A stretch of 64,000 bases of DNA from Prevotella sp. (GTDB taxonomy: Bacteria > Bacteroidota > Bacteroidia > Bacteroidales > Bacteroidaceae). Positions 1-64,000 of this stretch are shown here, one piece after another (within the stretch, counting starts at the first letter, position 1; each line of letters begins with the position of its first letter). The stretch covers positions 1 to 64,000 of the forward strand of contig SUYI01000009.1 of assembly GCA_015060485.1 (NCBI GenBank), given 5' to 3'. The translations under genes and the position numbers were made by a program. The notes below the pieces were generated by a model. That model was given only the letters and a program-made list of their open reading frames with translations. It did no database searches and was not told the origin of the DNA.

Positions 1-906
1 GTATGCTTCCTGGACTGTGCCCGCAAGGCTAAGGGCTGCAAGGGCGACTGCTGCAAGAAGGAAGGTGCCAAGACACGCATCATCGAGGACGGTGGTACGG
101 GTGCCTACAAGGTCATCATGAAAGAGGAGAGCGACCTGAAAGAACATACCGTGTTCGTGCCGCAGGACCTGACGAAGTTTAATGCCCAGCACCCGCTGCC
201 CATCCTGGTATGGGGCAATGGTGCCTGTGCCAACTCGCCCTTCGAACACATGAATTTCCTGAACGAGATAGCCTCGAACGGATACATCGTGCTGGCTACG
301 GGTAACATCCCCATGACGGACGAGTGGTACAAGGGTCCCATGTCGCGCTCAGAGCAGCAGATCGAGAGTATCGACTGGGCTTTCAAGCAGAATGACGACC
401 CCCAGTCGCCTTACTACCAGAAGCTGGACGTGAAGAACATCTGTGTGGCAGGTATGTCGTGCGGTGGTCTGCAGACCCTGTTCAACTGTGCCGACAAGCG
501 CATCACCACCATCATGATCTGCAACAGTGGACTCTTTAACCAGCAGAATGCCGGTCAGGCCGTAGGCGGTATGCCGATGCCCAAGAAGGACAAGCTGAAC
601 GAGTTGCATACACCTATTATGTATATGCTGGGCGGCAAGGAGGACATTGCCTACGAGAACGGTATGGACGATTTCCATCGCATCAGTCATGTGCCCGCCG
701 TTGCCATCAACTTCCCCGTAGGTCACGGTGGCACCTATCGCGAGGCTCACGGCGGTGAGTTCACCATCCCCGCACTGGCTTGGCTGAACTGGCAGCTGAA
801 GGGCGACCAGGAAGCCGCCAAGATGTTTATCGGCAAGAAGCCCCAACTGCTCGACCGCAAAGACTGGACGATAGAGAAGAACAAGCTGTTCCAGCAGCTG
901 AAGTAG
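1..906 (+). CDS. Alpha/beta hydrolase, 5'-truncated by the window edge
   Basis: Frame 1 is open from base 1 upstream of the listed ATG; nucleophile-elbow-like GMSCGG; sits before xylanolytic genes. Confidence 0.75.
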   Translation, partial: VCFLDCARKAKGCKGDCCKKEGAKTRIIEDGGTGAYKVIMKEESDLKEHTVFVPQDLTKFNAQHPLPILVWGNGACANSPFEHMNFLNEIASNGYIVLATGNIPMTDEWYKGPMSRSEQQIESIDWAFKQNDDPQSPYYQKLDVKNICVAGMSCGGLQTLFNCADKRITTIMICNSGLFNQQNAGQAVGGMPMPKKDKLNELHTPIMYMLGGKEDIAYENGMDDFHRISHVPAVAINFPVGHGGTYREAHGGEFTIPALAWLNWQLKGDQEAAKMFIGKKPQLLDRKDWTIEKNKLFQQLK

Positions 907-942
907 ACTAATCCCTTTTCCTTTTCCATAAAACTAACCTCT

Positions 943-3897
943 GTGAAGAAACTTTTATCGACTATTTCATTTACTTTGATTACACTGGGTGGATGGTCGC
1001 AAGGAGCGACCACCCCCTTGGTGTATGACGTGGAACACACGGGCAGTAAAATGCCTAAGCCTATGATGCCTGCTGCCGACGAGTTACCCATTGTCCGCGA
1101 ACTGCCTGATGCCCTGGAGGGTGTCACGAGTTTTGCCGACTGGACCCGCAGACGCAGCGATATCGGACACATGATCCAGCACTACGGCATCGGTGAGAAG
1201 CCCACAGTCAAGTCGAAGCAGGTAAAGGCCCGCATGGACGGCGACACGCTGTTTGTCGACGTGAAGGTCGGCAAGCAGACGCTGACGCTGAAGTCGACGA
1301 TACGCTATCCGAAGGTGGGTCAGCCGCCTTATGCGCTGATGATCGGCACGGACATGATTGCCCTGCCCCGACAACTGTTCGAGGACAGAGCTATTGCCAC
1401 TGCCACCTTCACCTCGGCGCAGGTGAACGACTACAAGCAGTTCGGCAAACATAACGACAGAGGAGGTCACGCCTTCGACAGACTCTATCCGGAACTGAAG
1501 GACAACGGCGCCTACAGCGAGTGGGCATGGGGCATGAGCCGACTGATTGACGGACTGCAGCAGCTGGGTCCTGAGAAGACGAAGATTGACGTGAGGCGTA
1601 TTGGTGTGACGGGGTGTTCGTATGCCGGTAAGATGGCACTCTACTGTGGTGCCTTCGACGAGCGTATCGCCTTGACCATCGCCCAGGAACCTGGCGGCGG
1701 TGGTGCGGCAGCGTGGAGAAAGTCGCACGAAGCGACGTTGGCAGGCAGGAATGTGGAAGACTTGGACAAGACCGACTATCATTGGTTCTTGGAGAGCCAG
1801 AAGGAGAATTTCCGAGGCGACAGCGTCTATCGGCTGCCCTACGACCAGCACGAGTTGTGTGCGATGGTATGTCCGCGTGCCCTGTTGCTGTTGGGAAATA
1901 CCGACTACGAATGGCTTACCGACCCCGCTATGGAGGCTTCGGCCAAGGCTGCCTATCAGGTATGGCAGCGTTTCGGCATTGCCGACCGTATGTCGTGGAG
2001 CATTGTCGGCGGTCACGGCCACTGTCAGCTGCCCCAAAGCCAGTTCCCCATCGTGCAGTCGTTCATAGACCGCTTCCTGCTGGGTCAGGCTCCCAAGGAG
2101 CAGCAGACGATGGTGTCGCCCAATGGGTTGTTGAACATCGACGTGAAGGGCGAGAATCTGGTAGTTAATTACGACGGAAAGAAGGCGTTGGAACTGACGG
2201 GCATGGGCCTGAGCAATACGGATTTCGTGAATTGGACGGGCCCTGTGAAGGCTGATTACCAGATGCTGACCGGCAAACGCCTGCATTGTACGAACGAGGC
2301 CAACGAGTATCGTTGCGGCAACCTGGTACTGCGGGTGTATAACGACGGCATTGCTTTCCGCTATGAATATACGAACCTGCAAAACGAGAAACATCCTGAT
2401 GAGCAGACCGCTTATATCATCCCTGAGGGGACCAAACGCTGGATGCTGCAGTGGAGCGACGGCTACGAGGGATTCTTCCCCATGACGACCACAGCCAATG
2501 TGAAGACGCTGGGCGGCTTTGGTGGTTCGATAGTCACGGATAAAATCAATACCCACTGGGGTTATCCGCTGTTAATAGAAGCCTCCCCCAGCCCCTCCAA
2601 AGGAGGGGGGATTTATGCGCTGATCACCGAGGCCAACATCGAGCGCCGGCAGAGTGCGTCGAGCCTGTTTAATGAAGGTGAGGTGTTCCGCGTGGTGCAA
2701 GACCAGAACGACTTGGATTTGACGGGTGCTTGGCATACCCCTTGGCGCGTCGTCATCATCGGAAAACTGGCTGATATCGTCGAGTCGACGCTGGTCACCG
2801 ACGTCAGTGAGCCGTCAAAGATGGCTGATACCGGCTGGATCAAACCCGGTGTAGTGTCGTGGATCTATTGGGCCAACAACCACGGGTCGAACGACTACAA
2901 CATCATCAAGAAATATGTGGATATGGCCGTCGAGCTGAAGCTGCCGTATGTACTCATCGACGCCGAATGGGACGAGATGAACAAGGTGACCACGAACGAA
3001 GGCAAGACCATTGAAGATGCCGTAGCCTACGCCAACTCGAAGGGTGTCAAACCGCTTATCTGGTATAATTCCTGCATCGGTTGGATAGATGGCGCTCCCG
3101 GACCGAAGTTCCGCCTGAACAAGCCCGAGGACCGTGAGAAGGAATTTGCCTGGTGCGAGAAGATCGGTGTGGCTGGAGTGAAGATAGACTTCTTCAGCGG
3201 TGACAACCAGGCTAATATGGACTATTGTCAGGACTTGCTGGAGAGTGCGGCTCGTCACCATCTGCTGGTGAATTTCCATGGTGCCCCCATTCCCCGCGGA
3301 TGGCAGCGCACCTATCCGAACCTGTTGTCGACGGAGGGCGTCTATGGTGCTGAGTGGTATAACAACGTGCCTCACTTCACGAAGAAGGCCGCCAGTCACA
3401 ACGCCACGTTACCCTTTACGCGTAACGTCATTGGCCCGATGGACTATACGCCCTGTGCCTTCAGCGATTCGCAGCATCCGCACATTACGTCGAATGCCCA
3501 CGAGCTGGCACTGACGGTGCTGTACGAGAGCGGACTGCAGCACTTGGCCGACCGTCCGGAGAGTTTCCTGGCACAACCCCAAGAGGTGCAGGATTTTCTG
3601 GGACAGTTGCCTACCGTATGGGACGAGACGCGTTTTGTGTCGGGCTATCCCGGCGAGAGTGCCGTGTTGGCCCGCAGAAGTGGCAAGACGTGGTATGTGG
3701 CAGGCATCAATGGTACGGACAATGTGCTGACGCTGGCCATTCCGACAGGGATTCTGAAGGACCTGGGAACCAAGATGACGCTGTTTGCCGACAGTGGCAA
3801 TGCCGAGACACCTTGGAACATCACTTCGTTGGATGCTATGCCGGAAAGCATTGCCTGCCAGCCGCGCGGAGGCTTTGTTATTAAGATTGAAGAGTAA
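943..3897 (+). CDS. Two-domain secreted enzyme: CE15 glucuronoyl esterase-like N-terminus fused to GH97 C-terminus
   Basis: GTG start and signal peptide; GCSYAGK (CE15-like) then GH97-like segments (WIYWANNHGSNDYNIIKKYVDMAVELKLPYVLIDAEWDE). Confidence 0.8.
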   Translation: MKKLLSTISFTLITLGGWSQGATTPLVYDVEHTGSKMPKPMMPAADELPIVRELPDALEGVTSFADWTRRRSDIGHMIQHYGIGEKPTVKSKQVKARMDGDTLFVDVKVGKQTLTLKSTIRYPKVGQPPYALMIGTDMIALPRQLFEDRAIATATFTSAQVNDYKQFGKHNDRGGHAFDRLYPELKDNGAYSEWAWGMSRLIDGLQQLGPEKTKIDVRRIGVTGCSYAGKMALYCGAFDERIALTIAQEPGGGGAAAWRKSHEATLAGRNVEDLDKTDYHWFLESQKENFRGDSVYRLPYDQHELCAMVCPRALLLLGNTDYEWLTDPAMEASAKAAYQVWQRFGIADRMSWSIVGGHGHCQLPQSQFPIVQSFIDRFLLGQAPKEQQTMVSPNGLLNIDVKGENLVVNYDGKKALELTGMGLSNTDFVNWTGPVKADYQMLTGKRLHCTNEANEYRCGNLVLRVYNDGIAFRYEYTNLQNEKHPDEQTAYIIPEGTKRWMLQWSDGYEGFFPMTTTANVKTLGGFGGSIVTDKINTHWGYPLLIEASPSPSKGGGIYALITEANIERRQSASSLFNEGEVFRVVQDQNDLDLTGAWHTPWRVVIIGKLADIVESTLVTDVSEPSKMADTGWIKPGVVSWIYWANNHGSNDYNIIKKYVDMAVELKLPYVLIDAEWDEMNKVTTNEGKTIEDAVAYANSKGVKPLIWYNSCIGWIDGAPGPKFRLNKPEDREKEFAWCEKIGVAGVKIDFFSGDNQANMDYCQDLLESAARHHLLVNFHGAPIPRGWQRTYPNLLSTEGVYGAEWYNNVPHFTKKAASHNATLPFTRNVIGPMDYTPCAFSDSQHPHITSNAHELALTVLYESGLQHLADRPESFLAQPQEVQDFLGQLPTVWDETRFVSGYPGESAVLARRSGKTWYVAGINGTDNVLTLAIPTGILKDLGTKMTLFADSGNAETPWNITSLDAMPESIACQPRGGFVIKIEE

Positions 3898-3906
3898 ATC
3901 AAAGTT

Positions 3907-6498
3907 ATGAAAAAACGCTTATTATCAACATTCGTGGTGTGCTGTGCCGGCCTGATGGTGTCGGCACAGACGTACCCTTATCAGAATCCGAACCTATCGG
4001 CGCTGGAACGTGCCAAGGACTTGTGCTCGCGACTGACGTTGGAGGAGAAGGCTCAGCTGATGCTGGATGAGAGTCCGGCCATTCCCCGTCTGGGCATCAA
4101 GAAGTTCTTCTGGTGGAGCGAGGCGCTGCATGGTGCGGCCAACATGGGTAATGTCACTGTGTTCCCCGAGCCGATAGCTATGGCTTCGTCGTTTAACCCC
4201 GACTTATTATATAAGGTGTTCGATGCTGCCTCGACGGAGTTCCGTGCGCAGTATAACGAGCGCATGTATCGTGGCTCGGGCGAGGACGAGAAATTCCACA
4301 GCCTGTCGGTATGGACGCCGAACGTGAACATCTTCCGTGACCCGCGATGGGGCAGGGGACAGGAAACCTACGGCGAGGATCCCTATCTGACCTCAGTGAT
4401 GGGTGTGCAGGTAGTGAAGGGCTTGCAGGGTCCTGAGGAGGCGAAGTATCGTAAGCTGTGGGCTTGTGCCAAGCACTATGCTGTGCACAGCGGTCCGGAA
4501 TATACGCGTCACTCGGCCAACCTGACCAACGTATCGCCACGCGATATGTGGGAGACGTATATGCCCGCTTTCAAAACGCTGGTGCAGGATGCGAAGGTTC
4601 GCGAGGTGATGTGTGCCTATCAGCGGTTGGACGACGACCCCTGCTGTGGCTCGAACCGCTTGTTGCAGACCATCCTTCGCGACGAGTGGGGCTTCCAGTA
4701 TCTGGTGGTGAGCGACTGCGGTGCTGTCAGCGATTTCTATACTTCGCACAAGAGTTCTAGCGACTCCATCCATGCCTCGGCTAAGGCTACGCTGGCCGGT
4801 ACTGATGTGGAATGTGGCTTTGCCTATGCCTATAAGGGCATTCCCGATGCCGTGCGTCGCGGTTTTATCACAGAGGCAGAAGTCGACAAACATGTCATTC
4901 GCCTGTTGGAAGGCCGTTTCGACTTGGGTGAGATGGACGATCCCTCGCTGGTAGAATGGTCGAAGATTCCTTATTCAGCGATGTCTACCAAGGAGTCGGC
5001 CAACATCTCGCTGGCTATGGCGCGTCAGGCCATTGTGCTTTTGCAGAATAAAGGAAATATCCTGCCTCTGAAGAAAAATGCAGAAAAGATTGCCGTCATT
5101 GGTCCGAATGCCGACAATGCTCCGATGATGTGGGGTAACTACAATGGTATGCCTAACCACACCGTCACTATTCTTGACGGCATCAAGGCCAAGCAGAAGA
5201 GGCTGTATTATGCCAAGGGTTGTGACCTGACCTACGATCAGGTGATGGATTGCCAGTTGGCTAACCAATGCAGTTTCGAGGGCAAGAAAGGCATGAAGGG
5301 CACCTTCTGGAACAACCGCCGTATGGAGGGCAAACCTGTAACGACGCAGTACTACACCACACCGCTGGCAGTAACGACGGCAGGTATGCACAATTTCGCC
5401 CCAGGCGTACAGATAGAGGACTTCTCTGCTAAATACGAGACCGTATTCACCCCTAAAGAGTCTGGTGAGTATGTGGTGAACGTAGAGGGTACAGGCCATT
5501 TCGAGCTCTACATCGACGGCGAGCGCAAGTTCCGTCACCACATTTGGAGAACCACTCCCAATCGTGTGCCCATCCAGGCCGAGAAGGGCAAGAGCTACAA
5601 TATCGAGGTGCGTTTCTCGCATATCCAAACCTACAATGCCGATCTGAAGATCAATGTGGCGAAGGAGTTGCCCATCGACTATCAGCAGACCATTGCCCAG
5701 CTGAAGGGTATCGACAAGGTCGTCTTCGTGGGAGGCATCGCCCCCAGTTTGGAAGGCGAGGAGATGCCCGTGGATATAGACGGTTTCAAGGGTGGCGACC
5801 GTACCCATATCGAACTGCCTAAGGTGCAGCGTGATTTCCTGAAGGCCCTGAAAGCTGCCGGTAAGCAGGTCATCTTCGTCAACTGCTCTGGTTCTTGTAT
5901 TGCCTTGGAGCCTGAGACGGAGAGTTGCGACGCCATCGTACAGGCATGGTATTCAGGACAGGAGGGTGGCACGGCTGTTGCCGACGTGCTCTTTGGCGAT
6001 GTGAACCCCAGCGGCAAGCTTCCCGTCACGTTCTACAAGTCGAGCAGTCAGCTGCCCGACTACGAGGACTATTCGATGAAGGGCCGTACGTATCGTTACT
6101 TCAATGATGCGCTGTTCCCCTTCGGATTTGGACTGAGCTACACACAGTTTGAACTGGGTGATCCAAGCATCATCAATACATCTGATGAGAATTCCGGCTT
6201 CAATATTGCCGTTCCCGTGGCTAACACGGGAAAGCAGGATGGTTCGGAAACGGTGCAGCTCTACATCCGTAACCTGCAAGACCCCGATGGTCCGCTGAAG
6301 TCGCTGCGTGCTTTCCAGCGCGTCGAGGTGAAGGCTGGACAGACGGTAACCGTCAATCTGACGCTTGACCGCAAGAGTTTCGAGTTCTGGGATGCCGAGA
6401 CGAACACCATGCGTGTGAAGCCTGGTAAGTATGAGATTCTCATCGGCAACAGCTCACTCGACAAGGATCTGAAGAAACAGACAATAGACATTCAATAA
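3907..6498 (+). CDS. GH3 beta-glucosidase/beta-xylosidase with PA14-like insert
   Basis: WWSEALHGAANMGNVTVFPEPIAMASSF, VVSDCGAVSDF, PA14-like segment (FWNNRRMEGKP...FELYIDGERKF), C-terminal Fn3-like domain. Confidence 0.88.
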   Translation: MKKRLLSTFVVCCAGLMVSAQTYPYQNPNLSALERAKDLCSRLTLEEKAQLMLDESPAIPRLGIKKFFWWSEALHGAANMGNVTVFPEPIAMASSFNPDLLYKVFDAASTEFRAQYNERMYRGSGEDEKFHSLSVWTPNVNIFRDPRWGRGQETYGEDPYLTSVMGVQVVKGLQGPEEAKYRKLWACAKHYAVHSGPEYTRHSANLTNVSPRDMWETYMPAFKTLVQDAKVREVMCAYQRLDDDPCCGSNRLLQTILRDEWGFQYLVVSDCGAVSDFYTSHKSSSDSIHASAKATLAGTDVECGFAYAYKGIPDAVRRGFITEAEVDKHVIRLLEGRFDLGEMDDPSLVEWSKIPYSAMSTKESANISLAMARQAIVLLQNKGNILPLKKNAEKIAVIGPNADNAPMMWGNYNGMPNHTVTILDGIKAKQKRLYYAKGCDLTYDQVMDCQLANQCSFEGKKGMKGTFWNNRRMEGKPVTTQYYTTPLAVTTAGMHNFAPGVQIEDFSAKYETVFTPKESGEYVVNVEGTGHFELYIDGERKFRHHIWRTTPNRVPIQAEKGKSYNIEVRFSHIQTYNADLKINVAKELPIDYQQTIAQLKGIDKVVFVGGIAPSLEGEEMPVDIDGFKGGDRTHIELPKVQRDFLKALKAAGKQVIFVNCSGSCIALEPETESCDAIVQAWYSGQEGGTAVADVLFGDVNPSGKLPVTFYKSSSQLPDYEDYSMKGRTYRYFNDALFPFGFGLSYTQFELGDPSIINTSDENSGFNIAVPVANTGKQDGSETVQLYIRNLQDPDGPLKSLRAFQRVEVKAGQTVTVNLTLDRKSFEFWDAETNTMRVKPGKYEILIGNSSLDKDLKKQTIDIQ

Positions 6499-6525
6499 TA
6501 ATCATTAACATTAAACCATAACAGT

Positions 6526-8712
6526 ATGAAGAAAAGAATTATTTCAGGTCTGATGCTGGCATTTCTTGGCATCACACCAATGCTGGCTCAGTGGGGACGT
6601 CCTGTCGACTATTTCGCAGGCCCTAGTCTGAAGGATGCCTACAAGGATTATTTTACCATCGGTGTAGCTGTCAATCAGAACAACATCTCTGATCCCGCTC
6701 AAAGCGAGATTGTCAAGAAACAGTTCAACAGCGTGACCGCAGAGAACGACTGGAAGCCAGGCGAGATTCATCCGAAGGAGGGCGTCTGGAACTTCGAAAA
6801 GGCCGACAAGATTGCCAACTTCTGCCGTGAGAACGGTATTAAGATGCGTGGTCACTGCCTGTGCTGGCACTCTCAGTTTGCTGACTGGATGTTTACCGAC
6901 AAGAAGGGCAAGCCCGTCAAGAAGGAAGTGTTCTACGAGCGTCTGCGCGACCATATTCACACGGTGGTGAACCGTTATAAGGACGTGGTGTATGCTTGGG
7001 ATGTGGTGAACGAGGCTATGGCCGACGATGGACGTCCATTCGACTTTGTCGATGGTAAGATGGTCAAGGCCAGTCCTTATCGTCAGAGCCGTCATTTCAA
7101 ACTCTGTGGTGATGAGTTCATTGCCAAGGCTTTCGAGTTTGCCCGTGAGGCTGATCCCACCGGTATCCTGATTTATAACGACTACAGCTGCGTGGATAAC
7201 GGCAAGCGTGAGCGTATCTACGAGATGGTGAAGAAGATGAAGGACGCTGGTGTGCCTATCGACGGTATCGGTATGCAGGGCCACTACAACATCTATTTCC
7301 CCGATGAGGACCAGCTGGAGAAGGCCATTCAGCGTTTCTCTGAGATTGTGAATATCATCCACATTACCGAGCTCGACCTCCGTACCAACACCGAGAGTGG
7401 TGGTCAGTTGCGTTTCTCGCGTGGTGAGGCCAAGCCCCAGGCTCCTTATATTGCCACGCTGCAGGAAGACCAGTACAACCGCCTGTTCAAGATTTTCCGC
7501 AAGTATAAGAATGTCGTTAAGAATGTGACCTTCTGGAACCTCAGCGACAAGGACTCTTGGCTCGGTCTCGGCAACCATCCGTTGCCCATCGACGAGAATC
7601 TGAAAGCAAAGCGTTCGTTCCAGGTCATTCGCGACTTCGACGTTAAGCTTGATAATGCAACACCGAAGGACGACTGGGTAGCCAATCCCTGCAACCAGCC
7701 TGGTCAGGAGTATCCTCAGGTGAACAGCGAGGGTTATGCCCGCTTCCGTATCGAGGCTCCCGATGCCAAGTCGGTTATTGTCAGCCTGGGCCTTGGTGGT
7801 CGTGGCGGTACGGTGCTGCGCAAGGATAAGGACGGTGTGTGGACGGGTACCACTGAGGGTCCGATGGATCCTGGTTTCCACTACTATCACCTGACCATCG
7901 ACGGTGGCGTGTTCAACGATCCTGGCACGCACAACTACTTCGGCTCTTGCCGTTGGGAGAGTGGTATCGAGATTCCCGCTCCCGATCAGGATTTCTATGC
8001 TTGGCGCAAGGACATTCCTCACGGAAACATTCAGCAGGTGAACTTCTGGTCTGAGAGCACAGGCAAGATGCAGACTGCCAATGTCTATCTGCCTTATGGC
8101 TATGGCAAACTCGTGAAGGGTAAGCAGGAGCGCTATCCTGTTCTTTACTTGCAGCATGGCTGGGGTGAGAACGAAACCAGCTGGCCCGTACAGGGTAAGG
8201 CCGGCATCATCATGGACAACCTCATTGCTGACGGTAAGATCAAGCCCTTCATTGTGGTGATGGCCTATGGTCTGACCAACGACTTCAAGTTCGGTACTAT
8301 CGGTAAGTTCACTGCCGAAGAGTTCGAGAAGGTGCTCATCGACGAGCTCATCCCCGTCATCGACAAGCAGTTCCTCACCAAGCCCGACAAGTGGAACCGC
8401 GCTATGGCCGGCCTGTCGATGGGTGGCATGGAAACCAAACTCATCACCCTGCGTCGTCCTGAGGTGTTCGGATACTGGGGATTGCTCTCTGGCGGTACCT
8501 ATATGCCGGATGAGATCAAGGATCCGAAGGCTGTGAAGTACATCTTCGTAGGTTGTGGCGACAAGGAGAATCCTGATGGCATCAACAAGAGCGCCGAAGC
8601 TTTGAAGGCTGCTGGTTTCAATGCCGAGGGTCTCGTTTCCGAGGGTACTGCCCACGAGTTCCTCACCTGGCGCCGTTGCCTCGAGAAGATGGCCCAGAGC
8701 TTGTTCAAGTAA
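6526..8712 (+). CDS. xyn10D-fae1A: Bifunctional GH10 endoxylanase - CE1 feruloyl esterase
   Basis: GH10 motifs (RGHCLCWHSQ, AWDVVNEAM, ITELDLR) then CE1 esterase (GLSMGGM); same architecture as Prevotella ruminicola Xyn10D-Fae1A. Confidence 0.88.
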   Translation: MKKRIISGLMLAFLGITPMLAQWGRPVDYFAGPSLKDAYKDYFTIGVAVNQNNISDPAQSEIVKKQFNSVTAENDWKPGEIHPKEGVWNFEKADKIANFCRENGIKMRGHCLCWHSQFADWMFTDKKGKPVKKEVFYERLRDHIHTVVNRYKDVVYAWDVVNEAMADDGRPFDFVDGKMVKASPYRQSRHFKLCGDEFIAKAFEFAREADPTGILIYNDYSCVDNGKRERIYEMVKKMKDAGVPIDGIGMQGHYNIYFPDEDQLEKAIQRFSEIVNIIHITELDLRTNTESGGQLRFSRGEAKPQAPYIATLQEDQYNRLFKIFRKYKNVVKNVTFWNLSDKDSWLGLGNHPLPIDENLKAKRSFQVIRDFDVKLDNATPKDDWVANPCNQPGQEYPQVNSEGYARFRIEAPDAKSVIVSLGLGGRGGTVLRKDKDGVWTGTTEGPMDPGFHYYHLTIDGGVFNDPGTHNYFGSCRWESGIEIPAPDQDFYAWRKDIPHGNIQQVNFWSESTGKMQTANVYLPYGYGKLVKGKQERYPVLYLQHGWGENETSWPVQGKAGIIMDNLIADGKIKPFIVVMAYGLTNDFKFGTIGKFTAEEFEKVLIDELIPVIDKQFLTKPDKWNRAMAGLSMGGMETKLITLRRPEVFGYWGLLSGGTYMPDEIKDPKAVKYIFVGCGDKENPDGINKSAEALKAAGFNAEGLVSEGTAHEFLTWRRCLEKMAQSLFK

Positions 8713-8718
8713 AGGGTT

Positions 8719-8761
8719 AGGCTTCATGCCTCGAAGCCTAAGGGTGCGAGGCATGAAGCCT
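8719..8761. repeat. 15-bp perfect inverted repeat (aggcttcatgcctcg ... cgaggcatgaagcct)
   Basis: Arms 8719-8733 and 8747-8761, 13-nt loop, just after the GH10-CE1 stop. Confidence 0.8.
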
Positions 8762-8787
8762 TAGGGCGCAAATCACCCAAGACCAAT

Positions 8788-8832
8788 AAAAAACGTTCGG
8801 AGTATTTTTGGTTACTCCGAACGTATTTTTTT
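8788..8832. terminator. Bidirectional intrinsic terminator between converging genes
   Basis: 12-bp perfect arms acgttcggagta (8793-8804) / tactccgaacgt (8813-8824) flanked by A-run and T-run. Confidence 0.85.
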
Positions 8833-8833
8833 T

Positions 8834-8894
8834 ATTTCGTCCGACAGAATTTTTCTTTCGTCCGACGGAATTTTCGTTTCGTCCGACAGAATTT
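8834..8894. repeat. Three ~21-bp tandem repeats (tttcgtccgacagaattttt-like) ending at the alaS stop
   Basis: Three copies of ttcgtccgac(a/g)gaattt in direct orientation. Confidence 0.85.
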
Positions 8895-11592
8895 ACAGGT
8901 TTGCCAGTTCGATGACCTTGTCGACCGCGGCACTGAGTCCGTCGACATCCTTTCCGCCAGCCTGTGCGAAGTGGGGCTGACCACCGCCGCCGCCTTGGAT
9001 AAGCTTAGCAGCCTCGCGAACCATCTGGCCTGCATTCAGTCCGTGTTCGCTGACCATGTCGTCGCTCATCATAATCGAGAGCTGTGGCTTCTGGTTGTCG
9101 TGTGAACCAATGACGCAGAGCAGTGAGCCTTCGACAGCGGCACGAATCTTAAAGGCCAGGTCCTTGGCTGCTGCAGGTGACATGGGCAGTACGGCGGTGA
9201 CGACCTTGACGCCATTCACCTCGCGGGCCTTCTCTATCAGCTGCTTGGCAGCGCGCTCTACAGCCTGTGCCTGGAAGCCTTCGATTTCCTTCTTCATGGC
9301 GTCGTGCTCCTCGATATACTTGCGGATGACGCCCTGCAGGTCCTTCGCGTTGTTGAAGAACGACTTGACTGCACGCAGCAAATCCTCGGTCTGATACAGC
9401 AGTTCCTCACACTCCTTACCTGTCTTGGCCTCGATACGGCGGATGCCAGCTGCCACGCTACTTTCAGAGAGAATCTTGAAGAAACCGATGCGACCTGTCG
9501 AGGTGGCGTGGATACCACCGCAGAGCTCGCACGACGGACCGAAGCGCATCACGCGAACTTTGTCGCCATACTTCTCGCCAAAGAGGGCAATAGCACCCAG
9601 TTTCTTGGCTTCTTCCATCGGCATGTCACGATGTTCGTCGCGTGGCAGGTCCTGGCGGATCATGTCGTTGACCATGCGCTCTACCTCACGCAGCTGCTCG
9701 TCGGTGACCTTCTCGAAGTGCGAGAAGTCGAAACGCAGCGTGTCAGGCGATACAAACGAACCCTTCTGCTCCACGTGGTCGCCCAGTACTTGCTTCAACG
9801 CATAGTCGAGCAAGTGGGTAGCGGTGTGGTTGGCTGCCGAAGCGTCGCGCTTGTCGGTATCGACGCAAGCCATAAAATGTGCTGTGGGGTCCTTAGGCAG
9901 CTGCTTGACAATATGGACGGTCTGTCCGTTCTCACGCTTGGAGTCAATGACCTCGATGGTCTCGTTCTCAGAGACGAGCACACCCTGATCGCCGACCTGT
10001 CCGCCCATCTCACCATAGAACGGTGTAGCAGACAGCACAATCTCGTAGAACTCGTTCTTCTTCTGGGTGACCTTACGGTAGCGCAGAATCTCACACTCAT
10101 ATTCTGTATAATCATAGCCTACGAACACCTGTTCTGTGCCGATGGCAGAACCATCGGCCACAGTGATCCAGTCGCTATTCTCTACGGCAGCGGCATTACG
10201 AGCACGCTCCTTCTGTTTCTGCATCTCGACGTTGAACTGCTCTTCGTTAACGGTAAAACCATTCTCACGACAAATCAGTTCTGTCAAATCAAGAGGGAAT
10301 CCGTAAGTATCGAACAGACGGAAAGCCTGCTCTCCATTCAATTCCTTCTCTCCTTTGCTCTTCATCTCCTCCATGGCCTTGTCGAGCAGCGAGATACCCT
10401 TGTCGAGGGTGCGCAGGAAACTGTCTTCCTCTTCCTTAATCACCTTGGTAATCAGCTGCTGCTGGGCCTTCAGTTCGGGGAAGGCATCGCCCATCTCGTG
10501 CACGAGGGTGGGGACGAGCTTATAGAGGAAACCATCCTTCTGTCCGAGGAAGGTGTAGGCGTAACGCACGGCACGACGCAGAATACGACGGATGACGTAG
10601 CCTGCCTTGGCGTTGCTGGGCAACTGACCATCAGCAATCGAGAATGATACGGCGCGCAGGTGGTCGGCGCAGACACGCATGGCGACGTTGACTTCGTTTT
10701 GAGATTTGAGGTTTGAGATTTGAGATTTGTCTTTAGCAGCTTCAACCTCTTCCTCAAAAGTGGTGTATTTCAGACCCGTGATGTCCTGCTCGGCCTTGAT
10801 GATGGGCTGGAAGACGTCGGTATCGTAGTTCGAGTGCTTGCCCTGCATCATGCGAACCAGGCGCTCGAAGCCCATGCCGGTATCAATGACATTCATCGAC
10901 AGCTTCTCAAGACTTCCGTCAGCCTTACGGTTGAACTGCATGAACACGAGGTTCCAGATCTCGATGACCTGCGGATCGTCCTGATTCACCAGTTCACGGC
11001 CCGTCTTGCCTGAAGCAGCTTTCTGCTCAGGGGTACGCGAGTCGACATGAATCTCAGAGCAGGGACCACAGGGACCCGTATCGCCCATCTCCCAGAAGTT
11101 GTCGTGCTTGTTGCCGTTGATGATATGATCCTCAGGCACGTGCTTGGCCCAGTATTTGGCAGCCTCGTCGTCACGGGGGATATTCTCTTCAGGTGAGCCC
11201 TCGAACACAGTGACGTAGAGATCCTCGGGATTCAGCTTCAGCACATCCACCAGGTATTCCCAGGCCATATCGATGGCGCCCTCTTTGAAATAGTCGCCAA
11301 ACGACCAGTTGCCGAGCATCTCGAACATGGTATGGTGGTAGGTATCGTGACCCACCTCTTCCAGATCGTTGTGCTTACCACTGACACGCAAGCATTTCTG
11401 AGTATCCGCTCGGCGACGCGGCTCTGGGTCGCGCGTACCTAATATAATATCTTTCCACTGGTTCATGCCCGCGTTGGTAAACATCAACGTGGGGTCGTCT
11501 TTGATAACCATCGGTGCAGAAGGCACGATGGCGTGTTGCTTCGACTCGAAAAACTTCTTGAACGAGTCGCGAATCTCGTTGGCTGTCATCAT
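8893..11592 (-). CDS. alaS: Alanyl-tRNA synthetase
   Basis: Start [47 protein letters not shown]; the listed longer ORF reads into the tRNA. Confidence 0.95.
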
Positions 11593-11643
11593 CTTGTATT
11601 TACTTTTAAAGCCACTGATAATCAGTGGCTTTCCATTTCTTTG

Positions 11644-11716
11644 TGATCCGCTTGGGGCTCGAACCCAAGACCCCAACATTAAAAGTGTTGTGCTCTACCA
11701 ACTGAGCTAGCGGATC
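11644..11716 (-). tRNA. tRNA-Lys (anticodon TTT)
   Basis: Minus strand GATCCGCTAGCTCAGTTGGTAGAGCACAACACTTTTAATGTTGGGGTCTTGGGTTCGAGCCCCAAGCGGATCA folds as a cloverleaf. Confidence 0.95.
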
Positions 11717-11783
11717 GACCTTAAGGGGGTGATTTCATCGAAATCGGCTGCAAAGGTACGACTTTTTGATGAAACAGCCAAAT

Positions 11784-12392
11784 TTATTGGGATGTTTTTT
11801 CATCTTTCGCCTTTTCTTCCTCTATGGCGCGCAGGTAGCAGTCGCGGCATAGGGGCTCGTATTCCTGTGTTTCTCCCAGCAGCACGCGTTTGTCGTTTTT
11901 CACTGTACGGTGACTGACGTAGGCCAGCGAACCGCACTTGACGCAGATGGCGTGTACTTTCGTCACGTCGTCGGCAATGGCGCAAAGGGCAGGCATCGGA
12001 CCAAAGGGAACACCCCGGAAGTCCATATCGAGTCCGGCAATGATGACACGAACACCCCTGTAGGCCAGCTGGTTACACACGTCGACGAGTCCTTCGTCGA
12101 AAAACTGCGCTTCGTCAATGCCCACCACGTCAATGTCGGATGACAGCAGGAGAATGCTGGCCGAGGAGTCGAGTGGGGTAGAGGGGATGGCGTTGTGATC
12201 ATGGCTCACCACCTCCTCGTCGCTGTAGCGGGTGTCGATGGCTGGCTTGAAGATTTCCACCTTCTGTTTGGCAAACTGTGCACGGCGCAAACGGCGGATG
12301 AGTTCCTCGGTTTTGCCTGAGAACATAGAACCGCACACCACCTCTATTCTGCCTGGGCGACGTGCCTCGCCCGATGTAGGATAAGTAATCAT
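11784..12392 (-). CDS. tdk: Thymidine kinase
   Basis: [36 protein letters not shown]. Confidence 0.95.
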
Positions 12393-12537
12393 GCTGCAAA
12401 GATAGTCATTTTAAGTGAAAAGTGAATAGTGAAAAGTGAAAAATTTGCTCCCACCATTGTCATTTTTCATTTTTTCATTTACATTTCTCATTTCTCATTT
12501 CTCATTTCTCATTTTTTTTCTTACCTTTGCAGCCGAA

Positions 12538-13236
12538 ATGGGCATATTGTATATCGTACCCACGCCTGTGGGCAATATGGAGGACATGACGCTACGTGCC
12601 ATTCGCGTCCTGAAGGAGGCCGACCTTGTGTTGGCTGAGGACACGCGTACGTCGGGCATTTTGCTGAAACATTTCGGTATTCAGCAGCACCTTTTGTCGC
12701 ACCATAAGTTCAACGAACACGGCACGAGTGCCTCGGTGGTTGAGCGCCTTCAGGCAGGTCAGACGGTAGCCCTCATCAGCGACGCCGGTACTCCAGGCAT
12801 CTCCGATCCGGGGTTCTTCCTCGTTCGCGAGGCTGTGCGTGCTGGCATTGAGGTACAGACGTTGCCCGGTGCTACGGCTTTCGTCCCTGCGCTGGTGTCG
12901 AGCGGACTTCCCTGCGACCGCTTCTGCTTCGAGGGTTTCCTGCCCCAGAAGAAAGGTCGTCAGACGAAGTTGCAGAGTCTGGCTGCCGAGGAGCGTACGA
13001 TGATTTTCTACGAGTCACCCTATCGTGTGCTGAAAACTCTCCAGCAGTTTGCCGAGGTGTTTGGCGCCGAGCGTCAGGTCAGCGTCTGCCGTGAAATCTC
13101 GAAGGTTCACGAGGAGAGCGTACGCGGCACGCTGGCAGAGGCCATTGCTCACTTTACCGAGCACGAGCCGCGTGGAGAATTTGTCATTGTGTTGGCTGGA
13201 AAAGAAGACAAGAAAGATAATCATAAAGAAAAGTAA
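12538..13236 (+). CDS. rsmI: 16S rRNA 2'-O-ribose methyltransferase RsmI
   Basis: Start MGILYIVPTPVGNMEDMTLRAIRVLKEADLVLAEDTR; SDAGTPGISDPG. Confidence 0.93.
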   Translation: MGILYIVPTPVGNMEDMTLRAIRVLKEADLVLAEDTRTSGILLKHFGIQQHLLSHHKFNEHGTSASVVERLQAGQTVALISDAGTPGISDPGFFLVREAVRAGIEVQTLPGATAFVPALVSSGLPCDRFCFEGFLPQKKGRQTKLQSLAAEERTMIFYESPYRVLKTLQQFAEVFGAERQVSVCREISKVHEESVRGTLAEAIAHFTEHEPRGEFVIVLAGKEDKKDNHKEK

Positions 13237-13249
13237 AAAACATAAGAAG

Positions 13250-14095
13250 ATGAAAAAAGCATTATTGTTTGTTGTTGCCCTGCTGTCACTGACAGCCTGC
13301 AACCAGAAGGGAAGTGGTGATGATAAGCTTGTTCAGCAGGCTGACTCACTGAATCGTATTATTGCCCAGAAGGACAATGAAATCAACGACATGATCGGTA
13401 CGATGAACGACATTGAGGAAGGTTTCCGTGCCATCAATGCTGCCGAGGATCGTGTCAGCGTAGCCCGTCAGGGTGAAGGCGCCAGTGCCAAGGAGCGTAT
13501 TCAGGAGAATATGCAGTTCATTCAGCAGACCATGCAGCAGAACCGCGAGTTGATCAACAAGTTGCGCAACCAGCTGCGTACCAGCTCTGTCAAGGGCGAT
13601 CAGCTGCGTCGTACGCTGGAAACCCTCACTCAGCAGATGGAAGAGAAAGATGCCCAGCTGAAGGCCCTGCAGGCAGAATTGCAGGCTAAGAATATTCAGA
13701 TTGAGGAACTGACCGAGCAGGTTTCCGACCTCTCGACCAACGTCAGCAACCTGAAGGAAGAGAGCAGCGAGAAGTCGCAGACCATCTCTCAGCAGGATAA
13801 GCAGTTGAATTCAGCCTGGTTCGTCTTTGGCACGAAGAAGGAGCTGAAGGAACAGCACATCATCGAGGATGGCGAAGTACTCCGCTCGAACTTCAATCAG
13901 GACTACTTCACCAAGATTGACATCCGCGTCGACAAGGAAATCAAGCTGTATTCGCGTTCAGCCAAGTTGCTGACCAGCCATCCCGCAGGCAGCTACAAGC
14001 TCGAGACGGATGCCAACAAGCAGTATGTGCTGCGCATCGAGAATCCTTCGAAATTCTGGTCTACCAGCAAGTATCTGGTCATCCTGGTGAAGTAA
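13250..14095 (+). CDS. Coiled-coil lipoprotein of unknown function
   Basis: Lipobox (LLSLTACNQ), long Q/E/L-rich coiled coil. Confidence 0.75.
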   Translation: MKKALLFVVALLSLTACNQKGSGDDKLVQQADSLNRIIAQKDNEINDMIGTMNDIEEGFRAINAAEDRVSVARQGEGASAKERIQENMQFIQQTMQQNRELINKLRNQLRTSSVKGDQLRRTLETLTQQMEEKDAQLKALQAELQAKNIQIEELTEQVSDLSTNVSNLKEESSEKSQTISQQDKQLNSAWFVFGTKKELKEQHIIEDGEVLRSNFNQDYFTKIDIRVDKEIKLYSRSAKLLTSHPAGSYKLETDANKQYVLRIENPSKFWSTSKYLVILVK

Positions 14096-14321
14096 GCTTC
14101 ACGGGGGTATCGTCTGAGAATTTATAAATTTAATTAAAAACGTGCTTTTTTGTTGCGAAAGTGGCAGAAATGTTAAATTTTTGCTTCATAAAGTGCGTTT
14201 TTAATTAATTTTATTTGTTTTCTCATAAATATATAGTATATTTGCACGTTATTTTGCCGTATACTCTCGCCTATGCGCGCGTATATAATAAAGGTGAATC
14301 ATTAAAAATAGGAAATAGTAT

Positions 14322-17300
14322 ATGAGAAAAAAGATTACGCTGATTTTGTTCGGTCTGTTCCTTTCCATGGGACTGGCTTTAGCACAGAACAAGATTACAG
14401 GTACCGTCCTTGAAGACACGGGCGAGCCGTGTATTGGCGCTACTGTCATGATTCAAGGCACGAAACAAGGTACCAAAACCGACCTGGATGGTCATTTCAC
14501 CATCGCCGTACCTGCAGGTAAGAAGCTTGTGATAAGCTATGTAGGTATGGTTACCGAGACCGTTAAGCCCAAGGATGGCATGACGATCACGCTGGTGCCC
14601 GACGCCCATACCCTTGGCGAAGTCGTCGCTGTGGGTATGATGAAGCAGGACAAGCGACTGTTTACTGGTGCCACCACGAAGGTGGATGCCGAGAAGGCTA
14701 AGTTGGATGGTGTGGCTGACGTGAGCCGCGCACTGGAAGGCCGTGCTGCCGGTGTCAGTGTGCAGAACGTGTCTGGTACTTTCGGTACCGCACCAAAGAT
14801 CCGTGTGCGTGGTGCTACGTCTATCTACGGTAGTTCCAAGCCCCTGTGGGTGATCGACGGTGTGATTCAGGAAGATGCTGTCGACGTCAGTGCCGACGAC
14901 CTGTCGTCTGGTGACGCTGTGACGCTGATTTCTAACGCCATTGCCGGTCTGAGTGCCGACGATATCGAGTCGTTCCAGGTGTTGAAGGACGGTTCCGCCA
15001 CGTCTATCTATGGTGCCCGTGCTATGGCTGGTGTGGTTGTCATTACTACCAAGCGTGGTAAGGTCGGTCGCAGCACCATCAACTATACCGGTGAGTTTAC
15101 CTATCGTCTGAAGCCCTCTTATAGCAACTATAACATCTCGAACTCTCAGGAGCAGATGGGTATCTATAAGGAGATGGGCGAGAAGGGCTGGCTCGAGTTC
15201 TCTACACTCGCCAACAGCAGCTCTTCCGGTTTGTATGGACGCATGTACAAGCTCATTGCCGACTATCAGGACGGCAAGTATGGCCTGCCCTATACCGATG
15301 CTGCCATGAACCAGTATCTGCAGACTGCTGAGTTCCGCAATACCGACTGGTTCGACCTGTTGTTCACCAACAACATCATCCAGAACCACTCTGCCAGCAT
15401 TTCCACTGGTACCGAGAAGGCCAGCCTGTACGCTTCTGTATCGGCTATGTACGATCCGGGCTGGACGAAGGACTCTAAGGTCGAGCGTTATACCGCCAAC
15501 ATGAACGCTTCGTACAACCTGTCGAAAAAGCTGACCGTATCCATTCTGACCAACGGTTCTTACCGCGACCAGAAGGCTCCCGGTACCTTGGCCCGTTCTA
15601 CCGACGTCGTCAGTGGTGCCGTGAACCGTTCGTTCGACATCAACCCCTTCAGCTACGCCATGAATACGGCCCGTACGCTGGACCCTGATGCCACCTACAC
15701 GCGTAACTATGCTCCCTTCAACATTTTCAAGGAGCTCGACAATAACTACATCGACCTCTCCATTTCCGACATGAAGTTCCAGGGCGAGTTGACCTACAAG
15801 CCCGTCATGGGTCTTGAGATTCATCTGTTGGGCGCCTATCGTACCCAGAAGACCTCTCAGGAGCACTTCATCCTGAATGAGTCGAACCAGGCTGAGGCTT
15901 ATCGTGCCGGTGTGGACAATCCCAGTATCCAGAGTTCGAACCCCTATCTGTATACCGATCCTGACGACCCCAACTCGCTGCCTATCTCGGTGATGCCCAA
16001 GGGTGGTATCTATACCCGCAACGACTATATGGTTCGCCAGCTGGATTTCCGCGGCACCGTACAATATAATAAGGTGTGGAACGATACCCATATCATGACC
16101 CTCTTTGCCGGTATGGAGGCCAACAAGACCGATCGCGACCAGTCGTTCCATTCCGACTATGGTGTAGACTACAATGCAGCCCGTCTGGTGACCATCACCC
16201 CCGAGTTTTATAAGCAGGCCAAGGAGGAGGGTACCGTGCTGACGTCGTTCTCGAAGTCGTGGACGCGCAACCTGGCTTACTTCTTCATGGGCAGCTATTC
16301 TTACAAGGGCCGCTACGTCATCAACGGCACTTTCCGCTACGAGGGTACCAATAAGCTGGGTAAGGCCCGTTCTGCCCGCTGGCTGCCGACGTGGAACGTC
16401 TCCGGTGCATGGAACGCCCACGAGGAGAGCTTCTTCCGCAAGTGGATGGAGAAGAGCAACAATGCCGTGTCGCATGCTGCCCTGCGCCTGTCGTACTCGC
16501 TGACTGCCGATCGCGGTCCGTCGTATGTGTCGAACGCACTGCCCATCTACTATTCTACGAATGCCTGGCGTCCGCAGGCCGACCAGATGGAGACGGTTAA
16601 CGTGCTGAGCGATATTGCCAATACCGAGTTGACTTACGAGAAGAAACACGAGTTCAACGTAGGTCTTGACTTAGGTTTCCTGAACAACCGCATCAATCTG
16701 AATACCGATGTCTACTGGCGTCAGAACTACGACCTGATTGGTTACATCCAGACGCAGGGTGTCGGTGGTTTCATCAACAAGATGGCCAACGTCGCTACCA
16801 TGAAGTCGCATGGTATCGAGTTTACGCTGACCACGCACAACATCCAGAGCAAGGACTTCAACTGGGATACCGACTTGACATTCTCGTATGCTAAGAACGA
16901 GATTACCGACCTGAAGTCGCGCTCGAACGTCATCAGCCTGGTCAGTGGCACCAGCACGAATCACTTCCGCGAGGGCTATCCCGTATCAGCCCTGTTCTCT
17001 ATTCCCTTCGTGGGTCTGAACGACGAGGGTCTGCCTCAGTTCATCAACGAGGATGGCGAGAAGACGCTGACCGACATCTACTTCCAGGAGTACGATAAGA
17101 TTGACTACCTGAAGTACGAAGGTCCTACGGAGCCTACTACGACGGGTGGTATGAACAACATGCTTCGCTGGAAGAACTGGCGCCTGAACGTCTTCATCAC
17201 CTATTCGTTTGGCAACAAGGTGCGCCTCGACCCGCAGTTCTCTGCAGCCTACTCCGACATGAGCGCCATGCCGAAGGAGTTCAAGAACCGTTGGGTAGAG

Positions 17301-17648
17301 CCCGGCGACGAGCTGATTACTGATATTCCTGTTATTGCCAGCCGTCGTCAGTATCGCGACATCCAGCACCTGAGCTATGCCTACAATGCCTACAACTACT
17401 CTACAGCCCGCGTGGCCGACGGCGGCTTCATCCGTCTGAAGGACGTTTCGCTGACCTACGACCTTCCCCGTCAGTGGATCAGCAAGATTGGCCTGAGCAC
17501 CTGTTCGCTGAAGCTCGATGCCACGAACCTCTGCCTGCTCTATTCCGACAAGAAACTGAACGGTCAGGACCCCGAGTTTGTTAATTCCGGTGGTGTGGCA
17601 ACGCCTATGCCTAAGCAGTTCACATTCACTGTCCGTCTGGGAATGTAA
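14322..17648 (+). CDS. SusC/RagA-type TonB-dependent outer-membrane transporter
   Basis: Carboxypeptidase-regulatory-like N-term, plug domain (VLKDGSATSIYGARAMAGVVVITTKRGK), beta-barrel C-term. Confidence 0.93.
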   Translation: MRKKITLILFGLFLSMGLALAQNKITGTVLEDTGEPCIGATVMIQGTKQGTKTDLDGHFTIAVPAGKKLVISYVGMVTETVKPKDGMTITLVPDAHTLGEVVAVGMMKQDKRLFTGATTKVDAEKAKLDGVADVSRALEGRAAGVSVQNVSGTFGTAPKIRVRGATSIYGSSKPLWVIDGVIQEDAVDVSADDLSSGDAVTLISNAIAGLSADDIESFQVLKDGSATSIYGARAMAGVVVITTKRGKVGRSTINYTGEFTYRLKPSYSNYNISNSQEQMGIYKEMGEKGWLEFSTLANSSSSGLYGRMYKLIADYQDGKYGLPYTDAAMNQYLQTAEFRNTDWFDLLFTNNIIQNHSASISTGTEKASLYASVSAMYDPGWTKDSKVERYTANMNASYNLSKKLTVSILTNGSYRDQKAPGTLARSTDVVSGAVNRSFDINPFSYAMNTARTLDPDATYTRNYAPFNIFKELDNNYIDLSISDMKFQGELTYKPVMGLEIHLLGAYRTQKTSQEHFILNESNQAEAYRAGVDNPSIQSSNPYLYTDPDDPNSLPISVMPKGGIYTRNDYMVRQLDFRGTVQYNKVWNDTHIMTLFAGMEANKTDRDQSFHSDYGVDYNAARLVTITPEFYKQAKEEGTVLTSFSKSWTRNLAYFFMGSYSYKGRYVINGTFRYEGTNKLGKARSARWLPTWNVSGAWNAHEESFFRKWMEKSNNAVSHAALRLSYSLTADRGPSYVSNALPIYYSTNAWRPQADQMETVNVLSDIANTELTYEKKHEFNVGLDLGFLNNRINLNTDVYWRQNYDLIGYIQTQGVGGFINKMANVATMKSHGIEFTLTTHNIQSKDFNWDTDLTFSYAKNEITDLKSRSNVISLVSGTSTNHFREGYPVSALFSIPFVGLNDEGLPQFINEDGEKTLTDIYFQEYDKIDYLKYEGPTEPTTTGGMNNMLRWKNWRLNVFITYSFGNKVRLDPQFSAAYSDMSAMPKEFKNRWVEPGDELITDIPVIASRRQYRDIQHLSYAYNAYNYSTARVADGGFIRLKDVSLTYDLPRQWISKIGLSTCSLKLDATNLCLLYSDKKLNGQDPEFVNSGGVATPMPKQFTFTVRLGM

Positions 17649-17664
17649 TTTAAAAATATAGAAT

Positions 17665-19422
17665 ATGATTATGAAGAAATATATAGGATTATCGATTCTC
17701 GCCTTGGCCTTGGGCCTGACCTCCTGCTCTGACAGCTTTCTGGACAAGACTCCCGACGAGCGTGTGGAGCTGACCAGCGTCAGTGACGTGGTTAAGTTGT
17801 TGGGTACTGCCTACTCTACAGCCAACTACGGATGGATTTGCGAGATTTCGAGCGACAACATCATTGATATCAACGCCCCCTACATGGCCACTCAGTCGAA
17901 TGGCGATGAGTTGGAGGTCCGTTTCAACCTGACGTCTTACAACCGTATGGACGACGAGGCCTATTGCTTCGAGCCCGTGCGTTCGTCAACCAGCAGCGAC
18001 TCTCCTGCCGAGGTGTGGGAGAATACCTATCAGGCCATTGCCGTTGCCAACCATGCCTTGGTGAAGCTGGACGAGTTGCGCGGAAATGTCTCTTTGGACG
18101 ACCCCAGCACCTCCAACGCCATGCGCAGTGCCTATGCCGAGGCTTATCTGACCCGTGCCTACAACCACTTCGTGCTGGTCAACGTCTTCTCGCAGGCCTA
18201 CCGCGACGCAGAGCTGAGCAAGCAGGACGTCGGTGTGCCTTACATCACTACTCCTGAGGACAAGGTGCTCGTCGACTATGAGCGAGGCAGTGTGACGGAG
18301 ACCTATCAGAAGATTGAGAACGACCTGATGCTGGGTCTGAAATACCTTTCCGACGCCAACATCGAGAAACCCAAGTGGCACTTCAACCTGAAGGCCGCCC
18401 ATGCCTTTGCCGCCCGCTTCTACCTCTACAAGCGCGAGTATGCCAAGGTCATCGAGCATGCCAACTACGTGCTGGGCGAAAACACGGCGAGCGGACGTGC
18501 CGGACTGCCTGCCCTGCTCTACCAGCTGGCAGGTTTCGACAATGCCACCAACTCCGTCGACTGTGCCGAGTTATGGCAAGGTCCCGACCAGGCCAACAAC
18601 CTGATGCTTGTGGCTACCCACTCCACGCAGTGGCGCCGCTCGGTGGGCTATCGCTATGCTACCGCTGGTAAGGCCCTGCGCGACATCTACTATCACCTCG
18701 GTCCCAACTGGAACTACTATTGCATGCGTATGGCAGCTGTGGCCGACAAGTTCTACTGGGACGGCAACTCCGATCACGGCTACATGAGCTCGCGTATTGC
18801 CGAGCGCTTCGAGTACTCCGACAAGGTGGCAGGCATCGGCTATGCCCACATCATCCGTCGCGAGTTCACCGCTTCCGAGCTGCTGCTGGAGCGTGCCGAG
18901 GCCGAGCTGTTGGGCAACAACGACATCGACGGCTGCGTCGAGGACCTCATTGCCTACGAGGAGAGTCGTCAGAACTTCTCCGAGACCACCAAGGCCAGCT
19001 ACATCAACGCCATGTACCCGCTGACCAAGGAGCGCATTGAGAAGTGGTACACCGCAGTTGACGCCGGCAACCACAGTAACACCTTTGCCGACTGGAACTT
19101 CACCCAGGAGGTGAGTCCCAAGTTCGTCATCAGCCCCGACGTACTCGTCTATATGAACTGTATCAACGACATGCGCCGCTACGAGACAGCGTGGACAGGC
19201 CTGCGCTTCTTCGACCTGAAGCGCTTCGGCATCCCCTACAGCCACGTCTATGGTCCCGAAGCCACGAAGTACGACTTGCGTGCCCATGACAGCCGTCTGG
19301 CCATCGAGCTTCCTCAGGAAGTGCTGCTGGCTGGTCTTGAGTCGTCGCGTCCTCTGGAAAGCGCCCAGGGCGGAACCAGCAACTCTACTGCTTCCGACGG
19401 TGCACAATATGTTAGCAAATAA
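17665..19422 (+). CDS. SusD/RagB-type outer-membrane lipoprotein
   Basis: Lipobox LTSCSDSFLDKTPDERVE, adjacent to SusC, TPR-like body. Confidence 0.9.
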   Translation: MIMKKYIGLSILALALGLTSCSDSFLDKTPDERVELTSVSDVVKLLGTAYSTANYGWICEISSDNIIDINAPYMATQSNGDELEVRFNLTSYNRMDDEAYCFEPVRSSTSSDSPAEVWENTYQAIAVANHALVKLDELRGNVSLDDPSTSNAMRSAYAEAYLTRAYNHFVLVNVFSQAYRDAELSKQDVGVPYITTPEDKVLVDYERGSVTETYQKIENDLMLGLKYLSDANIEKPKWHFNLKAAHAFAARFYLYKREYAKVIEHANYVLGENTASGRAGLPALLYQLAGFDNATNSVDCAELWQGPDQANNLMLVATHSTQWRRSVGYRYATAGKALRDIYYHLGPNWNYYCMRMAAVADKFYWDGNSDHGYMSSRIAERFEYSDKVAGIGYAHIIRREFTASELLLERAEAELLGNNDIDGCVEDLIAYEESRQNFSETTKASYINAMYPLTKERIEKWYTAVDAGNHSNTFADWNFTQEVSPKFVISPDVLVYMNCINDMRRYETAWTGLRFFDLKRFGIPYSHVYGPEATKYDLRAHDSRLAIELPQEVLLAGLESSRPLESAQGGTSNSTASDGAQYVSK

Positions 19423-19443
19423 TCAAGAAGGAGGTATAAAGAT

Positions 19444-20697
19444 ATGAAGAAACTGAATATCATTCTGTTGGCCCTTGTGGCTTTGACTACGCTGAACCTG
19501 TCGTCGTGTAAGGACGACGACCTGGGACCGTCCATCTTCGATACGAAGGAATATCCCCTCGACCGTAGTATCTACACCTTCCCGCTCGATACCTTTGTGA
19601 AGGTCAACTTCCTCGAGCCCTACAACATGCGTTATCTGTACAAGTTGCAGGATATCGGCTCCGACATGGACTACAACCTGACGCCCTGCTCCTACGACCA
19701 GTGTGTCAATCTGGCCGTGCTGAACAAGTATTTGTGGTACGATGTCTATCGCGACATTGTGGGCGACGAGTTCCTCAAGACCTACAGCCCCCGTGTGATG
19801 CACATCATCGGTTCGCCGGCCTACAACCCCACCAGCGGAACCATCAGACTGGGTACTGCCGAGGGCGGTCTGAAGATTACCCTTTACAATGCCGAGAGTC
19901 TTCGTCCCGACGACCTCGACAATCTCAACGAGTACTTCTTCAAGACCATGCACCACGAGTTCTCGCACATCCTGCACCAGACCATCAACTATCCCACCGA
20001 CTTCAACCTTATCTCCACCCAGTTCTACAATACCGCTGGCTGGCAGGATACCCCCGACTCGGTGGCACTCGGACAGGGCTTTGTGTCGAACTACGCCTCG
20101 TCGCAGGCTCGTGAGGACTGGGTCGAGACCATTGCCAACTACATTGTCAAGGACTCCATCACCTGGGCCAACATGCTCGATGGCGCTACCCGCAGTTGGG
20201 AGCTCGCTACCGACGTCGACTACGACCACTGGCAGCGCATCAACGCCAAGTGTCTGCAGGGCAAGGCCCACCGCGACTCTGTGGGCTACTACTATAAGGA
20301 CGGTACCACCAGCGGTGGTAAGGTTGTTACCTGTCAGGTGGTGCGTAAGTACATCCAGCGCAACGCCGACGGTTATGCCGTTCCCGATGCCAACGGAAAC
20401 ATCGTCTACCTGAGCATTGTCGACAAGAACAATGTCGAGACAGGCCGCGAAATCATCCTGAAGAAGCTCGAGATGTGCCGCGAGTGGCTCAAGACCAATT
20501 TCAACTACGACATCGACGCCGTGCGTTACGCCGTACAGCACAAGCAGTACATCTACGACGCCAACGACCACCTCGTGCTCGACGCCAAGGGCCGTCCCGT
20601 CAATGCGCTGACCTACGTCCGTCCCGACGGCACCACGCTCATGGATGAGCTGCGCCAGATGGTCGACCGCTACAAGTCACTCATGACCACCAAATAA
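19444..20697 (+). CDS. Substrate-import-associated zinc metallohydrolase lipoprotein
   Basis: Lipobox LSSCKDDD; HHEFSHILHQ (HExxH); directly after SusCD. Confidence 0.8.
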   Translation: MKKLNIILLALVALTTLNLSSCKDDDLGPSIFDTKEYPLDRSIYTFPLDTFVKVNFLEPYNMRYLYKLQDIGSDMDYNLTPCSYDQCVNLAVLNKYLWYDVYRDIVGDEFLKTYSPRVMHIIGSPAYNPTSGTIRLGTAEGGLKITLYNAESLRPDDLDNLNEYFFKTMHHEFSHILHQTINYPTDFNLISTQFYNTAGWQDTPDSVALGQGFVSNYASSQAREDWVETIANYIVKDSITWANMLDGATRSWELATDVDYDHWQRINAKCLQGKAHRDSVGYYYKDGTTSGGKVVTCQVVRKYIQRNADGYAVPDANGNIVYLSIVDKNNVETGREIILKKLEMCREWLKTNFNYDIDAVRYAVQHKQYIYDANDHLVLDAKGRPVNALTYVRPDGTTLMDELRQMVDRYKSLMTTK

Positions 20698-20742
20698 GCG
20701 TGTAGTAAGCAAGTAAAAACAGAAAAAGACTATCAGAACAAT

Positions 20743-22086
20743 ATGAAGAAAATATTTTCACTATCCCTGCTCTTCTCTGTGACCGCCATGCTGTTCACAG
20801 GCTGTGTGTCGGAAGAGGACGATCTGTTCAGCACTTCTGCCGCTGAGCGACTCATGCAGTCGAAGAAGGTGTATACCGAACGTCTGGGCGGCACCACGTG
20901 GCTCATGGAGTTCTATCCCGTGAACACCGACGAGGCCCCCAAGGGTAACGGCTACCTCATCCTGAACCAGTTCAAGAAGGACGGTTCCGTCGTCCAGGCC
21001 ATGCAGAACGACCTGAGCGACGGTAAGTATCTCACCGATACATCCCTCTGGGAGGTCATCTCCGACCAGGGCACCGTGCTCTCCTTCAACTCCTACAACA
21101 AGTGTATCCACACCTTCTCCGACCCCGGACTCTATCAGACCGGTCAGGGCTACGAGGGCGACTACGAGTTCGTCATCCTCAGCCTCGAGGAAGGCGCCAA
21201 ATACGGCATGCTCAAGGGTAAGAAGCGCAGCACCTACAACCGTCTGACCCGTCTGCCCGACGATACCGACTTCAAGGCCTACCTGCAGGATGTCAACGAC
21301 TTCACGTCTACGATGTTCTCTCAGGACGCCCCCAACGAGCCGCTCATCAGCTTCGGAGGCCAGCGTTATGTGATTACCGGTAGCGAGTCGTGCATCATGG
21401 ATTTCTATCCCGAGGGTGGCGACGAGATTTCACAGACCGAGTCGCACGCTTTCCTCGTTTCCCAGCACGACGGCAATTATTATCTGCGTTTCCGCGAGCT
21501 CATCAAGCCCGACAGCGTCAGCGAGGATAATGCCATTCAGGAACTGGTCTACGACCCCGTCACCGACCGCTTCATCGACGAGACCAACCCCGACAACTGG
21601 GTGGCCAGCCGTTATACCGTCACCGAGTTCTTGAAACAGCAGCTCGAAGGCAACCACATCTATCGCGTCAATAGGAATGCCCCTGCCGGCGAACTCTCCG
21701 AAAAGATGCAGCAGGCGCTGAACGCCGCTCACGAGGGCATCCGCGCCGTCAACAAGAACTATGGCATCAACCAGATTTCGCTGCGCTACGATGCCGAGAA
21801 TGGCTTCTGCTGGTTCTTTAAGTATCAGACTGGTAATGCTGCCAAGAACATCGAGTTCCTGTATTCCGGAGCCATCGAGGGCGACAAAGCCAGCTTCACT
21901 TACCTGAAGCCTGCCACATCCAATGCCGAGGCCATCATCAACCGTGTCGACGGCATCCGTTCGCTCCTGCAGCAGACACTCTCTCAGCAGTTCGTCGTGA
22001 CACCTAACGTGACATCTTTCAACTATAACAAGGTGAAGTTCACTTCCGTGTCCGATCCCGACCTGTGGTTCATCGTGAATTATTAA
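20743..22086 (+). CDS. DUF4302-type lipoprotein
   Basis: Lipobox FTGCVSEEDD; LGGTTWLMEFYPV; same operon. Confidence 0.65.
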   Translation: MKKIFSLSLLFSVTAMLFTGCVSEEDDLFSTSAAERLMQSKKVYTERLGGTTWLMEFYPVNTDEAPKGNGYLILNQFKKDGSVVQAMQNDLSDGKYLTDTSLWEVISDQGTVLSFNSYNKCIHTFSDPGLYQTGQGYEGDYEFVILSLEEGAKYGMLKGKKRSTYNRLTRLPDDTDFKAYLQDVNDFTSTMFSQDAPNEPLISFGGQRYVITGSESCIMDFYPEGGDEISQTESHAFLVSQHDGNYYLRFRELIKPDSVSEDNAIQELVYDPVTDRFIDETNPDNWVASRYTVTEFLKQQLEGNHIYRVNRNAPAGELSEKMQQALNAAHEGIRAVNKNYGINQISLRYDAENGFCWFFKYQTGNAAKNIEFLYSGAIEGDKASFTYLKPATSNAEAIINRVDGIRSLLQQTLSQQFVVTPNVTSFNYNKVKFTSVSDPDLWFIVNY

Positions 22087-22119
22087 CTCATTCTAATTAT
22101 AAACTAATGATTTAAGAGT

Positions 22120-23853
22120 ATGAAAAAAGTTTTACTAACACTCGTTGCATTCGTTGCAACAACCGCAGGCTTTGCCCAAAGCGAGGTTGCTGTGGTGAAG
22201 AATGTGAGCAATCGTGTGGCTGATCATCAGCAGGTTGCTGCTCCCGTAGTTCGTCAGGCAAGCCTCGATGGCGAGCAGGCTGTGGCTAAGCGCCGTTCTG
22301 CTATCGACAGCATTTACTATGCTCGTCCTGCTGGAACCTATTGGGTTTCGGGTACTACCTCTTCTGACGAAACTTACGAGTACCTCGTCGTTCCTCCCTT
22401 CACCGACCTGAAGTTCATCAATGTCAGCAACGACCTGACAGGTAAGTGGACCATCGGCAGCAAGGATACTGCGCTCGATGAGTATGTGGATGAAGACCAT
22501 AACTTGGTTTTCGATTTCGACAAGGTCACCCCGGGTTACGTGTCTTATTGCCCCAAGTACACCGCTGGCGAAATCACTTATCAGGTGGCTGACTATGTCC
22601 TGACGATGGACTCTGCAGTTCAGACACTGCATCCCTTCGACTATGTGAAGACCAAGAGATATTATGGTTTTTCCAGTGGTGAGTCTGCCTTCCAGTCTGG
22701 TCCAGATTCTTTCGATTTCGATGGCGACGGCACAGCCGAGACCTTCTATCCCCAGTTCCGTCAGTACTTCGAGAAGCCCGCTTCTCCCCTGTATCTGCAC
22801 GAGGTCAAGCTTTGGGCACATTCTAACAGCCCCGCTTTCACTGGCGATTACCTGAAGCTGGTGTTCAACAAGGTCGAGCGTGTGCAGGTTGGTGAAAGAA
22901 CCTATCGCTACATTGGCGAGAAGATTGGTGAGATGAAGTGCGTGCAGGCTAACATGTCTACCGAGCAGATTGGTACCACTGGCCGCTATCCTGGTGACCT
23001 GATCTTCGCCAACACCGTTATCGACGAGTTCGGTACCGAGGAAGTGCTGCCGCTGCTGCTCGACGAGGCTTTCGCCATCACCATCGAGGGGACCGAGAAT
23101 CCCTCACTGGCTATGGACGTTCGCTTCTATTTCGGCGACCAGGGCGAGCACGAGGAAGAGTGGAACACCCGTGCTACTCCTACCTACATCGTACCGTTCG
23201 ACGCTCAGGGCAAGCCCATCGAGAATCCCAATGGCAACCCCAACGGCCTGTCTTACTTCAATATCACCAAGGATGGTCAGAAGTACTGCTACAACATCGT
23301 ATTCTACCTCTATGGCGAGATGGATGCCATCAAGGTTGAGACCGACGATGCTCTGAACGTGCAGATTGCTCCTGTTGCCGGTGGCGACACCGCTTCTCAG
23401 CCCACCGATGGTGGCGAGGGCGCTCCTGCCTATGTATGGACCAACTATCCCTTCTTCATTCAGGAAGGCGACAACTACGAGGATTCAGGCATCTACGAGT
23501 TCGAGGGCATCCCCGAGTGGGCTCAGGTCAAGATCGATCCTACCTATTACGAGTATGCTACCGACGAGGGCAGCGTTCGCGGCTTGCATATGGTTTGGTT
23601 CACTGTCGAGGCTCTGCCCGATGGCGTTACCGGACGTTCTGCCGAGATAAACCTCAAGAGCGCTCTGGGTGCTAAGAATCAGGCTCCTATCTACATCGTT
23701 CAGGGCGACGCCACCATCACTGGTGTAAACGCCATGAAGTTCGATGCCAACGGCAAGTTTGTAGGTTCTACCTTCAACCTCGCCGGCCAGCGCGTCAACG
23801 ACAACTTCAAGGGCCTCGTCATCAAGAACGGCCGTAAGTTCATGAACAAGTAA
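22120..23853 (+). CDS. Secreted protein with C-terminal NLAGQRV..GLVIKNGRKFMNK tail
   Basis: Signal peptide, terminal motif shared with other ORFs in the window. Confidence 0.75.
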   Translation: MKKVLLTLVAFVATTAGFAQSEVAVVKNVSNRVADHQQVAAPVVRQASLDGEQAVAKRRSAIDSIYYARPAGTYWVSGTTSSDETYEYLVVPPFTDLKFINVSNDLTGKWTIGSKDTALDEYVDEDHNLVFDFDKVTPGYVSYCPKYTAGEITYQVADYVLTMDSAVQTLHPFDYVKTKRYYGFSSGESAFQSGPDSFDFDGDGTAETFYPQFRQYFEKPASPLYLHEVKLWAHSNSPAFTGDYLKLVFNKVERVQVGERTYRYIGEKIGEMKCVQANMSTEQIGTTGRYPGDLIFANTVIDEFGTEEVLPLLLDEAFAITIEGTENPSLAMDVRFYFGDQGEHEEEWNTRATPTYIVPFDAQGKPIENPNGNPNGLSYFNITKDGQKYCYNIVFYLYGEMDAIKVETDDALNVQIAPVAGGDTASQPTDGGEGAPAYVWTNYPFFIQEGDNYEDSGIYEFEGIPEWAQVKIDPTYYEYATDEGSVRGLHMVWFTVEALPDGVTGRSAEINLKSALGAKNQAPIYIVQGDATITGVNAMKFDANGKFVGSTFNLAGQRVNDNFKGLVIKNGRKFMNK

Positions 23854-23903
23854 TCAGGTTGTGGTTAAGTAATCCCCACATTACTGATACACCCTATTAA
23901 CAC

Positions 23904-23941
23904 AAAGAATCCGAGCAACTTCATCGTTGCCCGGATTCTTT
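23904..23941. terminator. Intrinsic terminator
   Basis: AAAGAATCCG-a-GCAAC ttcatc GTTGC-c-CGGATTCTTT. Confidence 0.8.
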
Positions 23942-23980
23942 CATTTCTCACTTCTCATTTCTCATTCCTCATTTCCGTTC

Positions 23981-24088
23981 TTAGAACGGACCATAGCCCA
24001 TACAGCTCGTCGTTCCCAGTGCGGTCAGTGCCGCCGTCAGCGCCGCTATCGCTATGCGAATCACGACTTCCCAAAAATTCTTCTTCAT
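23981..24088 (-). CDS. Smalltalk-like small protein, 35 aa
   Basis: Minus strand MKKNFWEVVIRIAIAALTAALTALGTTSCMGYGPF*; downstream of an HU-like gene as is typical of this family; absent from the ORF track. Confidence 0.8.
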   Translation of the reverse strand: MKKNFWEVVIRIAIAALTAALTALGTTSCMGYGPF

Positions 24089-24100
24089 ACGCTTTAATAA

Positions 24101-24175
24101 TGTTGAATGTTGAGTGTTGAATGTTGAGTTTTAATGTTGAATGTTGAGTGTTGAATGTTGAATGATTCTCGCTTC
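24101..24175. repeat. tgttgaatgttgag(t) simple tandem repeats
   Basis: Repeated tgttgaatgttgagtgttgaatgttgag. Confidence 0.85.
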
Positions 24176-24281
24176 GCTGCGATGTTTGAATGAATAATTC
24201 TCAATTCTTAATCGCCGAAGGCGACCATTCCTTCATTTCTTCATTTACATTTCTCATTTCTTTCATTTCTCATTTCTCATT

Positions 24282-24320
24282 TAAAAAGGTTTGCGCCCTT
24301 TCAGGCGCTAACCTTTTTAA
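24282..24320 (-). terminator. Terminator overlapping the HU-like gene stop
   Basis: ttaaaaaggtttgcgcc ctttca ggcgctaacctttttaa, 17-bp arms with one mismatch. Confidence 0.8.
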
Positions 24321-25168
24321 GATCCCGTTTCGAAGCCGCCGCTGCCGCCGGTGCCCTTAGTGAACACCTTCGTAGTCACCTGGCTGCTCACACCGTCCTT
24401 GATGGCGATGGCCTTGATGGTCGTAGTCTCATCAATGGTGAAGGGCTGGGTGTACAGCGTGTCGTTGCTGTCGGGGTCGTCGCCGTTCTCAGAATAGTAG
24501 ATGGTAGCACCGTCAGGACCGCTGATGCTCACCTGGCTGGTCTCCTCGAACGGATTCACACCGCTAATCGTAGGAGCTGCTACGCTGTTCTGCTGGTTCT
24601 GCGAACCACTGTTGCCGGAGTTGCCGCTGTTCTGCGAACCAGAGTTACTGCCGCTCTGGCTCCCCTCGCCCGTTGGAGAGGGGGTGGGGGTGAGGCTTCC
24701 CTTGGCCTCGGCAATCATGGCCTGAGCCTGGTCCGTCCATGCCAGACGTCCGTCCTTGTTCAGCTCCTCGCGGGTGTAGTCGCCCGTGGCCTGAGCCAGC
24801 AGCTTCAGCGACTGCACGGCAGGACCGGTCTTGTCGGTCTTCTTCATCTCGCCGATGCTGGCCGTGATCACCTTGTCGTTGTCGGCGTCGTACAGCTTGA
24901 TGCTGCCGTTGCCGATGCAGCTCACCTTGAAGATGGCCAGGTTGTCCACCTTGACGGTGTTACCCATCAGAGTCTGCTCACGGGTACACTTCACGAAGTC
25001 GCGCAGGATACCCTCGATGGTACCTTCCGAGAACGGGGTGTTGTGCTCTGCCATGTGAACAGCCATGTCGTGGATGTTCATCGTCTGCTTGTAGCGAACT
25101 CGGGGATAGAACTTACCGAAGCTCGCACTCTTGTCGTTGTTGTTTTTTGTAATGTACAGTTCAATCAT
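24317..25168 (-). CDS. HU-family DNA-binding protein with C-terminal chitobiase/Ig-like domain
   Basis: HU-related N-term (MIELYITKNNNDKSASFGKFYPRVRYKQTMNIHDMAVHMAEHN...); C-term ISGPDGATIYYSENGDDPDSNDTLYTQPFTIDETTTIKAIAIKDG. Confidence 0.8.
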   Translation of the reverse strand: MIELYITKNNNDKSASFGKFYPRVRYKQTMNIHDMAVHMAEHNTPFSEGTIEGILRDFVKCTREQTLMGNTVKVDNLAIFKVSCIGNGSIKLYDADNDKVITASIGEMKKTDKTGPAVQSLKLLAQATGDYTREELNKDGRLAWTDQAQAMIAEAKGSLTPTPSPTGEGSQSGSNSGSQNSGNSGNSGSQNQQNSVAAPTISGVNPFEETSQVSISGPDGATIYYSENGDDPDSNDTLYTQPFTIDETTTIKAIAIKDGVSSQVTTKVFTKGTGGSGGFETGS

Positions 25169-25264
25169 AATTTGTAATGTTTTTTAAGTTTTTAAATAGT
25201 TTGTTTTGTTTCGTTTGTTCCTTCTCCTTTCCGGCCTGCGCACTGCCATTTATCTCCTTTGGTA

Positions 25265-25329
25265 TTGCAAAGTTACGAAAAAATATTTTGGCCTTGCAAC
25301 TTATTGCAAGTTTCTGCTAATTATTGCAA
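25265..25329. promoter_or_regulatory. Cluster of four TTGCAA motifs between divergent genes
   Basis: TTGCAA at 25265, 25294, 25304, 25324; CTTGCAA-CTTA-TTGCAAG perfect inverted repeat. Confidence 0.5.
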
Positions 25330-25360
25330 CAAAATGTTTGGATATTTCAAAATTTTTTTA

Positions 25361-25368
25361 TACCTTTG
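25361..25368 (+). promoter_or_regulatory. Bacteroidetes -7 element TACCTTTG
   Basis: TAnnTTTG consensus upstream of the DUF4248 leader. Confidence 0.65.
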
Positions 25369-25452
25369 CAGATGAAAATAAATATCATCTGCGAGGCTTG
25401 GCTGCACCTCGGCAAAAAGCGAGCTTTCTGCTCTCGGTTTGCACAAGCCTTG
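25369..25452 (+). ncRNA. Putative structured leader RNA, copy 1
   Basis: cagatg/catctg, aggcttg/caagcct and AAAGC-GA-GCTTT stems; homologous to 26327-26415. Confidence 0.5.
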
Positions 25453-25488
25453 TACTCGTAATCCGAAATTAACTAAAAATACTATTAT

Positions 25489-25698
25489 ATGAACGAAAAA
25501 TCATCAAAACCGAAGACCTTCGGTCGCAGTGAACTCGCACTGCAGTACTTTCCTGAGCTTACGGCGATGTCCGCCTGGCGCAAGTTCAAGGAGTGGCTCG
25601 AATTCAATCCGCGCCTCCGTCCGCTGTCGTCGCTCTCGCGTCGCACATTCACCCCTGCCGAGGTAGACCTGATCTACGCAGAGCTTGGCGAGCCGTAG
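25489..25698 (+). CDS. DUF4248-like small protein
   Basis: 69 aa, FGRSELALQYFPELTAMSAWRKFKEWLEFNPRL. Confidence 0.75.
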   Translation: MNEKSSKPKTFGRSELALQYFPELTAMSAWRKFKEWLEFNPRLRPLSSLSRRTFTPAEVDLIYAELGEP

Positions 25699-25784
25699 AA
25701 TTTTCAGCAGGAGCCTTCCGCTGTCTCGCCGGAGCCTTCAGCCATTGCGCTGGAGGCTATTATTTGTGACGCTATTATAATAGG

Positions 25785-25892
25785 TAGGAGTCATCGCAAC
25801 GCCACACTCAGACCTTCAGGTCAGAGAACTTTTTCAGGGGTAAAAGTCATCGCATCGCCACACTCAGACCTTTAGGTCAGAGAACGCTTTCA
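25785..25892. repeat. Two imperfect ~50-bp direct repeats, each with a ctcagacct-t-aggtcagag hairpin
   Basis: gtcatcgcaacgccacactcagaccttcaggtcagagaa...ttcag and gtcatcgcatcgccacactcagacctttaggtcagagaa...ttcag. Confidence 0.8.
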
Positions 25893-25906
25893 GTACACAC
25901 GAACTT

Positions 25907-26140
25907 CGAAATATTCATTTATTCAAATATTCAATTATGACAGGAAGGTTTCTGCGTTTACCGAAGCAGAAACCATTATTATATTATATATTATATATAA
26001 TATATAATATAATAAAATATTACACAAATTATAATTCTTTCTATTCCATCCCTAACACACCCTCCCACGGAATTCAAATCACCGAATTTTGTAAAAACCT
26101 TCCTGTCATAATTGAATAAATGAATATTTGAATATTTCGA
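25907..26140. repeat. Inverted repeat pair (~45-bp arms containing AATTATGACAGGAAGGTTT) around an AT palindrome
   Basis: Arm 25907-25951 and reverse-complement arm 26095-26140; third copy at 42460-42505. Confidence 0.9.
25976..26015. repeat. Perfect 40-bp palindrome made only of A and T
   Basis: TTATTATATTATATATTATA followed by its exact reverse complement. Confidence 0.95.
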
Positions 26141-26278
26141 GTAAGCGAGAGCAGAGTGAAGTTCGTTTCGACTCTGCCAAGCGGGAGAAATATCGACGAA
26201 GTCAATAAATGAAGATAAAGCCATGCTCGCATGAGCTTTATTGAATGCAAAAAATATCGACAATGTCAATATTTGAAT
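26095..26278 (-). repeat. Left outward-facing terminal-repeat-like sequence
   Basis: Reverse complement aligns with 42394-42505 apart from a ~70-85 bp insertion and scattered mismatches. Confidence 0.7.
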
Positions 26279-26326
26279 AAATCCCCCAATTTTCTTTGGT
26301 ACTTTAGAAATATTTTACTATCTTTG

Positions 26327-26415
26327 CAACCAAGAAGGTTGCGAGAACGGGCTGCGCCTCGGCAATTCAAGCGAGCTTGATTGCACTCGGTTTGCACCGT
26401 CCGTGCCAACAAATA
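26327..26415 (+). ncRNA. Putative structured leader RNA, copy 2
   Basis: Follows TATCTTTG (26319-26326); gcaacc/ggttgc hairpin, TCAAGC-GA-GCTTGA hairpin, conserved gcctcggcaa and ctcggtttgcac. Confidence 0.5.
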
Positions 26416-26428
26416 TGCTACTGCTGAA

Positions 26429-26632
26429 ATGACGAACGAACGAAATGCAACACATAACTCGCTAAATATGAGGGGTTTAATAAAACTGCCCCCCCCAATA
26501 TTTTGTAATCTCACAGGTATAACCACATCCCACGGCATTACTGCCAATGCCCCCCTGCTGCATCAGGCTTCAGCCTCTTGTGGCAGGGTTTTGACGTTCC
26601 TATGCCTGACTGTGATTACGCTTAACATCTGA
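26429..26632 (+). CDS. Uncharacterised small protein, 67 aa
   Basis: MTNERNATHNSLNMRGLIKLPPPIFCNLTG... downstream of leader copy 2; coding status uncertain. Confidence 0.3.
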   Translation: MTNERNATHNSLNMRGLIKLPPPIFCNLTGITTSHGITANAPLLHQASASCGRVLTFLCLTVITLNI

Positions 26633-26813
26633 AACAGCTATGATAGAACATTGGTACGAATATCTCCCTGCAGCATTGATGTTAGGAGGATACCTGAAAT
26701 CTTTTTCGCGATAATCTGATTCTTTTGTATTATTCCCCCTTGGTAAAGACAACACCTGCGCGAAAAAACAAAAGATAATTCTACTTTCTTTTGGTTTTTT
26801 GCTCACTTATTCG

Positions 26814-27133
26814 TATCTTTGCATCGTTCATACCCGCGCTTTTGGGCGAATGGGTGGGACGACGACATATTGGAAAGCGTCATTGATGCTTTGTTTTTGG
26901 CTATCTGAAACTTCCACAAATGATAGACCAGTCAAGAGCAACAGCGGAGGTGAATGCTACGGGTGTAGTATATACTCCCGGAGTGTGCCGAGGGCTAACG
27001 ATGCCCTCACGCACACTTTTCGGGGTGCATTATATACTGACCGGCGTGGGTATTCAAACTCTGTTCGTTCACTGGTCGGGCTGTGGAAGGCCTCAGATAG
27101 CGGGACGGGCAGGTGAGGATACCCCGCTTTTTG
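26814..27133 (+). ncRNA. Putative ~300-nt structured RNA with promoter and terminator
   Basis: TATCTTTG at 26814-26821; hairpin AGTGTGC-c-GAGGGC/GCCCTC-ac-GCACACT (26982-27017); terminal AGCGGG...CCCGCT + T-run (27099-27132). Confidence 0.5.
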
Positions 27134-27202
27134 TATGCCGCCATCACTAACTAAGAAACCTCTGACATTTGGGTATCAGTCAGAACAACACGTTGCTGAC
27201 CG

Positions 27203-28129
27203 ATGCCTCAAAACACGGTTGTAAAGAAAAAGCCCGTTGTCGCAAAGCCGTTTATTAAATGGGCTGGCGGCAAAGGGAACCTACTACAAAAGCTGGAAGC
27301 GCTGCTACCTGCTGATTTCGACGATCTTAAGAATGTAACTTACATAGAGCCTTTTGTTGGTGGTGGTGCCATGCTATTCCACATGCTACATTACCACAAA
27401 TGCATCAAGCGTGCAGTCATTAACGACATTAATCCTGATCTCATTCGCTGTTACCAACTTATAGCTGATACACCAGAAATTCTGATAGACCGCCTTAGTG
27501 TCATTGAAAACAACTACTATAGCGTGGAATTCCCAGCAAGGAAGGAGCAATATTATGCCTATCGCGATCAATATAACAGCGAAGGAATTCATCCCGACGA
27601 ACGAGCTGCGTTGTTTATCTTTCTGAATCGCACATGCTTTAATGGCCTTTATAGAGTGAATGCCGCGGGCAAATTCAATGTTCCATACGGGCGGTATAAG
27701 AAACCTCTCATTTGTAATAAAGAGCTGATAATGGAAGACCACCAAGTGCTTAACTCAGTAGAACTGATTATCCGTCAGCCCGGAGATTATAAACTTGTCA
27801 GGCAGAATCTCAGCAAGAATCATGTGAACTTCGTATATTTCGATCCTCCTTATCGGCCTATTAGTGTTACGTCTTCATTTAAGGAATACTCAAATAGTCC
27901 TTTTGGTGATAAACAGCAAGAAGAGTTGAAACTCTTCTGCGACAAGTTGTCTAATCAGAATTGCCTTGTCATGCAGAGTAATTCTGACAGTAAAACCGAG
28001 AATGGAGAATCCTATTTTGAGGAATTATATGTGGGATACGATATCCAGAGGGTCTTAGCAGCTAGATTTATCAATGCAGATCCCGAAAAACGTGTGAAGC
28101 TAACAGAAGTAGTCATTAGAAATTATTGA
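27203..28129 (+). CDS. D12-class (Dam/DpnM-like) adenine-N6 DNA methyltransferase
   Basis: KPFIKWAGGKGNLLQKLE, YIEPFVGGGAMLFHML, VYFDPPYRPIS. Confidence 0.92.
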   Translation: MPQNTVVKKKPVVAKPFIKWAGGKGNLLQKLEALLPADFDDLKNVTYIEPFVGGGAMLFHMLHYHKCIKRAVINDINPDLIRCYQLIADTPEILIDRLSVIENNYYSVEFPARKEQYYAYRDQYNSEGIHPDERAALFIFLNRTCFNGLYRVNAAGKFNVPYGRYKKPLICNKELIMEDHQVLNSVELIIRQPGDYKLVRQNLSKNHVNFVYFDPPYRPISVTSSFKEYSNSPFGDKQQEELKLFCDKLSNQNCLVMQSNSDSKTENGESYFEELYVGYDIQRVLAARFINADPEKRVKLTEVVIRNY

Positions 28130-28132
28130 GCT

Positions 28133-28579
28133 ATGGGAAAGATATTGATACAAGCCAACAATCTTGACACAGTCATAGATACCTTTATGTATATCTATAT
28201 GCATCCTGGCTGCACAAAACAAGAACTGGCAGACTATTGCGGTTTTACGCTCCGGCAGGCAGATTACTACACAAATGCCTGCAAATATCTAGACCTGATA
28301 AATGATGATTGGAGTAAAACTTCTCTTGCAATTGATATTTTTACGAACAATCCAGCAGAAATTTCAGAACGAGTCTACGCAAGAATCATCTCTGATGAGC
28401 TGATGGGGCAGATCTTTGCACGAATCTATGTGCTCCCGAATGAAGACCCATCGACATTCGCTATGGAGCTAACAAAAGAATACTATCCGGGTTATAGCGA
28501 AGCAGTTTATGAGCGGAGGTCGGATAATATCGTGAAATGGTGTAAGAGGATTATTGAGAAAATGAATACAAAATATTAA
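28133..28579 (+). CDS. HTH-like protein of unknown function in methylase operon
   Basis: TKQELADYCGFTLRQADYYTNACKYLDLI looks like winged HTH; 3-bp gap to upstream gene. Confidence 0.6.
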   Translation: MGKILIQANNLDTVIDTFMYIYMHPGCTKQELADYCGFTLRQADYYTNACKYLDLINDDWSKTSLAIDIFTNNPAEISERVYARIISDELMGQIFARIYVLPNEDPSTFAMELTKEYYPGYSEAVYERRSDNIVKWCKRIIEKMNTKY

Positions 28580-28583
28580 AGAT

Positions 28584-30878
28584 ATGGCACATCTAACGGA
28601 ACTACAAGTAGAAAATGTCAAATCGCACATGATGCGCGACGAAGATGCATTAAGAATTAAGTTCAAAGCAAAGAATACCGAATTTGACACTATCAGCAGA
28701 CCTCACAACGAAGTTGAGGCCTATGAGAAAATGGGGTATTCTGTGGTTCGGTCTTCTGCACGCAAAACAACATTATCTCGAAAAAAGGATCATGGCGTGC
28801 AGTTTGAAGATGACGTGTGGTGTATGTTCTATAAACTTGGATTTCGAATTTTGAATGGAGACGAGAAACTTGTTGTTCAATGGGGCCCCAATAAGGAAGA
28901 TACCCAACAACTTGATGTGGTAGCTGTAGGCGATGATGCCATATTCGTTGTTGAATGTAAGGCAGCTCTAACTTCTGTTGGTCACAGTTTCAAGACTGAA
29001 CTAAACAAAATGGAGCAATACATGACTGGTATTACTGAATCTTTACGGCAGATATACGGTAACAAACGAGTAAAATTTATTTTTGCCTCTCGAAACTACC
29101 GTATTAATGACGAAGATATTGCTCGTATGGGAAATGCTGGAATATTCCATTTGAATGACAACTCCTATAACTATATCAACAACCTCATCAAGTCATACAA
29201 AGAATCCGTCATCTACCAATTCTATGGGTTGATGTTTAAGGATGAACTTATAAATGACGATCTGATTAAAATACCTGTTTTGAAGGGCAAGATGGGTGAA
29301 CGTAACTATTATATTTTCTCTATCGAGCCGAGCACGTTGCTAAAGATAGGATTCGTCCTTCATAGAACCCGTGTCAATGATTCTATGGCACCAACGTATC
29401 AACGTCTTCTTGTTCCATCAAGACTGAAAGGCATTACTAATTTTATTGACGGAGGAGGCTATTTCCCAAATTCCATCATCATCAACTTCAGTGCAGCAAA
29501 TGATGAGCTGAAAGTGAAGTTTACACCCATCAGGGCAGAAAAGGACTCCCAATCAGAGTTCGGGTTCCTGCGCATCCCTAATGCTTATGGCATTGCTTAC
29601 ATCATCGACGGACAACACCGCGTGTATGGTTATGCCCAGTCACAACATAAGGAAGACAGCACTATCCCTGTTGTTGCTTTCGAGGGTATGGAATCGGAGG
29701 AACAGCTTAAGATATTCATGGAGATTAACGAGAATCAAAAGGCCGTCAGCCCAAGCCTGCGACTAGACTTGGAGGAAGACCTTTACTGGAAATCAGCTCG
29801 TCTTGATTCTCGCATGAAAGCGCTGCGTTCGTCATGTATCAAAGCTCTTGCAGCCAATTCAAACTATGTGCTTTACAACAAAATCTCTGTTGGCGAAGAT
29901 CCGTCTCTTTTGGCCTTCAAGCCTTTTGATACCGCATTGGGACGCTCAGGATTGATACCCAAAGCCTCTTCAACACAATGGACTGGTGATACTGATGTCT
30001 GCATATACAACACCAACGAGACGGACATTGATAAAGCCATGAAGGATAGCCGTACCAGGATAACAAAGTTCATTGATGATGGCTATGCCATTGCGGACTC
30101 AATCATGACAGAAGAGGTCAAACAAGACTACCTGTTCTCTAACCGAGCCACGTTTGCATTCATTGCTCTCTTGGGGTCTTTGCATACATATCTTATCAAG
30201 ATAAATACAATTAATCCTCAATCATCAATTCCTGATAGAATTGCAGCTGTTGATCCGTACATTCGTCATTTGGCAAACAGTCTCAACAACCTCTCAGACG
30301 AAGACAACCGAATTATCAAAGGTGTGTTGGGACAGGGTGCCGATACATTCTGGCTTCGCTCTTTCCAGAATATCATCAACAAACAATTCCCTGAATATGC
30401 GCCTGAAGAACTGGTAGAATGGAAAGAGACACAAGATCAATCGTTACAGCAGGAAGGCGCAGAGCGCAAGGCAGATATCCGTCGCCAACTCAGAACACTC
30501 CTGTTTGCTCGACTTGAAAAGGTGTATGGTGCAAAATGGTTGAATAATGTGGCCATTCTTAAGAACGCCATTGAAGGTAGAATCATCAAAGAGTATGGTG
30601 ACAACGATGATTTCGATCTGTCTGAATACGATTGGAGAGATTACTTGGAAGTCTCGGAATATCGTGACGTGATTGATAAGAACTTCAGCTATCAGGAGTT
30701 CGAGGAAGTCTTTGCTATTAACATTGGACTTGCTTTTAAATCAAAGAAAGACAAACTCAATTGGATGACGATGATTAGTGAACCCAAAGGTAAAAAGACT
30801 TCTGCTTTGACACGTTCAGATTTAAATCGTCTGGAATTGATCAATACACATTTGGCCAACTTCATTGATGTTGAATGA
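28584..30878 (+). CDS. DGQHR-domain (DndB-like) protein with N-terminal restriction-endonuclease-like domain
   Basis: QLDVVAVGDDAIFVVECKA (PD-(D/E)xK-like) and AYIIDGQHRVYGY. Confidence 0.75.
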   Translation: MAHLTELQVENVKSHMMRDEDALRIKFKAKNTEFDTISRPHNEVEAYEKMGYSVVRSSARKTTLSRKKDHGVQFEDDVWCMFYKLGFRILNGDEKLVVQWGPNKEDTQQLDVVAVGDDAIFVVECKAALTSVGHSFKTELNKMEQYMTGITESLRQIYGNKRVKFIFASRNYRINDEDIARMGNAGIFHLNDNSYNYINNLIKSYKESVIYQFYGLMFKDELINDDLIKIPVLKGKMGERNYYIFSIEPSTLLKIGFVLHRTRVNDSMAPTYQRLLVPSRLKGITNFIDGGGYFPNSIIINFSAANDELKVKFTPIRAEKDSQSEFGFLRIPNAYGIAYIIDGQHRVYGYAQSQHKEDSTIPVVAFEGMESEEQLKIFMEINENQKAVSPSLRLDLEEDLYWKSARLDSRMKALRSSCIKALAANSNYVLYNKISVGEDPSLLAFKPFDTALGRSGLIPKASSTQWTGDTDVCIYNTNETDIDKAMKDSRTRITKFIDDGYAIADSIMTEEVKQDYLFSNRATFAFIALLGSLHTYLIKINTINPQSSIPDRIAAVDPYIRHLANSLNNLSDEDNRIIKGVLGQGADTFWLRSFQNIINKQFPEYAPEELVEWKETQDQSLQQEGAERKADIRRQLRTLLFARLEKVYGAKWLNNVAILKNAIEGRIIKEYGDNDDFDLSEYDWRDYLEVSEYRDVIDKNFSYQEFEEVFAINIGLAFKSKKDKLNWMTMISEPKGKKTSALTRSDLNRLELINTHLANFIDVE

Positions 30879-32293
30879 CATACAAGGAGATATCAAGAAC
30901 GGATAATTCGCTGCGCCCCTATCAGCAACAGGCAAAGGAGGACATCTTCTCTGCCTGGGACGAATGTGATGGCGTGATGTTCCAGATGCCAACTGGTACT
31001 GGAAAGACCCGCCTGTTTTCATCCATCATCAGCGATATCAAGACTTGGAGCGTTCAGAACGGTGAGGACGTAAAAATCCTTATCATAGCACACCGCATAG
31101 AACTGATAGACCAAATCAGTGAGAATTTGGAACGTTATAAAGTTTCACATGCTATTATTGCCGGTGGAAAACCTCGCGATTTAAGATATCCCGTCCAAGT
31201 GGCTTCTGTCCAAACCATAACTCACCGTAACAATCTTGATGTGGCAAGTGACTTGAATGTCAATTTCATTATTGTGGATGAGGCCCATCATTGTGTTGCT
31301 AATTCTTATAAGAAGCTTTGGGACATGTATCCTAATGCAAAAAAACTGGGAGTGACTGCAACACCTTGGCGAATGAACAACGGAGGCTTTGAAAGCGTTT
31401 TCGATAAGATTATCATTTCGCAGTCTATCCAAAGTTTTATTGATGCAGGTTGGCTTGCTCCTTACGACTATTATTCTATCAGCTATAATAGCGAGATTCA
31501 GAAGGAGATTGAATCAATTACCGAGTTTGATGTGGAAGGTGATTATAAGATTTCTGCTTTGGAGAAAAAGATAGACACCTCACGTATTCGAGCTCAATTA
31601 CTGGATAGCTATTTGAAATTTGCCAAAGGCAAGAAGGGGATTATCTATTCTGTTAGCAGAAAACATAGTGACCACATCTGCCAAGAATATCGTGAAGCGG
31701 GTATAAACATCGTTCGTATAGATAGCAAAACACCTAAAGACGAACGAAAACTATATGTGGACCGTTTCAGAAAAGGCCTGATTGATATTATTGTAAACGT
31801 AGATATATTCTCAGAAGGTTTTGATTGCCCTGATATAGAGTTTATCCAATTGGCAAGGCCAACAAGATCGTTAGTGAAGTATCTGCAGCAAGTTGGACGT
31901 GGATTGCGCCCAACAGCAGGTAAAAGCATTTGCCTAATCTTGGATAATGTTGGCCTGCATTTTCAGTTTGGACTGCCTAATTCAGACCGAAATTGGGAGG
32001 AATGCTTTGTGGGGAGTCCACATATTCCAACTCGTAGGAATAGCTCTGGAGGCTCAATGCTTACGGAACATAAAGAGCGAAACTTCTCAGAAGGCACAGA
32101 CGAGATGCAATTGATTGTTGCATCACAAAAGAAAGCTGATGAAGCAACAAAGCAGTGGTCTGATAAAGACTTAGAATTATTAAAGACGTTATTTGAAGAA
32201 AAACAGTGTCCAATAGAAGTTCTTGTTGCTGTTTTCAAACGAAGTGAGGATGAGATAAGGAATAAATTATCTGAATTAGCACCTAAAGAATAA
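30875..32293 (+). CDS. SF2 DEAD/DEAH helicase
   Basis: LRPYQQQAKEDI, MPTGTGKTRL, VDEAHH, VGRGLRPT; 4-bp overlap with upstream gene. Confidence 0.9.
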   Translation: MTYKEISRTDNSLRPYQQQAKEDIFSAWDECDGVMFQMPTGTGKTRLFSSIISDIKTWSVQNGEDVKILIIAHRIELIDQISENLERYKVSHAIIAGGKPRDLRYPVQVASVQTITHRNNLDVASDLNVNFIIVDEAHHCVANSYKKLWDMYPNAKKLGVTATPWRMNNGGFESVFDKIIISQSIQSFIDAGWLAPYDYYSISYNSEIQKEIESITEFDVEGDYKISALEKKIDTSRIRAQLLDSYLKFAKGKKGIIYSVSRKHSDHICQEYREAGINIVRIDSKTPKDERKLYVDRFRKGLIDIIVNVDIFSEGFDCPDIEFIQLARPTRSLVKYLQQVGRGLRPTAGKSICLILDNVGLHFQFGLPNSDRNWEECFVGSPHIPTRRNSSGGSMLTEHKERNFSEGTDEMQLIVASQKKADEATKQWSDKDLELLKTLFEEKQCPIEVLVAVFKRSEDEIRNKLSELAPKE

Positions 32294-33537
32294 TGGCTAC
32301 AATTACTCCCTTCTACCGCTCTGGCAGCAAAGACTTCACCCTCGTAAATGGTGATTGCGTGTCGGTACTTGAATCGTTTGATTTCAAGTTCGACATGATA
32401 TTTGCTGACCCTCCTTACTTCCTGAGTAATGGCGGCATCAGTGTCAGTAGCGGTAAGGTGGTTTGTGTGGATAAAGGAGGATGGGACAAGGCTCCTTCAG
32501 CGGAGTATATTGATGAGTTTAATCGTCGGTGGATCACGGCTTGCAAGGATAAACTGAAAGACAATGGAACCATTTGGATTAGTGGTACCCACCACAATAT
32601 TTTCTCTGTGGCAGACCAGCTGTCAGAATTGGGATTCAAAATTCTGAATGTGGTAACGTGGAATAAGACTGATCCGCCTGACAATGTATCTCATCGTGTG
32701 TTCAAACACTCTGCGGAGTATATCATCTGGGCCAAGAAATCGAAACGGGCTCAGCACCGCTATAATTACGAACTGATGCGCCAACTGAACGACGGCAAGC
32801 AAATGACGGATGTGTGGCGAATGCCGGCAGTGGCGAAATGGGAGAAGTCATGTGGTAAACATCCTACGCAGAAGCCATTAAGTTTGTTGTCGCGCATGAT
32901 CATGGCTTCTACAAAGGAAGGTGACTGGGTGCTCGATCCCTTTAATGGTAGCGGTACCACTGGCATCGCCGCCTCTCTGCTTGGGAGAAAGTATCTGGGT
33001 ATAGATATGGATTCTGGGTATCTTGAACTGGCCTCAAAACGTAGAGAGGAACTGGAAAATGAGGAGGTTAGGCAGGCTTATAAGGAGATGGTGCTGGTGG
33101 ATTTCAATGGAGCCATCCAAGCAGAGCAACCGCATCATGTACTCGTGGGAAGGATTGGTTCTGAAGAGCAATGGGAATGGTTTGAGAAGTCTCACACCTA
33201 TATCTTACCAATCAGCAAAATTCTGTTTATGCCAAAATTGCTTGGTGCAGAATATGTGTTGGCTTTTCTTGGGAAAAATCCGAAGCGGGCCCAGCTGTGC
33301 AGAATATCTTCGGTAAAGCCCCAAGTAAAGACCCGAGAACAGATAGAAGAGATGGCTTCGCATACTTCTTACTATAAGCCAACACGTGACAAAACCTACT
33401 GGCTTATCCATCTGGAAAAGCCATTGGATGAGATAAAAGGAAAGGTGTTCAACAAGTCGTTGTTGCTTAACTTACAAGAGCAGCGTGGAGCCTATTGGAT
33501 TAAGAAATACGAAGAGGCCATCAAGGCGTTTGAGTGA
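32293..33537 (+). CDS. DNA methyltransferase (beta-class N6-adenine/N4-cytosine type, DpnA-like) with C-terminal extension
   Basis: FADPPYFLSNGGISVSSGKVVCVDKGGWD, DPFNGSGTTGIAA; TAATG stop/start overlap. Confidence 0.88.
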   Translation: MATITPFYRSGSKDFTLVNGDCVSVLESFDFKFDMIFADPPYFLSNGGISVSSGKVVCVDKGGWDKAPSAEYIDEFNRRWITACKDKLKDNGTIWISGTHHNIFSVADQLSELGFKILNVVTWNKTDPPDNVSHRVFKHSAEYIIWAKKSKRAQHRYNYELMRQLNDGKQMTDVWRMPAVAKWEKSCGKHPTQKPLSLLSRMIMASTKEGDWVLDPFNGSGTTGIAASLLGRKYLGIDMDSGYLELASKRREELENEEVRQAYKEMVLVDFNGAIQAEQPHHVLVGRIGSEEQWEWFEKSHTYILPISKILFMPKLLGAEYVLAFLGKNPKRAQLCRISSVKPQVKTREQIEEMASHTSYYKPTRDKTYWLIHLEKPLDEIKGKVFNKSLLLNLQEQRGAYWIKKYEEAIKAFE

Positions 33538-34606
33538 CACCTTGTAGTATGTCACTGATTTTGCTCCAATAGTAGTACGCCTCCGGATTACCGCGACGTA
33601 TTTTGGTTAGTTCTTTGCTAACGGCAGCACTAATTTTCATATTCATTGCATCATTAGCATTGCCTGAATATTTCATGATTTCATGCTGGCCATATTCAAT
33701 AGCTGTAGCCAAATAGGCCGCCTTTGCTGCATCGGTTATGGCCTGATCAAGCGTATACCTGCCAACATAGATATGGCTCTTCAACTTATCAACTCCCTCG
33801 GCAAGCAGTTCAAAATCATTGTTGGGGTCAACCTTTCCGCGTGTACCAAGTGCCATTGCTGAATTCCGGATGTCTTCATAGACAATGCTGAGGTCGTCAC
33901 CCTTTCCACGATATGATGACAGTTCAACTACTGCTATCGACTTGAATGTTTCCGCCGTGGTGGCAATGTCTTCTACGGCATCAAACAACCTTCCAATATC
34001 GTGTAGCTGCTTAGCGACGTTGATAGTGGAGTTGTGTGTGCCTTTATAATAGGGAACACCGCATGTATTGGGTGCAAAGGCTGTCAGTTTGTCGCCAAGA
34101 ATATCAGCAACTGACGGTACTCGAATGATGGTTTCGCTATTATCAGTCTTAATGAATGGATGCAAGAGAGGCTTGTCTTCTATCTGATGATAGTGGTTGT
34201 CCTCGAAAAGCACATCGAGTAATACAGAGTCCTCTATCTGGTCAGAATACACCACCTCGAAGAATGATTTGTAATGGCCCTTGGGTACATTGCCGTTCCT
34301 GTTCTCACGTCTGATAGTCTTACAATCAGTAAAGCCATATTTCTCGCAGTTCTGGAGATATTTTTCAATGTCGGTTCCTGGTGGGCATAGAACGTCTATG
34401 TCTATAGAGAGCCTGCGGGCCTTTTCACCGAGTATCAGAAGAAGACTTGTTCCGCCCTTGAAAGTCAGTGGACAGCCTTCCTTGACAAGCATCTCCAATA
34501 GTGAGAAAGCACGAATAACCTTCTCAACAAGTTCGGGGTGTCTGAATTTATGTGATGAACATACTTTGTCAATCCATTCCTTTTCAAAACATTCTTCCTG
34601 TATCAT
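33521..34606 (-). CDS. AbiEii-family nucleotidyltransferase toxin
   Basis: LTFKGGTSLLLILGEKARRLSIDIDV (GGTSL...SxDID). Confidence 0.85.
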   Translation of the reverse strand: MIQEECFEKEWIDKVCSSHKFRHPELVEKVIRAFSLLEMLVKEGCPLTFKGGTSLLLILGEKARRLSIDIDVLCPPGTDIEKYLQNCEKYGFTDCKTIRRENRNGNVPKGHYKSFFEVVYSDQIEDSVLLDVLFEDNHYHQIEDKPLLHPFIKTDNSETIIRVPSVADILGDKLTAFAPNTCGVPYYKGTHNSTINVAKQLHDIGRLFDAVEDIATTAETFKSIAVVELSSYRGKGDDLSIVYEDIRNSAMALGTRGKVDPNNDFELLAEGVDKLKSHIYVGRYTLDQAITDAAKAAYLATAIEYGQHEIMKYSGNANDAMNMKISAAVSKELTKIRRGNPEAYYYWSKISDILQGVTQTP

Positions 34607-35313
34607 TGTATTTCCTTCAAGTCGTTAAGTATTGATTCCTTCTCATTTCGACGGTCTGCATATCTTAGCAGACGGGTCTGGTTAACGTTATAATGGGTGA
34701 CGGCGGTTCTAAGCATCTCTAAATTCTCATAGCCATGCAGATAGTAGAAGTCGGGATCAACCCTTGTATCTACCAATAATTTCTCTATGGTAGGGACGGG
34801 CACTTTTCCGTCAAACATTAGTGGAGATTCTGTAACGAGTGGTTTTACAATGATGTTCTCGCTGCTAAAATCAATGTAGGTCGATGCTATTTTCTTAGTA
34901 GGAGAGAGGAAGAGACGTCCCTTATGTTTTGGTAGCAACACGTTGAAAACACTCTCCGTAACCTCACGGTTTGTCTCGATATAGACAGTGTTGTTCGGCG
35001 TGAGGTCATGCAGTAAGGGAGTAATGACACCGCCACCATAAACGCAAAAGTCTGCTAGTGGAAACTGCTTTGACAAAGACTTGTATAGCGAACGGGCTTT
35101 AGTATTGGCTTTCACCTGAAATGAATTAGAGATGTGAGCAGTATATATACCACGTCCAATCCTCTTCAGCTTTCCTTGTCTGCAAAGATTGCTCAAATGC
35201 CAGCTGAGCGTATTCCTTGCAATTCCAGCAGTAACCTCTATCGGCATGTCGTCAATTGCAAACTGCTGAAGGCCATTGGCATAGTTCATGATGTTGTTAC
35301 TTACTCCTACCAT
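34603..35313 (-). CDS. AbiEi-like antitoxin/regulator
   Basis: N-terminal wHTH (ARNTLSWHLSNLCRQGKLKRIGRGIYT), 4-bp overlap with the AbiEii gene. Confidence 0.78.
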   Translation of the reverse strand: MVGVSNNIMNYANGLQQFAIDDMPIEVTAGIARNTLSWHLSNLCRQGKLKRIGRGIYTAHISNSFQVKANTKARSLYKSLSKQFPLADFCVYGGGVITPLLHDLTPNNTVYIETNREVTESVFNVLLPKHKGRLFLSPTKKIASTYIDFSSENIIVKPLVTESPLMFDGKVPVPTIEKLLVDTRVDPDFYYLHGYENLEMLRTAVTHYNVNQTRLLRYADRRNEKESILNDLKEIQ

Positions 35314-35491
35314 TATTTATCGTGAATAAAAATCGCTGCAAAGATAGCTAAAATTCGGCAAATATCCAAATTTTTGCCGTTTTTTAGTTTTATTTTAATG
35401 ATTATTTGCAGATGTGATTTCAGAACAAATAAGCTGTTTAAAGATCCTAGAGACATCCGAAAGGTTAAAAAATCCCAAAAGTGGATCCACC

Positions 35492-35527
35492 CGGATCGGC
35501 CGGTCTTGTTCAGATCGGCTTTTTTTG
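35492..35527 (+). terminator. Terminator-like hairpin (with G-U pairs) followed by T7
   Basis: GGCCGGTC ttgttca GATCGGCT TTTTTT. Confidence 0.55.
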
Positions 35528-35539
35528 TACCTTTGCACC

Positions 35540-36118
35540 ATGATGTATGAACAAACATTTCTGACACATAAAGAGGCTGTGAAAAAGGCGCTTGAGGAAC
35601 TTGGCGGCAGAGCAAGGTTAAGGGATATATATCCTCGGGTTATTCCTTATATTAAGTATAAACCAGGAAGTGATATTAGGGCAACGTTACGTCGTTTACT
35701 CCAAACGACTCCAGAATTATTCCGTCGTACTGAAGGAAGAAAAGGCTGGTGGGAACTTGTTTCGTATCAGGAAGAATTGGCAGAGAGGGATAGAAAAATA
35801 GCAGAACTAACTCAATCTCAGATAACCAAGTCAGTAATCATTCAGGCCTTTAATGATTGTAACAACTTAGTAGAAAGAACTTTCGCCATGCAGACAATGG
35901 AGAGGCTTTTCGGAGGAATTGATGTTTGGAAGATAGCTTGCAAAGAGATGAAAAAGGCGGGTTATTTTAATGACCCTCAACCAGTGATAATATTTGATAG
36001 GCCTCAGATAGATCTCATTATAGACAAGCATATTGAACATGCCGATGTCGCCGTCGGAGTTGCAGAGAAAGGATCAACAGTATTTCATCACAAAATAGAG
36101 AAAGATGGACGAGAATAA
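35540..36118 (+). CDS. Winged-helix protein with C-terminal VAVGVAEKGSTV motif
   Basis: TACCTTTG promoter just upstream; HARE-HTH-like N-term; C-term HADVAVGVAEKGSTVFHHKIEKD. Confidence 0.65.
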   Translation: MMYEQTFLTHKEAVKKALEELGGRARLRDIYPRVIPYIKYKPGSDIRATLRRLLQTTPELFRRTEGRKGWWELVSYQEELAERDRKIAELTQSQITKSVIIQAFNDCNNLVERTFAMQTMERLFGGIDVWKIACKEMKKAGYFNDPQPVIIFDRPQIDLIIDKHIEHADVAVGVAEKGSTVFHHKIEKDGRE

Positions 36119-36617
36119 GAAAGCAGAATATACGAAAGGAATGTTTGCAGGTGCAACATTTAATAACTCAGTGGTGGTTGGAATCGCTGAGAGTGGTTCA
36201 ACGGTTAGCTACGAAGCACCTAATAAGAAAATGAAGGATGATGGTGATGACAACTTGCAGAAAAAAGGCAAGAAGGCCATCATGGAATATGTAGGACGGC
36301 TTCGGCCTTTAGTGAAAGAACAGTATCAGGAGCGATACGACCAGATATGGGAGGGTATCCTGGAAATCAGCCAAGTGAAAGCTGTGATATATAATAAAGG
36401 TAAGCAGCAGGACACAACCTTTAACCGCAATCTTCTGGCTCAGCTTATCCATCAGGTGGAAATCATCTATCTTTCTTCAGCCAATAATGCACTGATGACT
36501 ACTTATTTGGAACCCGAAAGAGGGGCAGATCATCCGGTAAGGCAAAAGCTTGGAGAAGTTCCAGATAAAGACATAAAGAATGCAGTAGAGGATTACATGA
36601 AAAAGCATTTAGAATAA
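36105..36617 (+). CDS. Hypothetical protein with N-terminal VVVGIAESGSTV motif
   Basis: Overlaps upstream ORF by 14 bp; NNSVVVGIAESGSTVSYEAP. Confidence 0.65.
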   Translation: MDENKKAEYTKGMFAGATFNNSVVVGIAESGSTVSYEAPNKKMKDDGDDNLQKKGKKAIMEYVGRLRPLVKEQYQERYDQIWEGILEISQVKAVIYNKGKQQDTTFNRNLLAQLIHQVEIIYLSSANNALMTTYLEPERGADHPVRQKLGEVPDKDIKNAVEDYMKKHLE

Positions 36618-36692
36618 TCATTTTTTGAAGGAAAAAAGAAAGTTGGGTCACCCGAAAAGTGGCCTAACTTCTTGTATATCAGCGAGTGAAGG

Positions 36693-36729
36693 AAAGAAAG
36701 AAAGTTGCGCAACTTTCTTTCTTTTTTTC
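36693..36729 (+). terminator. Intrinsic terminator built on a 32-bp perfect palindrome
   Basis: AAAGAAAGAAAGTTGC|GCAACTTTCTTTCTTT followed by T-run. Confidence 0.85.
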
Positions 36730-36745
36730 ACCCATTTATTTTTCA

Positions 36746-36900
36746 GACCTTTGCATCGCAATCCAATCCCGGAGGGGTGAGGAAATCCGAAACCCGATGG
36801 TGGGTGATTGCGGAGGTATTTGAGACTTCGTCTCGAAAACCTTTGGCGCTCGGAAGAGCTCAAACGAGTTTGGTTCTTCGCTCGCTGATGCGGTCTTTGA
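36746..36900 (+). ncRNA. Putative structured leader, divergent copy 3
   Basis: GACCTTTG -7; cgcaatc/gattgcg stem; gagacttcgtctc hairpin; gaagagctcAAACGAGTTTggttcttc GA-loop hairpin with ctcgg. Confidence 0.4.
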
Positions 36901-37005
36901 CATATTGTTACAACGGAATTGATAATCTGTTTTTCTACGCACATCTTTTTACTTACGTACACATACACGCATGTATGCGTACATTTATCAAAATTTGAAA
37001 GGAAT

Positions 37006-37395
37006 ATGAAAACAGAACAACAAGATAAGGATTTGATGCGTCGTGCTGTGCGCCACCTGCTGGTGACTGACGACGACGTGATGAATGAGGCGGAGCGCAT
37101 AGTGGGGCATACCCTGCAGCGTGAAAACCAAGGTGACAACGGATGCCTGACGGTGACGGAGATAGCCGGGGAACTGGGTATGGAAGCCAGGGACCTGAAC
37201 TCGTTTCTGCGCGACATGGGCGTCCAGAAATGGAAGCAAGGTCAGTATCGGCTGACACCCCAATACGAGGGGCTGGGGCTGACACACGACAGGCTGTTCA
37301 TCTACTATTCGAAGGACGGGAAGAAGAAACGTCAGACCTATCTCGTCTGGACTCCCAAAGGTCTGGAATTTATAAGGAAGATGATAAAAGGATAA
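37006..37395 (+). CDS. Phage antirepressor KilAC-like protein
   Basis: LTVTEIAGELGMEARDLNSFLRDMGVQKWKQGQYRLTPQYEGLGL...WTPKGLEFI. Confidence 0.65.
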   Translation: MKTEQQDKDLMRRAVRHLLVTDDDVMNEAERIVGHTLQRENQGDNGCLTVTEIAGELGMEARDLNSFLRDMGVQKWKQGQYRLTPQYEGLGLTHDRLFIYYSKDGKKKRQTYLVWTPKGLEFIRKMIKG

Positions 37396-37424
37396 AGGTA
37401 AAAACGTAAAAAAATAAAAGTATT

Positions 37425-38051
37425 ATGACAAAAGCATTTTTGTATGATTCCCTTTGTGGAATGGTTTATCGTGCCATGTTTGCCGGACTTGACGAGTACG
37501 GGAAGGCACAGTGGATTAACATTACTCCGGGTGAGGAACCCAAGACGCTGGAAGACTATGTGAGGGACGAAGACCTGGAAGATATGCGGTTCTTTGTGCT
37601 GTCGCTGGATGGTGAGATGGCCCAGACATTGCAGATTGCAAAGGTTTTGGGAAAAGTGATGGAATTCCCCTTCGAAGGAATTGGTGCCGACCTGAAACTA
37701 TCGGTCTGTCACATGAAGGAATTGGGCGTGAAATGGGACCGCAAACCTCTTGAACTCGATGTCAGGGTGTTTGAAAACAGCGTGACCAGCAAACGTAAGG
37801 GTAAGTACTCGTTCCGGGTGGAGGATTACAATGAGAGTTGCTCTGTGTTGGCCGACGTGGACGGCTATGACGATTTGGACGAGCTGTTCAGAGATCTACA
37901 CACCTATTTCTTCGTACTTGAGAATCTGGCGGAAATATCAGTTATCCGTAAAGGCCTCATCATCAGCGACAAGCTGAAGAAGGATGTGAAGAAGACGGAA
38001 CTGAGCAACTTTGACCATGTTGTTAAGGATGGGATTGTATTTGGTGTTTAA
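37425..38051 (+). CDS. Hypothetical protein
   Basis: 208-aa ORF co-directional with neighbours. Confidence 0.6.
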   Translation: MTKAFLYDSLCGMVYRAMFAGLDEYGKAQWINITPGEEPKTLEDYVRDEDLEDMRFFVLSLDGEMAQTLQIAKVLGKVMEFPFEGIGADLKLSVCHMKELGVKWDRKPLELDVRVFENSVTSKRKGKYSFRVEDYNESCSVLADVDGYDDLDELFRDLHTYFFVLENLAEISVIRKGLIISDKLKKDVKKTELSNFDHVVKDGIVFGV

Positions 38052-38102
38052 AGGATAAGGAAAAAAGGACCACAGATTTAACGGATTAAACGGATTATTT
38101 TT

Positions 38103-38396
38103 ATGGAAAAAACTGTGAGAATTTTGGAGCAGTCGGCACTTTCGACCAAAAAGTATACCGACAAGAAGACTGGTGAGGAGAAGGTGATCAACGCCGTGAC
38201 GTTTAAGCTGTCGGACGGCATCGACACTTTCCTGGGTGAGGTGACAGGCGAACGCGCCGTGAACTGCCCGCAGTACGACAAGAACTACTTCTACCGCGTG
38301 CAGTGCTCGATGGTGGTCAGGGAATGGGATAGCTCTCAGACCGGCGAACACATGAAGGCTACGACGATTTACCTGGACAAAATCGCAATGAAGTAG
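38103..38396 (+). CDS. Hypothetical small protein
   Basis: 97-aa ORF MEKTVRILEQSALSTKKYTDKKTGEEKV, in replication-gene context. Confidence 0.6.
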   Translation: MEKTVRILEQSALSTKKYTDKKTGEEKVINAVTFKLSDGIDTFLGEVTGERAVNCPQYDKNYFYRVQCSMVVREWDSSQTGEHMKATTIYLDKIAMK

Positions 38397-38400
38397 GATT

Positions 38401-39336
38401 ATGAGTACGCTGAATTTTGCCGAGAAGCCAGTACAGGTGCTGACTCTCGAGGAACTGGAAAGAAGCTATCACGAGAACTTGCCGACGGGTCAGCCCGTCG
38501 GCGGTATCTACCACTTCGAACTGATAGGGCAGGTGCTGGAGGCTTTTGAACGCCGCAGTCTGAAGCCGGTGGTGCAGGAAATCTTTGCTGCCGCCAACCG
38601 CGACTCGAAACGTCCGGGTGTGACGCTGCTGCCACAGCTGGAGGAGAAGTATGGTGAGCGTGCCGTCGAGGCGCATCTGCTGCGAAGGGTGTATGCCAAC
38701 ATCGAGATCCGAAGCGACGAAACGGATGACTTGGTGACGTGCCTGGCGGTGGCGTACCATCAGAAGGGCATCCAACTGGGTATCGGACCAATGGTGAAGG
38801 TGTGCCACAACCAGACTATTCTGGGGGCGCAGGATGTGGTGAGCAACTATGCATGCTGGGGAGCCTACCCCCAGCCCCTCCCAAAGGGAAGGGGAGATAG
38901 GATGACAGTAGAAGATGTGCTGGCGAGGGCGCAGCAGTGGGCTGATGACTACGAGCCATTCCAGAAGATTCGCCGTGAGCGCATGGGTGCCCTGAAGTCG
39001 GCACAGATGAATCGCGACGATATGCTGAGGCTGATAGGCATCTTGGTGGAGAAGCGCATCCTGCACGATACGCAGAACGACGTGTTGCGCGTGGCGCAGA
39101 CTTATCCGCTGAACTCGAGCCAGATCAACGAAACGGCAGAGAACTTATTAGCTTTGTTTACTAATAGGGGACAGTCCCCCAGTACTTCGCACAGCGGGGA
39201 CAGTCCCCAGCCAGTCAGTTATTGGGATGCTTACCAGCAGCTGAACACGGTGCTGAAACCTGCAAGGATGGATATTCCACAGGTGCTGCCGCAGAGCCTG
39301 GCGCTGTTTGAGTGTCTGACGGAAATGATTAAATAA
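38401..39336 (+). CDS. Phage/plasmid-like protein with DUF932/DUF3871-like features
   Basis: VGGIYHFELIGQVLEAFE..., HNQTILGAQDVVSNY; contains two in-frame repeat insertions. Confidence 0.55.
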   Translation: MSTLNFAEKPVQVLTLEELERSYHENLPTGQPVGGIYHFELIGQVLEAFERRSLKPVVQEIFAAANRDSKRPGVTLLPQLEEKYGERAVEAHLLRRVYANIEIRSDETDDLVTCLAVAYHQKGIQLGIGPMVKVCHNQTILGAQDVVSNYACWGAYPQPLPKGRGDRMTVEDVLARAQQWADDYEPFQKIRRERMGALKSAQMNRDDMLRLIGILVEKRILHDTQNDVLRVAQTYPLNSSQINETAENLLALFTNRGQSPSTSHSGDSPQPVSYWDAYQQLNTVLKPARMDIPQVLPQSLALFECLTEMIK

Positions 39337-39353
39337 GGAATACGAACATAAGG

Positions 39354-39908
39354 ATGACGCTGGAATTTTTAGAACTTTTAGAAGAAATGAAAAAGACAGA
39401 TGAAAAAAAAGTTCAGGAGCAGAATACTGAGGCACAGTCCTCAGTCGCTCCCCGCAGGAAACTGCAGAAGTCGTTTAAGTCGAACACCCGCATCTATGAT
39501 GACGGTTCGATTGAGGTGGATCCACAGGCTCAGGGCGAGCCCAGTCAGAAGGATGTGAAGAAGGTGGGTAAGTCGAAACGGTATGTGACTAACGGCAAGA
39601 ACCCGCTGACTTGCATTGAGATGAAGTGTTCTGAGGATGTGCAGGACAAGGCTGCCTTCTTCCACAAGGAGTTGGCAAAGCTGACTAAGGACATCCAGAT
39701 TGAGGAGCCGCAGATGCCCGACGGGGAATATCTGCTGAACGACGAGAATGTGAAAGTGCATTTATCGGCAAAAGACAGAAAAGTTACTGTCTGGCTAAAA
39801 TTTGCATCAGAAGGATTTATGGACATAAGGAAAGAGTTTTACCAGTTAAGCAGTAAAGTTGAGAAATGTTTTGCTTTCAACGAAGCTTTGGTTTGCCAAC
39901 TGAAGTAG
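39354..39908 (+). CDS. Hypothetical protein
   Basis: 184-aa ORF in the same operon; overlaps the primase-helicase start. Confidence 0.55.
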   Translation: MTLEFLELLEEMKKTDEKKVQEQNTEAQSSVAPRRKLQKSFKSNTRIYDDGSIEVDPQAQGEPSQKDVKKVGKSKRYVTNGKNPLTCIEMKCSEDVQDKAAFFHKELAKLTKDIQIEEPQMPDGEYLLNDENVKVHLSAKDRKVTVWLKFASEGFMDIRKEFYQLSSKVEKCFAFNEALVCQLK

Positions 39909-42373
39909 TATCTCTGGAACAGTTTCGGGCGCTGATTACGGCGCCTGAAACTATCAGAAAAGTAAAAGAGGCCCGCGAAGCACTGGATTGTGGTGACAGG
40001 AAGACCTATGATGCCAAGAAGAAGGGTTTGCCTTTTGTTATTTTCATCGCTACCTACGACGAGAGCGAAAAGGAGTTTGAGGATAAGGATACTGGCGAGA
40101 AGACGAAGAAACTGGGGCGTTGGCGTAACCAGAAGTACTGCAGGCTGAATGGTTTGTGCGTGATAGACTTTGACCATGTGGACAGCCTCACCCCCGACCC
40201 CTCTCCAAAGGGCGAGGGGAGTAAAAAGACCGTGAGGGAGATATGGGATGAAGCCTATGCACGATTGTCTGACGAAGACAGGGCCCGTGTGCTTTTTGTG
40301 TTCGTAACGCCAAGTGGTCATGGATTGAAGGTTGTGTTTATCGCTGATGCAGCTGTGGGCAACCTGATAGACAACCAGAAGGCGTTTTCTCTGAAGCTGG
40401 GTTTGAACCCGGACGAAGCCTGTAAGGATGCATCTAGAGGTGCGTTCCTGACTACGAGTGATGACATTATTTTTATTGATGAAGAAAGACTGATCAATTA
40501 TGAAAGTGAAGATTTTGGTAAGAAGTATGATGCTGAATATCATGCTGGTCATAGTGCTCCTACTCAGACTGCTGCTGTGGCCGGTCAGAAAGCTGGACAA
40601 GGGACTGAGGCTGTCGGGACAGTGGATGCTCAGGAAGTGGTGACTTACAACGATGTGCCCATCGCGAAGATTATCGAGGCGTGGCTGGAGGGTGTCAATC
40701 TGGACAAGAACCGCCATAACACGCTGACGGAGTTGGCAAGCCACCTGCGCTATCTGATTGGTAGGAATGCGAAGAAGATTACCGAGGTGGTGATGACGCT
40801 GCAGTGGGTTCAGGACCTTGCGACAGAAGGTGAGGATGTGGCAGGTACGGTCAGTTCCGTCATGGGTTGGCGATATACGGAAAAGAAGCCGCCAAAGCTT
40901 CGTGAGGCATTGGAAAAGGCTGGGGCTTTGACTATTACTAATACGGGACAGTCCCCCAGTGCTGCAAGCAGCACAGATGGGACAGTCCCGGGGGCTGGCG
41001 CCGCGGATGTTTACGACGTGCTGCCGCTGGACAAGTGGGCTGAGGAACTGCAGGAGATGGCGGAGTATTATCCCTGTCTGAAGCAGCTGTTTCTGAATGT
41101 GCATCCGCACAAGCTGCCTGCGGTGTGGTTCTCAAGTGCGGCATTGTTCGGTACGCTGATGACCAGGGCGTGGTATTATTTCTGGTACGAGCCGGAGATT
41201 GTCAGAAGGCTGAACTACAGCATCTTCATCATCGGCGACCCGGGATCCGGCAAGAACATGGTGGAGAAGTTCTACAAGAAGATTGCCGACCCGATGATTC
41301 AGGCAGACCAGTGCCTGGTGGATGCCGTGAACCGCTACAAGGAAGGCCGCACGGAACGAACCACCTCGTCGAAGGCTCAGAAGGGTGACGCACTGAAACG
41401 CCCCGAGGTGGGCATCCGCGTGCACCCAGCCCGTACGGCAACGGGTGAGTTCATCCGGCACATGCGGGCTGCCGTGGAAACCGTTCAGGGAGAGCGTCTG
41501 AACCTGCACATGTTCTCGTTCGATGCCGAGCTGGACAATGTCACCAAGCAGAACAAGGGCGGCGACTGGAAGGACCGCGAAATACTGGAACTGAAAGCCT
41601 TCCACAACGAGCAGGATGGTCAGATGTATGCCAACCAAGAGTCGGTGACGGGCATGTTCAACATCTTCTGGAACTTCATCTACACCGGTACGCCGTATGC
41701 CCTGCACCGCAAGGTGAACCAGCGGAATTTCGGTACGGGTATGTCGACGCGACTGGCCGTAATACCGCTGCCTGACAAGGGTGTGGCAAAGCGCCGTCAG
41801 CAGGTAGACCCGTCAGCCAACGAGACGCTGCGCACGTGGGCTTACCGTCTGGATAAAGTCGAGGGCGAGCTGCCCATTGAGCCGCTGAATGACGAGACCT
41901 ACGACTGGCAGTCGGCACGTCTGGAAATCGCCGAGTTCAATGGCGACAAGGGTGACAAGATGCTGCTGAAGCGTATTCCTTACTACGGTATCGGCATCTC
42001 GCTGCCGTTCATCCTGATGCGTCATTGGGACGAGTGGCAGGAGTCGAAAACGCTGACGATGGACGATAGGGACAAGCGCCTCTGTCGCCTGGCGATGGAA
42101 ATCCAGTACAAATGCCAGCAGTTCTTCTTTGGCGAGATGGCGTACAACTACTTTGCCGACCAGAACAAGGAATTCGTGCAGCGCCGCCGCACCACCCGTT
42201 ACGACGAGTGTTTCCGCAAGTTACCCGACGAGTTCAAGACGCAGCAGTTTATGGAGGTTTTCGGTTGTTCGCAGCCTACGGCCTCTCGCAGCATCCTGCG
42301 TTTGCTGGAGGATGGCATTGTAGAGCGCGTACAGCATGGACTCTACCGAAAGGTATTGCAGGAACTGCCGTAA
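39866..42373 (+). CDS. VirE_N/BT4734-like primase-helicase
   Basis: N-term BT4734-like (FVFVTPSGHGLKVVFIADA), Walker A GDPGSGKN, HTH-like C-term. Confidence 0.75.
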   Translation: MFCFQRSFGLPTEVVSLEQFRALITAPETIRKVKEAREALDCGDRKTYDAKKKGLPFVIFIATYDESEKEFEDKDTGEKTKKLGRWRNQKYCRLNGLCVIDFDHVDSLTPDPSPKGEGSKKTVREIWDEAYARLSDEDRARVLFVFVTPSGHGLKVVFIADAAVGNLIDNQKAFSLKLGLNPDEACKDASRGAFLTTSDDIIFIDEERLINYESEDFGKKYDAEYHAGHSAPTQTAAVAGQKAGQGTEAVGTVDAQEVVTYNDVPIAKIIEAWLEGVNLDKNRHNTLTELASHLRYLIGRNAKKITEVVMTLQWVQDLATEGEDVAGTVSSVMGWRYTEKKPPKLREALEKAGALTITNTGQSPSAASSTDGTVPGAGAADVYDVLPLDKWAEELQEMAEYYPCLKQLFLNVHPHKLPAVWFSSAALFGTLMTRAWYYFWYEPEIVRRLNYSIFIIGDPGSGKNMVEKFYKKIADPMIQADQCLVDAVNRYKEGRTERTTSSKAQKGDALKRPEVGIRVHPARTATGEFIRHMRAAVETVQGERLNLHMFSFDAELDNVTKQNKGGDWKDREILELKAFHNEQDGQMYANQESVTGMFNIFWNFIYTGTPYALHRKVNQRNFGTGMSTRLAVIPLPDKGVAKRRQQVDPSANETLRTWAYRLDKVEGELPIEPLNDETYDWQSARLEIAEFNGDKGDKMLLKRIPYYGIGISLPFILMRHWDEWQESKTLTMDDRDKRLCRLAMEIQYKCQQFFFGEMAYNYFADQNKEFVQRRRTTRYDECFRKLPDEFKTQQFMEVFGCSQPTASRSILRLLEDGIVERVQHGLYRKVLQELP

Positions 42374-42393
42374 AGTATTGACTTCGTCGAAAT

Positions 42394-42505
42394 ATTCAAA
42401 TATTGACTTTGTCGATATTTGTCTGCATTCAACAATGCTCATGCCAGCATGGCATTGTATTCATTTATTCAAATATTCATTTATTCAATTATGACAGGAA
42501 GGTTT
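42394..42505 (+). repeat. Right outward-facing terminal-repeat-like sequence
   Basis: attcaaatattgactttgtcgatattt...aattatgacaggaaggttt; inverted relative to 26095-26278. Confidence 0.7.
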
Positions 42506-42551
42506 CAACGAGATTTAAGAATTTAACTATTTAACTATTTAAGCAAGAACT

Positions 42552-43034
42552 ATGAACGTAGAAATTAACAAGGATGTCAAACTCTCCCAGCATTTTACGC
42601 TGGGGGAGCTTTGCAAGACAAGCGTAAAGACGGCGGATGGAAATATTCCGAGTCATGTGCATATTGAGAACTTGAAGCGAGTCTGCGGATGGCTGGAGGG
42701 GTTGCGGTTGCGATGCAACCTAAATAAAAAAGAAAAAATAAAAAATAAAGATGAGCCGATAATTATTAACAGCGGGTATAGGAGTCCGGAGGTGAATGAG
42801 GCTGTGGGCGGAGCGACGGGGAGCAATCACCTGACGGGGTGTGCGGTGGATATACGGTGCAAGGGGATAGAGCAGGCGATACGCTATGCGTTTATACTCT
42901 TAGACATCAGCGAGGAGAGTGGAGAGCCCTTTGATGAGCTGCTGATAGAGAAAAGCTCCAAAAGCATTTGGGTGCACTTTGCCGTAAGGCCAGGCGAAAA
43001 TCGACACAAGGTCGATTTTCTAAATAAAAAATAA
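42552..43034 (+). CDS. Peptidase M15-like protein (D-Ala-D-Ala carboxypeptidase type)
   Basis: IIINSGYRSPEVNEAVGGATGSNHLTGCAVDIRCKG. Confidence 0.8.
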   Translation: MNVEINKDVKLSQHFTLGELCKTSVKTADGNIPSHVHIENLKRVCGWLEGLRLRCNLNKKEKIKNKDEPIIINSGYRSPEVNEAVGGATGSNHLTGCAVDIRCKGIEQAIRYAFILLDISEESGEPFDELLIEKSSKSIWVHFAVRPGENRHKVDFLNKK

Positions 43035-43090
43035 GAAATAAAAAATAAAGGCTGTTGCGTTGCAACCTAAATAAAAAATAAGAAATAAAA

Positions 43091-43133
43091 AATAATAAAA
43101 TTCGGGCTGATTTATGGTCAGTCCGATTTTTTT
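43091..43133 (+). terminator. Intrinsic terminator
   Basis: TCGGGCTGA tttatgg TCAGTCCGA TTTTTTT. Confidence 0.7.
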
Positions 43134-43171
43134 ATGTATTTTTGCAAGTTGAATAAAAACTGCATAAAGAA

Positions 43172-45409
43172 ATGACAATGAAAAAACTGACGACGATATG
43201 TGTGGTGATGCTGGTGGGTGTGGCGTCGGTGTGGGCAAAGCCTGCGCTGAAGCGGCCTGTCAACATAGTGCAACCCGATGGTACGACGGTGACGCTGATG
43301 CTGCACGGTGACGAATACCGGAGCTTTACGACGACGGTGGACGGATATACGGTGGTGAAGGGCGAGGACGGATACTACCGCTATGCCCAGCGGACAGCCG
43401 AGGGACGGCTGGCGGCAACAAGCCACATAGCACGCAACGAGGCCCAGCGCACGGCAGAGGAACGGGCATTCCTGACGACCTGCAAGAAAATGCAGGCAGC
43501 GCGGATGAGTGCGGGCAGCCTGCGCATGAAGCAGCGCGCGGCAGCAATGGTGAGTCCCCTGTATGGCAGCGACGCAGCCAGTCGCCGTGCGGCCAACATC
43601 TGGCCCCGCATCAACTACGAGAAATTCAAGGGCTTGGTGGTGCTGGTGAACTGGAACGACTGCCAGTTTAAGCTGGGCGACGAGGCGAGGAATTTCTACC
43701 AGCGGATGACGAGCGAGAAGAACCTGAAGGACGACTCGAAGCAATACTACCCCGTGGACGTAGAGGGCAGCGCACGCGACTACTTCCGCGACAACTCGAT
43801 GGGGGTGTTCGACCCGACATTCGACGTGGTGGGACCGGTGACCATCGACTATTCGTGTAAATATCCCAGTCCGAAGGACAAGGACGGCGTGGTGGATGAG
43901 AAATTCGAGGAGCGCATCTACAAGATCCTGAAGGCCGTGCTGGACAGTGTGGACACGCAGGTGGACTTCAGCAACTACGACCTGGACCAGAACGGCGTGA
44001 TAGACATGGTGTACATGGTGTTTGCCGGCTACGGCAGCTATGTGCAGGGCAACGATGTGGGCTACATGTGGCCCCACGCCAACGACTTCTCGGACATACC
44101 CTCGTGGTGGTCGGGCATCGGCACGTATGACGGCAAGCGGTTCGGCCGCTATGCATGCGGTGTGGAGTTCCAAGATTACGAATCGGAAAAGGCGCAGCAC
44201 CAGTATTTCGACGGCATCGGCACGATGTGTCACGAATTCAGCCATGTGCTGGGACTGGCCGACCACTACGATGCGAACTACGAGGAGGACGGCCTGAGCA
44301 CGACGCCGGAACTATGGGACGTGATGGACATGGGCGCTGACAATAACTACGGACTGACGCCAGTGGGATACAGTGCCTTCGAACGCCACGTGCTGGGATT
44401 CTGTGAGCCGACGGAGCTGACGGAGCCGGGATTGTACAGCCTGGAGCCGCTGCTGACGACGAACCAGGCATTCCTGCTGAAGACGGGTACGAAGGACGAC
44501 GACTTCTATCTGGAGTACCGCAAGCGGACGGGCTGGGACCGATTCCTGCCCGGCGAAGGACTGGTGGTGTGGCGTGCAGAGACGTCGGACGCCACCGTGT
44601 GGCAGACGAACATGGTGAACACCAACCCTGAGCACAACCATCTGGTGATGGTGTGCAACGCCCCGCAGGGCGGCAAGTATATCGACCTGACGCCCGACAC
44701 GGACCCCGCACTGAGGTCGTGGGCTGGCGAGCCCGCCGTGATGGGACTGTATGACATCAATATAGACGTGGGTGCGGTGACCTTCGAGGCTGGCAACGAC
44801 CTGTATCCGTCGGTGCTGGAGGACTTCGAGGACCTGCCGCTGACCACTGCCGATGCCACCGGACTGAAAGGCAAGCTGACCACGTGGACGCTGGAGAATG
44901 CCACCGTGGAGGAGCCTGTCGACAACATGGGCAACGGACAGCGTGTGGTGAAGATGGGCCACCTGAGCAAGGTGACGTCGGACAACCTGCAGGGCCAGAC
45001 GCTGCGTACGCTGGACTTCACCGTGCGGAACGGCGGTGCACAGGTGCGCTTCGCCCTGCGCGGCAGCACGAACGGCACAGACTGGACGGTGCTGCCCACC
45101 GTAGGCGGCAAGGCCCAGGCGACAACAATTAACAAGAATGCCTCGAAGACGTTCCACTACCGCAGCATCCAATACCCGTACATCCAGTTTATGATGTCGT
45201 GTCAGGAAAAAGGCAAGGAGAGCACGTCGGCGTGCTATCTGGACGATGTGGCCTACTGCCTGCTGGAACCGGTGCCGACAGCGGTGAACACCATCGCTGC
45301 GGAGCGCCGCCCGACGGACGGTGCAACGTATAACCTGGCCGGACAGCGCGTGGACAGCCGGTATAAGGGACTGGTGATCAAGAACGGAAAGGTTGTTGTC
45401 AAGAGGTAA
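43172..45409 (+). CDS. Secreted M6-family metalloprotease
   Basis: Signal peptide; GTMCHEFSHVLGLADHYD; terminal YNLAGQRVDSRYKGLVIKNGKVVVKR. Confidence 0.85.
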   Translation: MTMKKLTTICVVMLVGVASVWAKPALKRPVNIVQPDGTTVTLMLHGDEYRSFTTTVDGYTVVKGEDGYYRYAQRTAEGRLAATSHIARNEAQRTAEERAFLTTCKKMQAARMSAGSLRMKQRAAAMVSPLYGSDAASRRAANIWPRINYEKFKGLVVLVNWNDCQFKLGDEARNFYQRMTSEKNLKDDSKQYYPVDVEGSARDYFRDNSMGVFDPTFDVVGPVTIDYSCKYPSPKDKDGVVDEKFEERIYKILKAVLDSVDTQVDFSNYDLDQNGVIDMVYMVFAGYGSYVQGNDVGYMWPHANDFSDIPSWWSGIGTYDGKRFGRYACGVEFQDYESEKAQHQYFDGIGTMCHEFSHVLGLADHYDANYEEDGLSTTPELWDVMDMGADNNYGLTPVGYSAFERHVLGFCEPTELTEPGLYSLEPLLTTNQAFLLKTGTKDDDFYLEYRKRTGWDRFLPGEGLVVWRAETSDATVWQTNMVNTNPEHNHLVMVCNAPQGGKYIDLTPDTDPALRSWAGEPAVMGLYDINIDVGAVTFEAGNDLYPSVLEDFEDLPLTTADATGLKGKLTTWTLENATVEEPVDNMGNGQRVVKMGHLSKVTSDNLQGQTLRTLDFTVRNGGAQVRFALRGSTNGTDWTVLPTVGGKAQATTINKNASKTFHYRSIQYPYIQFMMSCQEKGKESTSACYLDDVAYCLLEPVPTAVNTIAAERRPTDGATYNLAGQRVDSRYKGLVIKNGKVVVKR

Positions 45410-45465
45410 GTGGAAAGAGGTGAGAGGTAAGAGAATAGAAACGAAATAATAACTTAAATAACCGA

Positions 45466-48027
45466 ATGAACAAAAGAATTTTCCTGATTTTGACGGCGGT
45501 GTGGGTGCTCTGTGTGGGTATGACGAACGCCGTGCCAGCGCACCCTGGCACTGTGAAGGTGCAACAGCCCGACGGCACGACGGTGACACTGCGGCTGGTG
45601 GGCGACGAGTGGCGCCACATGCAGACCACCGTCGACGGCTATACGGTGGTGAAGAACACCCGCGGATACTATGTGTATGCCGAGAAGCGGAACGGAAAGC
45701 TGCAGGCTACGGCACAGGTGGCCCACGACGCGAGCGAGCGCTCGGCGAAGGAGCAGGCATTCCTGGCTGATGTGAAAAAATACCAGGCTGCGGACATGGA
45801 CGAGCAGACGGTCCTGATGCGGCAGCGCGTGCAGGAACTCCAGCAGGAGACGCTGGCCCGCCGTGCACAGGGAAACCGCGCCACCGACTACGGCAAGTTC
45901 AAGGGACTGATTATCCTCATTGAGTTCAACGACAAGAGTTTTTCGCGCGACGACTATCAGGAGATCATTACCGACATGGTGAACAAGGAAGGCTACACGG
46001 GCTACGACTACCAGCAGTTTACGGGCAGCGTGCGCGACTACTTCTCGGACAACTCCGACGGCAAGTTCCAGCCGCAGTTCGACATCGCAGGTCCGTATAA
46101 GGTGGACTACAGCCAGTATGACTGCCCCATCAAGGGCGAAAACAAGTGCATGGACATCCTGATGGCTGCCATTGACTCGGCCGACGTGGTGGGCGGCATC
46201 AATTTCAAGAACTACGACGGCGACGGCGACGGCTATGTGGACCTGGTGTACTTCATCGTGGCTGGCAACGGTGCCAACTATGTCGGCAACGACGAGAACC
46301 TGTGGTGGCCCCACCGCAGCTACATCTATGACCCCAAGACCTGGTCGTGGATCAGTAAGGACGGCGTCTATCTGCGCGACTACGCCAGTTCGGTGGAGTT
46401 GATGGGTTTAGTCTCACAGCCCAAGAGCGTCAAGCTGGACGGCATTGGCACCATCTGCCATGAGTTCAGCCACGTGCTGGGACTGCCCGACTTCTACGAC
46501 AGCGACTACGCAGAGAGTGGGGGAGAGAGCGTCACGCCCGGCGTCTGGTCGGTGATGGATGCAGGCTGTTATATGAACGATGCCCGCACCCCCGTGGGCT
46601 ATTCGCTGTACGAACGCTATTCGGTGCGCTTCTGCGACGCTCCGGAGGTGATTAACGGCGAGGGCAGCTACACGCTGGACCCGCTGCACAGCAGCTTCAA
46701 GGGCTATCGCATCAACACGCCTGTGACCAACGAATACTTCCTGCTGGAGAACCGCCAGAAGAATGCCTTCAAGTGGGATGCCTATCTGCCCGCCAGCGGT
46801 ATGCTGGTGCACCGTGTGGACAGGACGAAAAACGGCGTATGGACCAGTAATAAGGTGAACGCCAATCCGGAGCACAACTACTACGAGGTGGTGTGGGCCA
46901 ACGGCAAGGATAATGCCCACTCGACGGGCGACGTGTTCCCCGGTTCCCAGGGTGTGCGTACGCTGAACAACGCCACGTCGCCTGCCAACCTGAAGAGTTG
47001 GGCCGGCAAGGACACGGAGTGGGGACTGAAGAACATCTACATGCTGGCAGGACAGGTGACCTTCGACGTGGAGAATACGTACATCCTGAGGGAACTGGCA
47101 CTGCCCGAAGCGGACACCGTCGGCGTGGGGCTGAGGAGTCGGCTGAAGGCTGTCATCACCCCCGAGTATGCGCACTATGAGCTGACGTGGGCGTCGAGCA
47201 ACGACGAGGTGGCTACCATCGACGAGCAAGGCCGTGTGACGGGTGTCAAGGCCGGCACGTGTACCATCAGCGTCACCAGCGACAACGGCCTGCTGGCCAC
47301 GTGTAAGCTGACGGTGCAGGAGGTGGAAATTGCGGGCGTCGACGAATTCCTGCAGAAGGAAGTCGACGCAGAGGTGGCATTGAAGCTGGACGGTGCCCAG
47401 GTGGTGTATGCCGTCAGCACCAGCGACGAGGCCTATGTGCGTGACGCCAAGGGCAGCATCATGCTGAAGAATACCGGTCTGGAGCTGAAGACCAACGACG
47501 TGCTGGACGGCTTCATCTATGCCAAGGTGGGCCAGGAGAACAAGATGATGCAGGCTTTGGGCATTGCCGGCAAGACCGACGACGCCGGACTGGAGCGTAC
47601 TGAGGGCGAAGCTGCCGAGCCCCGTGAGGTGACGCTGGAGAACCTGACGGAGAAGGACTACAGCGACCTGGTGTTGGTGAAGGCCGTGAAGTTTGTGAAG
47701 GAAACCAACGTCTGGGCAGTCAGTGGCGACAAGCGAGCCCGTGTGTATAACAAGTTCCGCAACAAGGGCATCAAGGTGCCCACGAATTATGACGGCCACT
47801 ATTTCGACGTGACGGCTATCTATGGTACCGGCGTGGTGGACGGTGAAGTGGTGGACGAGCTGTATATGACGGCGTCGCCCGTCGAGGTGGATGCCCCCAC
47901 GGGAATCCGTACGGTGACCTTCGACGACGGTGCGGAGGGACCGCTGTACAACCTGCATGGACAGCGCGTCGACAGCAGCCACCGCGGACTGGTGATCAGC
48001 AAGGGCCGCGTGGTGCTGAATAAGTGA
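45466..48027 (+). CDS. Secreted M6-family metalloprotease with BIG2-like domain
   Basis: GTICHEFSHVLGLPDFYD; LTWASSNDEVATIDEQGRVTGVKAGTCTISV; terminal YNLHGQRVDSSHRGLVISKGRVVLNK. Confidence 0.85.
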   Translation: MNKRIFLILTAVWVLCVGMTNAVPAHPGTVKVQQPDGTTVTLRLVGDEWRHMQTTVDGYTVVKNTRGYYVYAEKRNGKLQATAQVAHDASERSAKEQAFLADVKKYQAADMDEQTVLMRQRVQELQQETLARRAQGNRATDYGKFKGLIILIEFNDKSFSRDDYQEIITDMVNKEGYTGYDYQQFTGSVRDYFSDNSDGKFQPQFDIAGPYKVDYSQYDCPIKGENKCMDILMAAIDSADVVGGINFKNYDGDGDGYVDLVYFIVAGNGANYVGNDENLWWPHRSYIYDPKTWSWISKDGVYLRDYASSVELMGLVSQPKSVKLDGIGTICHEFSHVLGLPDFYDSDYAESGGESVTPGVWSVMDAGCYMNDARTPVGYSLYERYSVRFCDAPEVINGEGSYTLDPLHSSFKGYRINTPVTNEYFLLENRQKNAFKWDAYLPASGMLVHRVDRTKNGVWTSNKVNANPEHNYYEVVWANGKDNAHSTGDVFPGSQGVRTLNNATSPANLKSWAGKDTEWGLKNIYMLAGQVTFDVENTYILRELALPEADTVGVGLRSRLKAVITPEYAHYELTWASSNDEVATIDEQGRVTGVKAGTCTISVTSDNGLLATCKLTVQEVEIAGVDEFLQKEVDAEVALKLDGAQVVYAVSTSDEAYVRDAKGSIMLKNTGLELKTNDVLDGFIYAKVGQENKMMQALGIAGKTDDAGLERTEGEAAEPREVTLENLTEKDYSDLVLVKAVKFVKETNVWAVSGDKRARVYNKFRNKGIKVPTNYDGHYFDVTAIYGTGVVDGEVVDELYMTASPVEVDAPTGIRTVTFDDGAEGPLYNLHGQRVDSSHRGLVISKGRVVLNK

Positions 48028-48063
48028 AAAAAGAATTTACGTTAACGATTTAGTAAGAAAAAG

Positions 48064-48095
48064 TGGCGAAATGTGTAGCGTTTCGCCATTTTTTT
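48064..48095 (+). terminator. Intrinsic terminator
   Basis: TGGCGAAA tgtgtagcg TTTCGCCA TTTTTTT. Confidence 0.8.
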
Positions 48096-48162
48096 ATTAA
48101 CTTTGCACCGACAAAGCTGTCAAAGACGCTAAAACAAACAAAAAAAATACGATAATAGAACA

Positions 48163-49533
48163 ATGGAACAAGTATTTAGTTACATTATCAGTCTGGGTGC
48201 TTCGGTGATGATGCCTATCCTGTTTACCATCATCGGACTGTGCATCGGACTGAAATTCGGACGCTCGCTGAAGAGTGGCCTCTACGTGGGTGTCGGTTTT
48301 GTGGGACTGGGCATTGTGACCGCCCTGCTGACCACGAACTTCGGTGGCCCGCTGAGCGAGATTTCCCAGCTTTACGACCTACAGCTGAAGGTGTTCGACA
48401 TGGGTTGGCCCGCAGCTGCCGCTGTGGCTTATAACACCGCTGTGGGCGCACTGATTATCCCCATCTGTCTGGGTGTCAACTTCCTGTTGGTCATTACCAA
48501 GTGCACGCGTACGGTGAACATCGACCTGTGGAACTACTGGCACTTTGCCTTCATCGGGGCGGTGGCCTATTTCGTGATGGACCAGAGCCTGGTGTGGGGC
48601 TATTTCGCTGCTATCGTGTGCTACATCATCACGCTGGTGATGGCCGACCTGACGGCAGACAAGTTCCAGGAGTACTATCCTGAGTGGCAGGGCATCTCGA
48701 TTCCCCAGCCGTTCTGTCAGAGCTTTGTGCCCTTTGCCCTGATCATCGGCAAGGCGCTCGACATGATTCCCGGTTTCGAGAAGCTGAACATCGACGCCGA
48801 GGGTATGAAGAAGAAGTTCGGCGTGATGGGTGAACCGCTCATTCTGGGTGTCATCGTGGGTGCGCTGATTGGTGTGCTGGCCCAGCTGGACATCAAGAAA
48901 ATCCTGTTCCTGGGTGTGACGATGGGTGCCGTGATGGAGCTCATCCCCCGTATTACCTCTTTATTTATAGAGGGACTGAAACCCATTGCCGAGAAGACGC
49001 AGGAGGTGGTGAAGAAGAAGTTCAACGGCAAGAAGGTGTACATCGGTATGTCGCCAGCCGTCGTCATTGGTCACCCCACGACACTCGTCGTATCGCTGCT
49101 GCTGATTCCCGTGGCACTGGGCCTGGCTGTGGTGCTGCCCGGCAACCAGTTCCTGCCGCTGGCCTCGCTGGCAGGCATGTTCTACCTGTTCCCCATGGTG
49201 TTGCCCTTCACCAAGGGTAACGTGGTGAAGACCTTCATCATCGGACTCGTGGCGCTGGCCATCGGACTGTATTTCGTCACCGATATGGCTCCTGCCTTCA
49301 CACAGGCAGCCAAGACCGTGTTCGAGCAGACGGGTGACAAGGCTGCCGACATCCCCGCAGGGTTCGAGGGCGGTGCGCTGGACTTCGCCTCGTCGCTCTT
49401 CGGCTGGGTTATCTACAAGTGCGTCAACTCGCTGGAGTATGTGGGTGCTGGCATCCTGACCATCATCACTGTGGGTATGTTGGTGTGGAACCGCATGCGC
49501 ATTGTGGCTTCAGAGAAAAAGGTAAAAGAGTAA
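48163..49533 (+). CDS. PTS galactitol-type EIIC permease homologue
   Basis: Polytopic, MPILFTIIGLCIGLKFGRSLKSGLYVGVGFVGLG... Confidence 0.78.
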   Translation: MEQVFSYIISLGASVMMPILFTIIGLCIGLKFGRSLKSGLYVGVGFVGLGIVTALLTTNFGGPLSEISQLYDLQLKVFDMGWPAAAAVAYNTAVGALIIPICLGVNFLLVITKCTRTVNIDLWNYWHFAFIGAVAYFVMDQSLVWGYFAAIVCYIITLVMADLTADKFQEYYPEWQGISIPQPFCQSFVPFALIIGKALDMIPGFEKLNIDAEGMKKKFGVMGEPLILGVIVGALIGVLAQLDIKKILFLGVTMGAVMELIPRITSLFIEGLKPIAEKTQEVVKKKFNGKKVYIGMSPAVVIGHPTTLVVSLLLIPVALGLAVVLPGNQFLPLASLAGMFYLFPMVLPFTKGNVVKTFIIGLVALAIGLYFVTDMAPAFTQAAKTVFEQTGDKAADIPAGFEGGALDFASSLFGWVIYKCVNSLEYVGAGILTIITVGMLVWNRMRIVASEKKVKE

Positions 49534-49563
49534 AAAGGTAAAAAATATAAAGCTACAATAATT

Positions 49564-50541
49564 ATGAAAAAGACTATGCTATGTTTCGCCCTGCTGATGA
49601 TGGGCGCGCTGGGCATGCAGGCTCAGCAGAAGGTTAGTTTCCAGACGGCTTGTCACCCCGAGGACGTGAAGCACTACGACACAAAGACCCTTCGTGAGCG
49701 CTTCGTGATGGAGAAGGTGATGGTGGACGACGAGATCAATCTGACCTACTCGCACTACGACCGTTTCATCTTTGGTGGCGCTATGCCTGTGACCAAGGAC
49801 CTGAAGCTGGAGAATTTCCGCGACCTGGGTCTCGACGTGGATCCGGGCATCAAGGACAAGTATTTCCTGTATAACCGCGAGATCGGTATTGTGAACTGTG
49901 GCGAGGGCGACGGTTGGGTGATTGTCGACGGTAAGGAGTATGCCCTCTCTCCCAAGGAGGCTCTCTACGTCGGTCGTGGCCATATCGGCAAGGACAAGGA
50001 TGTGAACAAGGAAGTGCTGTTCCGTTCGAAGGACGCTGCTAAGCCCGCCAAGTTCTACCTGAACTCGGCTACTGCCCACCAGCACTATAAGACGCAGTGG
50101 GTGACGCTGGACGGCCGCAAGGGTTCGCTGAAGGCTGCCGTGTGGGGTCCCGTAGGTTCGCTGGAGGAATGTAACAACCGTACCGTATATAAGCTCATCG
50201 TCAACGACGTTCTGGAGGAGGGTCCCTGCCAGTTGCAGCTGGGTCTGACACAGCTCAACCCCGGTGCTGCATGGAACACGATGCCTCCTCACACCCATGG
50301 CCGTCGCATCGAGGCTTACTACTATTTCAACCTGCCCCAGGAACAGACCATTGCCCACATCATGGGCGAGCCCCAGGAGAGTCGCGTCGTATGGCTGCAC
50401 AACGAGCAGGCCATCATGTCGCCCGAGTGGTCGATGCACGCTGCTGCCGGCACCTATTACTACACCTTCATCTGGGGTATGGCCGGCGAGAACCTGTATT
50501 ATAACGACAAGGACAACATCCCCGTCATCGACATTAAATAA
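49564..50541 (+). CDS. kduI: 5-dehydro-4-deoxy-D-glucuronate isomerase with N-terminal signal peptide
   Basis: [39 protein letters not shown]-term [22 protein letters not shown]. Confidence 0.88.
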
Positions 50542-50572
50542 TTATCAATTGTCAATTATCAATTAAAATAAT

Positions 50573-52024
50573 ATGACTCCTATTCAAACTACCAAAATGT
50601 CCAACTTCCGTTGGGTCATCTGTGCGCTGCTGTTCCTGGCAACGACGATTAACTACATGGACCGACAGGTGCTGTCGCTGACATGGAAAGACTTTATCGC
50701 TCCCGAGTTCCACTGGACGGACGACGACTACGGTACGATTACCGGTATGTTCTCGCTGTTCTATGCCGTTGCGAACCTGTTTGCGGGTAAATTCATCGAC
50801 TGGATGGGTACGAAGAAGGGTTACCTGATTGCTATCTTCGTATGGTCGCTGGGTGCCGTGCTGCACGCTGGTTGCGGCTGGGTGGCTATGACCGTCAAGG
50901 GTTACGAGTCGGTGGCCCAGCTGGGTCAGCTGACGGGTGATGCTGCTGTGGCTATTGCTTCCATCTCCGTATGGCTGTTCCTCTCGTGCCGTCTGATTCT
51001 CGCTGTCGGTGAGGCAGGCAACTTCCCTGCTGCCATCAAGGCTACGGCAGAGTATTTTCCCAAGAAGGACCGTGCGTTCTCGACTTCTATCTTCAACAGC
51101 GGTGCGTCGGTAGGTGCACTGGCAGCTCCTGCTACGATTCCCCTGCTGGCTCGTGCCATGGGGTGGGAGATGGCTTTCATCATCATCGGTGCGCTGGGCT
51201 TCATCTGGATGGGTCTGTGGATGTGGCTCTATGAGAAGCCCCGTCATAACAAGCGCGTCAACCAGGCTGAGCTGAACTACATCGAGCAGGACAACGACCT
51301 GGCTGAGGTACAGGATCGTGATGCCGTGAAGGAGGAGAAGACCATTCCGTTCATGAAGTGCTTCACCTACAAGCAGACGTGGTCGTTCCTCGTGGGTAAG
51401 TTCATGACGGACGGTGTGTGGTGGTTCTTCCTGTTCTGGGCACCGGCATACTTCTCCGACCAGTACGGCTATACTTCTGACTCGCCTATGGGTATCGCAC
51501 TGATCTTCACGCTCTACGCTATCGTAACCATCCTGTCGATAGGCGGCGGCTATCTGCCTACCTATTTCGTCGACAGAAAGGGCATGAACCCCTACCTGGG
51601 TCGCATGCGCGCCATGTTCATCTTCGCCTGCTTCCCACTGTTGGGCCTGTTCGCACAGCCTCTTGGCACTATCAGCGCTTGGTGGCCTGCCATTCTCATT
51701 GGTCTGCTGGGTGCTGGTCACCAAGCTTGGTCGGCTAACCTGTTCTCGACCATTGGCGACATGTTCCCCAAGTCGACCATCGGTACGATTGTAGGTCTGG
51801 GTACGATGGCAGGAGGTCTGGGCTCGATGAGTATCAATAAGGGTTCAGGTATGTTCTTTACCTGGGCTGCTGATCAGGGTGTCAACTTCTCGTTCTTCGG
51901 ATTCGACGGCAAGCCCGCAGCCTACATGGTGGTGTTCTGCATCTGTGCAGTGGCTTACCTCATTGGCTGGTGCATCATGAAGGCCCTCGTACCGAAGTAC
52001 AAGCCCATTGAACTGGAAGATTAA
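50573..52024 (+). CDS. MFS hexuronate-type transporter
   Basis: MDRQVLSL, ExuT-like, adjacent to kduI. Confidence 0.85.
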   Translation: MTPIQTTKMSNFRWVICALLFLATTINYMDRQVLSLTWKDFIAPEFHWTDDDYGTITGMFSLFYAVANLFAGKFIDWMGTKKGYLIAIFVWSLGAVLHAGCGWVAMTVKGYESVAQLGQLTGDAAVAIASISVWLFLSCRLILAVGEAGNFPAAIKATAEYFPKKDRAFSTSIFNSGASVGALAAPATIPLLARAMGWEMAFIIIGALGFIWMGLWMWLYEKPRHNKRVNQAELNYIEQDNDLAEVQDRDAVKEEKTIPFMKCFTYKQTWSFLVGKFMTDGVWWFFLFWAPAYFSDQYGYTSDSPMGIALIFTLYAIVTILSIGGGYLPTYFVDRKGMNPYLGRMRAMFIFACFPLLGLFAQPLGTISAWWPAILIGLLGAGHQAWSANLFSTIGDMFPKSTIGTIVGLGTMAGGLGSMSINKGSGMFFTWAADQGVNFSFFGFDGKPAAYMVVFCICAVAYLIGWCIMKALVPKYKPIELED

Positions 52025-52779
52025 TATCCTCTGACCGTCCAAGGCAGAAAACCTTGGCGTTTGAGGGCATCGATGAGTCCCTCGCTCATGGCTTCATTAT
52101 CCTTTCGCGTATAGCGGATGTCGGTGAAGACTTGTGCGAGGGTCTCTTTGTTGTTGATACGTACAAACTCGAGGTTCTCCGGACGGTGCTCTTTGTCCTC
52201 GTAGTGCTTGTCGATATCCATTGCCAGATAGTCGGCATAAGTCTCCTGGTGGACAAAACTCTCCAGAGGCAGACGGTCGGAGAGGGGAGGCTCCTCAGCA
52301 GGCCAACCGACAGTGAGTGTAGCTACGGGGAACGTCAGTTTGGGCAGTTCCAGCAGGTCGATGATCTGTTGAGGCTGATAGACGGTAGTGCCCAGATAGC
52401 AGTAGCCGAGCCCTTCTTCGTCCATGAGGTTACAGAGCGTCTGCGTATAGAGCAGTGCGTCGGTAGTGGCATTGATGAACGACAGGAAGTTGTCGTAGCC
52501 GGGGTCGGCATTGCGACAGCGTGCCCACGTGCTGGTGCGGTTGAAGTCGGCACAGATGGTCAGTACCACGGGAGCCTGTGTCACCATGGGCTGGTTGAAA
52601 TGGGCGGGGGCCAGCTTGGCCTTCATCTCCGGAGAGCGTGTGACGACGACGCTGTAGAGCTGCAGGTTGCCCATGGTCTGTGTACGACTGGCCTCTGTCA
52701 TGAGGCGGTTTAAAAGTGTTTCGCTGACTTCGCGGTCGGCGTACTTGCGGATGGTCCTTCGAGTAAGAATTGATTTCAT
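52021..52779 (-). CDS. Nitroreductase-family protein
   Basis: MKSILTRRTIRKYADREVSETLLNRLMTEASRTQTMGNLQLYSVVVT. Confidence 0.88.
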   Translation of the reverse strand: MKSILTRRTIRKYADREVSETLLNRLMTEASRTQTMGNLQLYSVVVTRSPEMKAKLAPAHFNQPMVTQAPVVLTICADFNRTSTWARCRNADPGYDNFLSFINATTDALLYTQTLCNLMDEEGLGYCYLGTTVYQPQQIIDLLELPKLTFPVATLTVGWPAEEPPLSDRLPLESFVHQETYADYLAMDIDKHYEDKEHRPENLEFVRINNKETLAQVFTDIRYTRKDNEAMSEGLIDALKRQGFLPWTVRGY

Positions 52780-52853
52780 TTTTATAGATTTTTGGGACAA
52801 AGATACGAATAAATAAAGAAAAAATCGTATCTTTGCAGACAAAATATAAAGAT

Positions 52854-53477
52854 ATGGAATCAAATTTGCAAAAAGAGAGCCTTCATCGCATTGCCAGCGA
52901 ACTGGCTCAGATGGGACGTCAGAAGAAGAAGCCGCTGACGGAAGAAGAGATTATTCCATTGTTGGAACGCTATCAGTCAACGCTGCGTCCCGAGGTGACG
53001 GAAGTGCGTCCGCAGGAGTTGGAATGCGACGTGGTGCGTTTCCAGAACAACAAGGATAAGTGGGTGGCTTTGGTGGGTCTGCTGAATGGTTATCCTTATG
53101 AGATCTTTACAGGTCTTCAGGACGACGAGGAAGGCATCATCTTGCCCAAATCTGTGACCAAAGGCAAGATTATCAAACACGTCAATCAGGACGGCACGAA
53201 GCGTTACGACTTTCAGTTCGAGAATACGCGTGGCTATAAGATTACGGTAGAGGGCCTGTCGGAGAAGTTCAATCCCGAATATTGGAACTATGCCAAGCTC
53301 ATTTCCGGCGTGCTGCGCTACAGGATGCCCCTTGAACATGTCATCAAGCTGGTCAGTTCGTTGCAGTTGCAGTCGGAGAACATCAACACGTGGAAGGTCG
53401 GTGTGGAACGTGCCTTGAAGAAGTATCTGGACGATGCTCCCATTGACGGCACGGACGGCGCAGAAAGTCATCAGTAA
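52854..53477 (+). CDS. Stand-alone protein resembling the C-terminal region of B12-dependent (class II) ribonucleotide reductase
   Basis: ELECDVVRFQNNKDKWVALVGLLNGYPYEIFTGLQDDEEGIILPKSV...YWNYAKLISGVLRY. Confidence 0.65.
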   Translation: MESNLQKESLHRIASELAQMGRQKKKPLTEEEIIPLLERYQSTLRPEVTEVRPQELECDVVRFQNNKDKWVALVGLLNGYPYEIFTGLQDDEEGIILPKSVTKGKIIKHVNQDGTKRYDFQFENTRGYKITVEGLSEKFNPEYWNYAKLISGVLRYRMPLEHVIKLVSSLQLQSENINTWKVGVERALKKYLDDAPIDGTDGAESHQ

Positions 53478-53492
53478 GCTGAGGGTAGCGGT

Positions 53493-53876
53493 ATGAAAAT
53501 GACGTCGAGCTATATCTTCCTGGAGGATGTCCGGATACATGCCTATCATGGTGTGCTGCCTCAGGAGAACGAAGTGGGACAGGACTTCCTGGTGTCGGTA
53601 CGCTGTGGCGTCGACATCTCGGAGGCTATGGAGCACGACACGTTAGAGACGACGTTGAATTATGCGACGCTCTACGAGTTGATAGCACGCGAAATGGCTC
53701 AGACATCACAGCTCATAGAACATGTGGCGGGACGTATGGCCAAGAGTATCTTCCGCGAGTTTCCGATGGTGGCGTCGTTGGACCTCACCATCACCAAGCT
53801 GAATCCTCCTTTGCGAGGCGACTGCAAGGGCGCTGGCGTGGAGCTACATTTAATAAATGATAAAACTGGCGTGTAA
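53493..53876 (+). CDS. folB: Dihydroneopterin aldolase
   Basis: IFLEDVRIHAYHGVLPQENEVGQDFLV. Confidence 0.9.
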   Translation: MKMTSSYIFLEDVRIHAYHGVLPQENEVGQDFLVSVRCGVDISEAMEHDTLETTLNYATLYELIAREMAQTSQLIEHVAGRMAKSIFREFPMVASLDLTITKLNPPLRGDCKGAGVELHLINDKTGV

Positions 53877-53918
53877 ATCGGGGATTTTCTCAGGAAAATA
53901 TGTACTTTTGCACTCGCA

Positions 53919-55313
53919 ATGAAGGATAATAAACGTTTTCTGACTATATTGATGCTGCTGATGATGGTGATGATGGTTGCTTTCGGCAAGACAGTAACCC
54001 TCTCTACGGCTGCCAAGACGAGCAAGTTTACACTGGTGATTGATGCCGGACATGGGGGCAACGACGCCGGTGCCATAGGTCCCCTTACGAAAGAGAAAAT
54101 CATCAACCTGAATGTGGCGCTGGCCTTCGGAAAGCTGGTAGAGCGCAACTGCTCGGATGTGAAGGTGATCTACACTCGTAAGACGGATGTGTTTATACCC
54201 TTGCATACCCGTGCCGATATCGCCAACCGCAACAAGGCTGACCTCTTTATTTCCATCCATACGAATTCCTTGCCCAAAGGCCGCATCTCACGAGGTTTGG
54301 AGACCTATACGCTGGGTATGCACCGTGCTGCCGACAATCTGGAGGTCGCCAAACGCGAGAACGAGGTCATTCTTTACGAGAAGGACTACAAGCAGCGTTA
54401 TCAGGGCTTCGACCCCAATTCGTCGGAGAGCTATATCATGTTCGAGTTTATTCAGGACCATAACATGGCGCAGAGCGTCGAATTGGCGAAATACGTCCAG
54501 CGACGCACTTGTGCTTCGGCAGGACGTATCGACAAAGGTGTCAAACAGGCCGGCTTCCTGGTGCTGCGCGAGACGTCGATGCCGAGTTGTCTGATTGAGC
54601 TGGGCTTTATTTCTACGCCCGATGAAGAACGATTCCTGAACTCGACGTCGGGAGTCAATCAGTTGGCGCAGGGTATCTATCAGGCTTTCCTGGACTATAA
54701 GCGGAAGAACTATGGTGGTGTGACTGTTCCTTTGAAGGCCGAACAAAAGACGGAAGTCGAGATTCCTACCGTTGTTCCTAAGGCTGATACTCCCAAGAAG
54801 GAGGTTAAGCAGGAACCCAAACCGGAACCCCAGCTTGAGGTTAAGCAGGAACCAAAACCGGAACCCCAGCCTGAGGTTAAGCCGGAACCAAAACCGGAGC
54901 CCCAGCCTGAGGTTAATCCGGAACCGAAACCAGAAACGAAGCCAGAGGTTAAGACGGAACCGAAACGGGAACCCCAGCCTGAGGTGAAATCTGAGCCCAA
55001 ATCTGAAGTAAGGCCCGATTTTGTTTCTGCAATTCCTGCTGTTCCCGTCTTTAAGGTTCAGATTCTGGCCAGCAGCACCAAACTGAAGTCCAACGATCCC
55101 CGACTGAAAGGACAGAAAGACGCAGCTTGCTATGAGGAAGGCGGATTGTATAAATATACGGTTGGCTCGTCAGCGAACTATAACGAGATTGCCCAGCTGC
55201 GCAAGACGCTTGCTGCCGACTTTCCCCAGTGTTTCATCATAGCCTTCAAGGACGGTGCCAAGGTAAATGTCCAACTGGCTATACAGGAATTTAGGAATAA
55301 TAACAAAAAGTAA
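53919..55313 (+). CDS. N-acetylmuramoyl-L-alanine amidase with Pro-Glu-Lys repeat linker and C-terminal SPOR-like domain
   Basis: [25 protein letters not shown]; six 12-aa repeats [12 protein letters not shown]. Confidence 0.9.
54801..55016 (+). repeat. Six 36-bp tandem repeats in the amidase gene
   Basis: gaggttaagcaggaacccaaaccggaaccccagcct-like units, 216 bp. Confidence 0.9.
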
Positions 55314-55321
55314 TATACGAT

Positions 55322-56224
55322 ATGAAGTTCTTCACAAAAGAGGTAAAAATCGCTTTAGTGGCCATTCTTGGCATTGTCGTGCTTTACTACGGCCTGACGT
55401 TTTTGAAGGGACTTACCGTGTTTTCCTCTGACGACTCCTATTACGTGACCTTTACAGATGTCAGCGGTGTGTCAGCTTCTACTCCCGTCTATGCTAATGG
55501 CTATAAGGTGGGGGTCATCAAAGGTATTCAGTATGACTATAATCCTCAGGGGATGATTGTCGCCGAGATGGGACTCGATAAAGAGATGCGCCTGCCGCAG
55601 GGTTCACGGGCCGAAATTGCCAGCGATTTGTTGGGAAATATCAAAATCAATCTGATGTTAGGCGAAGATCCCATCCACATGATGAGCAAGGGCGATACCA
55701 TTTCTGGAGGTGCAGAACAGGGGCTGATGAGTAAGCTGGGAGCAATGGCTCCTGCCATCGAGGCTATGATGCCTAAGCTGGACAGCATTATAACCAGTCT
55801 GAACCTGCTGTTGGCTGATCCTGCATTGCGACAGACCTTGCATAATGTTGAGGGCATGACGGACAACCTGAATGCCACCAGTCGCGACCTGCGTTCTCTG
55901 TCGGCGTCACTCAATCGCGAGATGCCTTCTATGATGCAGAAAACCAATGGCATACTCGATAACACCCAGCAGCTGACCGGTAATCTGGCAGCTGTCGATG
56001 TGGCGACGATGACTGCCAGCATCAACCAGACACTGGCCAATGTCAACGAGATGACCCGCAAGTTGAACAGCACAGAGGGTACGCTGGGACTGCTTATGCG
56101 CGATGCTACGCTTTACAACAATCTGGCAGCAACGACAGCTTCTGCCGACTCTCTGCTCATCGACTTGAAGGCTCATCCCAAGCGTTATGTCCACTTTTCC
56201 ATTTTCGGTAAAAAAGATAAATAA
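55322..56224 (+). CDS. MlaD/MCE-family protein
   Basis: YYVTFTDVSGVSASTPVYANGYKVGVIKGI. Confidence 0.9.
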   Translation: MKFFTKEVKIALVAILGIVVLYYGLTFLKGLTVFSSDDSYYVTFTDVSGVSASTPVYANGYKVGVIKGIQYDYNPQGMIVAEMGLDKEMRLPQGSRAEIASDLLGNIKINLMLGEDPIHMMSKGDTISGGAEQGLMSKLGAMAPAIEAMMPKLDSIITSLNLLLADPALRQTLHNVEGMTDNLNATSRDLRSLSASLNREMPSMMQKTNGILDNTQQLTGNLAAVDVATMTASINQTLANVNEMTRKLNSTEGTLGLLMRDATLYNNLAATTASADSLLIDLKAHPKRYVHFSIFGKKDK

Positions 56225-56597
56225 AAATTCTTCCTTATATTTATTTTGTCTAAATAGTGAACGATTGGTTTATTTTTCAACTTAATGCCTCGTAACTGCT
56301 TGATATTATATACTTTCTGCCGTGCAGGATTTTTTATGATGCACAAGACTTGATGGATGTGCAGATGATGCGTAAGTGATTGTATGTGAGGAAATTGGAT
56401 ATATGCAAATAAGGAATGTTGTTAAGAAAAATTCAAAAATAGTCTAAAGTCCGATAAACAAACGAGTTACGCGTTTTTGGGTATAAACTGATTAAAAATA
56501 CAGATTTGCATATTTCAAAAATAATTGCGAACTTTGCAAGCGAAATCATTATTAACCGCACATTAGTGTAATTTATTAAAAGAACAACGATCGCCGC

Positions 56598-58013
56598 ATG
56601 GGAAATAGTCCAAAGGCGCTTTGGGACAACTGCCTTCAATTCATCAAGAGCAACGTCACCGAGCAGCAATTCAGAACATGGTTCGCGCCTATCGTCTTCG
56701 AGAAATACGACGACGACAGCCGGACTCTCCTCATACAGGTGCCGAGCAGGTACGTGTATGAGTATCTGGAGCAGCACTACGTGAATCTGCTGAGCAAGGG
56801 GCTGTCGCGTAGTTTCGGCAATAATGTGCAGTTGAATTACCGTATTGTGGTCGACCAGCAGCACAAGCTGACAGTCGACGAAGAGGGTAGCGAGGCTGTT
56901 TCTATCGACGTGCCCCAGAAGCGCGAGGGTATCAACAAGGGTCCTGGCATTCTCGACTCCGTACCCCATCAGGATCTGGATCCCCAGCTCGACCTGCACA
57001 AGACATTCCAGAGTTTCATCGAAGGCGATTCCAATAAGTTGCCGCGTACCGTCGGATTGTCTATTGCCGAGCATCCGGGAAAGTCGACGTTCAATCCCTT
57101 CTTCGTCTATGGACCTTCGGGCTGTGGAAAGACGCACCTCATCAACGCTATTGGCGTACGTTGTAAAGAAATGTACCCGCGTAGACGCGTACTTTATGTA
57201 TCGGCCCGCCTCTTCCAGGTGCAGTTCACTGATGCCACCCGTCAGAACACCGTCAATGACTTCATCCGTTTCTATCAGAGCATCGACGTACTGATTGTGG
57301 ATGATATTCAGGAATGGGCTACTGCTACGAAAACGCTCGACACATTCTTCCACATTTTCGACCATCTGTCCCGTCTGGGCAAACAGATTATTCTGGCTTC
57401 TGACCGTCCTCCTGTTGATTTGCAGGGTGTCAAGGACCGCCTGCTGACCCGCTTTGCCTGTGGTCTCATTGCCGAGCTCGAACAGCCCAACGTGCAGTTG
57501 TGCATCGATATTCTGAATGCCAAGTGCCGTCGCGACGGACTGAAGATTCCTGAGGATGTCATCGAGTATATTGCCCAGACTGCCAATGGCTCTGTGCGTG
57601 ATCTGGAGGGTGTCATCAATTCGTTGCTGGCCTACTCGGTGGTCTACAATTCCAATATCGACATCCGTCTGGCGCAGCGCATCATCCAGCGTGCAGTGAA
57701 GTTGGACAACAAGGTTTTGACCATCGACGACATTCTGGAGAAAGTCTGCGGACACTACGGCGTCGAGCAGAAGAGCATCTTTACCCGTTCGCGTAAGCGC
57801 GACCTGGTTATCGTGCGCCAGGTGTCTATGTATCTGGCCCAGAAATACACCAATATGCCTGCCGGACGCATCGGACAGCTCATTGGCGGACGCGACCATT
57901 CTACTGTCATCCACAGCTGCAGTGCTATCGAGCAGCGCCTGAAGGTAGACAAGTCTTTTGTGGCTGAATTGAACAGCATCGAGAACTCATTCCGACTGAA
58001 AAAGGAAAAATAA
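56598..58013 (+). CDS. dnaA: Chromosomal replication initiator DnaA
   Basis: NPFFVYGPSGCGKTHL; GRDHSTVIHSCSAIE. Confidence 0.97.
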   Translation: MGNSPKALWDNCLQFIKSNVTEQQFRTWFAPIVFEKYDDDSRTLLIQVPSRYVYEYLEQHYVNLLSKGLSRSFGNNVQLNYRIVVDQQHKLTVDEEGSEAVSIDVPQKREGINKGPGILDSVPHQDLDPQLDLHKTFQSFIEGDSNKLPRTVGLSIAEHPGKSTFNPFFVYGPSGCGKTHLINAIGVRCKEMYPRRRVLYVSARLFQVQFTDATRQNTVNDFIRFYQSIDVLIVDDIQEWATATKTLDTFFHIFDHLSRLGKQIILASDRPPVDLQGVKDRLLTRFACGLIAELEQPNVQLCIDILNAKCRRDGLKIPEDVIEYIAQTANGSVRDLEGVINSLLAYSVVYNSNIDIRLAQRIIQRAVKLDNKVLTIDDILEKVCGHYGVEQKSIFTRSRKRDLVIVRQVSMYLAQKYTNMPAGRIGQLIGGRDHSTVIHSCSAIEQRLKVDKSFVAELNSIENSFRLKKEK

Positions 58014-58135
58014 TCCTTAATTTTTTTGGTGGTTTCAAAGAAAACACGTACTTTTGCAACGAAGTACGTGCATATGCCGTGCAAAACGTAACGAAACAAA
58101 CAAATTTACTAACAAATAATTAAAACAAAACGATT

Positions 58136-59227
58136 ATGAAGAAAATCTTTACTCTTATTGCGATGGCTTTCGTAGCCGTGGGTGTTAACGCTCAGGAAAC
58201 AGATTCCCAGGGACATGCTGCGGGTAAATATCCTGTAAAGAATGTAGTCTGGAAGTCTATTACCTGGAAAAATGGTAATAATAAGAAGGACAAGAACAAC
58301 AATGACATGCTTTTCCTGATGGGAACAGGTAATGGTTATGCTACACTTCTTGCAGACTATTATTACAGTGACGACAAAGGTGATTGGTTTACCCGTCCGG
58401 CCTACACTTATATCTCCTATGAGAGTGGTGAGACAGGTATTCCTGCCTACGGACTTTATTATAAGTTCACTCCTGCTGCAGCCGGTACGCTGAAGGTAAA
58501 TGTATGGGTAAACAAGGGTAACCGTAAGACTTTCGTAGTAAAGGCTTCTACGGGTGCGCCCCTCGTTCCTTATGTAGACTATTCTTTCGATGGTTATGTA
58601 AATGGTCAGAACACCAATACGGACCAGCCCAAGATTGATCCTGAGACAGGACAGCAACAACTCGATAACGATGGCAATCCCGTGTGGATTCAGGCACCTA
58701 CTTACTTCACTGCTGAGGAGATTAAAGCCCGTCACGATGCCGCCAAGGTGGGTGAAGATGGTGTCGACAGCGCTCCTTATGTCATTGACGCAGGAAATCA
58801 GGCCGTCTGGGGTTGGATTACTTTAAATGTAGAGGCAGGTGAAAGCTATGTCATCTATCAGCAGAGTTCACAGCTCGGTTTTGGAGGCTATGAGTTCAAT
58901 GGCGAGAGTTATATAGCTTGCTTGAATATGGGTGAAACAATCGCCTTGAACACGGAGTTTGCCAATGTTGTTGACGCCGATGGTAATGCCACCAATGTTG
59001 ACAATCGTGGTTCTGTTGTGAACTTTGGTACGGCAAGTATGGCTGTTGAGGCTGTTGGCGGTGCTGAGCCCGAGTCTGTAGAGGCAGACTTTGATGGCAC
59101 GGGTATCTCTGTCCTGAATGCAGAACTCAACGTGAATGCTCCTGTTTACAATCTGGCAGGCCAGCGTGTTGAGAATGGTTTCAAGGGACTGGTTATTCAG
59201 AATGGCAAGAAATATATGGTTAAGTAA
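58136..59227 (+). CDS. Secreted protein with C-terminal YNLAGQRV tail
   Basis: Signal peptide; terminal VYNLAGQRVENGFKGLVIQNGKKYMVK. Confidence 0.75.
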   Translation: MKKIFTLIAMAFVAVGVNAQETDSQGHAAGKYPVKNVVWKSITWKNGNNKKDKNNNDMLFLMGTGNGYATLLADYYYSDDKGDWFTRPAYTYISYESGETGIPAYGLYYKFTPAAAGTLKVNVWVNKGNRKTFVVKASTGAPLVPYVDYSFDGYVNGQNTNTDQPKIDPETGQQQLDNDGNPVWIQAPTYFTAEEIKARHDAAKVGEDGVDSAPYVIDAGNQAVWGWITLNVEAGESYVIYQQSSQLGFGGYEFNGESYIACLNMGETIALNTEFANVVDADGNATNVDNRGSVVNFGTASMAVEAVGGAEPESVEADFDGTGISVLNAELNVNAPVYNLAGQRVENGFKGLVIQNGKKYMVK

Positions 59228-59345
59228 ATAAAAACTATCCTATAATGAATTGGGAGTCGCTGACAAGCGGCTCCTTTTTTCTTTTCATCAATATTACAAA
59301 AAGATTTGTTGTCCGTCTTTAATTATACTAAAACAAAAAACTAAG

Positions 59346-62300
59346 ATGAAGAAACAAATCATGATGCTGATGGCTGTGCTGCTGATATGCACGACATCAA
59401 TTGCATGGGACACGTTGGCAGCCTTAAATGGAGTCATCAATGTAACATTTGTCATCGAACCAGAAGGGGCTGGCAATGTGCTGTTGAGTGGTCAGAAAAA
59501 GACCTCTGCCCAAGCGTTTTCAGGAAAGGAGATGACCATTTCTGCACAAACTAATCCTGGTTACGTGTTTGCCGGTTGGTATATCAACGACGAACTGAAA
59601 GGCACTGATGCTTCTCAGTTTAAGTTTATGACTGGCGAGAGTGATATGACTGTTGTCGCCAAGTTCAAGCAGTTGGCAGCCAGTACCCTTGTTCTTGCCG
59701 TCAGGTCTGATTGTGAGGGCAGGGGAACGGTAGGAGTTACTCCGGTGGGTACTACGACAGAAAGCGGCTATAAGTACACTGCCGGAACCCAGATTACGGT
59801 AAAGGCTATACCCAACAAAGGTTTTTGCTTCGATTACTGGGAGGATGCTAACGGAAAACAAGTATCTACCAATGCTAACTATACGTTTAACATCGATAGT
59901 GATGTGATGCTCTATGCCGTATTCTCGAAACTCGAGAACTACAATGCCGACCTCATCAGCTTCCCAGGTTGTGAGGGCTATGGCCGCTTTACGACGGGTG
60001 GCCGCATGGTCGACAGTCGTGGCTCGAAGGTGTATTACGTAACGCGTTTGGACGATACGGGTGAAGAAGGCACTTTCCGCTGGGCTGTAACAACGGGCGA
60101 CGACACGCCTCGCACTGTGCTCTTCAAGGTCTCTGGCACCATCTTCCTGACCAAGAATGTCGATGTCAAGTCGAATACCACTATTGCCGGACAGACGGCT
60201 CCTGGCGGTGGCATCTGTTTGGCAGGCTATCGGGTGAAGCTGGGTTCGAATATCATCATCCGCCATCTGCGTTTTCGTGCTGGCGACCTGCCCAACAAGA
60301 GTATGTCACCCCTGGGTGTTGAAAATGTCGAGAACATTGTGCTCGACCATTGTTCCCTAAGCTGGTCCATGGAGGAGAATCTGACACTCTATGACAACAA
60401 CAATACCACCACTCAGTGGTGCATCTTTGCCGAGGGGCTCTACGACTCGCGCAACTCGAAAGGTAACCGTGCTTACGGCGCCCAGTGGGGAGGCAAGCGC
60501 AGTACCATGCATCATTGTCTGTTTGCTCACAATAATTCTCGCTCTCCCCGATTCAACGGCGTTCGACCTGAGAACCACGATCGTCAGGCCGTCAACGAGT
60601 TTACTAACAATGTCATCTACAACTGGGGCAGCGTCAATGCCATCTACGGCGGCGAGAACTCAGCAGGCGGTACCACCGACTATAACCGCGTCTACATGAT
60701 TAACAACTACTACCGCCCAGGTCCTGCCACGAAGGATGCCACAGGCAGTCGGCGCTACTGGTGTTCAGCCAGCGGTGATTCCAATGGCGTGGGACAGTGG
60801 TATCTGAAAGGTAATAAGTTCGAGCTCTCCAGCAAGTGGGCGCCATCGACCAATATATGGAAGGACGAGGAACTGCAGAAGGTCAACGATGATAACTACT
60901 ATGGGTTTGTCGCTAACAATGCCTCACGAGCTATGAATTTCTGGTCGTTGTCACCCTCGCAGGCTTTGGCTGACAAAGCACTGCTTACTAGCATTGTCGA
61001 CGAACTGGGCTATACCGCCTACGAGTCTGCCGATGAGGCTTACGCAAAGGTTGTCACGCAGGCGGGAGCTTCCTTGCCCCGCTATGATGAGGTAGACAAA
61101 CGCGTTCTTGCTGAGGCTGCAGGGACACAGGACCCGCAGTTTGGCGGCGCCCGGGGCTCGAAGTCAGGTATCATCGACTCGCCCTACGACATCACCCTCC
61201 TGTCGCACGACGACTTCGCGGCTCTCTACGAAGGCGATAATGCCGCTGACGATAAGGAAATCGACATCACGTGCTATCCCCGCCTGCAACCGATGGCTGA
61301 CGACTATGCTTGTCAGGTCGTTGATACCGATGGCGACGGACTGCCCGACGCTTACGAAACCTTGGTGAGCCTGAATCCCAACGACGCTACTGACGGCATG
61401 AAGCTGACGGAGAGCGGATACAGTAATTTGGAAGTGTTCCTCAATGGCGTTGCCGACGGACAGATTGATGCCAAGAAGTACACCCATCACCAGCCAGAAG
61501 AGCAGATATCAGTAGAGTACATTTGGTTTGTCAGCAAGGAAGGGACGCCCGAGAGCGTTGTTCATTCTGTCACCACCATTCAGGAGGCCGTCAACCTTGC
61601 TCCGGAGGGCAGCATTATCCTGATTTATCCCGGTATCTACAACGAACATGTTCAGATAGACAAACCCAACCTCCACCTGATGGGTATGTCGAAGCAGAAC
61701 ACCATCATCACGTGGGACAAGACCGCCGCAGAAGGAGGGGTTGACAACACTGCGACGGTCAACGTCACAGCGAATGACGTGTCGTTCGACAACCTCACCA
61801 TTCGCAACACCCGCCAGAACGAAGGTCAGGCGCTGGCACTCTACACCAAGGCCGACCGCATCGTCATCACCTCGTGCAACCTCGAGGGCTGGCAGGACAC
61901 CTACCGCACGGGCAAGGACGGGCAGCGCCACTTGGTGCGCAACTCTAGGATAACGGGTACCACCGACTTCATCTATGGCGCTGGCGAGGCCTATTTCGAT
62001 GCCGACACCCTTGTGGTGGTTCGCACGTCGAATGTCATTGTGGCTCCTGACCACGCATCAGCCCGCTATGGCTATGTCTTCTCCAACTGTGTTATTGATG
62101 CCCAACAGAATGGCAGCACCACAGCCTTGGGTCGTCCGTGGGGCAACAAACCCAAGGTCAGTTTCCTGAATACTCGCCTCACCCCGAACGTCAGCATCAC
62201 TGCTGAAGGCTGGAACAACATGGGCGGACTGCCCATTCAGATGGCTGAATATAACACGACGGATGCCGATGGTAATGCAGTCGACTTGAGTCAGCGTCGC

Positions 62301-62798
62301 ACGGCATTCACGGGTGAAAGCGGCTCGTGCACCAGTAAGGCGGTACTTACTCCCGTCGAGACCAACAGCTACAAACTCGACTACGTGCTGCGCGGCACCG
62401 ACGGCTGGGATGCCGACTGGCAAGGCTTTACGCTGCCCGCTCCTGTGCTGACCAGTTATGGCGCCATCACCCATTGGCGTGACGACACGGGCTTTGCCCA
62501 GGGATATATTGTGACCAATGCAGAGGGCAGGGTATGGTTTACCGCGAATCCTCATTATATCAATGCGTCCGAGCCTGTTACCGTCCGCGCTTTCAGCCGT
62601 TATGGCGTATTGGGTGAGCCGGCCTATTTCGACCAAGTCACGGCCATTCGTGCCACGACGTCACAGGCTGACGTCGTCCGGCGCCAGTACTTTACGCCCG
62701 ACGGCCGTCAGGTCAGCCGCCTGCAGCACGGCGTGACCATCGTTCGCGAGACGCTCTCCGACGGTATGTCGAGAACAACAAAAGTCGTTGCAAAATAA
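59346..62798 (+). CDS. PL1 pectate lyase - CE8 pectin methylesterase fusion
   Basis: Start MKKQIMMLMAVLLICTTSIAW; InlB-like repeats; PL1 (FPGCEGYGRFTTGG, NTTIAGQTAPGGGICL); CE8 (GTTDFIYGAGEAYFD, LGRPWG). Confidence 0.88.
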   Translation: MKKQIMMLMAVLLICTTSIAWDTLAALNGVINVTFVIEPEGAGNVLLSGQKKTSAQAFSGKEMTISAQTNPGYVFAGWYINDELKGTDASQFKFMTGESDMTVVAKFKQLAASTLVLAVRSDCEGRGTVGVTPVGTTTESGYKYTAGTQITVKAIPNKGFCFDYWEDANGKQVSTNANYTFNIDSDVMLYAVFSKLENYNADLISFPGCEGYGRFTTGGRMVDSRGSKVYYVTRLDDTGEEGTFRWAVTTGDDTPRTVLFKVSGTIFLTKNVDVKSNTTIAGQTAPGGGICLAGYRVKLGSNIIIRHLRFRAGDLPNKSMSPLGVENVENIVLDHCSLSWSMEENLTLYDNNNTTTQWCIFAEGLYDSRNSKGNRAYGAQWGGKRSTMHHCLFAHNNSRSPRFNGVRPENHDRQAVNEFTNNVIYNWGSVNAIYGGENSAGGTTDYNRVYMINNYYRPGPATKDATGSRRYWCSASGDSNGVGQWYLKGNKFELSSKWAPSTNIWKDEELQKVNDDNYYGFVANNASRAMNFWSLSPSQALADKALLTSIVDELGYTAYESADEAYAKVVTQAGASLPRYDEVDKRVLAEAAGTQDPQFGGARGSKSGIIDSPYDITLLSHDDFAALYEGDNAADDKEIDITCYPRLQPMADDYACQVVDTDGDGLPDAYETLVSLNPNDATDGMKLTESGYSNLEVFLNGVADGQIDAKKYTHHQPEEQISVEYIWFVSKEGTPESVVHSVTTIQEAVNLAPEGSIILIYPGIYNEHVQIDKPNLHLMGMSKQNTIITWDKTAAEGGVDNTATVNVTANDVSFDNLTIRNTRQNEGQALALYTKADRIVITSCNLEGWQDTYRTGKDGQRHLVRNSRITGTTDFIYGAGEAYFDADTLVVVRTSNVIVAPDHASARYGYVFSNCVIDAQQNGSTTALGRPWGNKPKVSFLNTRLTPNVSITAEGWNNMGGLPIQMAEYNTTDADGNAVDLSQRRTAFTGESGSCTSKAVLTPVETNSYKLDYVLRGTDGWDADWQGFTLPAPVLTSYGAITHWRDDTGFAQGYIVTNAEGRVWFTANPHYINASEPVTVRAFSRYGVLGEPAYFDQVTAIRATTSQADVVRRQYFTPDGRQVSRLQHGVTIVRETLSDGMSRTTKVVAK

Positions 62799-62813
62799 AT
62801 TAAGGAATAGTTT

Positions 62814-64000
62814 ATGAAGCAATATTTTCTGACATTAGTTGCAGCCCTGACGGCATGTGTCGCCTGGGCGCAAGATGCCAGGCTGCTGGCCTTCCCCACG
62901 GCCGAGGGCTTTGGCAAGTATGCTTCTGGCGGACGCGGGGGCAAGGTTGTCGAGGTGACGAATCTCGGCGACTCGGGCGAGGGCTCCCTGCGCTGGGCTT
63001 TGACCGAGGCTGGCCGCGAGAATGCCACTATCGTGTTCCGCGTCAGTGGCATCATCGACATCGGACCCAATCCGCAGCGTAAGGGTGAGCGCTCCATTCG
63101 TGCCAAACTGAGGAATGTCACCATTGCGGGGCAGACGGCTCCTGGAGAGGGCATTCTGCTGCGTGGCGGCAAGCTGAATTTAGGCGGTTCCGAGAATGTC
63201 ATCATCCGCAACATACGTTCGCGACTGGGCGTGCTCGGGCTACAGCGCGTTGAGGGTGAGAGCGACGCCGACTACAAGAAACGCTGCTTCATCGAGGGTG
63301 GGGCCATTGGCATCGAGAATGCCCGTAATATCATTGTCGACCACTGCTGCTTTGGCTGGAGCGGCGAGGAGAATGTTACCATGTACGACAACCATTATAC
63401 GACGATGCAGTGGTGCATCATCCATGAGGGACTCCATGATGCAGGCCATAAGAAGGGCATCAGGGGCTATGGCTGTCAGTGGGGTGGGTCGCCTGCTACG
63501 TTCCATCACAATTTGCTGGTCCACAACGATAGCCGTTCAGCGCGCATCAATGGTGCTTCGAATCCCAATGGCGACAAGAATGTCTTCTTGGAATACCAGA
63601 ACAACGTCAACTACAACTGGGGACGCCGCAATTCCTGCTACGGCGGCGAGAACGAGGCAGGCGAGGGTAGTTCGCACGAGTGCAACTTCGTTGGAAACTA
63701 CTATAAGCCCGGTCCTGCCCATCCCGACGACAATGTGTTCATCGAACTCTCACAAGCTCGTAAGGGCAAACAGCTTACGTCGCCTTCCCGTTGGTTCATC
63801 AACGACAATGTGATGGAGGGTGTGACGTCGCGCGACAACTGGACACTCATCAGCAATCGGACTGACTATACCATCGGGCAGCAGAAGTCCACGCTGCGTT
63901 TACAGCCTGCGGAATATCAGTATTATCTCACGAAGGCCGAATCTGCCAAGAAGGCCTATAAGAAAGTGTTGGCGAAGGCAGGTACTGTTCATCGCGACGC
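62814..64000 (+). CDS. PL1 pectate lyase, truncated by the window end
   Basis: MKQYFLTLVAALTACVAWAQDARLLAFPTAEGFGKYASGGRGG...; frame stays open to base 64000; not in the ORF track. Confidence 0.88.
   Translation, partial: MKQYFLTLVAALTACVAWAQDARLLAFPTAEGFGKYASGGRGGKVVEVTNLGDSGEGSLRWALTEAGRENATIVFRVSGIIDIGPNPQRKGERSIRAKLRNVTIAGQTAPGEGILLRGGKLNLGGSENVIIRNIRSRLGVLGLQRVEGESDADYKKRCFIEGGAIGIENARNIIVDHCCFGWSGEENVTMYDNHYTTMQWCIIHEGLHDAGHKKGIRGYGCQWGGSPATFHHNLLVHNDSRSARINGASNPNGDKNVFLEYQNNVNYNWGRRNSCYGGENEAGEGSSHECNFVGNYYKPGPAHPDDNVFIELSQARKGKQLTSPSRWFINDNVMEGVTSRDNWTLISNRTDYTIGQQKSTLRLQPAEYQYYLTKAESAKKAYKKVLAKAGTVHRD

Follow-up and report, generated by a model that had tools for sequence, protein, structure and literature searches.

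An integrase-free Prevotella island with origin-like repeats and a primase-helicase whose recognition helix covaries with them

Genes and repeats at the locus

The window, which here means the whole stretch of 64,000 nucleotides analysed from Prevotella sp. (contig SUYI01000009.1), contains an inserted element of ~19 kb (about 23.9-43.1 kb). Its left part carries genes for a 35-aa smalltalk protein (23981-24088, minus strand; NF033879, E 2e-10), an HU-HIG DNA-binding protein (24317-25168, minus strand; PF18291) and a DUF4248 small protein (25489-25698, plus strand; PF14053, E 1.5e-13). The cargo consists of a plus-strand series assigned by Pfam to a D12 methylase, DUF7226, a DGQHR/DndB-like protein, a ResIII helicase and an N6/N4 methylase (27203-33537), followed by minus-strand AbiEii and AbiEi/DUF6577 genes (33521-35313; Pfam) that recur at about 90% at the amino acid level in the related locus L036. 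The remaining genes, all on the plus strand, encode a KilAC/ANT antirepressor-like protein (36919-37395; PF03374, phrog_63), a 97-aa all-beta protein that is weakly SSB-like and kept in most related loci (38103-38396), a 184-aa protein conserved in related loci and named to no family (39354-39908), a primase-helicase (39866-42373; PF08800) and an M15 peptidase of the phage endolysin type (42552-43034; PF08291; phrog_894, E 3e-29). These Pfam and profile searches bear out the gene calls of the original prediction (methylases, DGQHR/DndB, helicase, AbiE, a KilAC-type phage gene, primase-helicase and M15 peptidase), and its statement that no integrase or transposase is visible holds for the window: Pfam identified no integrase among the main ORFs of the element, no transposase or recombinase of its own was found in it, and PHROGs identified no virion genes in the island.

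Three copies of a repeat occur in the window, namely L1 (25906-25951, plus strand; repeat search, genome search and comparison with related loci), L2 (26095-26140, minus strand; repeat search and related loci) and R (about 42456-42505, plus strand; repeat search and related loci). L2 is inverted relative to L1 at a distance of 143 bp, and R is a direct repeat of L1, which aligns with 42466-42505. Between L1 and L2 lies a perfect (100%) 40-bp A+T palindrome (25976-26015). The inverted pair reported in the original prediction is real and in its place (26085-26134 against 42466-42515; 50 nt, 92% complementary); only two repeats had been counted, and L1 and the palindrome were overlooked. In addition, 26204-26279 pairs with 42393-42469 at 88%, and a hairpin is contained there. 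The core ATTATGACAGGAAGGTTT matches the window three times, against 0.05 matches expected from shuffles, and these are its only exact copies in the whole 3.94-Mb genome, where the remaining matches require 3 mismatches. R is located 3' of the primase-helicase stop codon and before the start of the next gene. An Rfam search at the repeats matched no structured RNA. An invertible promoter between L1 and L2 was considered and rejected, as there is no recombinase and the centre of the spacer is the palindrome.

Extent of the element, occupancy of the site and cargo

The left end of the element is placed near 23889-23892 because the similarity of several other HU copies to the window starts there, and the right end is bracketed at 43035-43160, giving approximate limits of 23889 and 43100. 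Genome G050 has just 112 bp between its versions of the two genes bordering the block in the window (22120-23853 and 43172-45409), and seven further relatives lack a block of such size at the corresponding place. The inserted block therefore reaches about 2 kb to the left and 0.6 kb to the right of the repeats, and the smalltalk, HU and DUF4248 genes on one side and the M15 gene on the other are part of it. In the close relative G327, whose flanks are 97-98% identical to the window, a contig (C35) opens with the start codon of HU, continues through DUF4248, L1, the palindrome and L2, and then jumps from window position 26235 to 42794, inside the M15 gene; the cargo, primase and R are absent and M15 is truncated. 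On this one draft assembly, the G327 locus appears to be a deletion derivative rather than a clean empty site. Related genomes thus lack the element at this site, and a close one has lost most of it.

These comparisons bear on the view that the repeats mark the ends of a mobile element or serve as its recombination sites, with the block between them transposing, excising or inverting. The inverted pair L2/R and the direct pair L1/R do flank 16 kb; however, the insertion includes genes outside them, so they are not the boundaries of the island as originally proposed, and the boundaries of the inserted DNA lack the terminal inverted repeats of a transposon. The element has no recombinase, and no clean L1/R scar was found, the G327 deletion ending at 26235 and 42794 rather than at the repeats. 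Together with the covariation of repeat type and the DNA-reading helix of the primase described below, this makes recombination between the repeats highly improbable, and they are read here instead as iteron arrays of an origin-like structure, with the element extending past both sides. Integration at tRNA genes was likewise rejected, as no tRNA was found at the flanks of 26 of 27 loci, with element ends known approximately rather than to the base. Circular permutation, considered for copies with the endolysin beside smalltalk, was dropped because the neighbours there are ordinary chromosomal genes.

The original prediction had also suggested an insertion hotspot within an HU-DUF4248-primase-peptidase cassette, and a variable cargo slot of this kind fits the data: related loci hold different cargo in the same slot, and a close relative has neither cargo nor primase at this site. 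The 82 cargo ORFs of 21 other elements encode mostly type I, II and III restriction-modification, along with Fic and other domains, and integrase is not among their 25 commonest families. The five-gene methylase/DGQHR/helicase block (26810-33535) recurs as a unit in L188 (87% nucleotide identity) and L192 (83%), and cargo therefore moves between elements. Within it, a 764-aa DGQHR/DndB-like protein lies between the D12 methylase and the helicase (28584-30878), an unusual, mobile, restriction-like operon. The slot after R is filled by two unrelated phage endolysin families, the phrog_894 M15 type and the phrog_873 type (window, L054, L085 and L095). Locus L054 also contains two tandem smalltalk-HU pairs with identical smalltalk proteins (3480-6454) and, past the endolysin, a second Dam/N4-methylase block, an arrangement of stacked islands.

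Related loci and covariation of iterons with the primase

A search of named genomes with the primase returned 79 loci, almost all in rumen Prevotella or relatives; cultured carriers of such loci include P. communis E15-14 and X. ruminicola D31d. Of 150 genomes of the genus, 43 had the primase, with no more than 6 copies in any genome scored, and among 296 genomes of the order it was confined to the same genus. None was found in plasmid records, while phage records gave one weak match (21%) and IMG/VR one contig. Because highly similar copies of smalltalk-HU are numerous, draft assemblies break there and the island counts are underestimates; contigs ending at the smalltalk-HU or DUF4248 segment are seen in the genome of the window (G000; C51 and C45) and in G327 (C32, C60, C66, C75, C21 and C35).

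About 30 related loci share the layout of the window, with three 7-8-bp iterons, an AT palindrome and inverted iterons. Directly after the primase stop codon, most loci have some three 7-8-bp units in an array that ends in GACA or GACT and often AGGTTTT, and where the upstream part is present the same array occurs twice more, inverted around a 24-60-bp AT palindrome just downstream of HU. The iteron unit is private to the locus type (TTATTCAC, TTACTCAC, TTACCCAC, TTTCCCAC and TTTTGCAC, as well as GGTTACA, CGTGACA, ATAGTACC, GTAGGAAA, TTGCAAAA and others), and the palindrome is kept while the iteron sequence changes. Hairpin-like sequences are also found upstream of the R array in L051, L080, L098 and L100. 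The origin-like array of a locus matched its own R (at least 14 of 16 positions) in 22 of the 29 loci having both, compared to 16% of non-own pairs. In L042, L070 and L191 the upstream iterons are of a different type from the R of their own primase, which may reflect recombinants, tandem islands or misassemblies, L188, L202 and L205 have no recognisable R, and L199 is a weak case; the three mismatches and three missing arrays count against a replicon.

The relationship between iteron type and primase was examined by scanning mutual information per alignment column across 65 primases, with no region chosen beforehand. The signal peaked at residues 802-833, with a mean excess of 0.36 bits per column in 801-836, and no other 50-residue block exceeded 0.11 (the numbering in these scans, in the helix-iteron code and in the Mantel tests runs one ahead of the annotated protein). 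Mantel correlations were 0.05 for residues 1-250, 0.05 for 251-500 and 0.07 for 501-770, rising to 0.20 for 771-797, 0.52 for the recognition helix (798-818) and 0.23 for 819-836, against permutation maxima of 0.15-0.19; the limits of the last three segments were set after the unbiased scan had been seen, and 17 of the R arrays were delimited by hand. Pfam places an AbiEi-type winged helix at residues 779-828 of the primase (PF13338), and AlphaFold2 also predicts a winged helix with confidence, residues 803-815 forming the recognition helix. Nearest-neighbour prediction of iteron type succeeded for 45.6 of 63 from the helix and for 9-14.5 of 52-64 from residues 1-770. Residue 803 is Q with A at unit position 3 (46 of 46) and D, K or N with T (17 of 17), although the loci are related and such counts are not independent events. 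The helix motifs SQPTAS, SQQAAS and SQSAAQ accompany ATATTC/TTATTC, TTACTC and TTACCC, respectively, and SKTAAS, SNATAA and NDSATS accompany TTTCCC, TTTCTC and TTTTGC. As R adjoins the C-terminal codons of the primase, physical linkage could account for some of the covariation, and prediction of iteron type from the 18 residues that follow the helix is indeed fairly good (41 of 63); however, linkage cannot easily be the whole cause, because the upstream array 3-15 kb away carries the same type and the Mantel signal falls on either side of the helix.

Origin-like loci also occur alone. The genome of the window contains smalltalk-HU-origin or HU-origin arrangements without a primase in the stretch examined on contigs C28, C71, C76 and, as a relic, C62 (L271, L270, L269 and L111), each with its own iterons (for example TGTACCAT on C28 and GTCAACAA on the relic). 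A second primase island, on contig C4, has an R array that matches the iterons of C28, which suggests that the primase may act in trans. G327 has, at the position corresponding to C28, an origin-like structure with other iterons (CGTCACGC), the same place thus holding a different code, and several sites are occupied in both genomes.

Proposed replicon and comparison with known systems

The layout, its conservation, the locus-private iterons and the covariation of helix and iteron are read directly from the sequences. The most probable interpretation, with a likelihood of roughly three in four, is that the island encodes a replicon, with the three repeats as its iteron arrays, rather than transposon ends, and the primase-helicase as its initiator; the suggestion of a replicative, integrase-free element in the original prediction fits the data. 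L1-palindrome-L2 is taken as the putative origin and the primase as the putative initiator because iteron type tracks only the C-terminal recognition helix of the primase at each locus. The primase-helicase would bind L1 and L2 through its winged helix, open the intervening palindrome, which could melt or extrude, and prime synthesis, possibly helped by the conserved 97-aa beta protein. R, where the initiator gene ends, would offer a third site for binding and may serve regulation, handcuffing or the coupling of origin and gene. The island would thus reside in the chromosome without an integrase, in the order smalltalk, HU, DUF4248, origin, defence cargo, replication genes, R and endolysin. 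We infer that the site may fire, possibly under the control of the KilAC and HU proteins, and that the defence cargo may be amplified or mobilised as a result.

It is also conceivable that the arrays are operators, the winged helix of the primase regulating cargo transcription at L1/L2 and endolysin transcription at R, with no start of replication. The position of R, after the primase stop codon but ahead of the following gene (an endolysin in the cases checked), and the primase-free loci of the same genome agree with this; however, an operator does not need a long AT palindrome, which is conserved as the iterons change, and the supposed regulator is fused to an intact primase-helicase. Regulation by itself is therefore considered rather unlikely. 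A still less likely explanation is a decayed prophage whose replication module persists only as the passive flank of a defence hotspot. The endolysin, KilAC and HU genes without virion genes, and the relic copies (C62 and G327), are what such a remnant would leave. However, the initiator and iterons change in step and the catalytic residues are invariant, which points to selection on function. The archaeo-eukaryotic primase (AEP) and Walker A residues are invariant in 31 relatives, including D101, D103, S150 and G153 in the contexts VIDFDH and PSGHGLK, so that the AEP motifs hhhDhD and sxH are present; this invariance argues for an active enzyme. A PDB sequence search with the primase profile found nothing, and a whole-protein fold search gave nothing below E 0.001, fold searches being weak here. 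The N-terminus matches PF08800, as in the BT4734-like family, which is not affiliated to any AEP clade (PMC5862659), but the island primase differs in its fusion to a helicase and a locus-specific winged helix and, in the genomes sampled, in its restriction to one genus.

Among known systems, phage-inducible chromosomal islands (PICIs; SaPI and Gram-negative) provide the closest parallel in layout, with two iteron sets flanking an AT-rich core, a primase-helicase initiator and phage-interference or accessory cargo (PMC6092414), and the island resembles them in all of these within a chromosomal setting. The possibility that it is a true PICI-like satellite of Bacteroidales packaged by a helper phage, which is compatible with the replicon, is favoured by the PICI-type origin, primase module, antirepressor-like gene and defence cargo, and by the patchy distribution in the genus. 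Against this, no integrase, att site or flanking tRNA was found, an endolysin is present, the primase is nearly absent from plasmid, phage and IMG/VR records, and several sites are occupied in both G000 and G327; such a satellite is a minority possibility. In PICIs the origin lies directly 3' of the initiator gene, whereas that of the island would lie about 13 kb upstream, with the single array R alone in the 3' position; PICIs lack phage structural and lytic genes, whereas the island lacks virion genes but carries the endolysin-type gene after R; and its size of about 19 kb is a further difference. As it departs from PICIs in three respects (integrase, origin position and absence of lytic genes), the island is not classified as one.

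The PLE satellite of Vibrio cholerae similarly links an island-encoded initiator and an iteron origin to phage defence, but its initiator is a RepA_N protein without primase or helicase activity (PMC7145576) and it encodes an integrase (PMC6092414), in contrast to the primase-helicase and the lack of an integrase here. The smalltalk, HU-HIG, DUF4248 and endolysin gene sets of Bacteroidales comprise the same families as the island, but in other genera a search of the 1.5 kb around DUF4248 revealed no palindrome accompanied by iterons. No published description of such an island was found in the literature searched, with subscription journals and preprints largely outside it. A more speculative and rather doubtful extension is that the integrase-free replicons in Prevotella chromosomes form a family whose members each have a private origin code. 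Each initiator would then fire the island that encodes it, together with solo origins of the same code elsewhere in the chromosome, raising the dosage of restriction and abortive-infection cargo under phage attack, and the code would diverge so that neighbouring islands do not cross-fire. Under the replicon interpretation, what was a defence island flanked by repeats becomes a testable unit, in which the DNA address of an initiator is predicted by its recognition helix. The origin-like repeats next to smalltalk-HU-DUF4248 genes in Prevotella would thereby acquire a function, and the helix-iteron table could serve as a ready specificity code for Prevotella plasmid tools. The same interpretation would extend PICI-type origins to a phylum, and to a setting without integrase, for which the literature searched showed none.

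Follow-up and report, generated by a model that had tools for sequence, protein, structure and literature searches.

Several described systems share components with the locus analysed here. The DpnII restriction-modification system comprises the methylases DpnM and DpnA and the DpnII nuclease, and the pneumococcal DpnA is a single-strand DNA methylase (PMC3573125). A different type of effector, in which a ParB/Srx-type NTPase domain is combined with a nuclease, is found in SspABCD-SspE and IscS-DndBCDE-DndI (PMC11662687) and in GmrSD (PMC4619093); these proteins carry a DGQQR motif and a C-terminal HNH domain. DGQHR domains also belong to the ParB/Srx superfamily, like the DUF262 domain of GmrSD, SspE, and DndI (PMC4619093; PMC11662687). 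Such a domain is present in DndB of the Dnd systems and DpdB of the Dpd systems. DndB is an ATP-modulated repressor, whereas DpdB, a ParB-like ATPase, takes part in inserting bases into DNA. Finally, the archaeal PbeABCD/CxC-ABC ATPase systems (PMC6459918, PMC10853773) include a helicase together with ABC ATPase and PLD domains.

We examined a 64,000-nucleotide stretch of Prevotella DNA (the window), whose host is a gut or rumen Bacteroidales bacterium. Five open reading frames, designated A to E, follow one another on the + strand at 27203-33537 with junctions of +3, +4, -4, and -1 bp. Re-derivation of the frames matched exactly the arrangement claimed in an earlier sequence-only reading, and its domain calls were recovered in all cases (MethyltransfD12, 4e-53; DGQHR TIGR03187, 4e-33; ResIII/Helicase_C, 1e-28/3e-18; N6_N4_Mtase, 7e-58). 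The same order in L011, L012, and L014, with 84-97% protein identity to the window, and the reduced forms found in other genomes indicate that this arrangement is more than a chance juxtaposition. An AbiEii/AbiEi toxin-antitoxin pair lies downstream of the operon on the opposite strand and also adjoins the operon in L014.

Modification genes and the DpnII bracket

Gene A (27203..28129, + strand, 308 aa) encodes a D12-class adenine-N6 DNA methyltransferase of the DpnM/Dam type, which matched TIGR00571 at 1e-75 in domain scans and has DpnM as its top PDB relative over the whole length (2DPM, 2e-50). It contains a DPPY motif, and residue comparison revealed a target-recognition hairpin (FNGLYRVN..FNVPYGRYK) like that of DpnM. 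Gene E (32293..33537, + strand, 414 aa) encodes a beta-class adenine DNA methyltransferase of the DpnA/CcrM type, with the methylase domain (PF01555) at residues 12-257 followed by a C-terminal extension of about 150 aa. Its PDB relatives are CcrM (1e-56) and Helicobacter pylori DpnA (5HEK, 1e-28), and it is 62.7% identical to the second methylase (DpnA) encoded in L165, a canonical DpnII operon; the 414-aa form occurs in 6 of 140 genomes of the genus. The two methylases thus recall DpnM and DpnA, as had been suggested. The DpnM-like hairpin and the synteny point to GATC as the probable target of A (and E), a specificity that is plausible in the Prevotella group because a GATC adenine-methylating restriction-modification system was shown experimentally in P. 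intermedia (PMC5608340).

As in the DpnII system, the D12 methylase stands first and the beta-class methylase closes the bracket, but the window has B, C, and D in place of a DpnII-family nuclease. No match to this nuclease family (PF04556) was found among the five genes or anywhere else in the window genome, confirming the absence noted earlier and ruling out a DpnII nuclease encoded at another site; for lack of this nuclease, the operon is not a DpnII system. The contents of the A..E bracket vary among relatives. In L165, which has the same leader RNA as the window and a D12 methylase about 51% identical to gene A, the bracket holds the DpnII nuclease and an E homologue follows. L029 and L031 have the order DpnM, DpnII nuclease, C, DpnA (DpnII nuclease of L029 matched at 4.5e-95). 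In L164, a D12 methylase at one end and an E homologue 93% identical to that of the window at the other enclose a Pbe-like module of PbeA- and PbeC-like genes, together with a DUF7226 protein like B and a sigma-70-like gene. Nucleotide identity between the window and L018 was 84.8% for the leader and 79% for E, compared to about 60% for A-D, indicating that E has moved or recombined on its own, as the leader probably has too.

Domain architecture of gene C and its neighbours B and D

Gene C (28584..30878, + strand, 764 aa) encodes a PD-(D/E)xK-like domain at about residues 1-205, a ParB/Srx-type DGQHR domain at about 230-410 (TIGR03187 over residues 232-409; motif encoded at 29607-29621), and a helical C-terminal region. 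By sequence, the nuclease signal was sub-threshold (NERD, 0.004; Card1, 0.007), the domain scan gave no match to an HNH nuclease domain, and a PDB sequence search with C returned no match. AlphaFold, run on ten sequences, modelled the N-domain confidently, with pLDDT values mostly between 85 and 93 over residues 11-200, and the DGQHR core poorly, with pLDDT <50 in parts. The best Foldseek matches of predicted C in the PDB were the PD-(D/E)xK nucleases Cdn1, Card1, and AF1548, all at probability 1.00, despite which no match of the whole chain fell below an E value of 0.001. The predicted fold of the N-domain is like those of Card1/Cdn1, AF1548, McrC, and Hjc. Structural support for the nuclease motif had been named beforehand as a test of the claim that a PD-(D/E)xK domain is fused to a DndB-like DGQHR domain, and both the predicted fold and the conservation of motifs support such a fusion. 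The residues E75, D111, E124, and K126 are invariant across the ten-sequence alignment. In a broader set of 25 homologues D111 is invariant, and 18 retain E124 together with K126, including those of all the DpnII-containing and window-type loci; one or the other is lost in the remaining seven (L072, L073, L067-L069, L006, and L007). The ParB/Srx superfamily motifs (QR, DGQHR, FxxxN) are kept in 25/25 as QR, DGQHR, and FxxIN. Since these motifs outlast the nuclease residues, nuclease activity may not be the essential function of C everywhere.

C differs from SspE, DndI, and GmrSD in having DGQHR rather than DGQQR and an N-terminal PD-(D/E)xK domain rather than a C-terminal HNH; moreover, the partner modification would be adenine methylation, and the operon has no phosphorothioation genes. 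It also has a nuclease domain that DndB and DpdB do not possess, and falls far below the cut-offs of their models (DndB: 3.5e-9, 36 bits against 328; DpdB: 2e-15, 57 bits against 300). DndC (TIGR03183) is absent from the window genome. The operon is therefore not a Dnd system, and a role in phosphorothioation is ruled out. Thus, of the earlier proposal that parts of restriction-modification and Dnd systems are combined here, the homology of the DGQHR domain holds, but this homology is the whole of the Dnd link.

Gene B (28133..28579, + strand, 148 aa), previously read as an HTH protein, is a DUF7226 protein (PF23871, 5e-14) predicted by AlphaFold (pLDDT 94) to form a winged helix with matches to wHTH structures; a PDB sequence search returned no match for it, and a literature search on DUF7226 found no paper. 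B matches the C-terminus of the PADLOC REase_II model PDLC03513 at 8e-8. At another locus, L027, a 428-aa DUF6996-DUF6997-DUF7226 protein of this PADLOC type II family adjoins a D12 methylase, as B does in the window, but there DUF7226 is the C-terminal domain and not a separate protein. B corresponds to the C-terminal domain of a type II restriction enzyme with a D12 partner, here encoded as a protein of its own, and it may serve in DNA binding or target recognition. Gene D (30875..32293, + strand, 472 aa) encodes the separate SF2 helicase or translocase expected from the ResIII and Helicase_C matches, resembling RadD (1.5e-41) and the helicase half of PbeA (7e-31), and carries no nuclease domain of its own. 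The PbeA- and PbeC-like genes within the L164 bracket are a further link to PbeABCD; in contrast to those archaeal systems, the window operon has neither an ABC ATPase nor a PLD domain.

The initial impression that the locus matches no named system was borne out: PADLOC, NCBIfam, and Pfam contain no model for this gene combination, and literature searches found no paper on a nuclease-DGQHR protein combined with a methylase and nothing relevant on DGQHR with a methyltransferase and helicase. A 2024 reappraisal of Dnd and 2026 papers on BREX discuss DndB/ParB; the passages located do not describe the A-C pair.

The A-C unit and the role of gene C

By scanning species genomes and searching whole families, we obtained 23 distinct loci, belonging to Bacteroidota and Paenibacillaceae, with a full-length C beside a D12 methylase. 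In all 23, the D12 methylase precedes C in the same orientation. The five-gene order of the window and its three close relatives becomes A-B-C-E-D in L018, A-B-C-D in L013, L015, and L016, and A-C-D in L017; L005 has A-C and a helicase remnant, most of D being lost, and L029 and L031 have A-DpnII-C-E. The other 11 loci (L028, L030, L032, L072, L073, L019, and L065-L069) are A-C pairs. Further genes lie close to some of these pairs; in L028 and L030, for example, a 650-aa HTH protein is encoded upstream. Gene content across these loci indicates that A and C, a methylase and a predicted nuclease-NTPase, are the conserved core, that B, D, and E are accessory, and that E travels independently; the variable content of B, D, and E rules out the five genes as a fixed set. 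Pairwise distances of A and C are correlated (Mantel r 0.81, p = 0.0005), to which shared ancestry also contributes. C is rare: counting the window genome, it occurs in 6 of the 395 genomes of the order that were sampled, and among Paenibacillaceae in 6 of 300. Viral contigs yielded no relative of C and phages a match to its DGQHR part only, and the full-length relatives on plasmids were all alphaproteobacterial, in a different gene neighbourhood (radical SAM, a second DGQHR, PIN, and ATPases).

On balance, we consider it probable that the operon is a DpnII-derived defence of the restriction-modification type, with the DpnII nuclease replaced and C serving as an NTP-dependent restriction effector. 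According to this model, A would methylate adenines of the double-stranded host genome, GATC being the likeliest site, and E, as a DpnA-like second methylase acting on the same or an overlapping site, could protect newly entered or replicating DNA, by analogy with the single-strand activity of pneumococcal DpnA. The DGQHR domain of C would bind DNA and NTP and read the methylation state, and NTP turnover would license the N-terminal domain to cut DNA that lacks the host mark, along the lines of SspE, DndI, and GmrSD, enzymes that combine a ParB-type NTPase with a nuclease; B might add DNA binding or target recognition, and D might translocate on or unwind the target. In the 11 A-C loci, C is the sole evident restriction candidate since B, D, E, and the DpnII nuclease are missing. 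The A-C distance correlation, the PD-(D/E)xK-like fold with its four residues invariant in the ten-sequence alignment, the ParB/Srx affiliation of DGQHR, the swapped modules in the A..E bracket, the lack of a DpnII nuclease in the window genome, and the AbiE neighbour also speak for this model. Against C as the effector are the motif loss in 7/25 homologues, its coexistence with DpnII in L029 and L031, where a second nuclease is not obviously needed, the homologues in L006 and L007, which lie beside radical SAM and other genes with no D12 methylase, and the poor model of the DGQHR domain.

Some of these same observations would be explained if C, like DndB or DpdB, were a regulator or a factor coupled to modification, with restriction provided by D, B, or another gene and the PD-(D/E)xK domain acting as a DNA-binding or nicking aid. 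The universal DGQHR motifs alongside the less conserved nuclease motif, and the presence of C beside a DpnII nuclease, are in agreement with this alternative, as are the report of DndB as a transcriptional regulator (PMC4507180) and the description of DpdB as a ParB-like ATPase (PMC12839542). However, the A-C loci hold no other evident restriction gene, DndB has no nuclease domain, a protein of about 760 aa with a PD-(D/E)xK fold seems excessive for regulating one methylase, and the full motif is kept in all the loci that contain DpnII as well as in those of the window type; we regard this alternative as unlikely. Somewhat more doubtful is a type IV-like or modification-stimulated C, activated or tethered by the mark of A and then nicking phage DNA or depleting nucleotides, as SspE and DndI act on phosphorothioate DNA. 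Both of these enzymes use modification-stimulated NTPase activity (PMC11662687), and a methylase is invariably paired with C; nevertheless, our data fit the sensing of methylated and of unmethylated sites equally, and in classical DpnII operons, which share the A/E bracket, it is unmethylated DNA that is cut. We consider it highly improbable that the methylases are orphan or regulatory ones and the other genes passengers, with no restriction activity. Orphan methylases of the DpnM/DpnA type are indeed common, E is mobile, and L005 has lost most of D, but none of the five window frames is disrupted, four genomes share the five-gene order at 84-97% identity, and the A-C pair has been kept in two phyla.

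A broader and more tentative proposal, to which we give slightly less than an even chance as a whole, is that C is the founding member of a new restriction-enzyme class, in which a ParB/DGQHR domain controls an NTP-dependent PD-(D/E)xK nuclease; that it forms with a Dam-like methylase a minimal two-gene restriction-modification system across Bacteroidota and Paenibacillaceae; and that in Bacteroidales it has been inserted between DpnM and DpnA, a bracket in which different restriction modules replace one another behind a shared attenuator-like leader RNA. C has an uncharacterised effector architecture that links classical adenine methylation with the ParB/DndB NTPase superfamily; NTPase-nuclease effectors of this sort are known from systems with phosphorothioate or hypermodified DNA. 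The two-gene A-C form is small enough for direct cloning and testing.

A structured leader RNA upstream of gene A

The operon is preceded by a structured, conserved leader RNA (26825..27202, + strand). Conservation extends over about 330 nt 5' of A in L011, L014, and L018, and over most of this stretch in L012, and the element is also found at other sites in the genus. An intrinsic terminator-like hairpin with a U-run at 27044-27132, which ends the leader about 70 nt 5' of the start codon of A, suggests a role in transcription attenuation. The leader folds far better than shuffled sequences (MFE z = -6.5), and a consensus of 17 sequences contains 55 pairs, 17 of them with compensatory changes, including the terminal hairpin before the U-run. 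Pair counts exceeded all 500 shuffles on 4 of 5 measures, although related sequences inflate such counts. Rfam gave no match to the leader at E<=1. A covariance model matched in 83 of 150 genomes of the genus, the weak matches being possibly due to chance. Raw counts of 46 first genes, taken mostly behind the best matches in a sample ordered by resemblance to the leader of the window, gave 16 C5-methylases, 7 D12 and 2 N6/N4 methylases, and 2 Eco57I-type genes, the remainder including single restriction-enzyme families. The leader thus precedes many other restriction-modification operons of the genus, and the bracketed loci provide a testable case of restriction-module exchange around an unchanged modification pair and leader RNA. 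Weaker matches precede surface-polysaccharide and other genes.

Leader RNA upstream of the operon

The leader RNA that precedes the operon is conserved and structured and contains an intrinsic terminator (window 26825-27202; also in comparison loci L034-L058 and L074-L143), and the window copy had no family in Rfam. Many restriction-modification operons of the genus, with C5, D12 and N6 methylases, carry the leader RNA upstream, as do, more weakly, polysaccharide and other genes. The leader has the appearance of an attenuator, or of a target for antitermination, shared across the genus.

Gene E and the 3′ end of the operon

The DpnA/CcrM-type methylase E ends in a C-terminal extension of ~150 aa (window 33080-33537) without any family match, which was present in all 414-aa forms of E found in the genus (6/6). 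At L016, the position of E, directly 3′ of helicase gene D, is taken by an HNH-like gene with a weak HNH_2 match and a 148-aa gene (L016:12744-14027). An AbiEii/AbiEi toxin-antitoxin pair on the - strand (window 33521-35313) is convergent with the window operon, and the pair is kept beside the operon in L014.

Operon components in other gene clusters

Two DpnII operons contain both the DpnII nuclease and gene C, which encodes the nuclease-like DGQHR protein (L029:4984-10644 and L031:4788-9756). At L164:2329-11478, a D12 methylase and a 414-aa DpnA-like methylase enclose a Pbe-like module (PLD-helicase and CxC/DndD-type ABC ATPase), a DUF7226 protein and a sigma-70-like gene. This locus is apparently a Pbe-type system whose partner is adenine methylation in place of phosphorothioation.

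C homologues also occur in clusters on alphaproteobacterial plasmids (L006:6206-16594 and L007:9878-20280), which may represent a further uncharacterised system for DNA modification or defence. Their ExK motif is altered, and their neighbours encode a second DGQHR protein, a radical SAM protein, ATP-binding proteins and a PIN-like protein.
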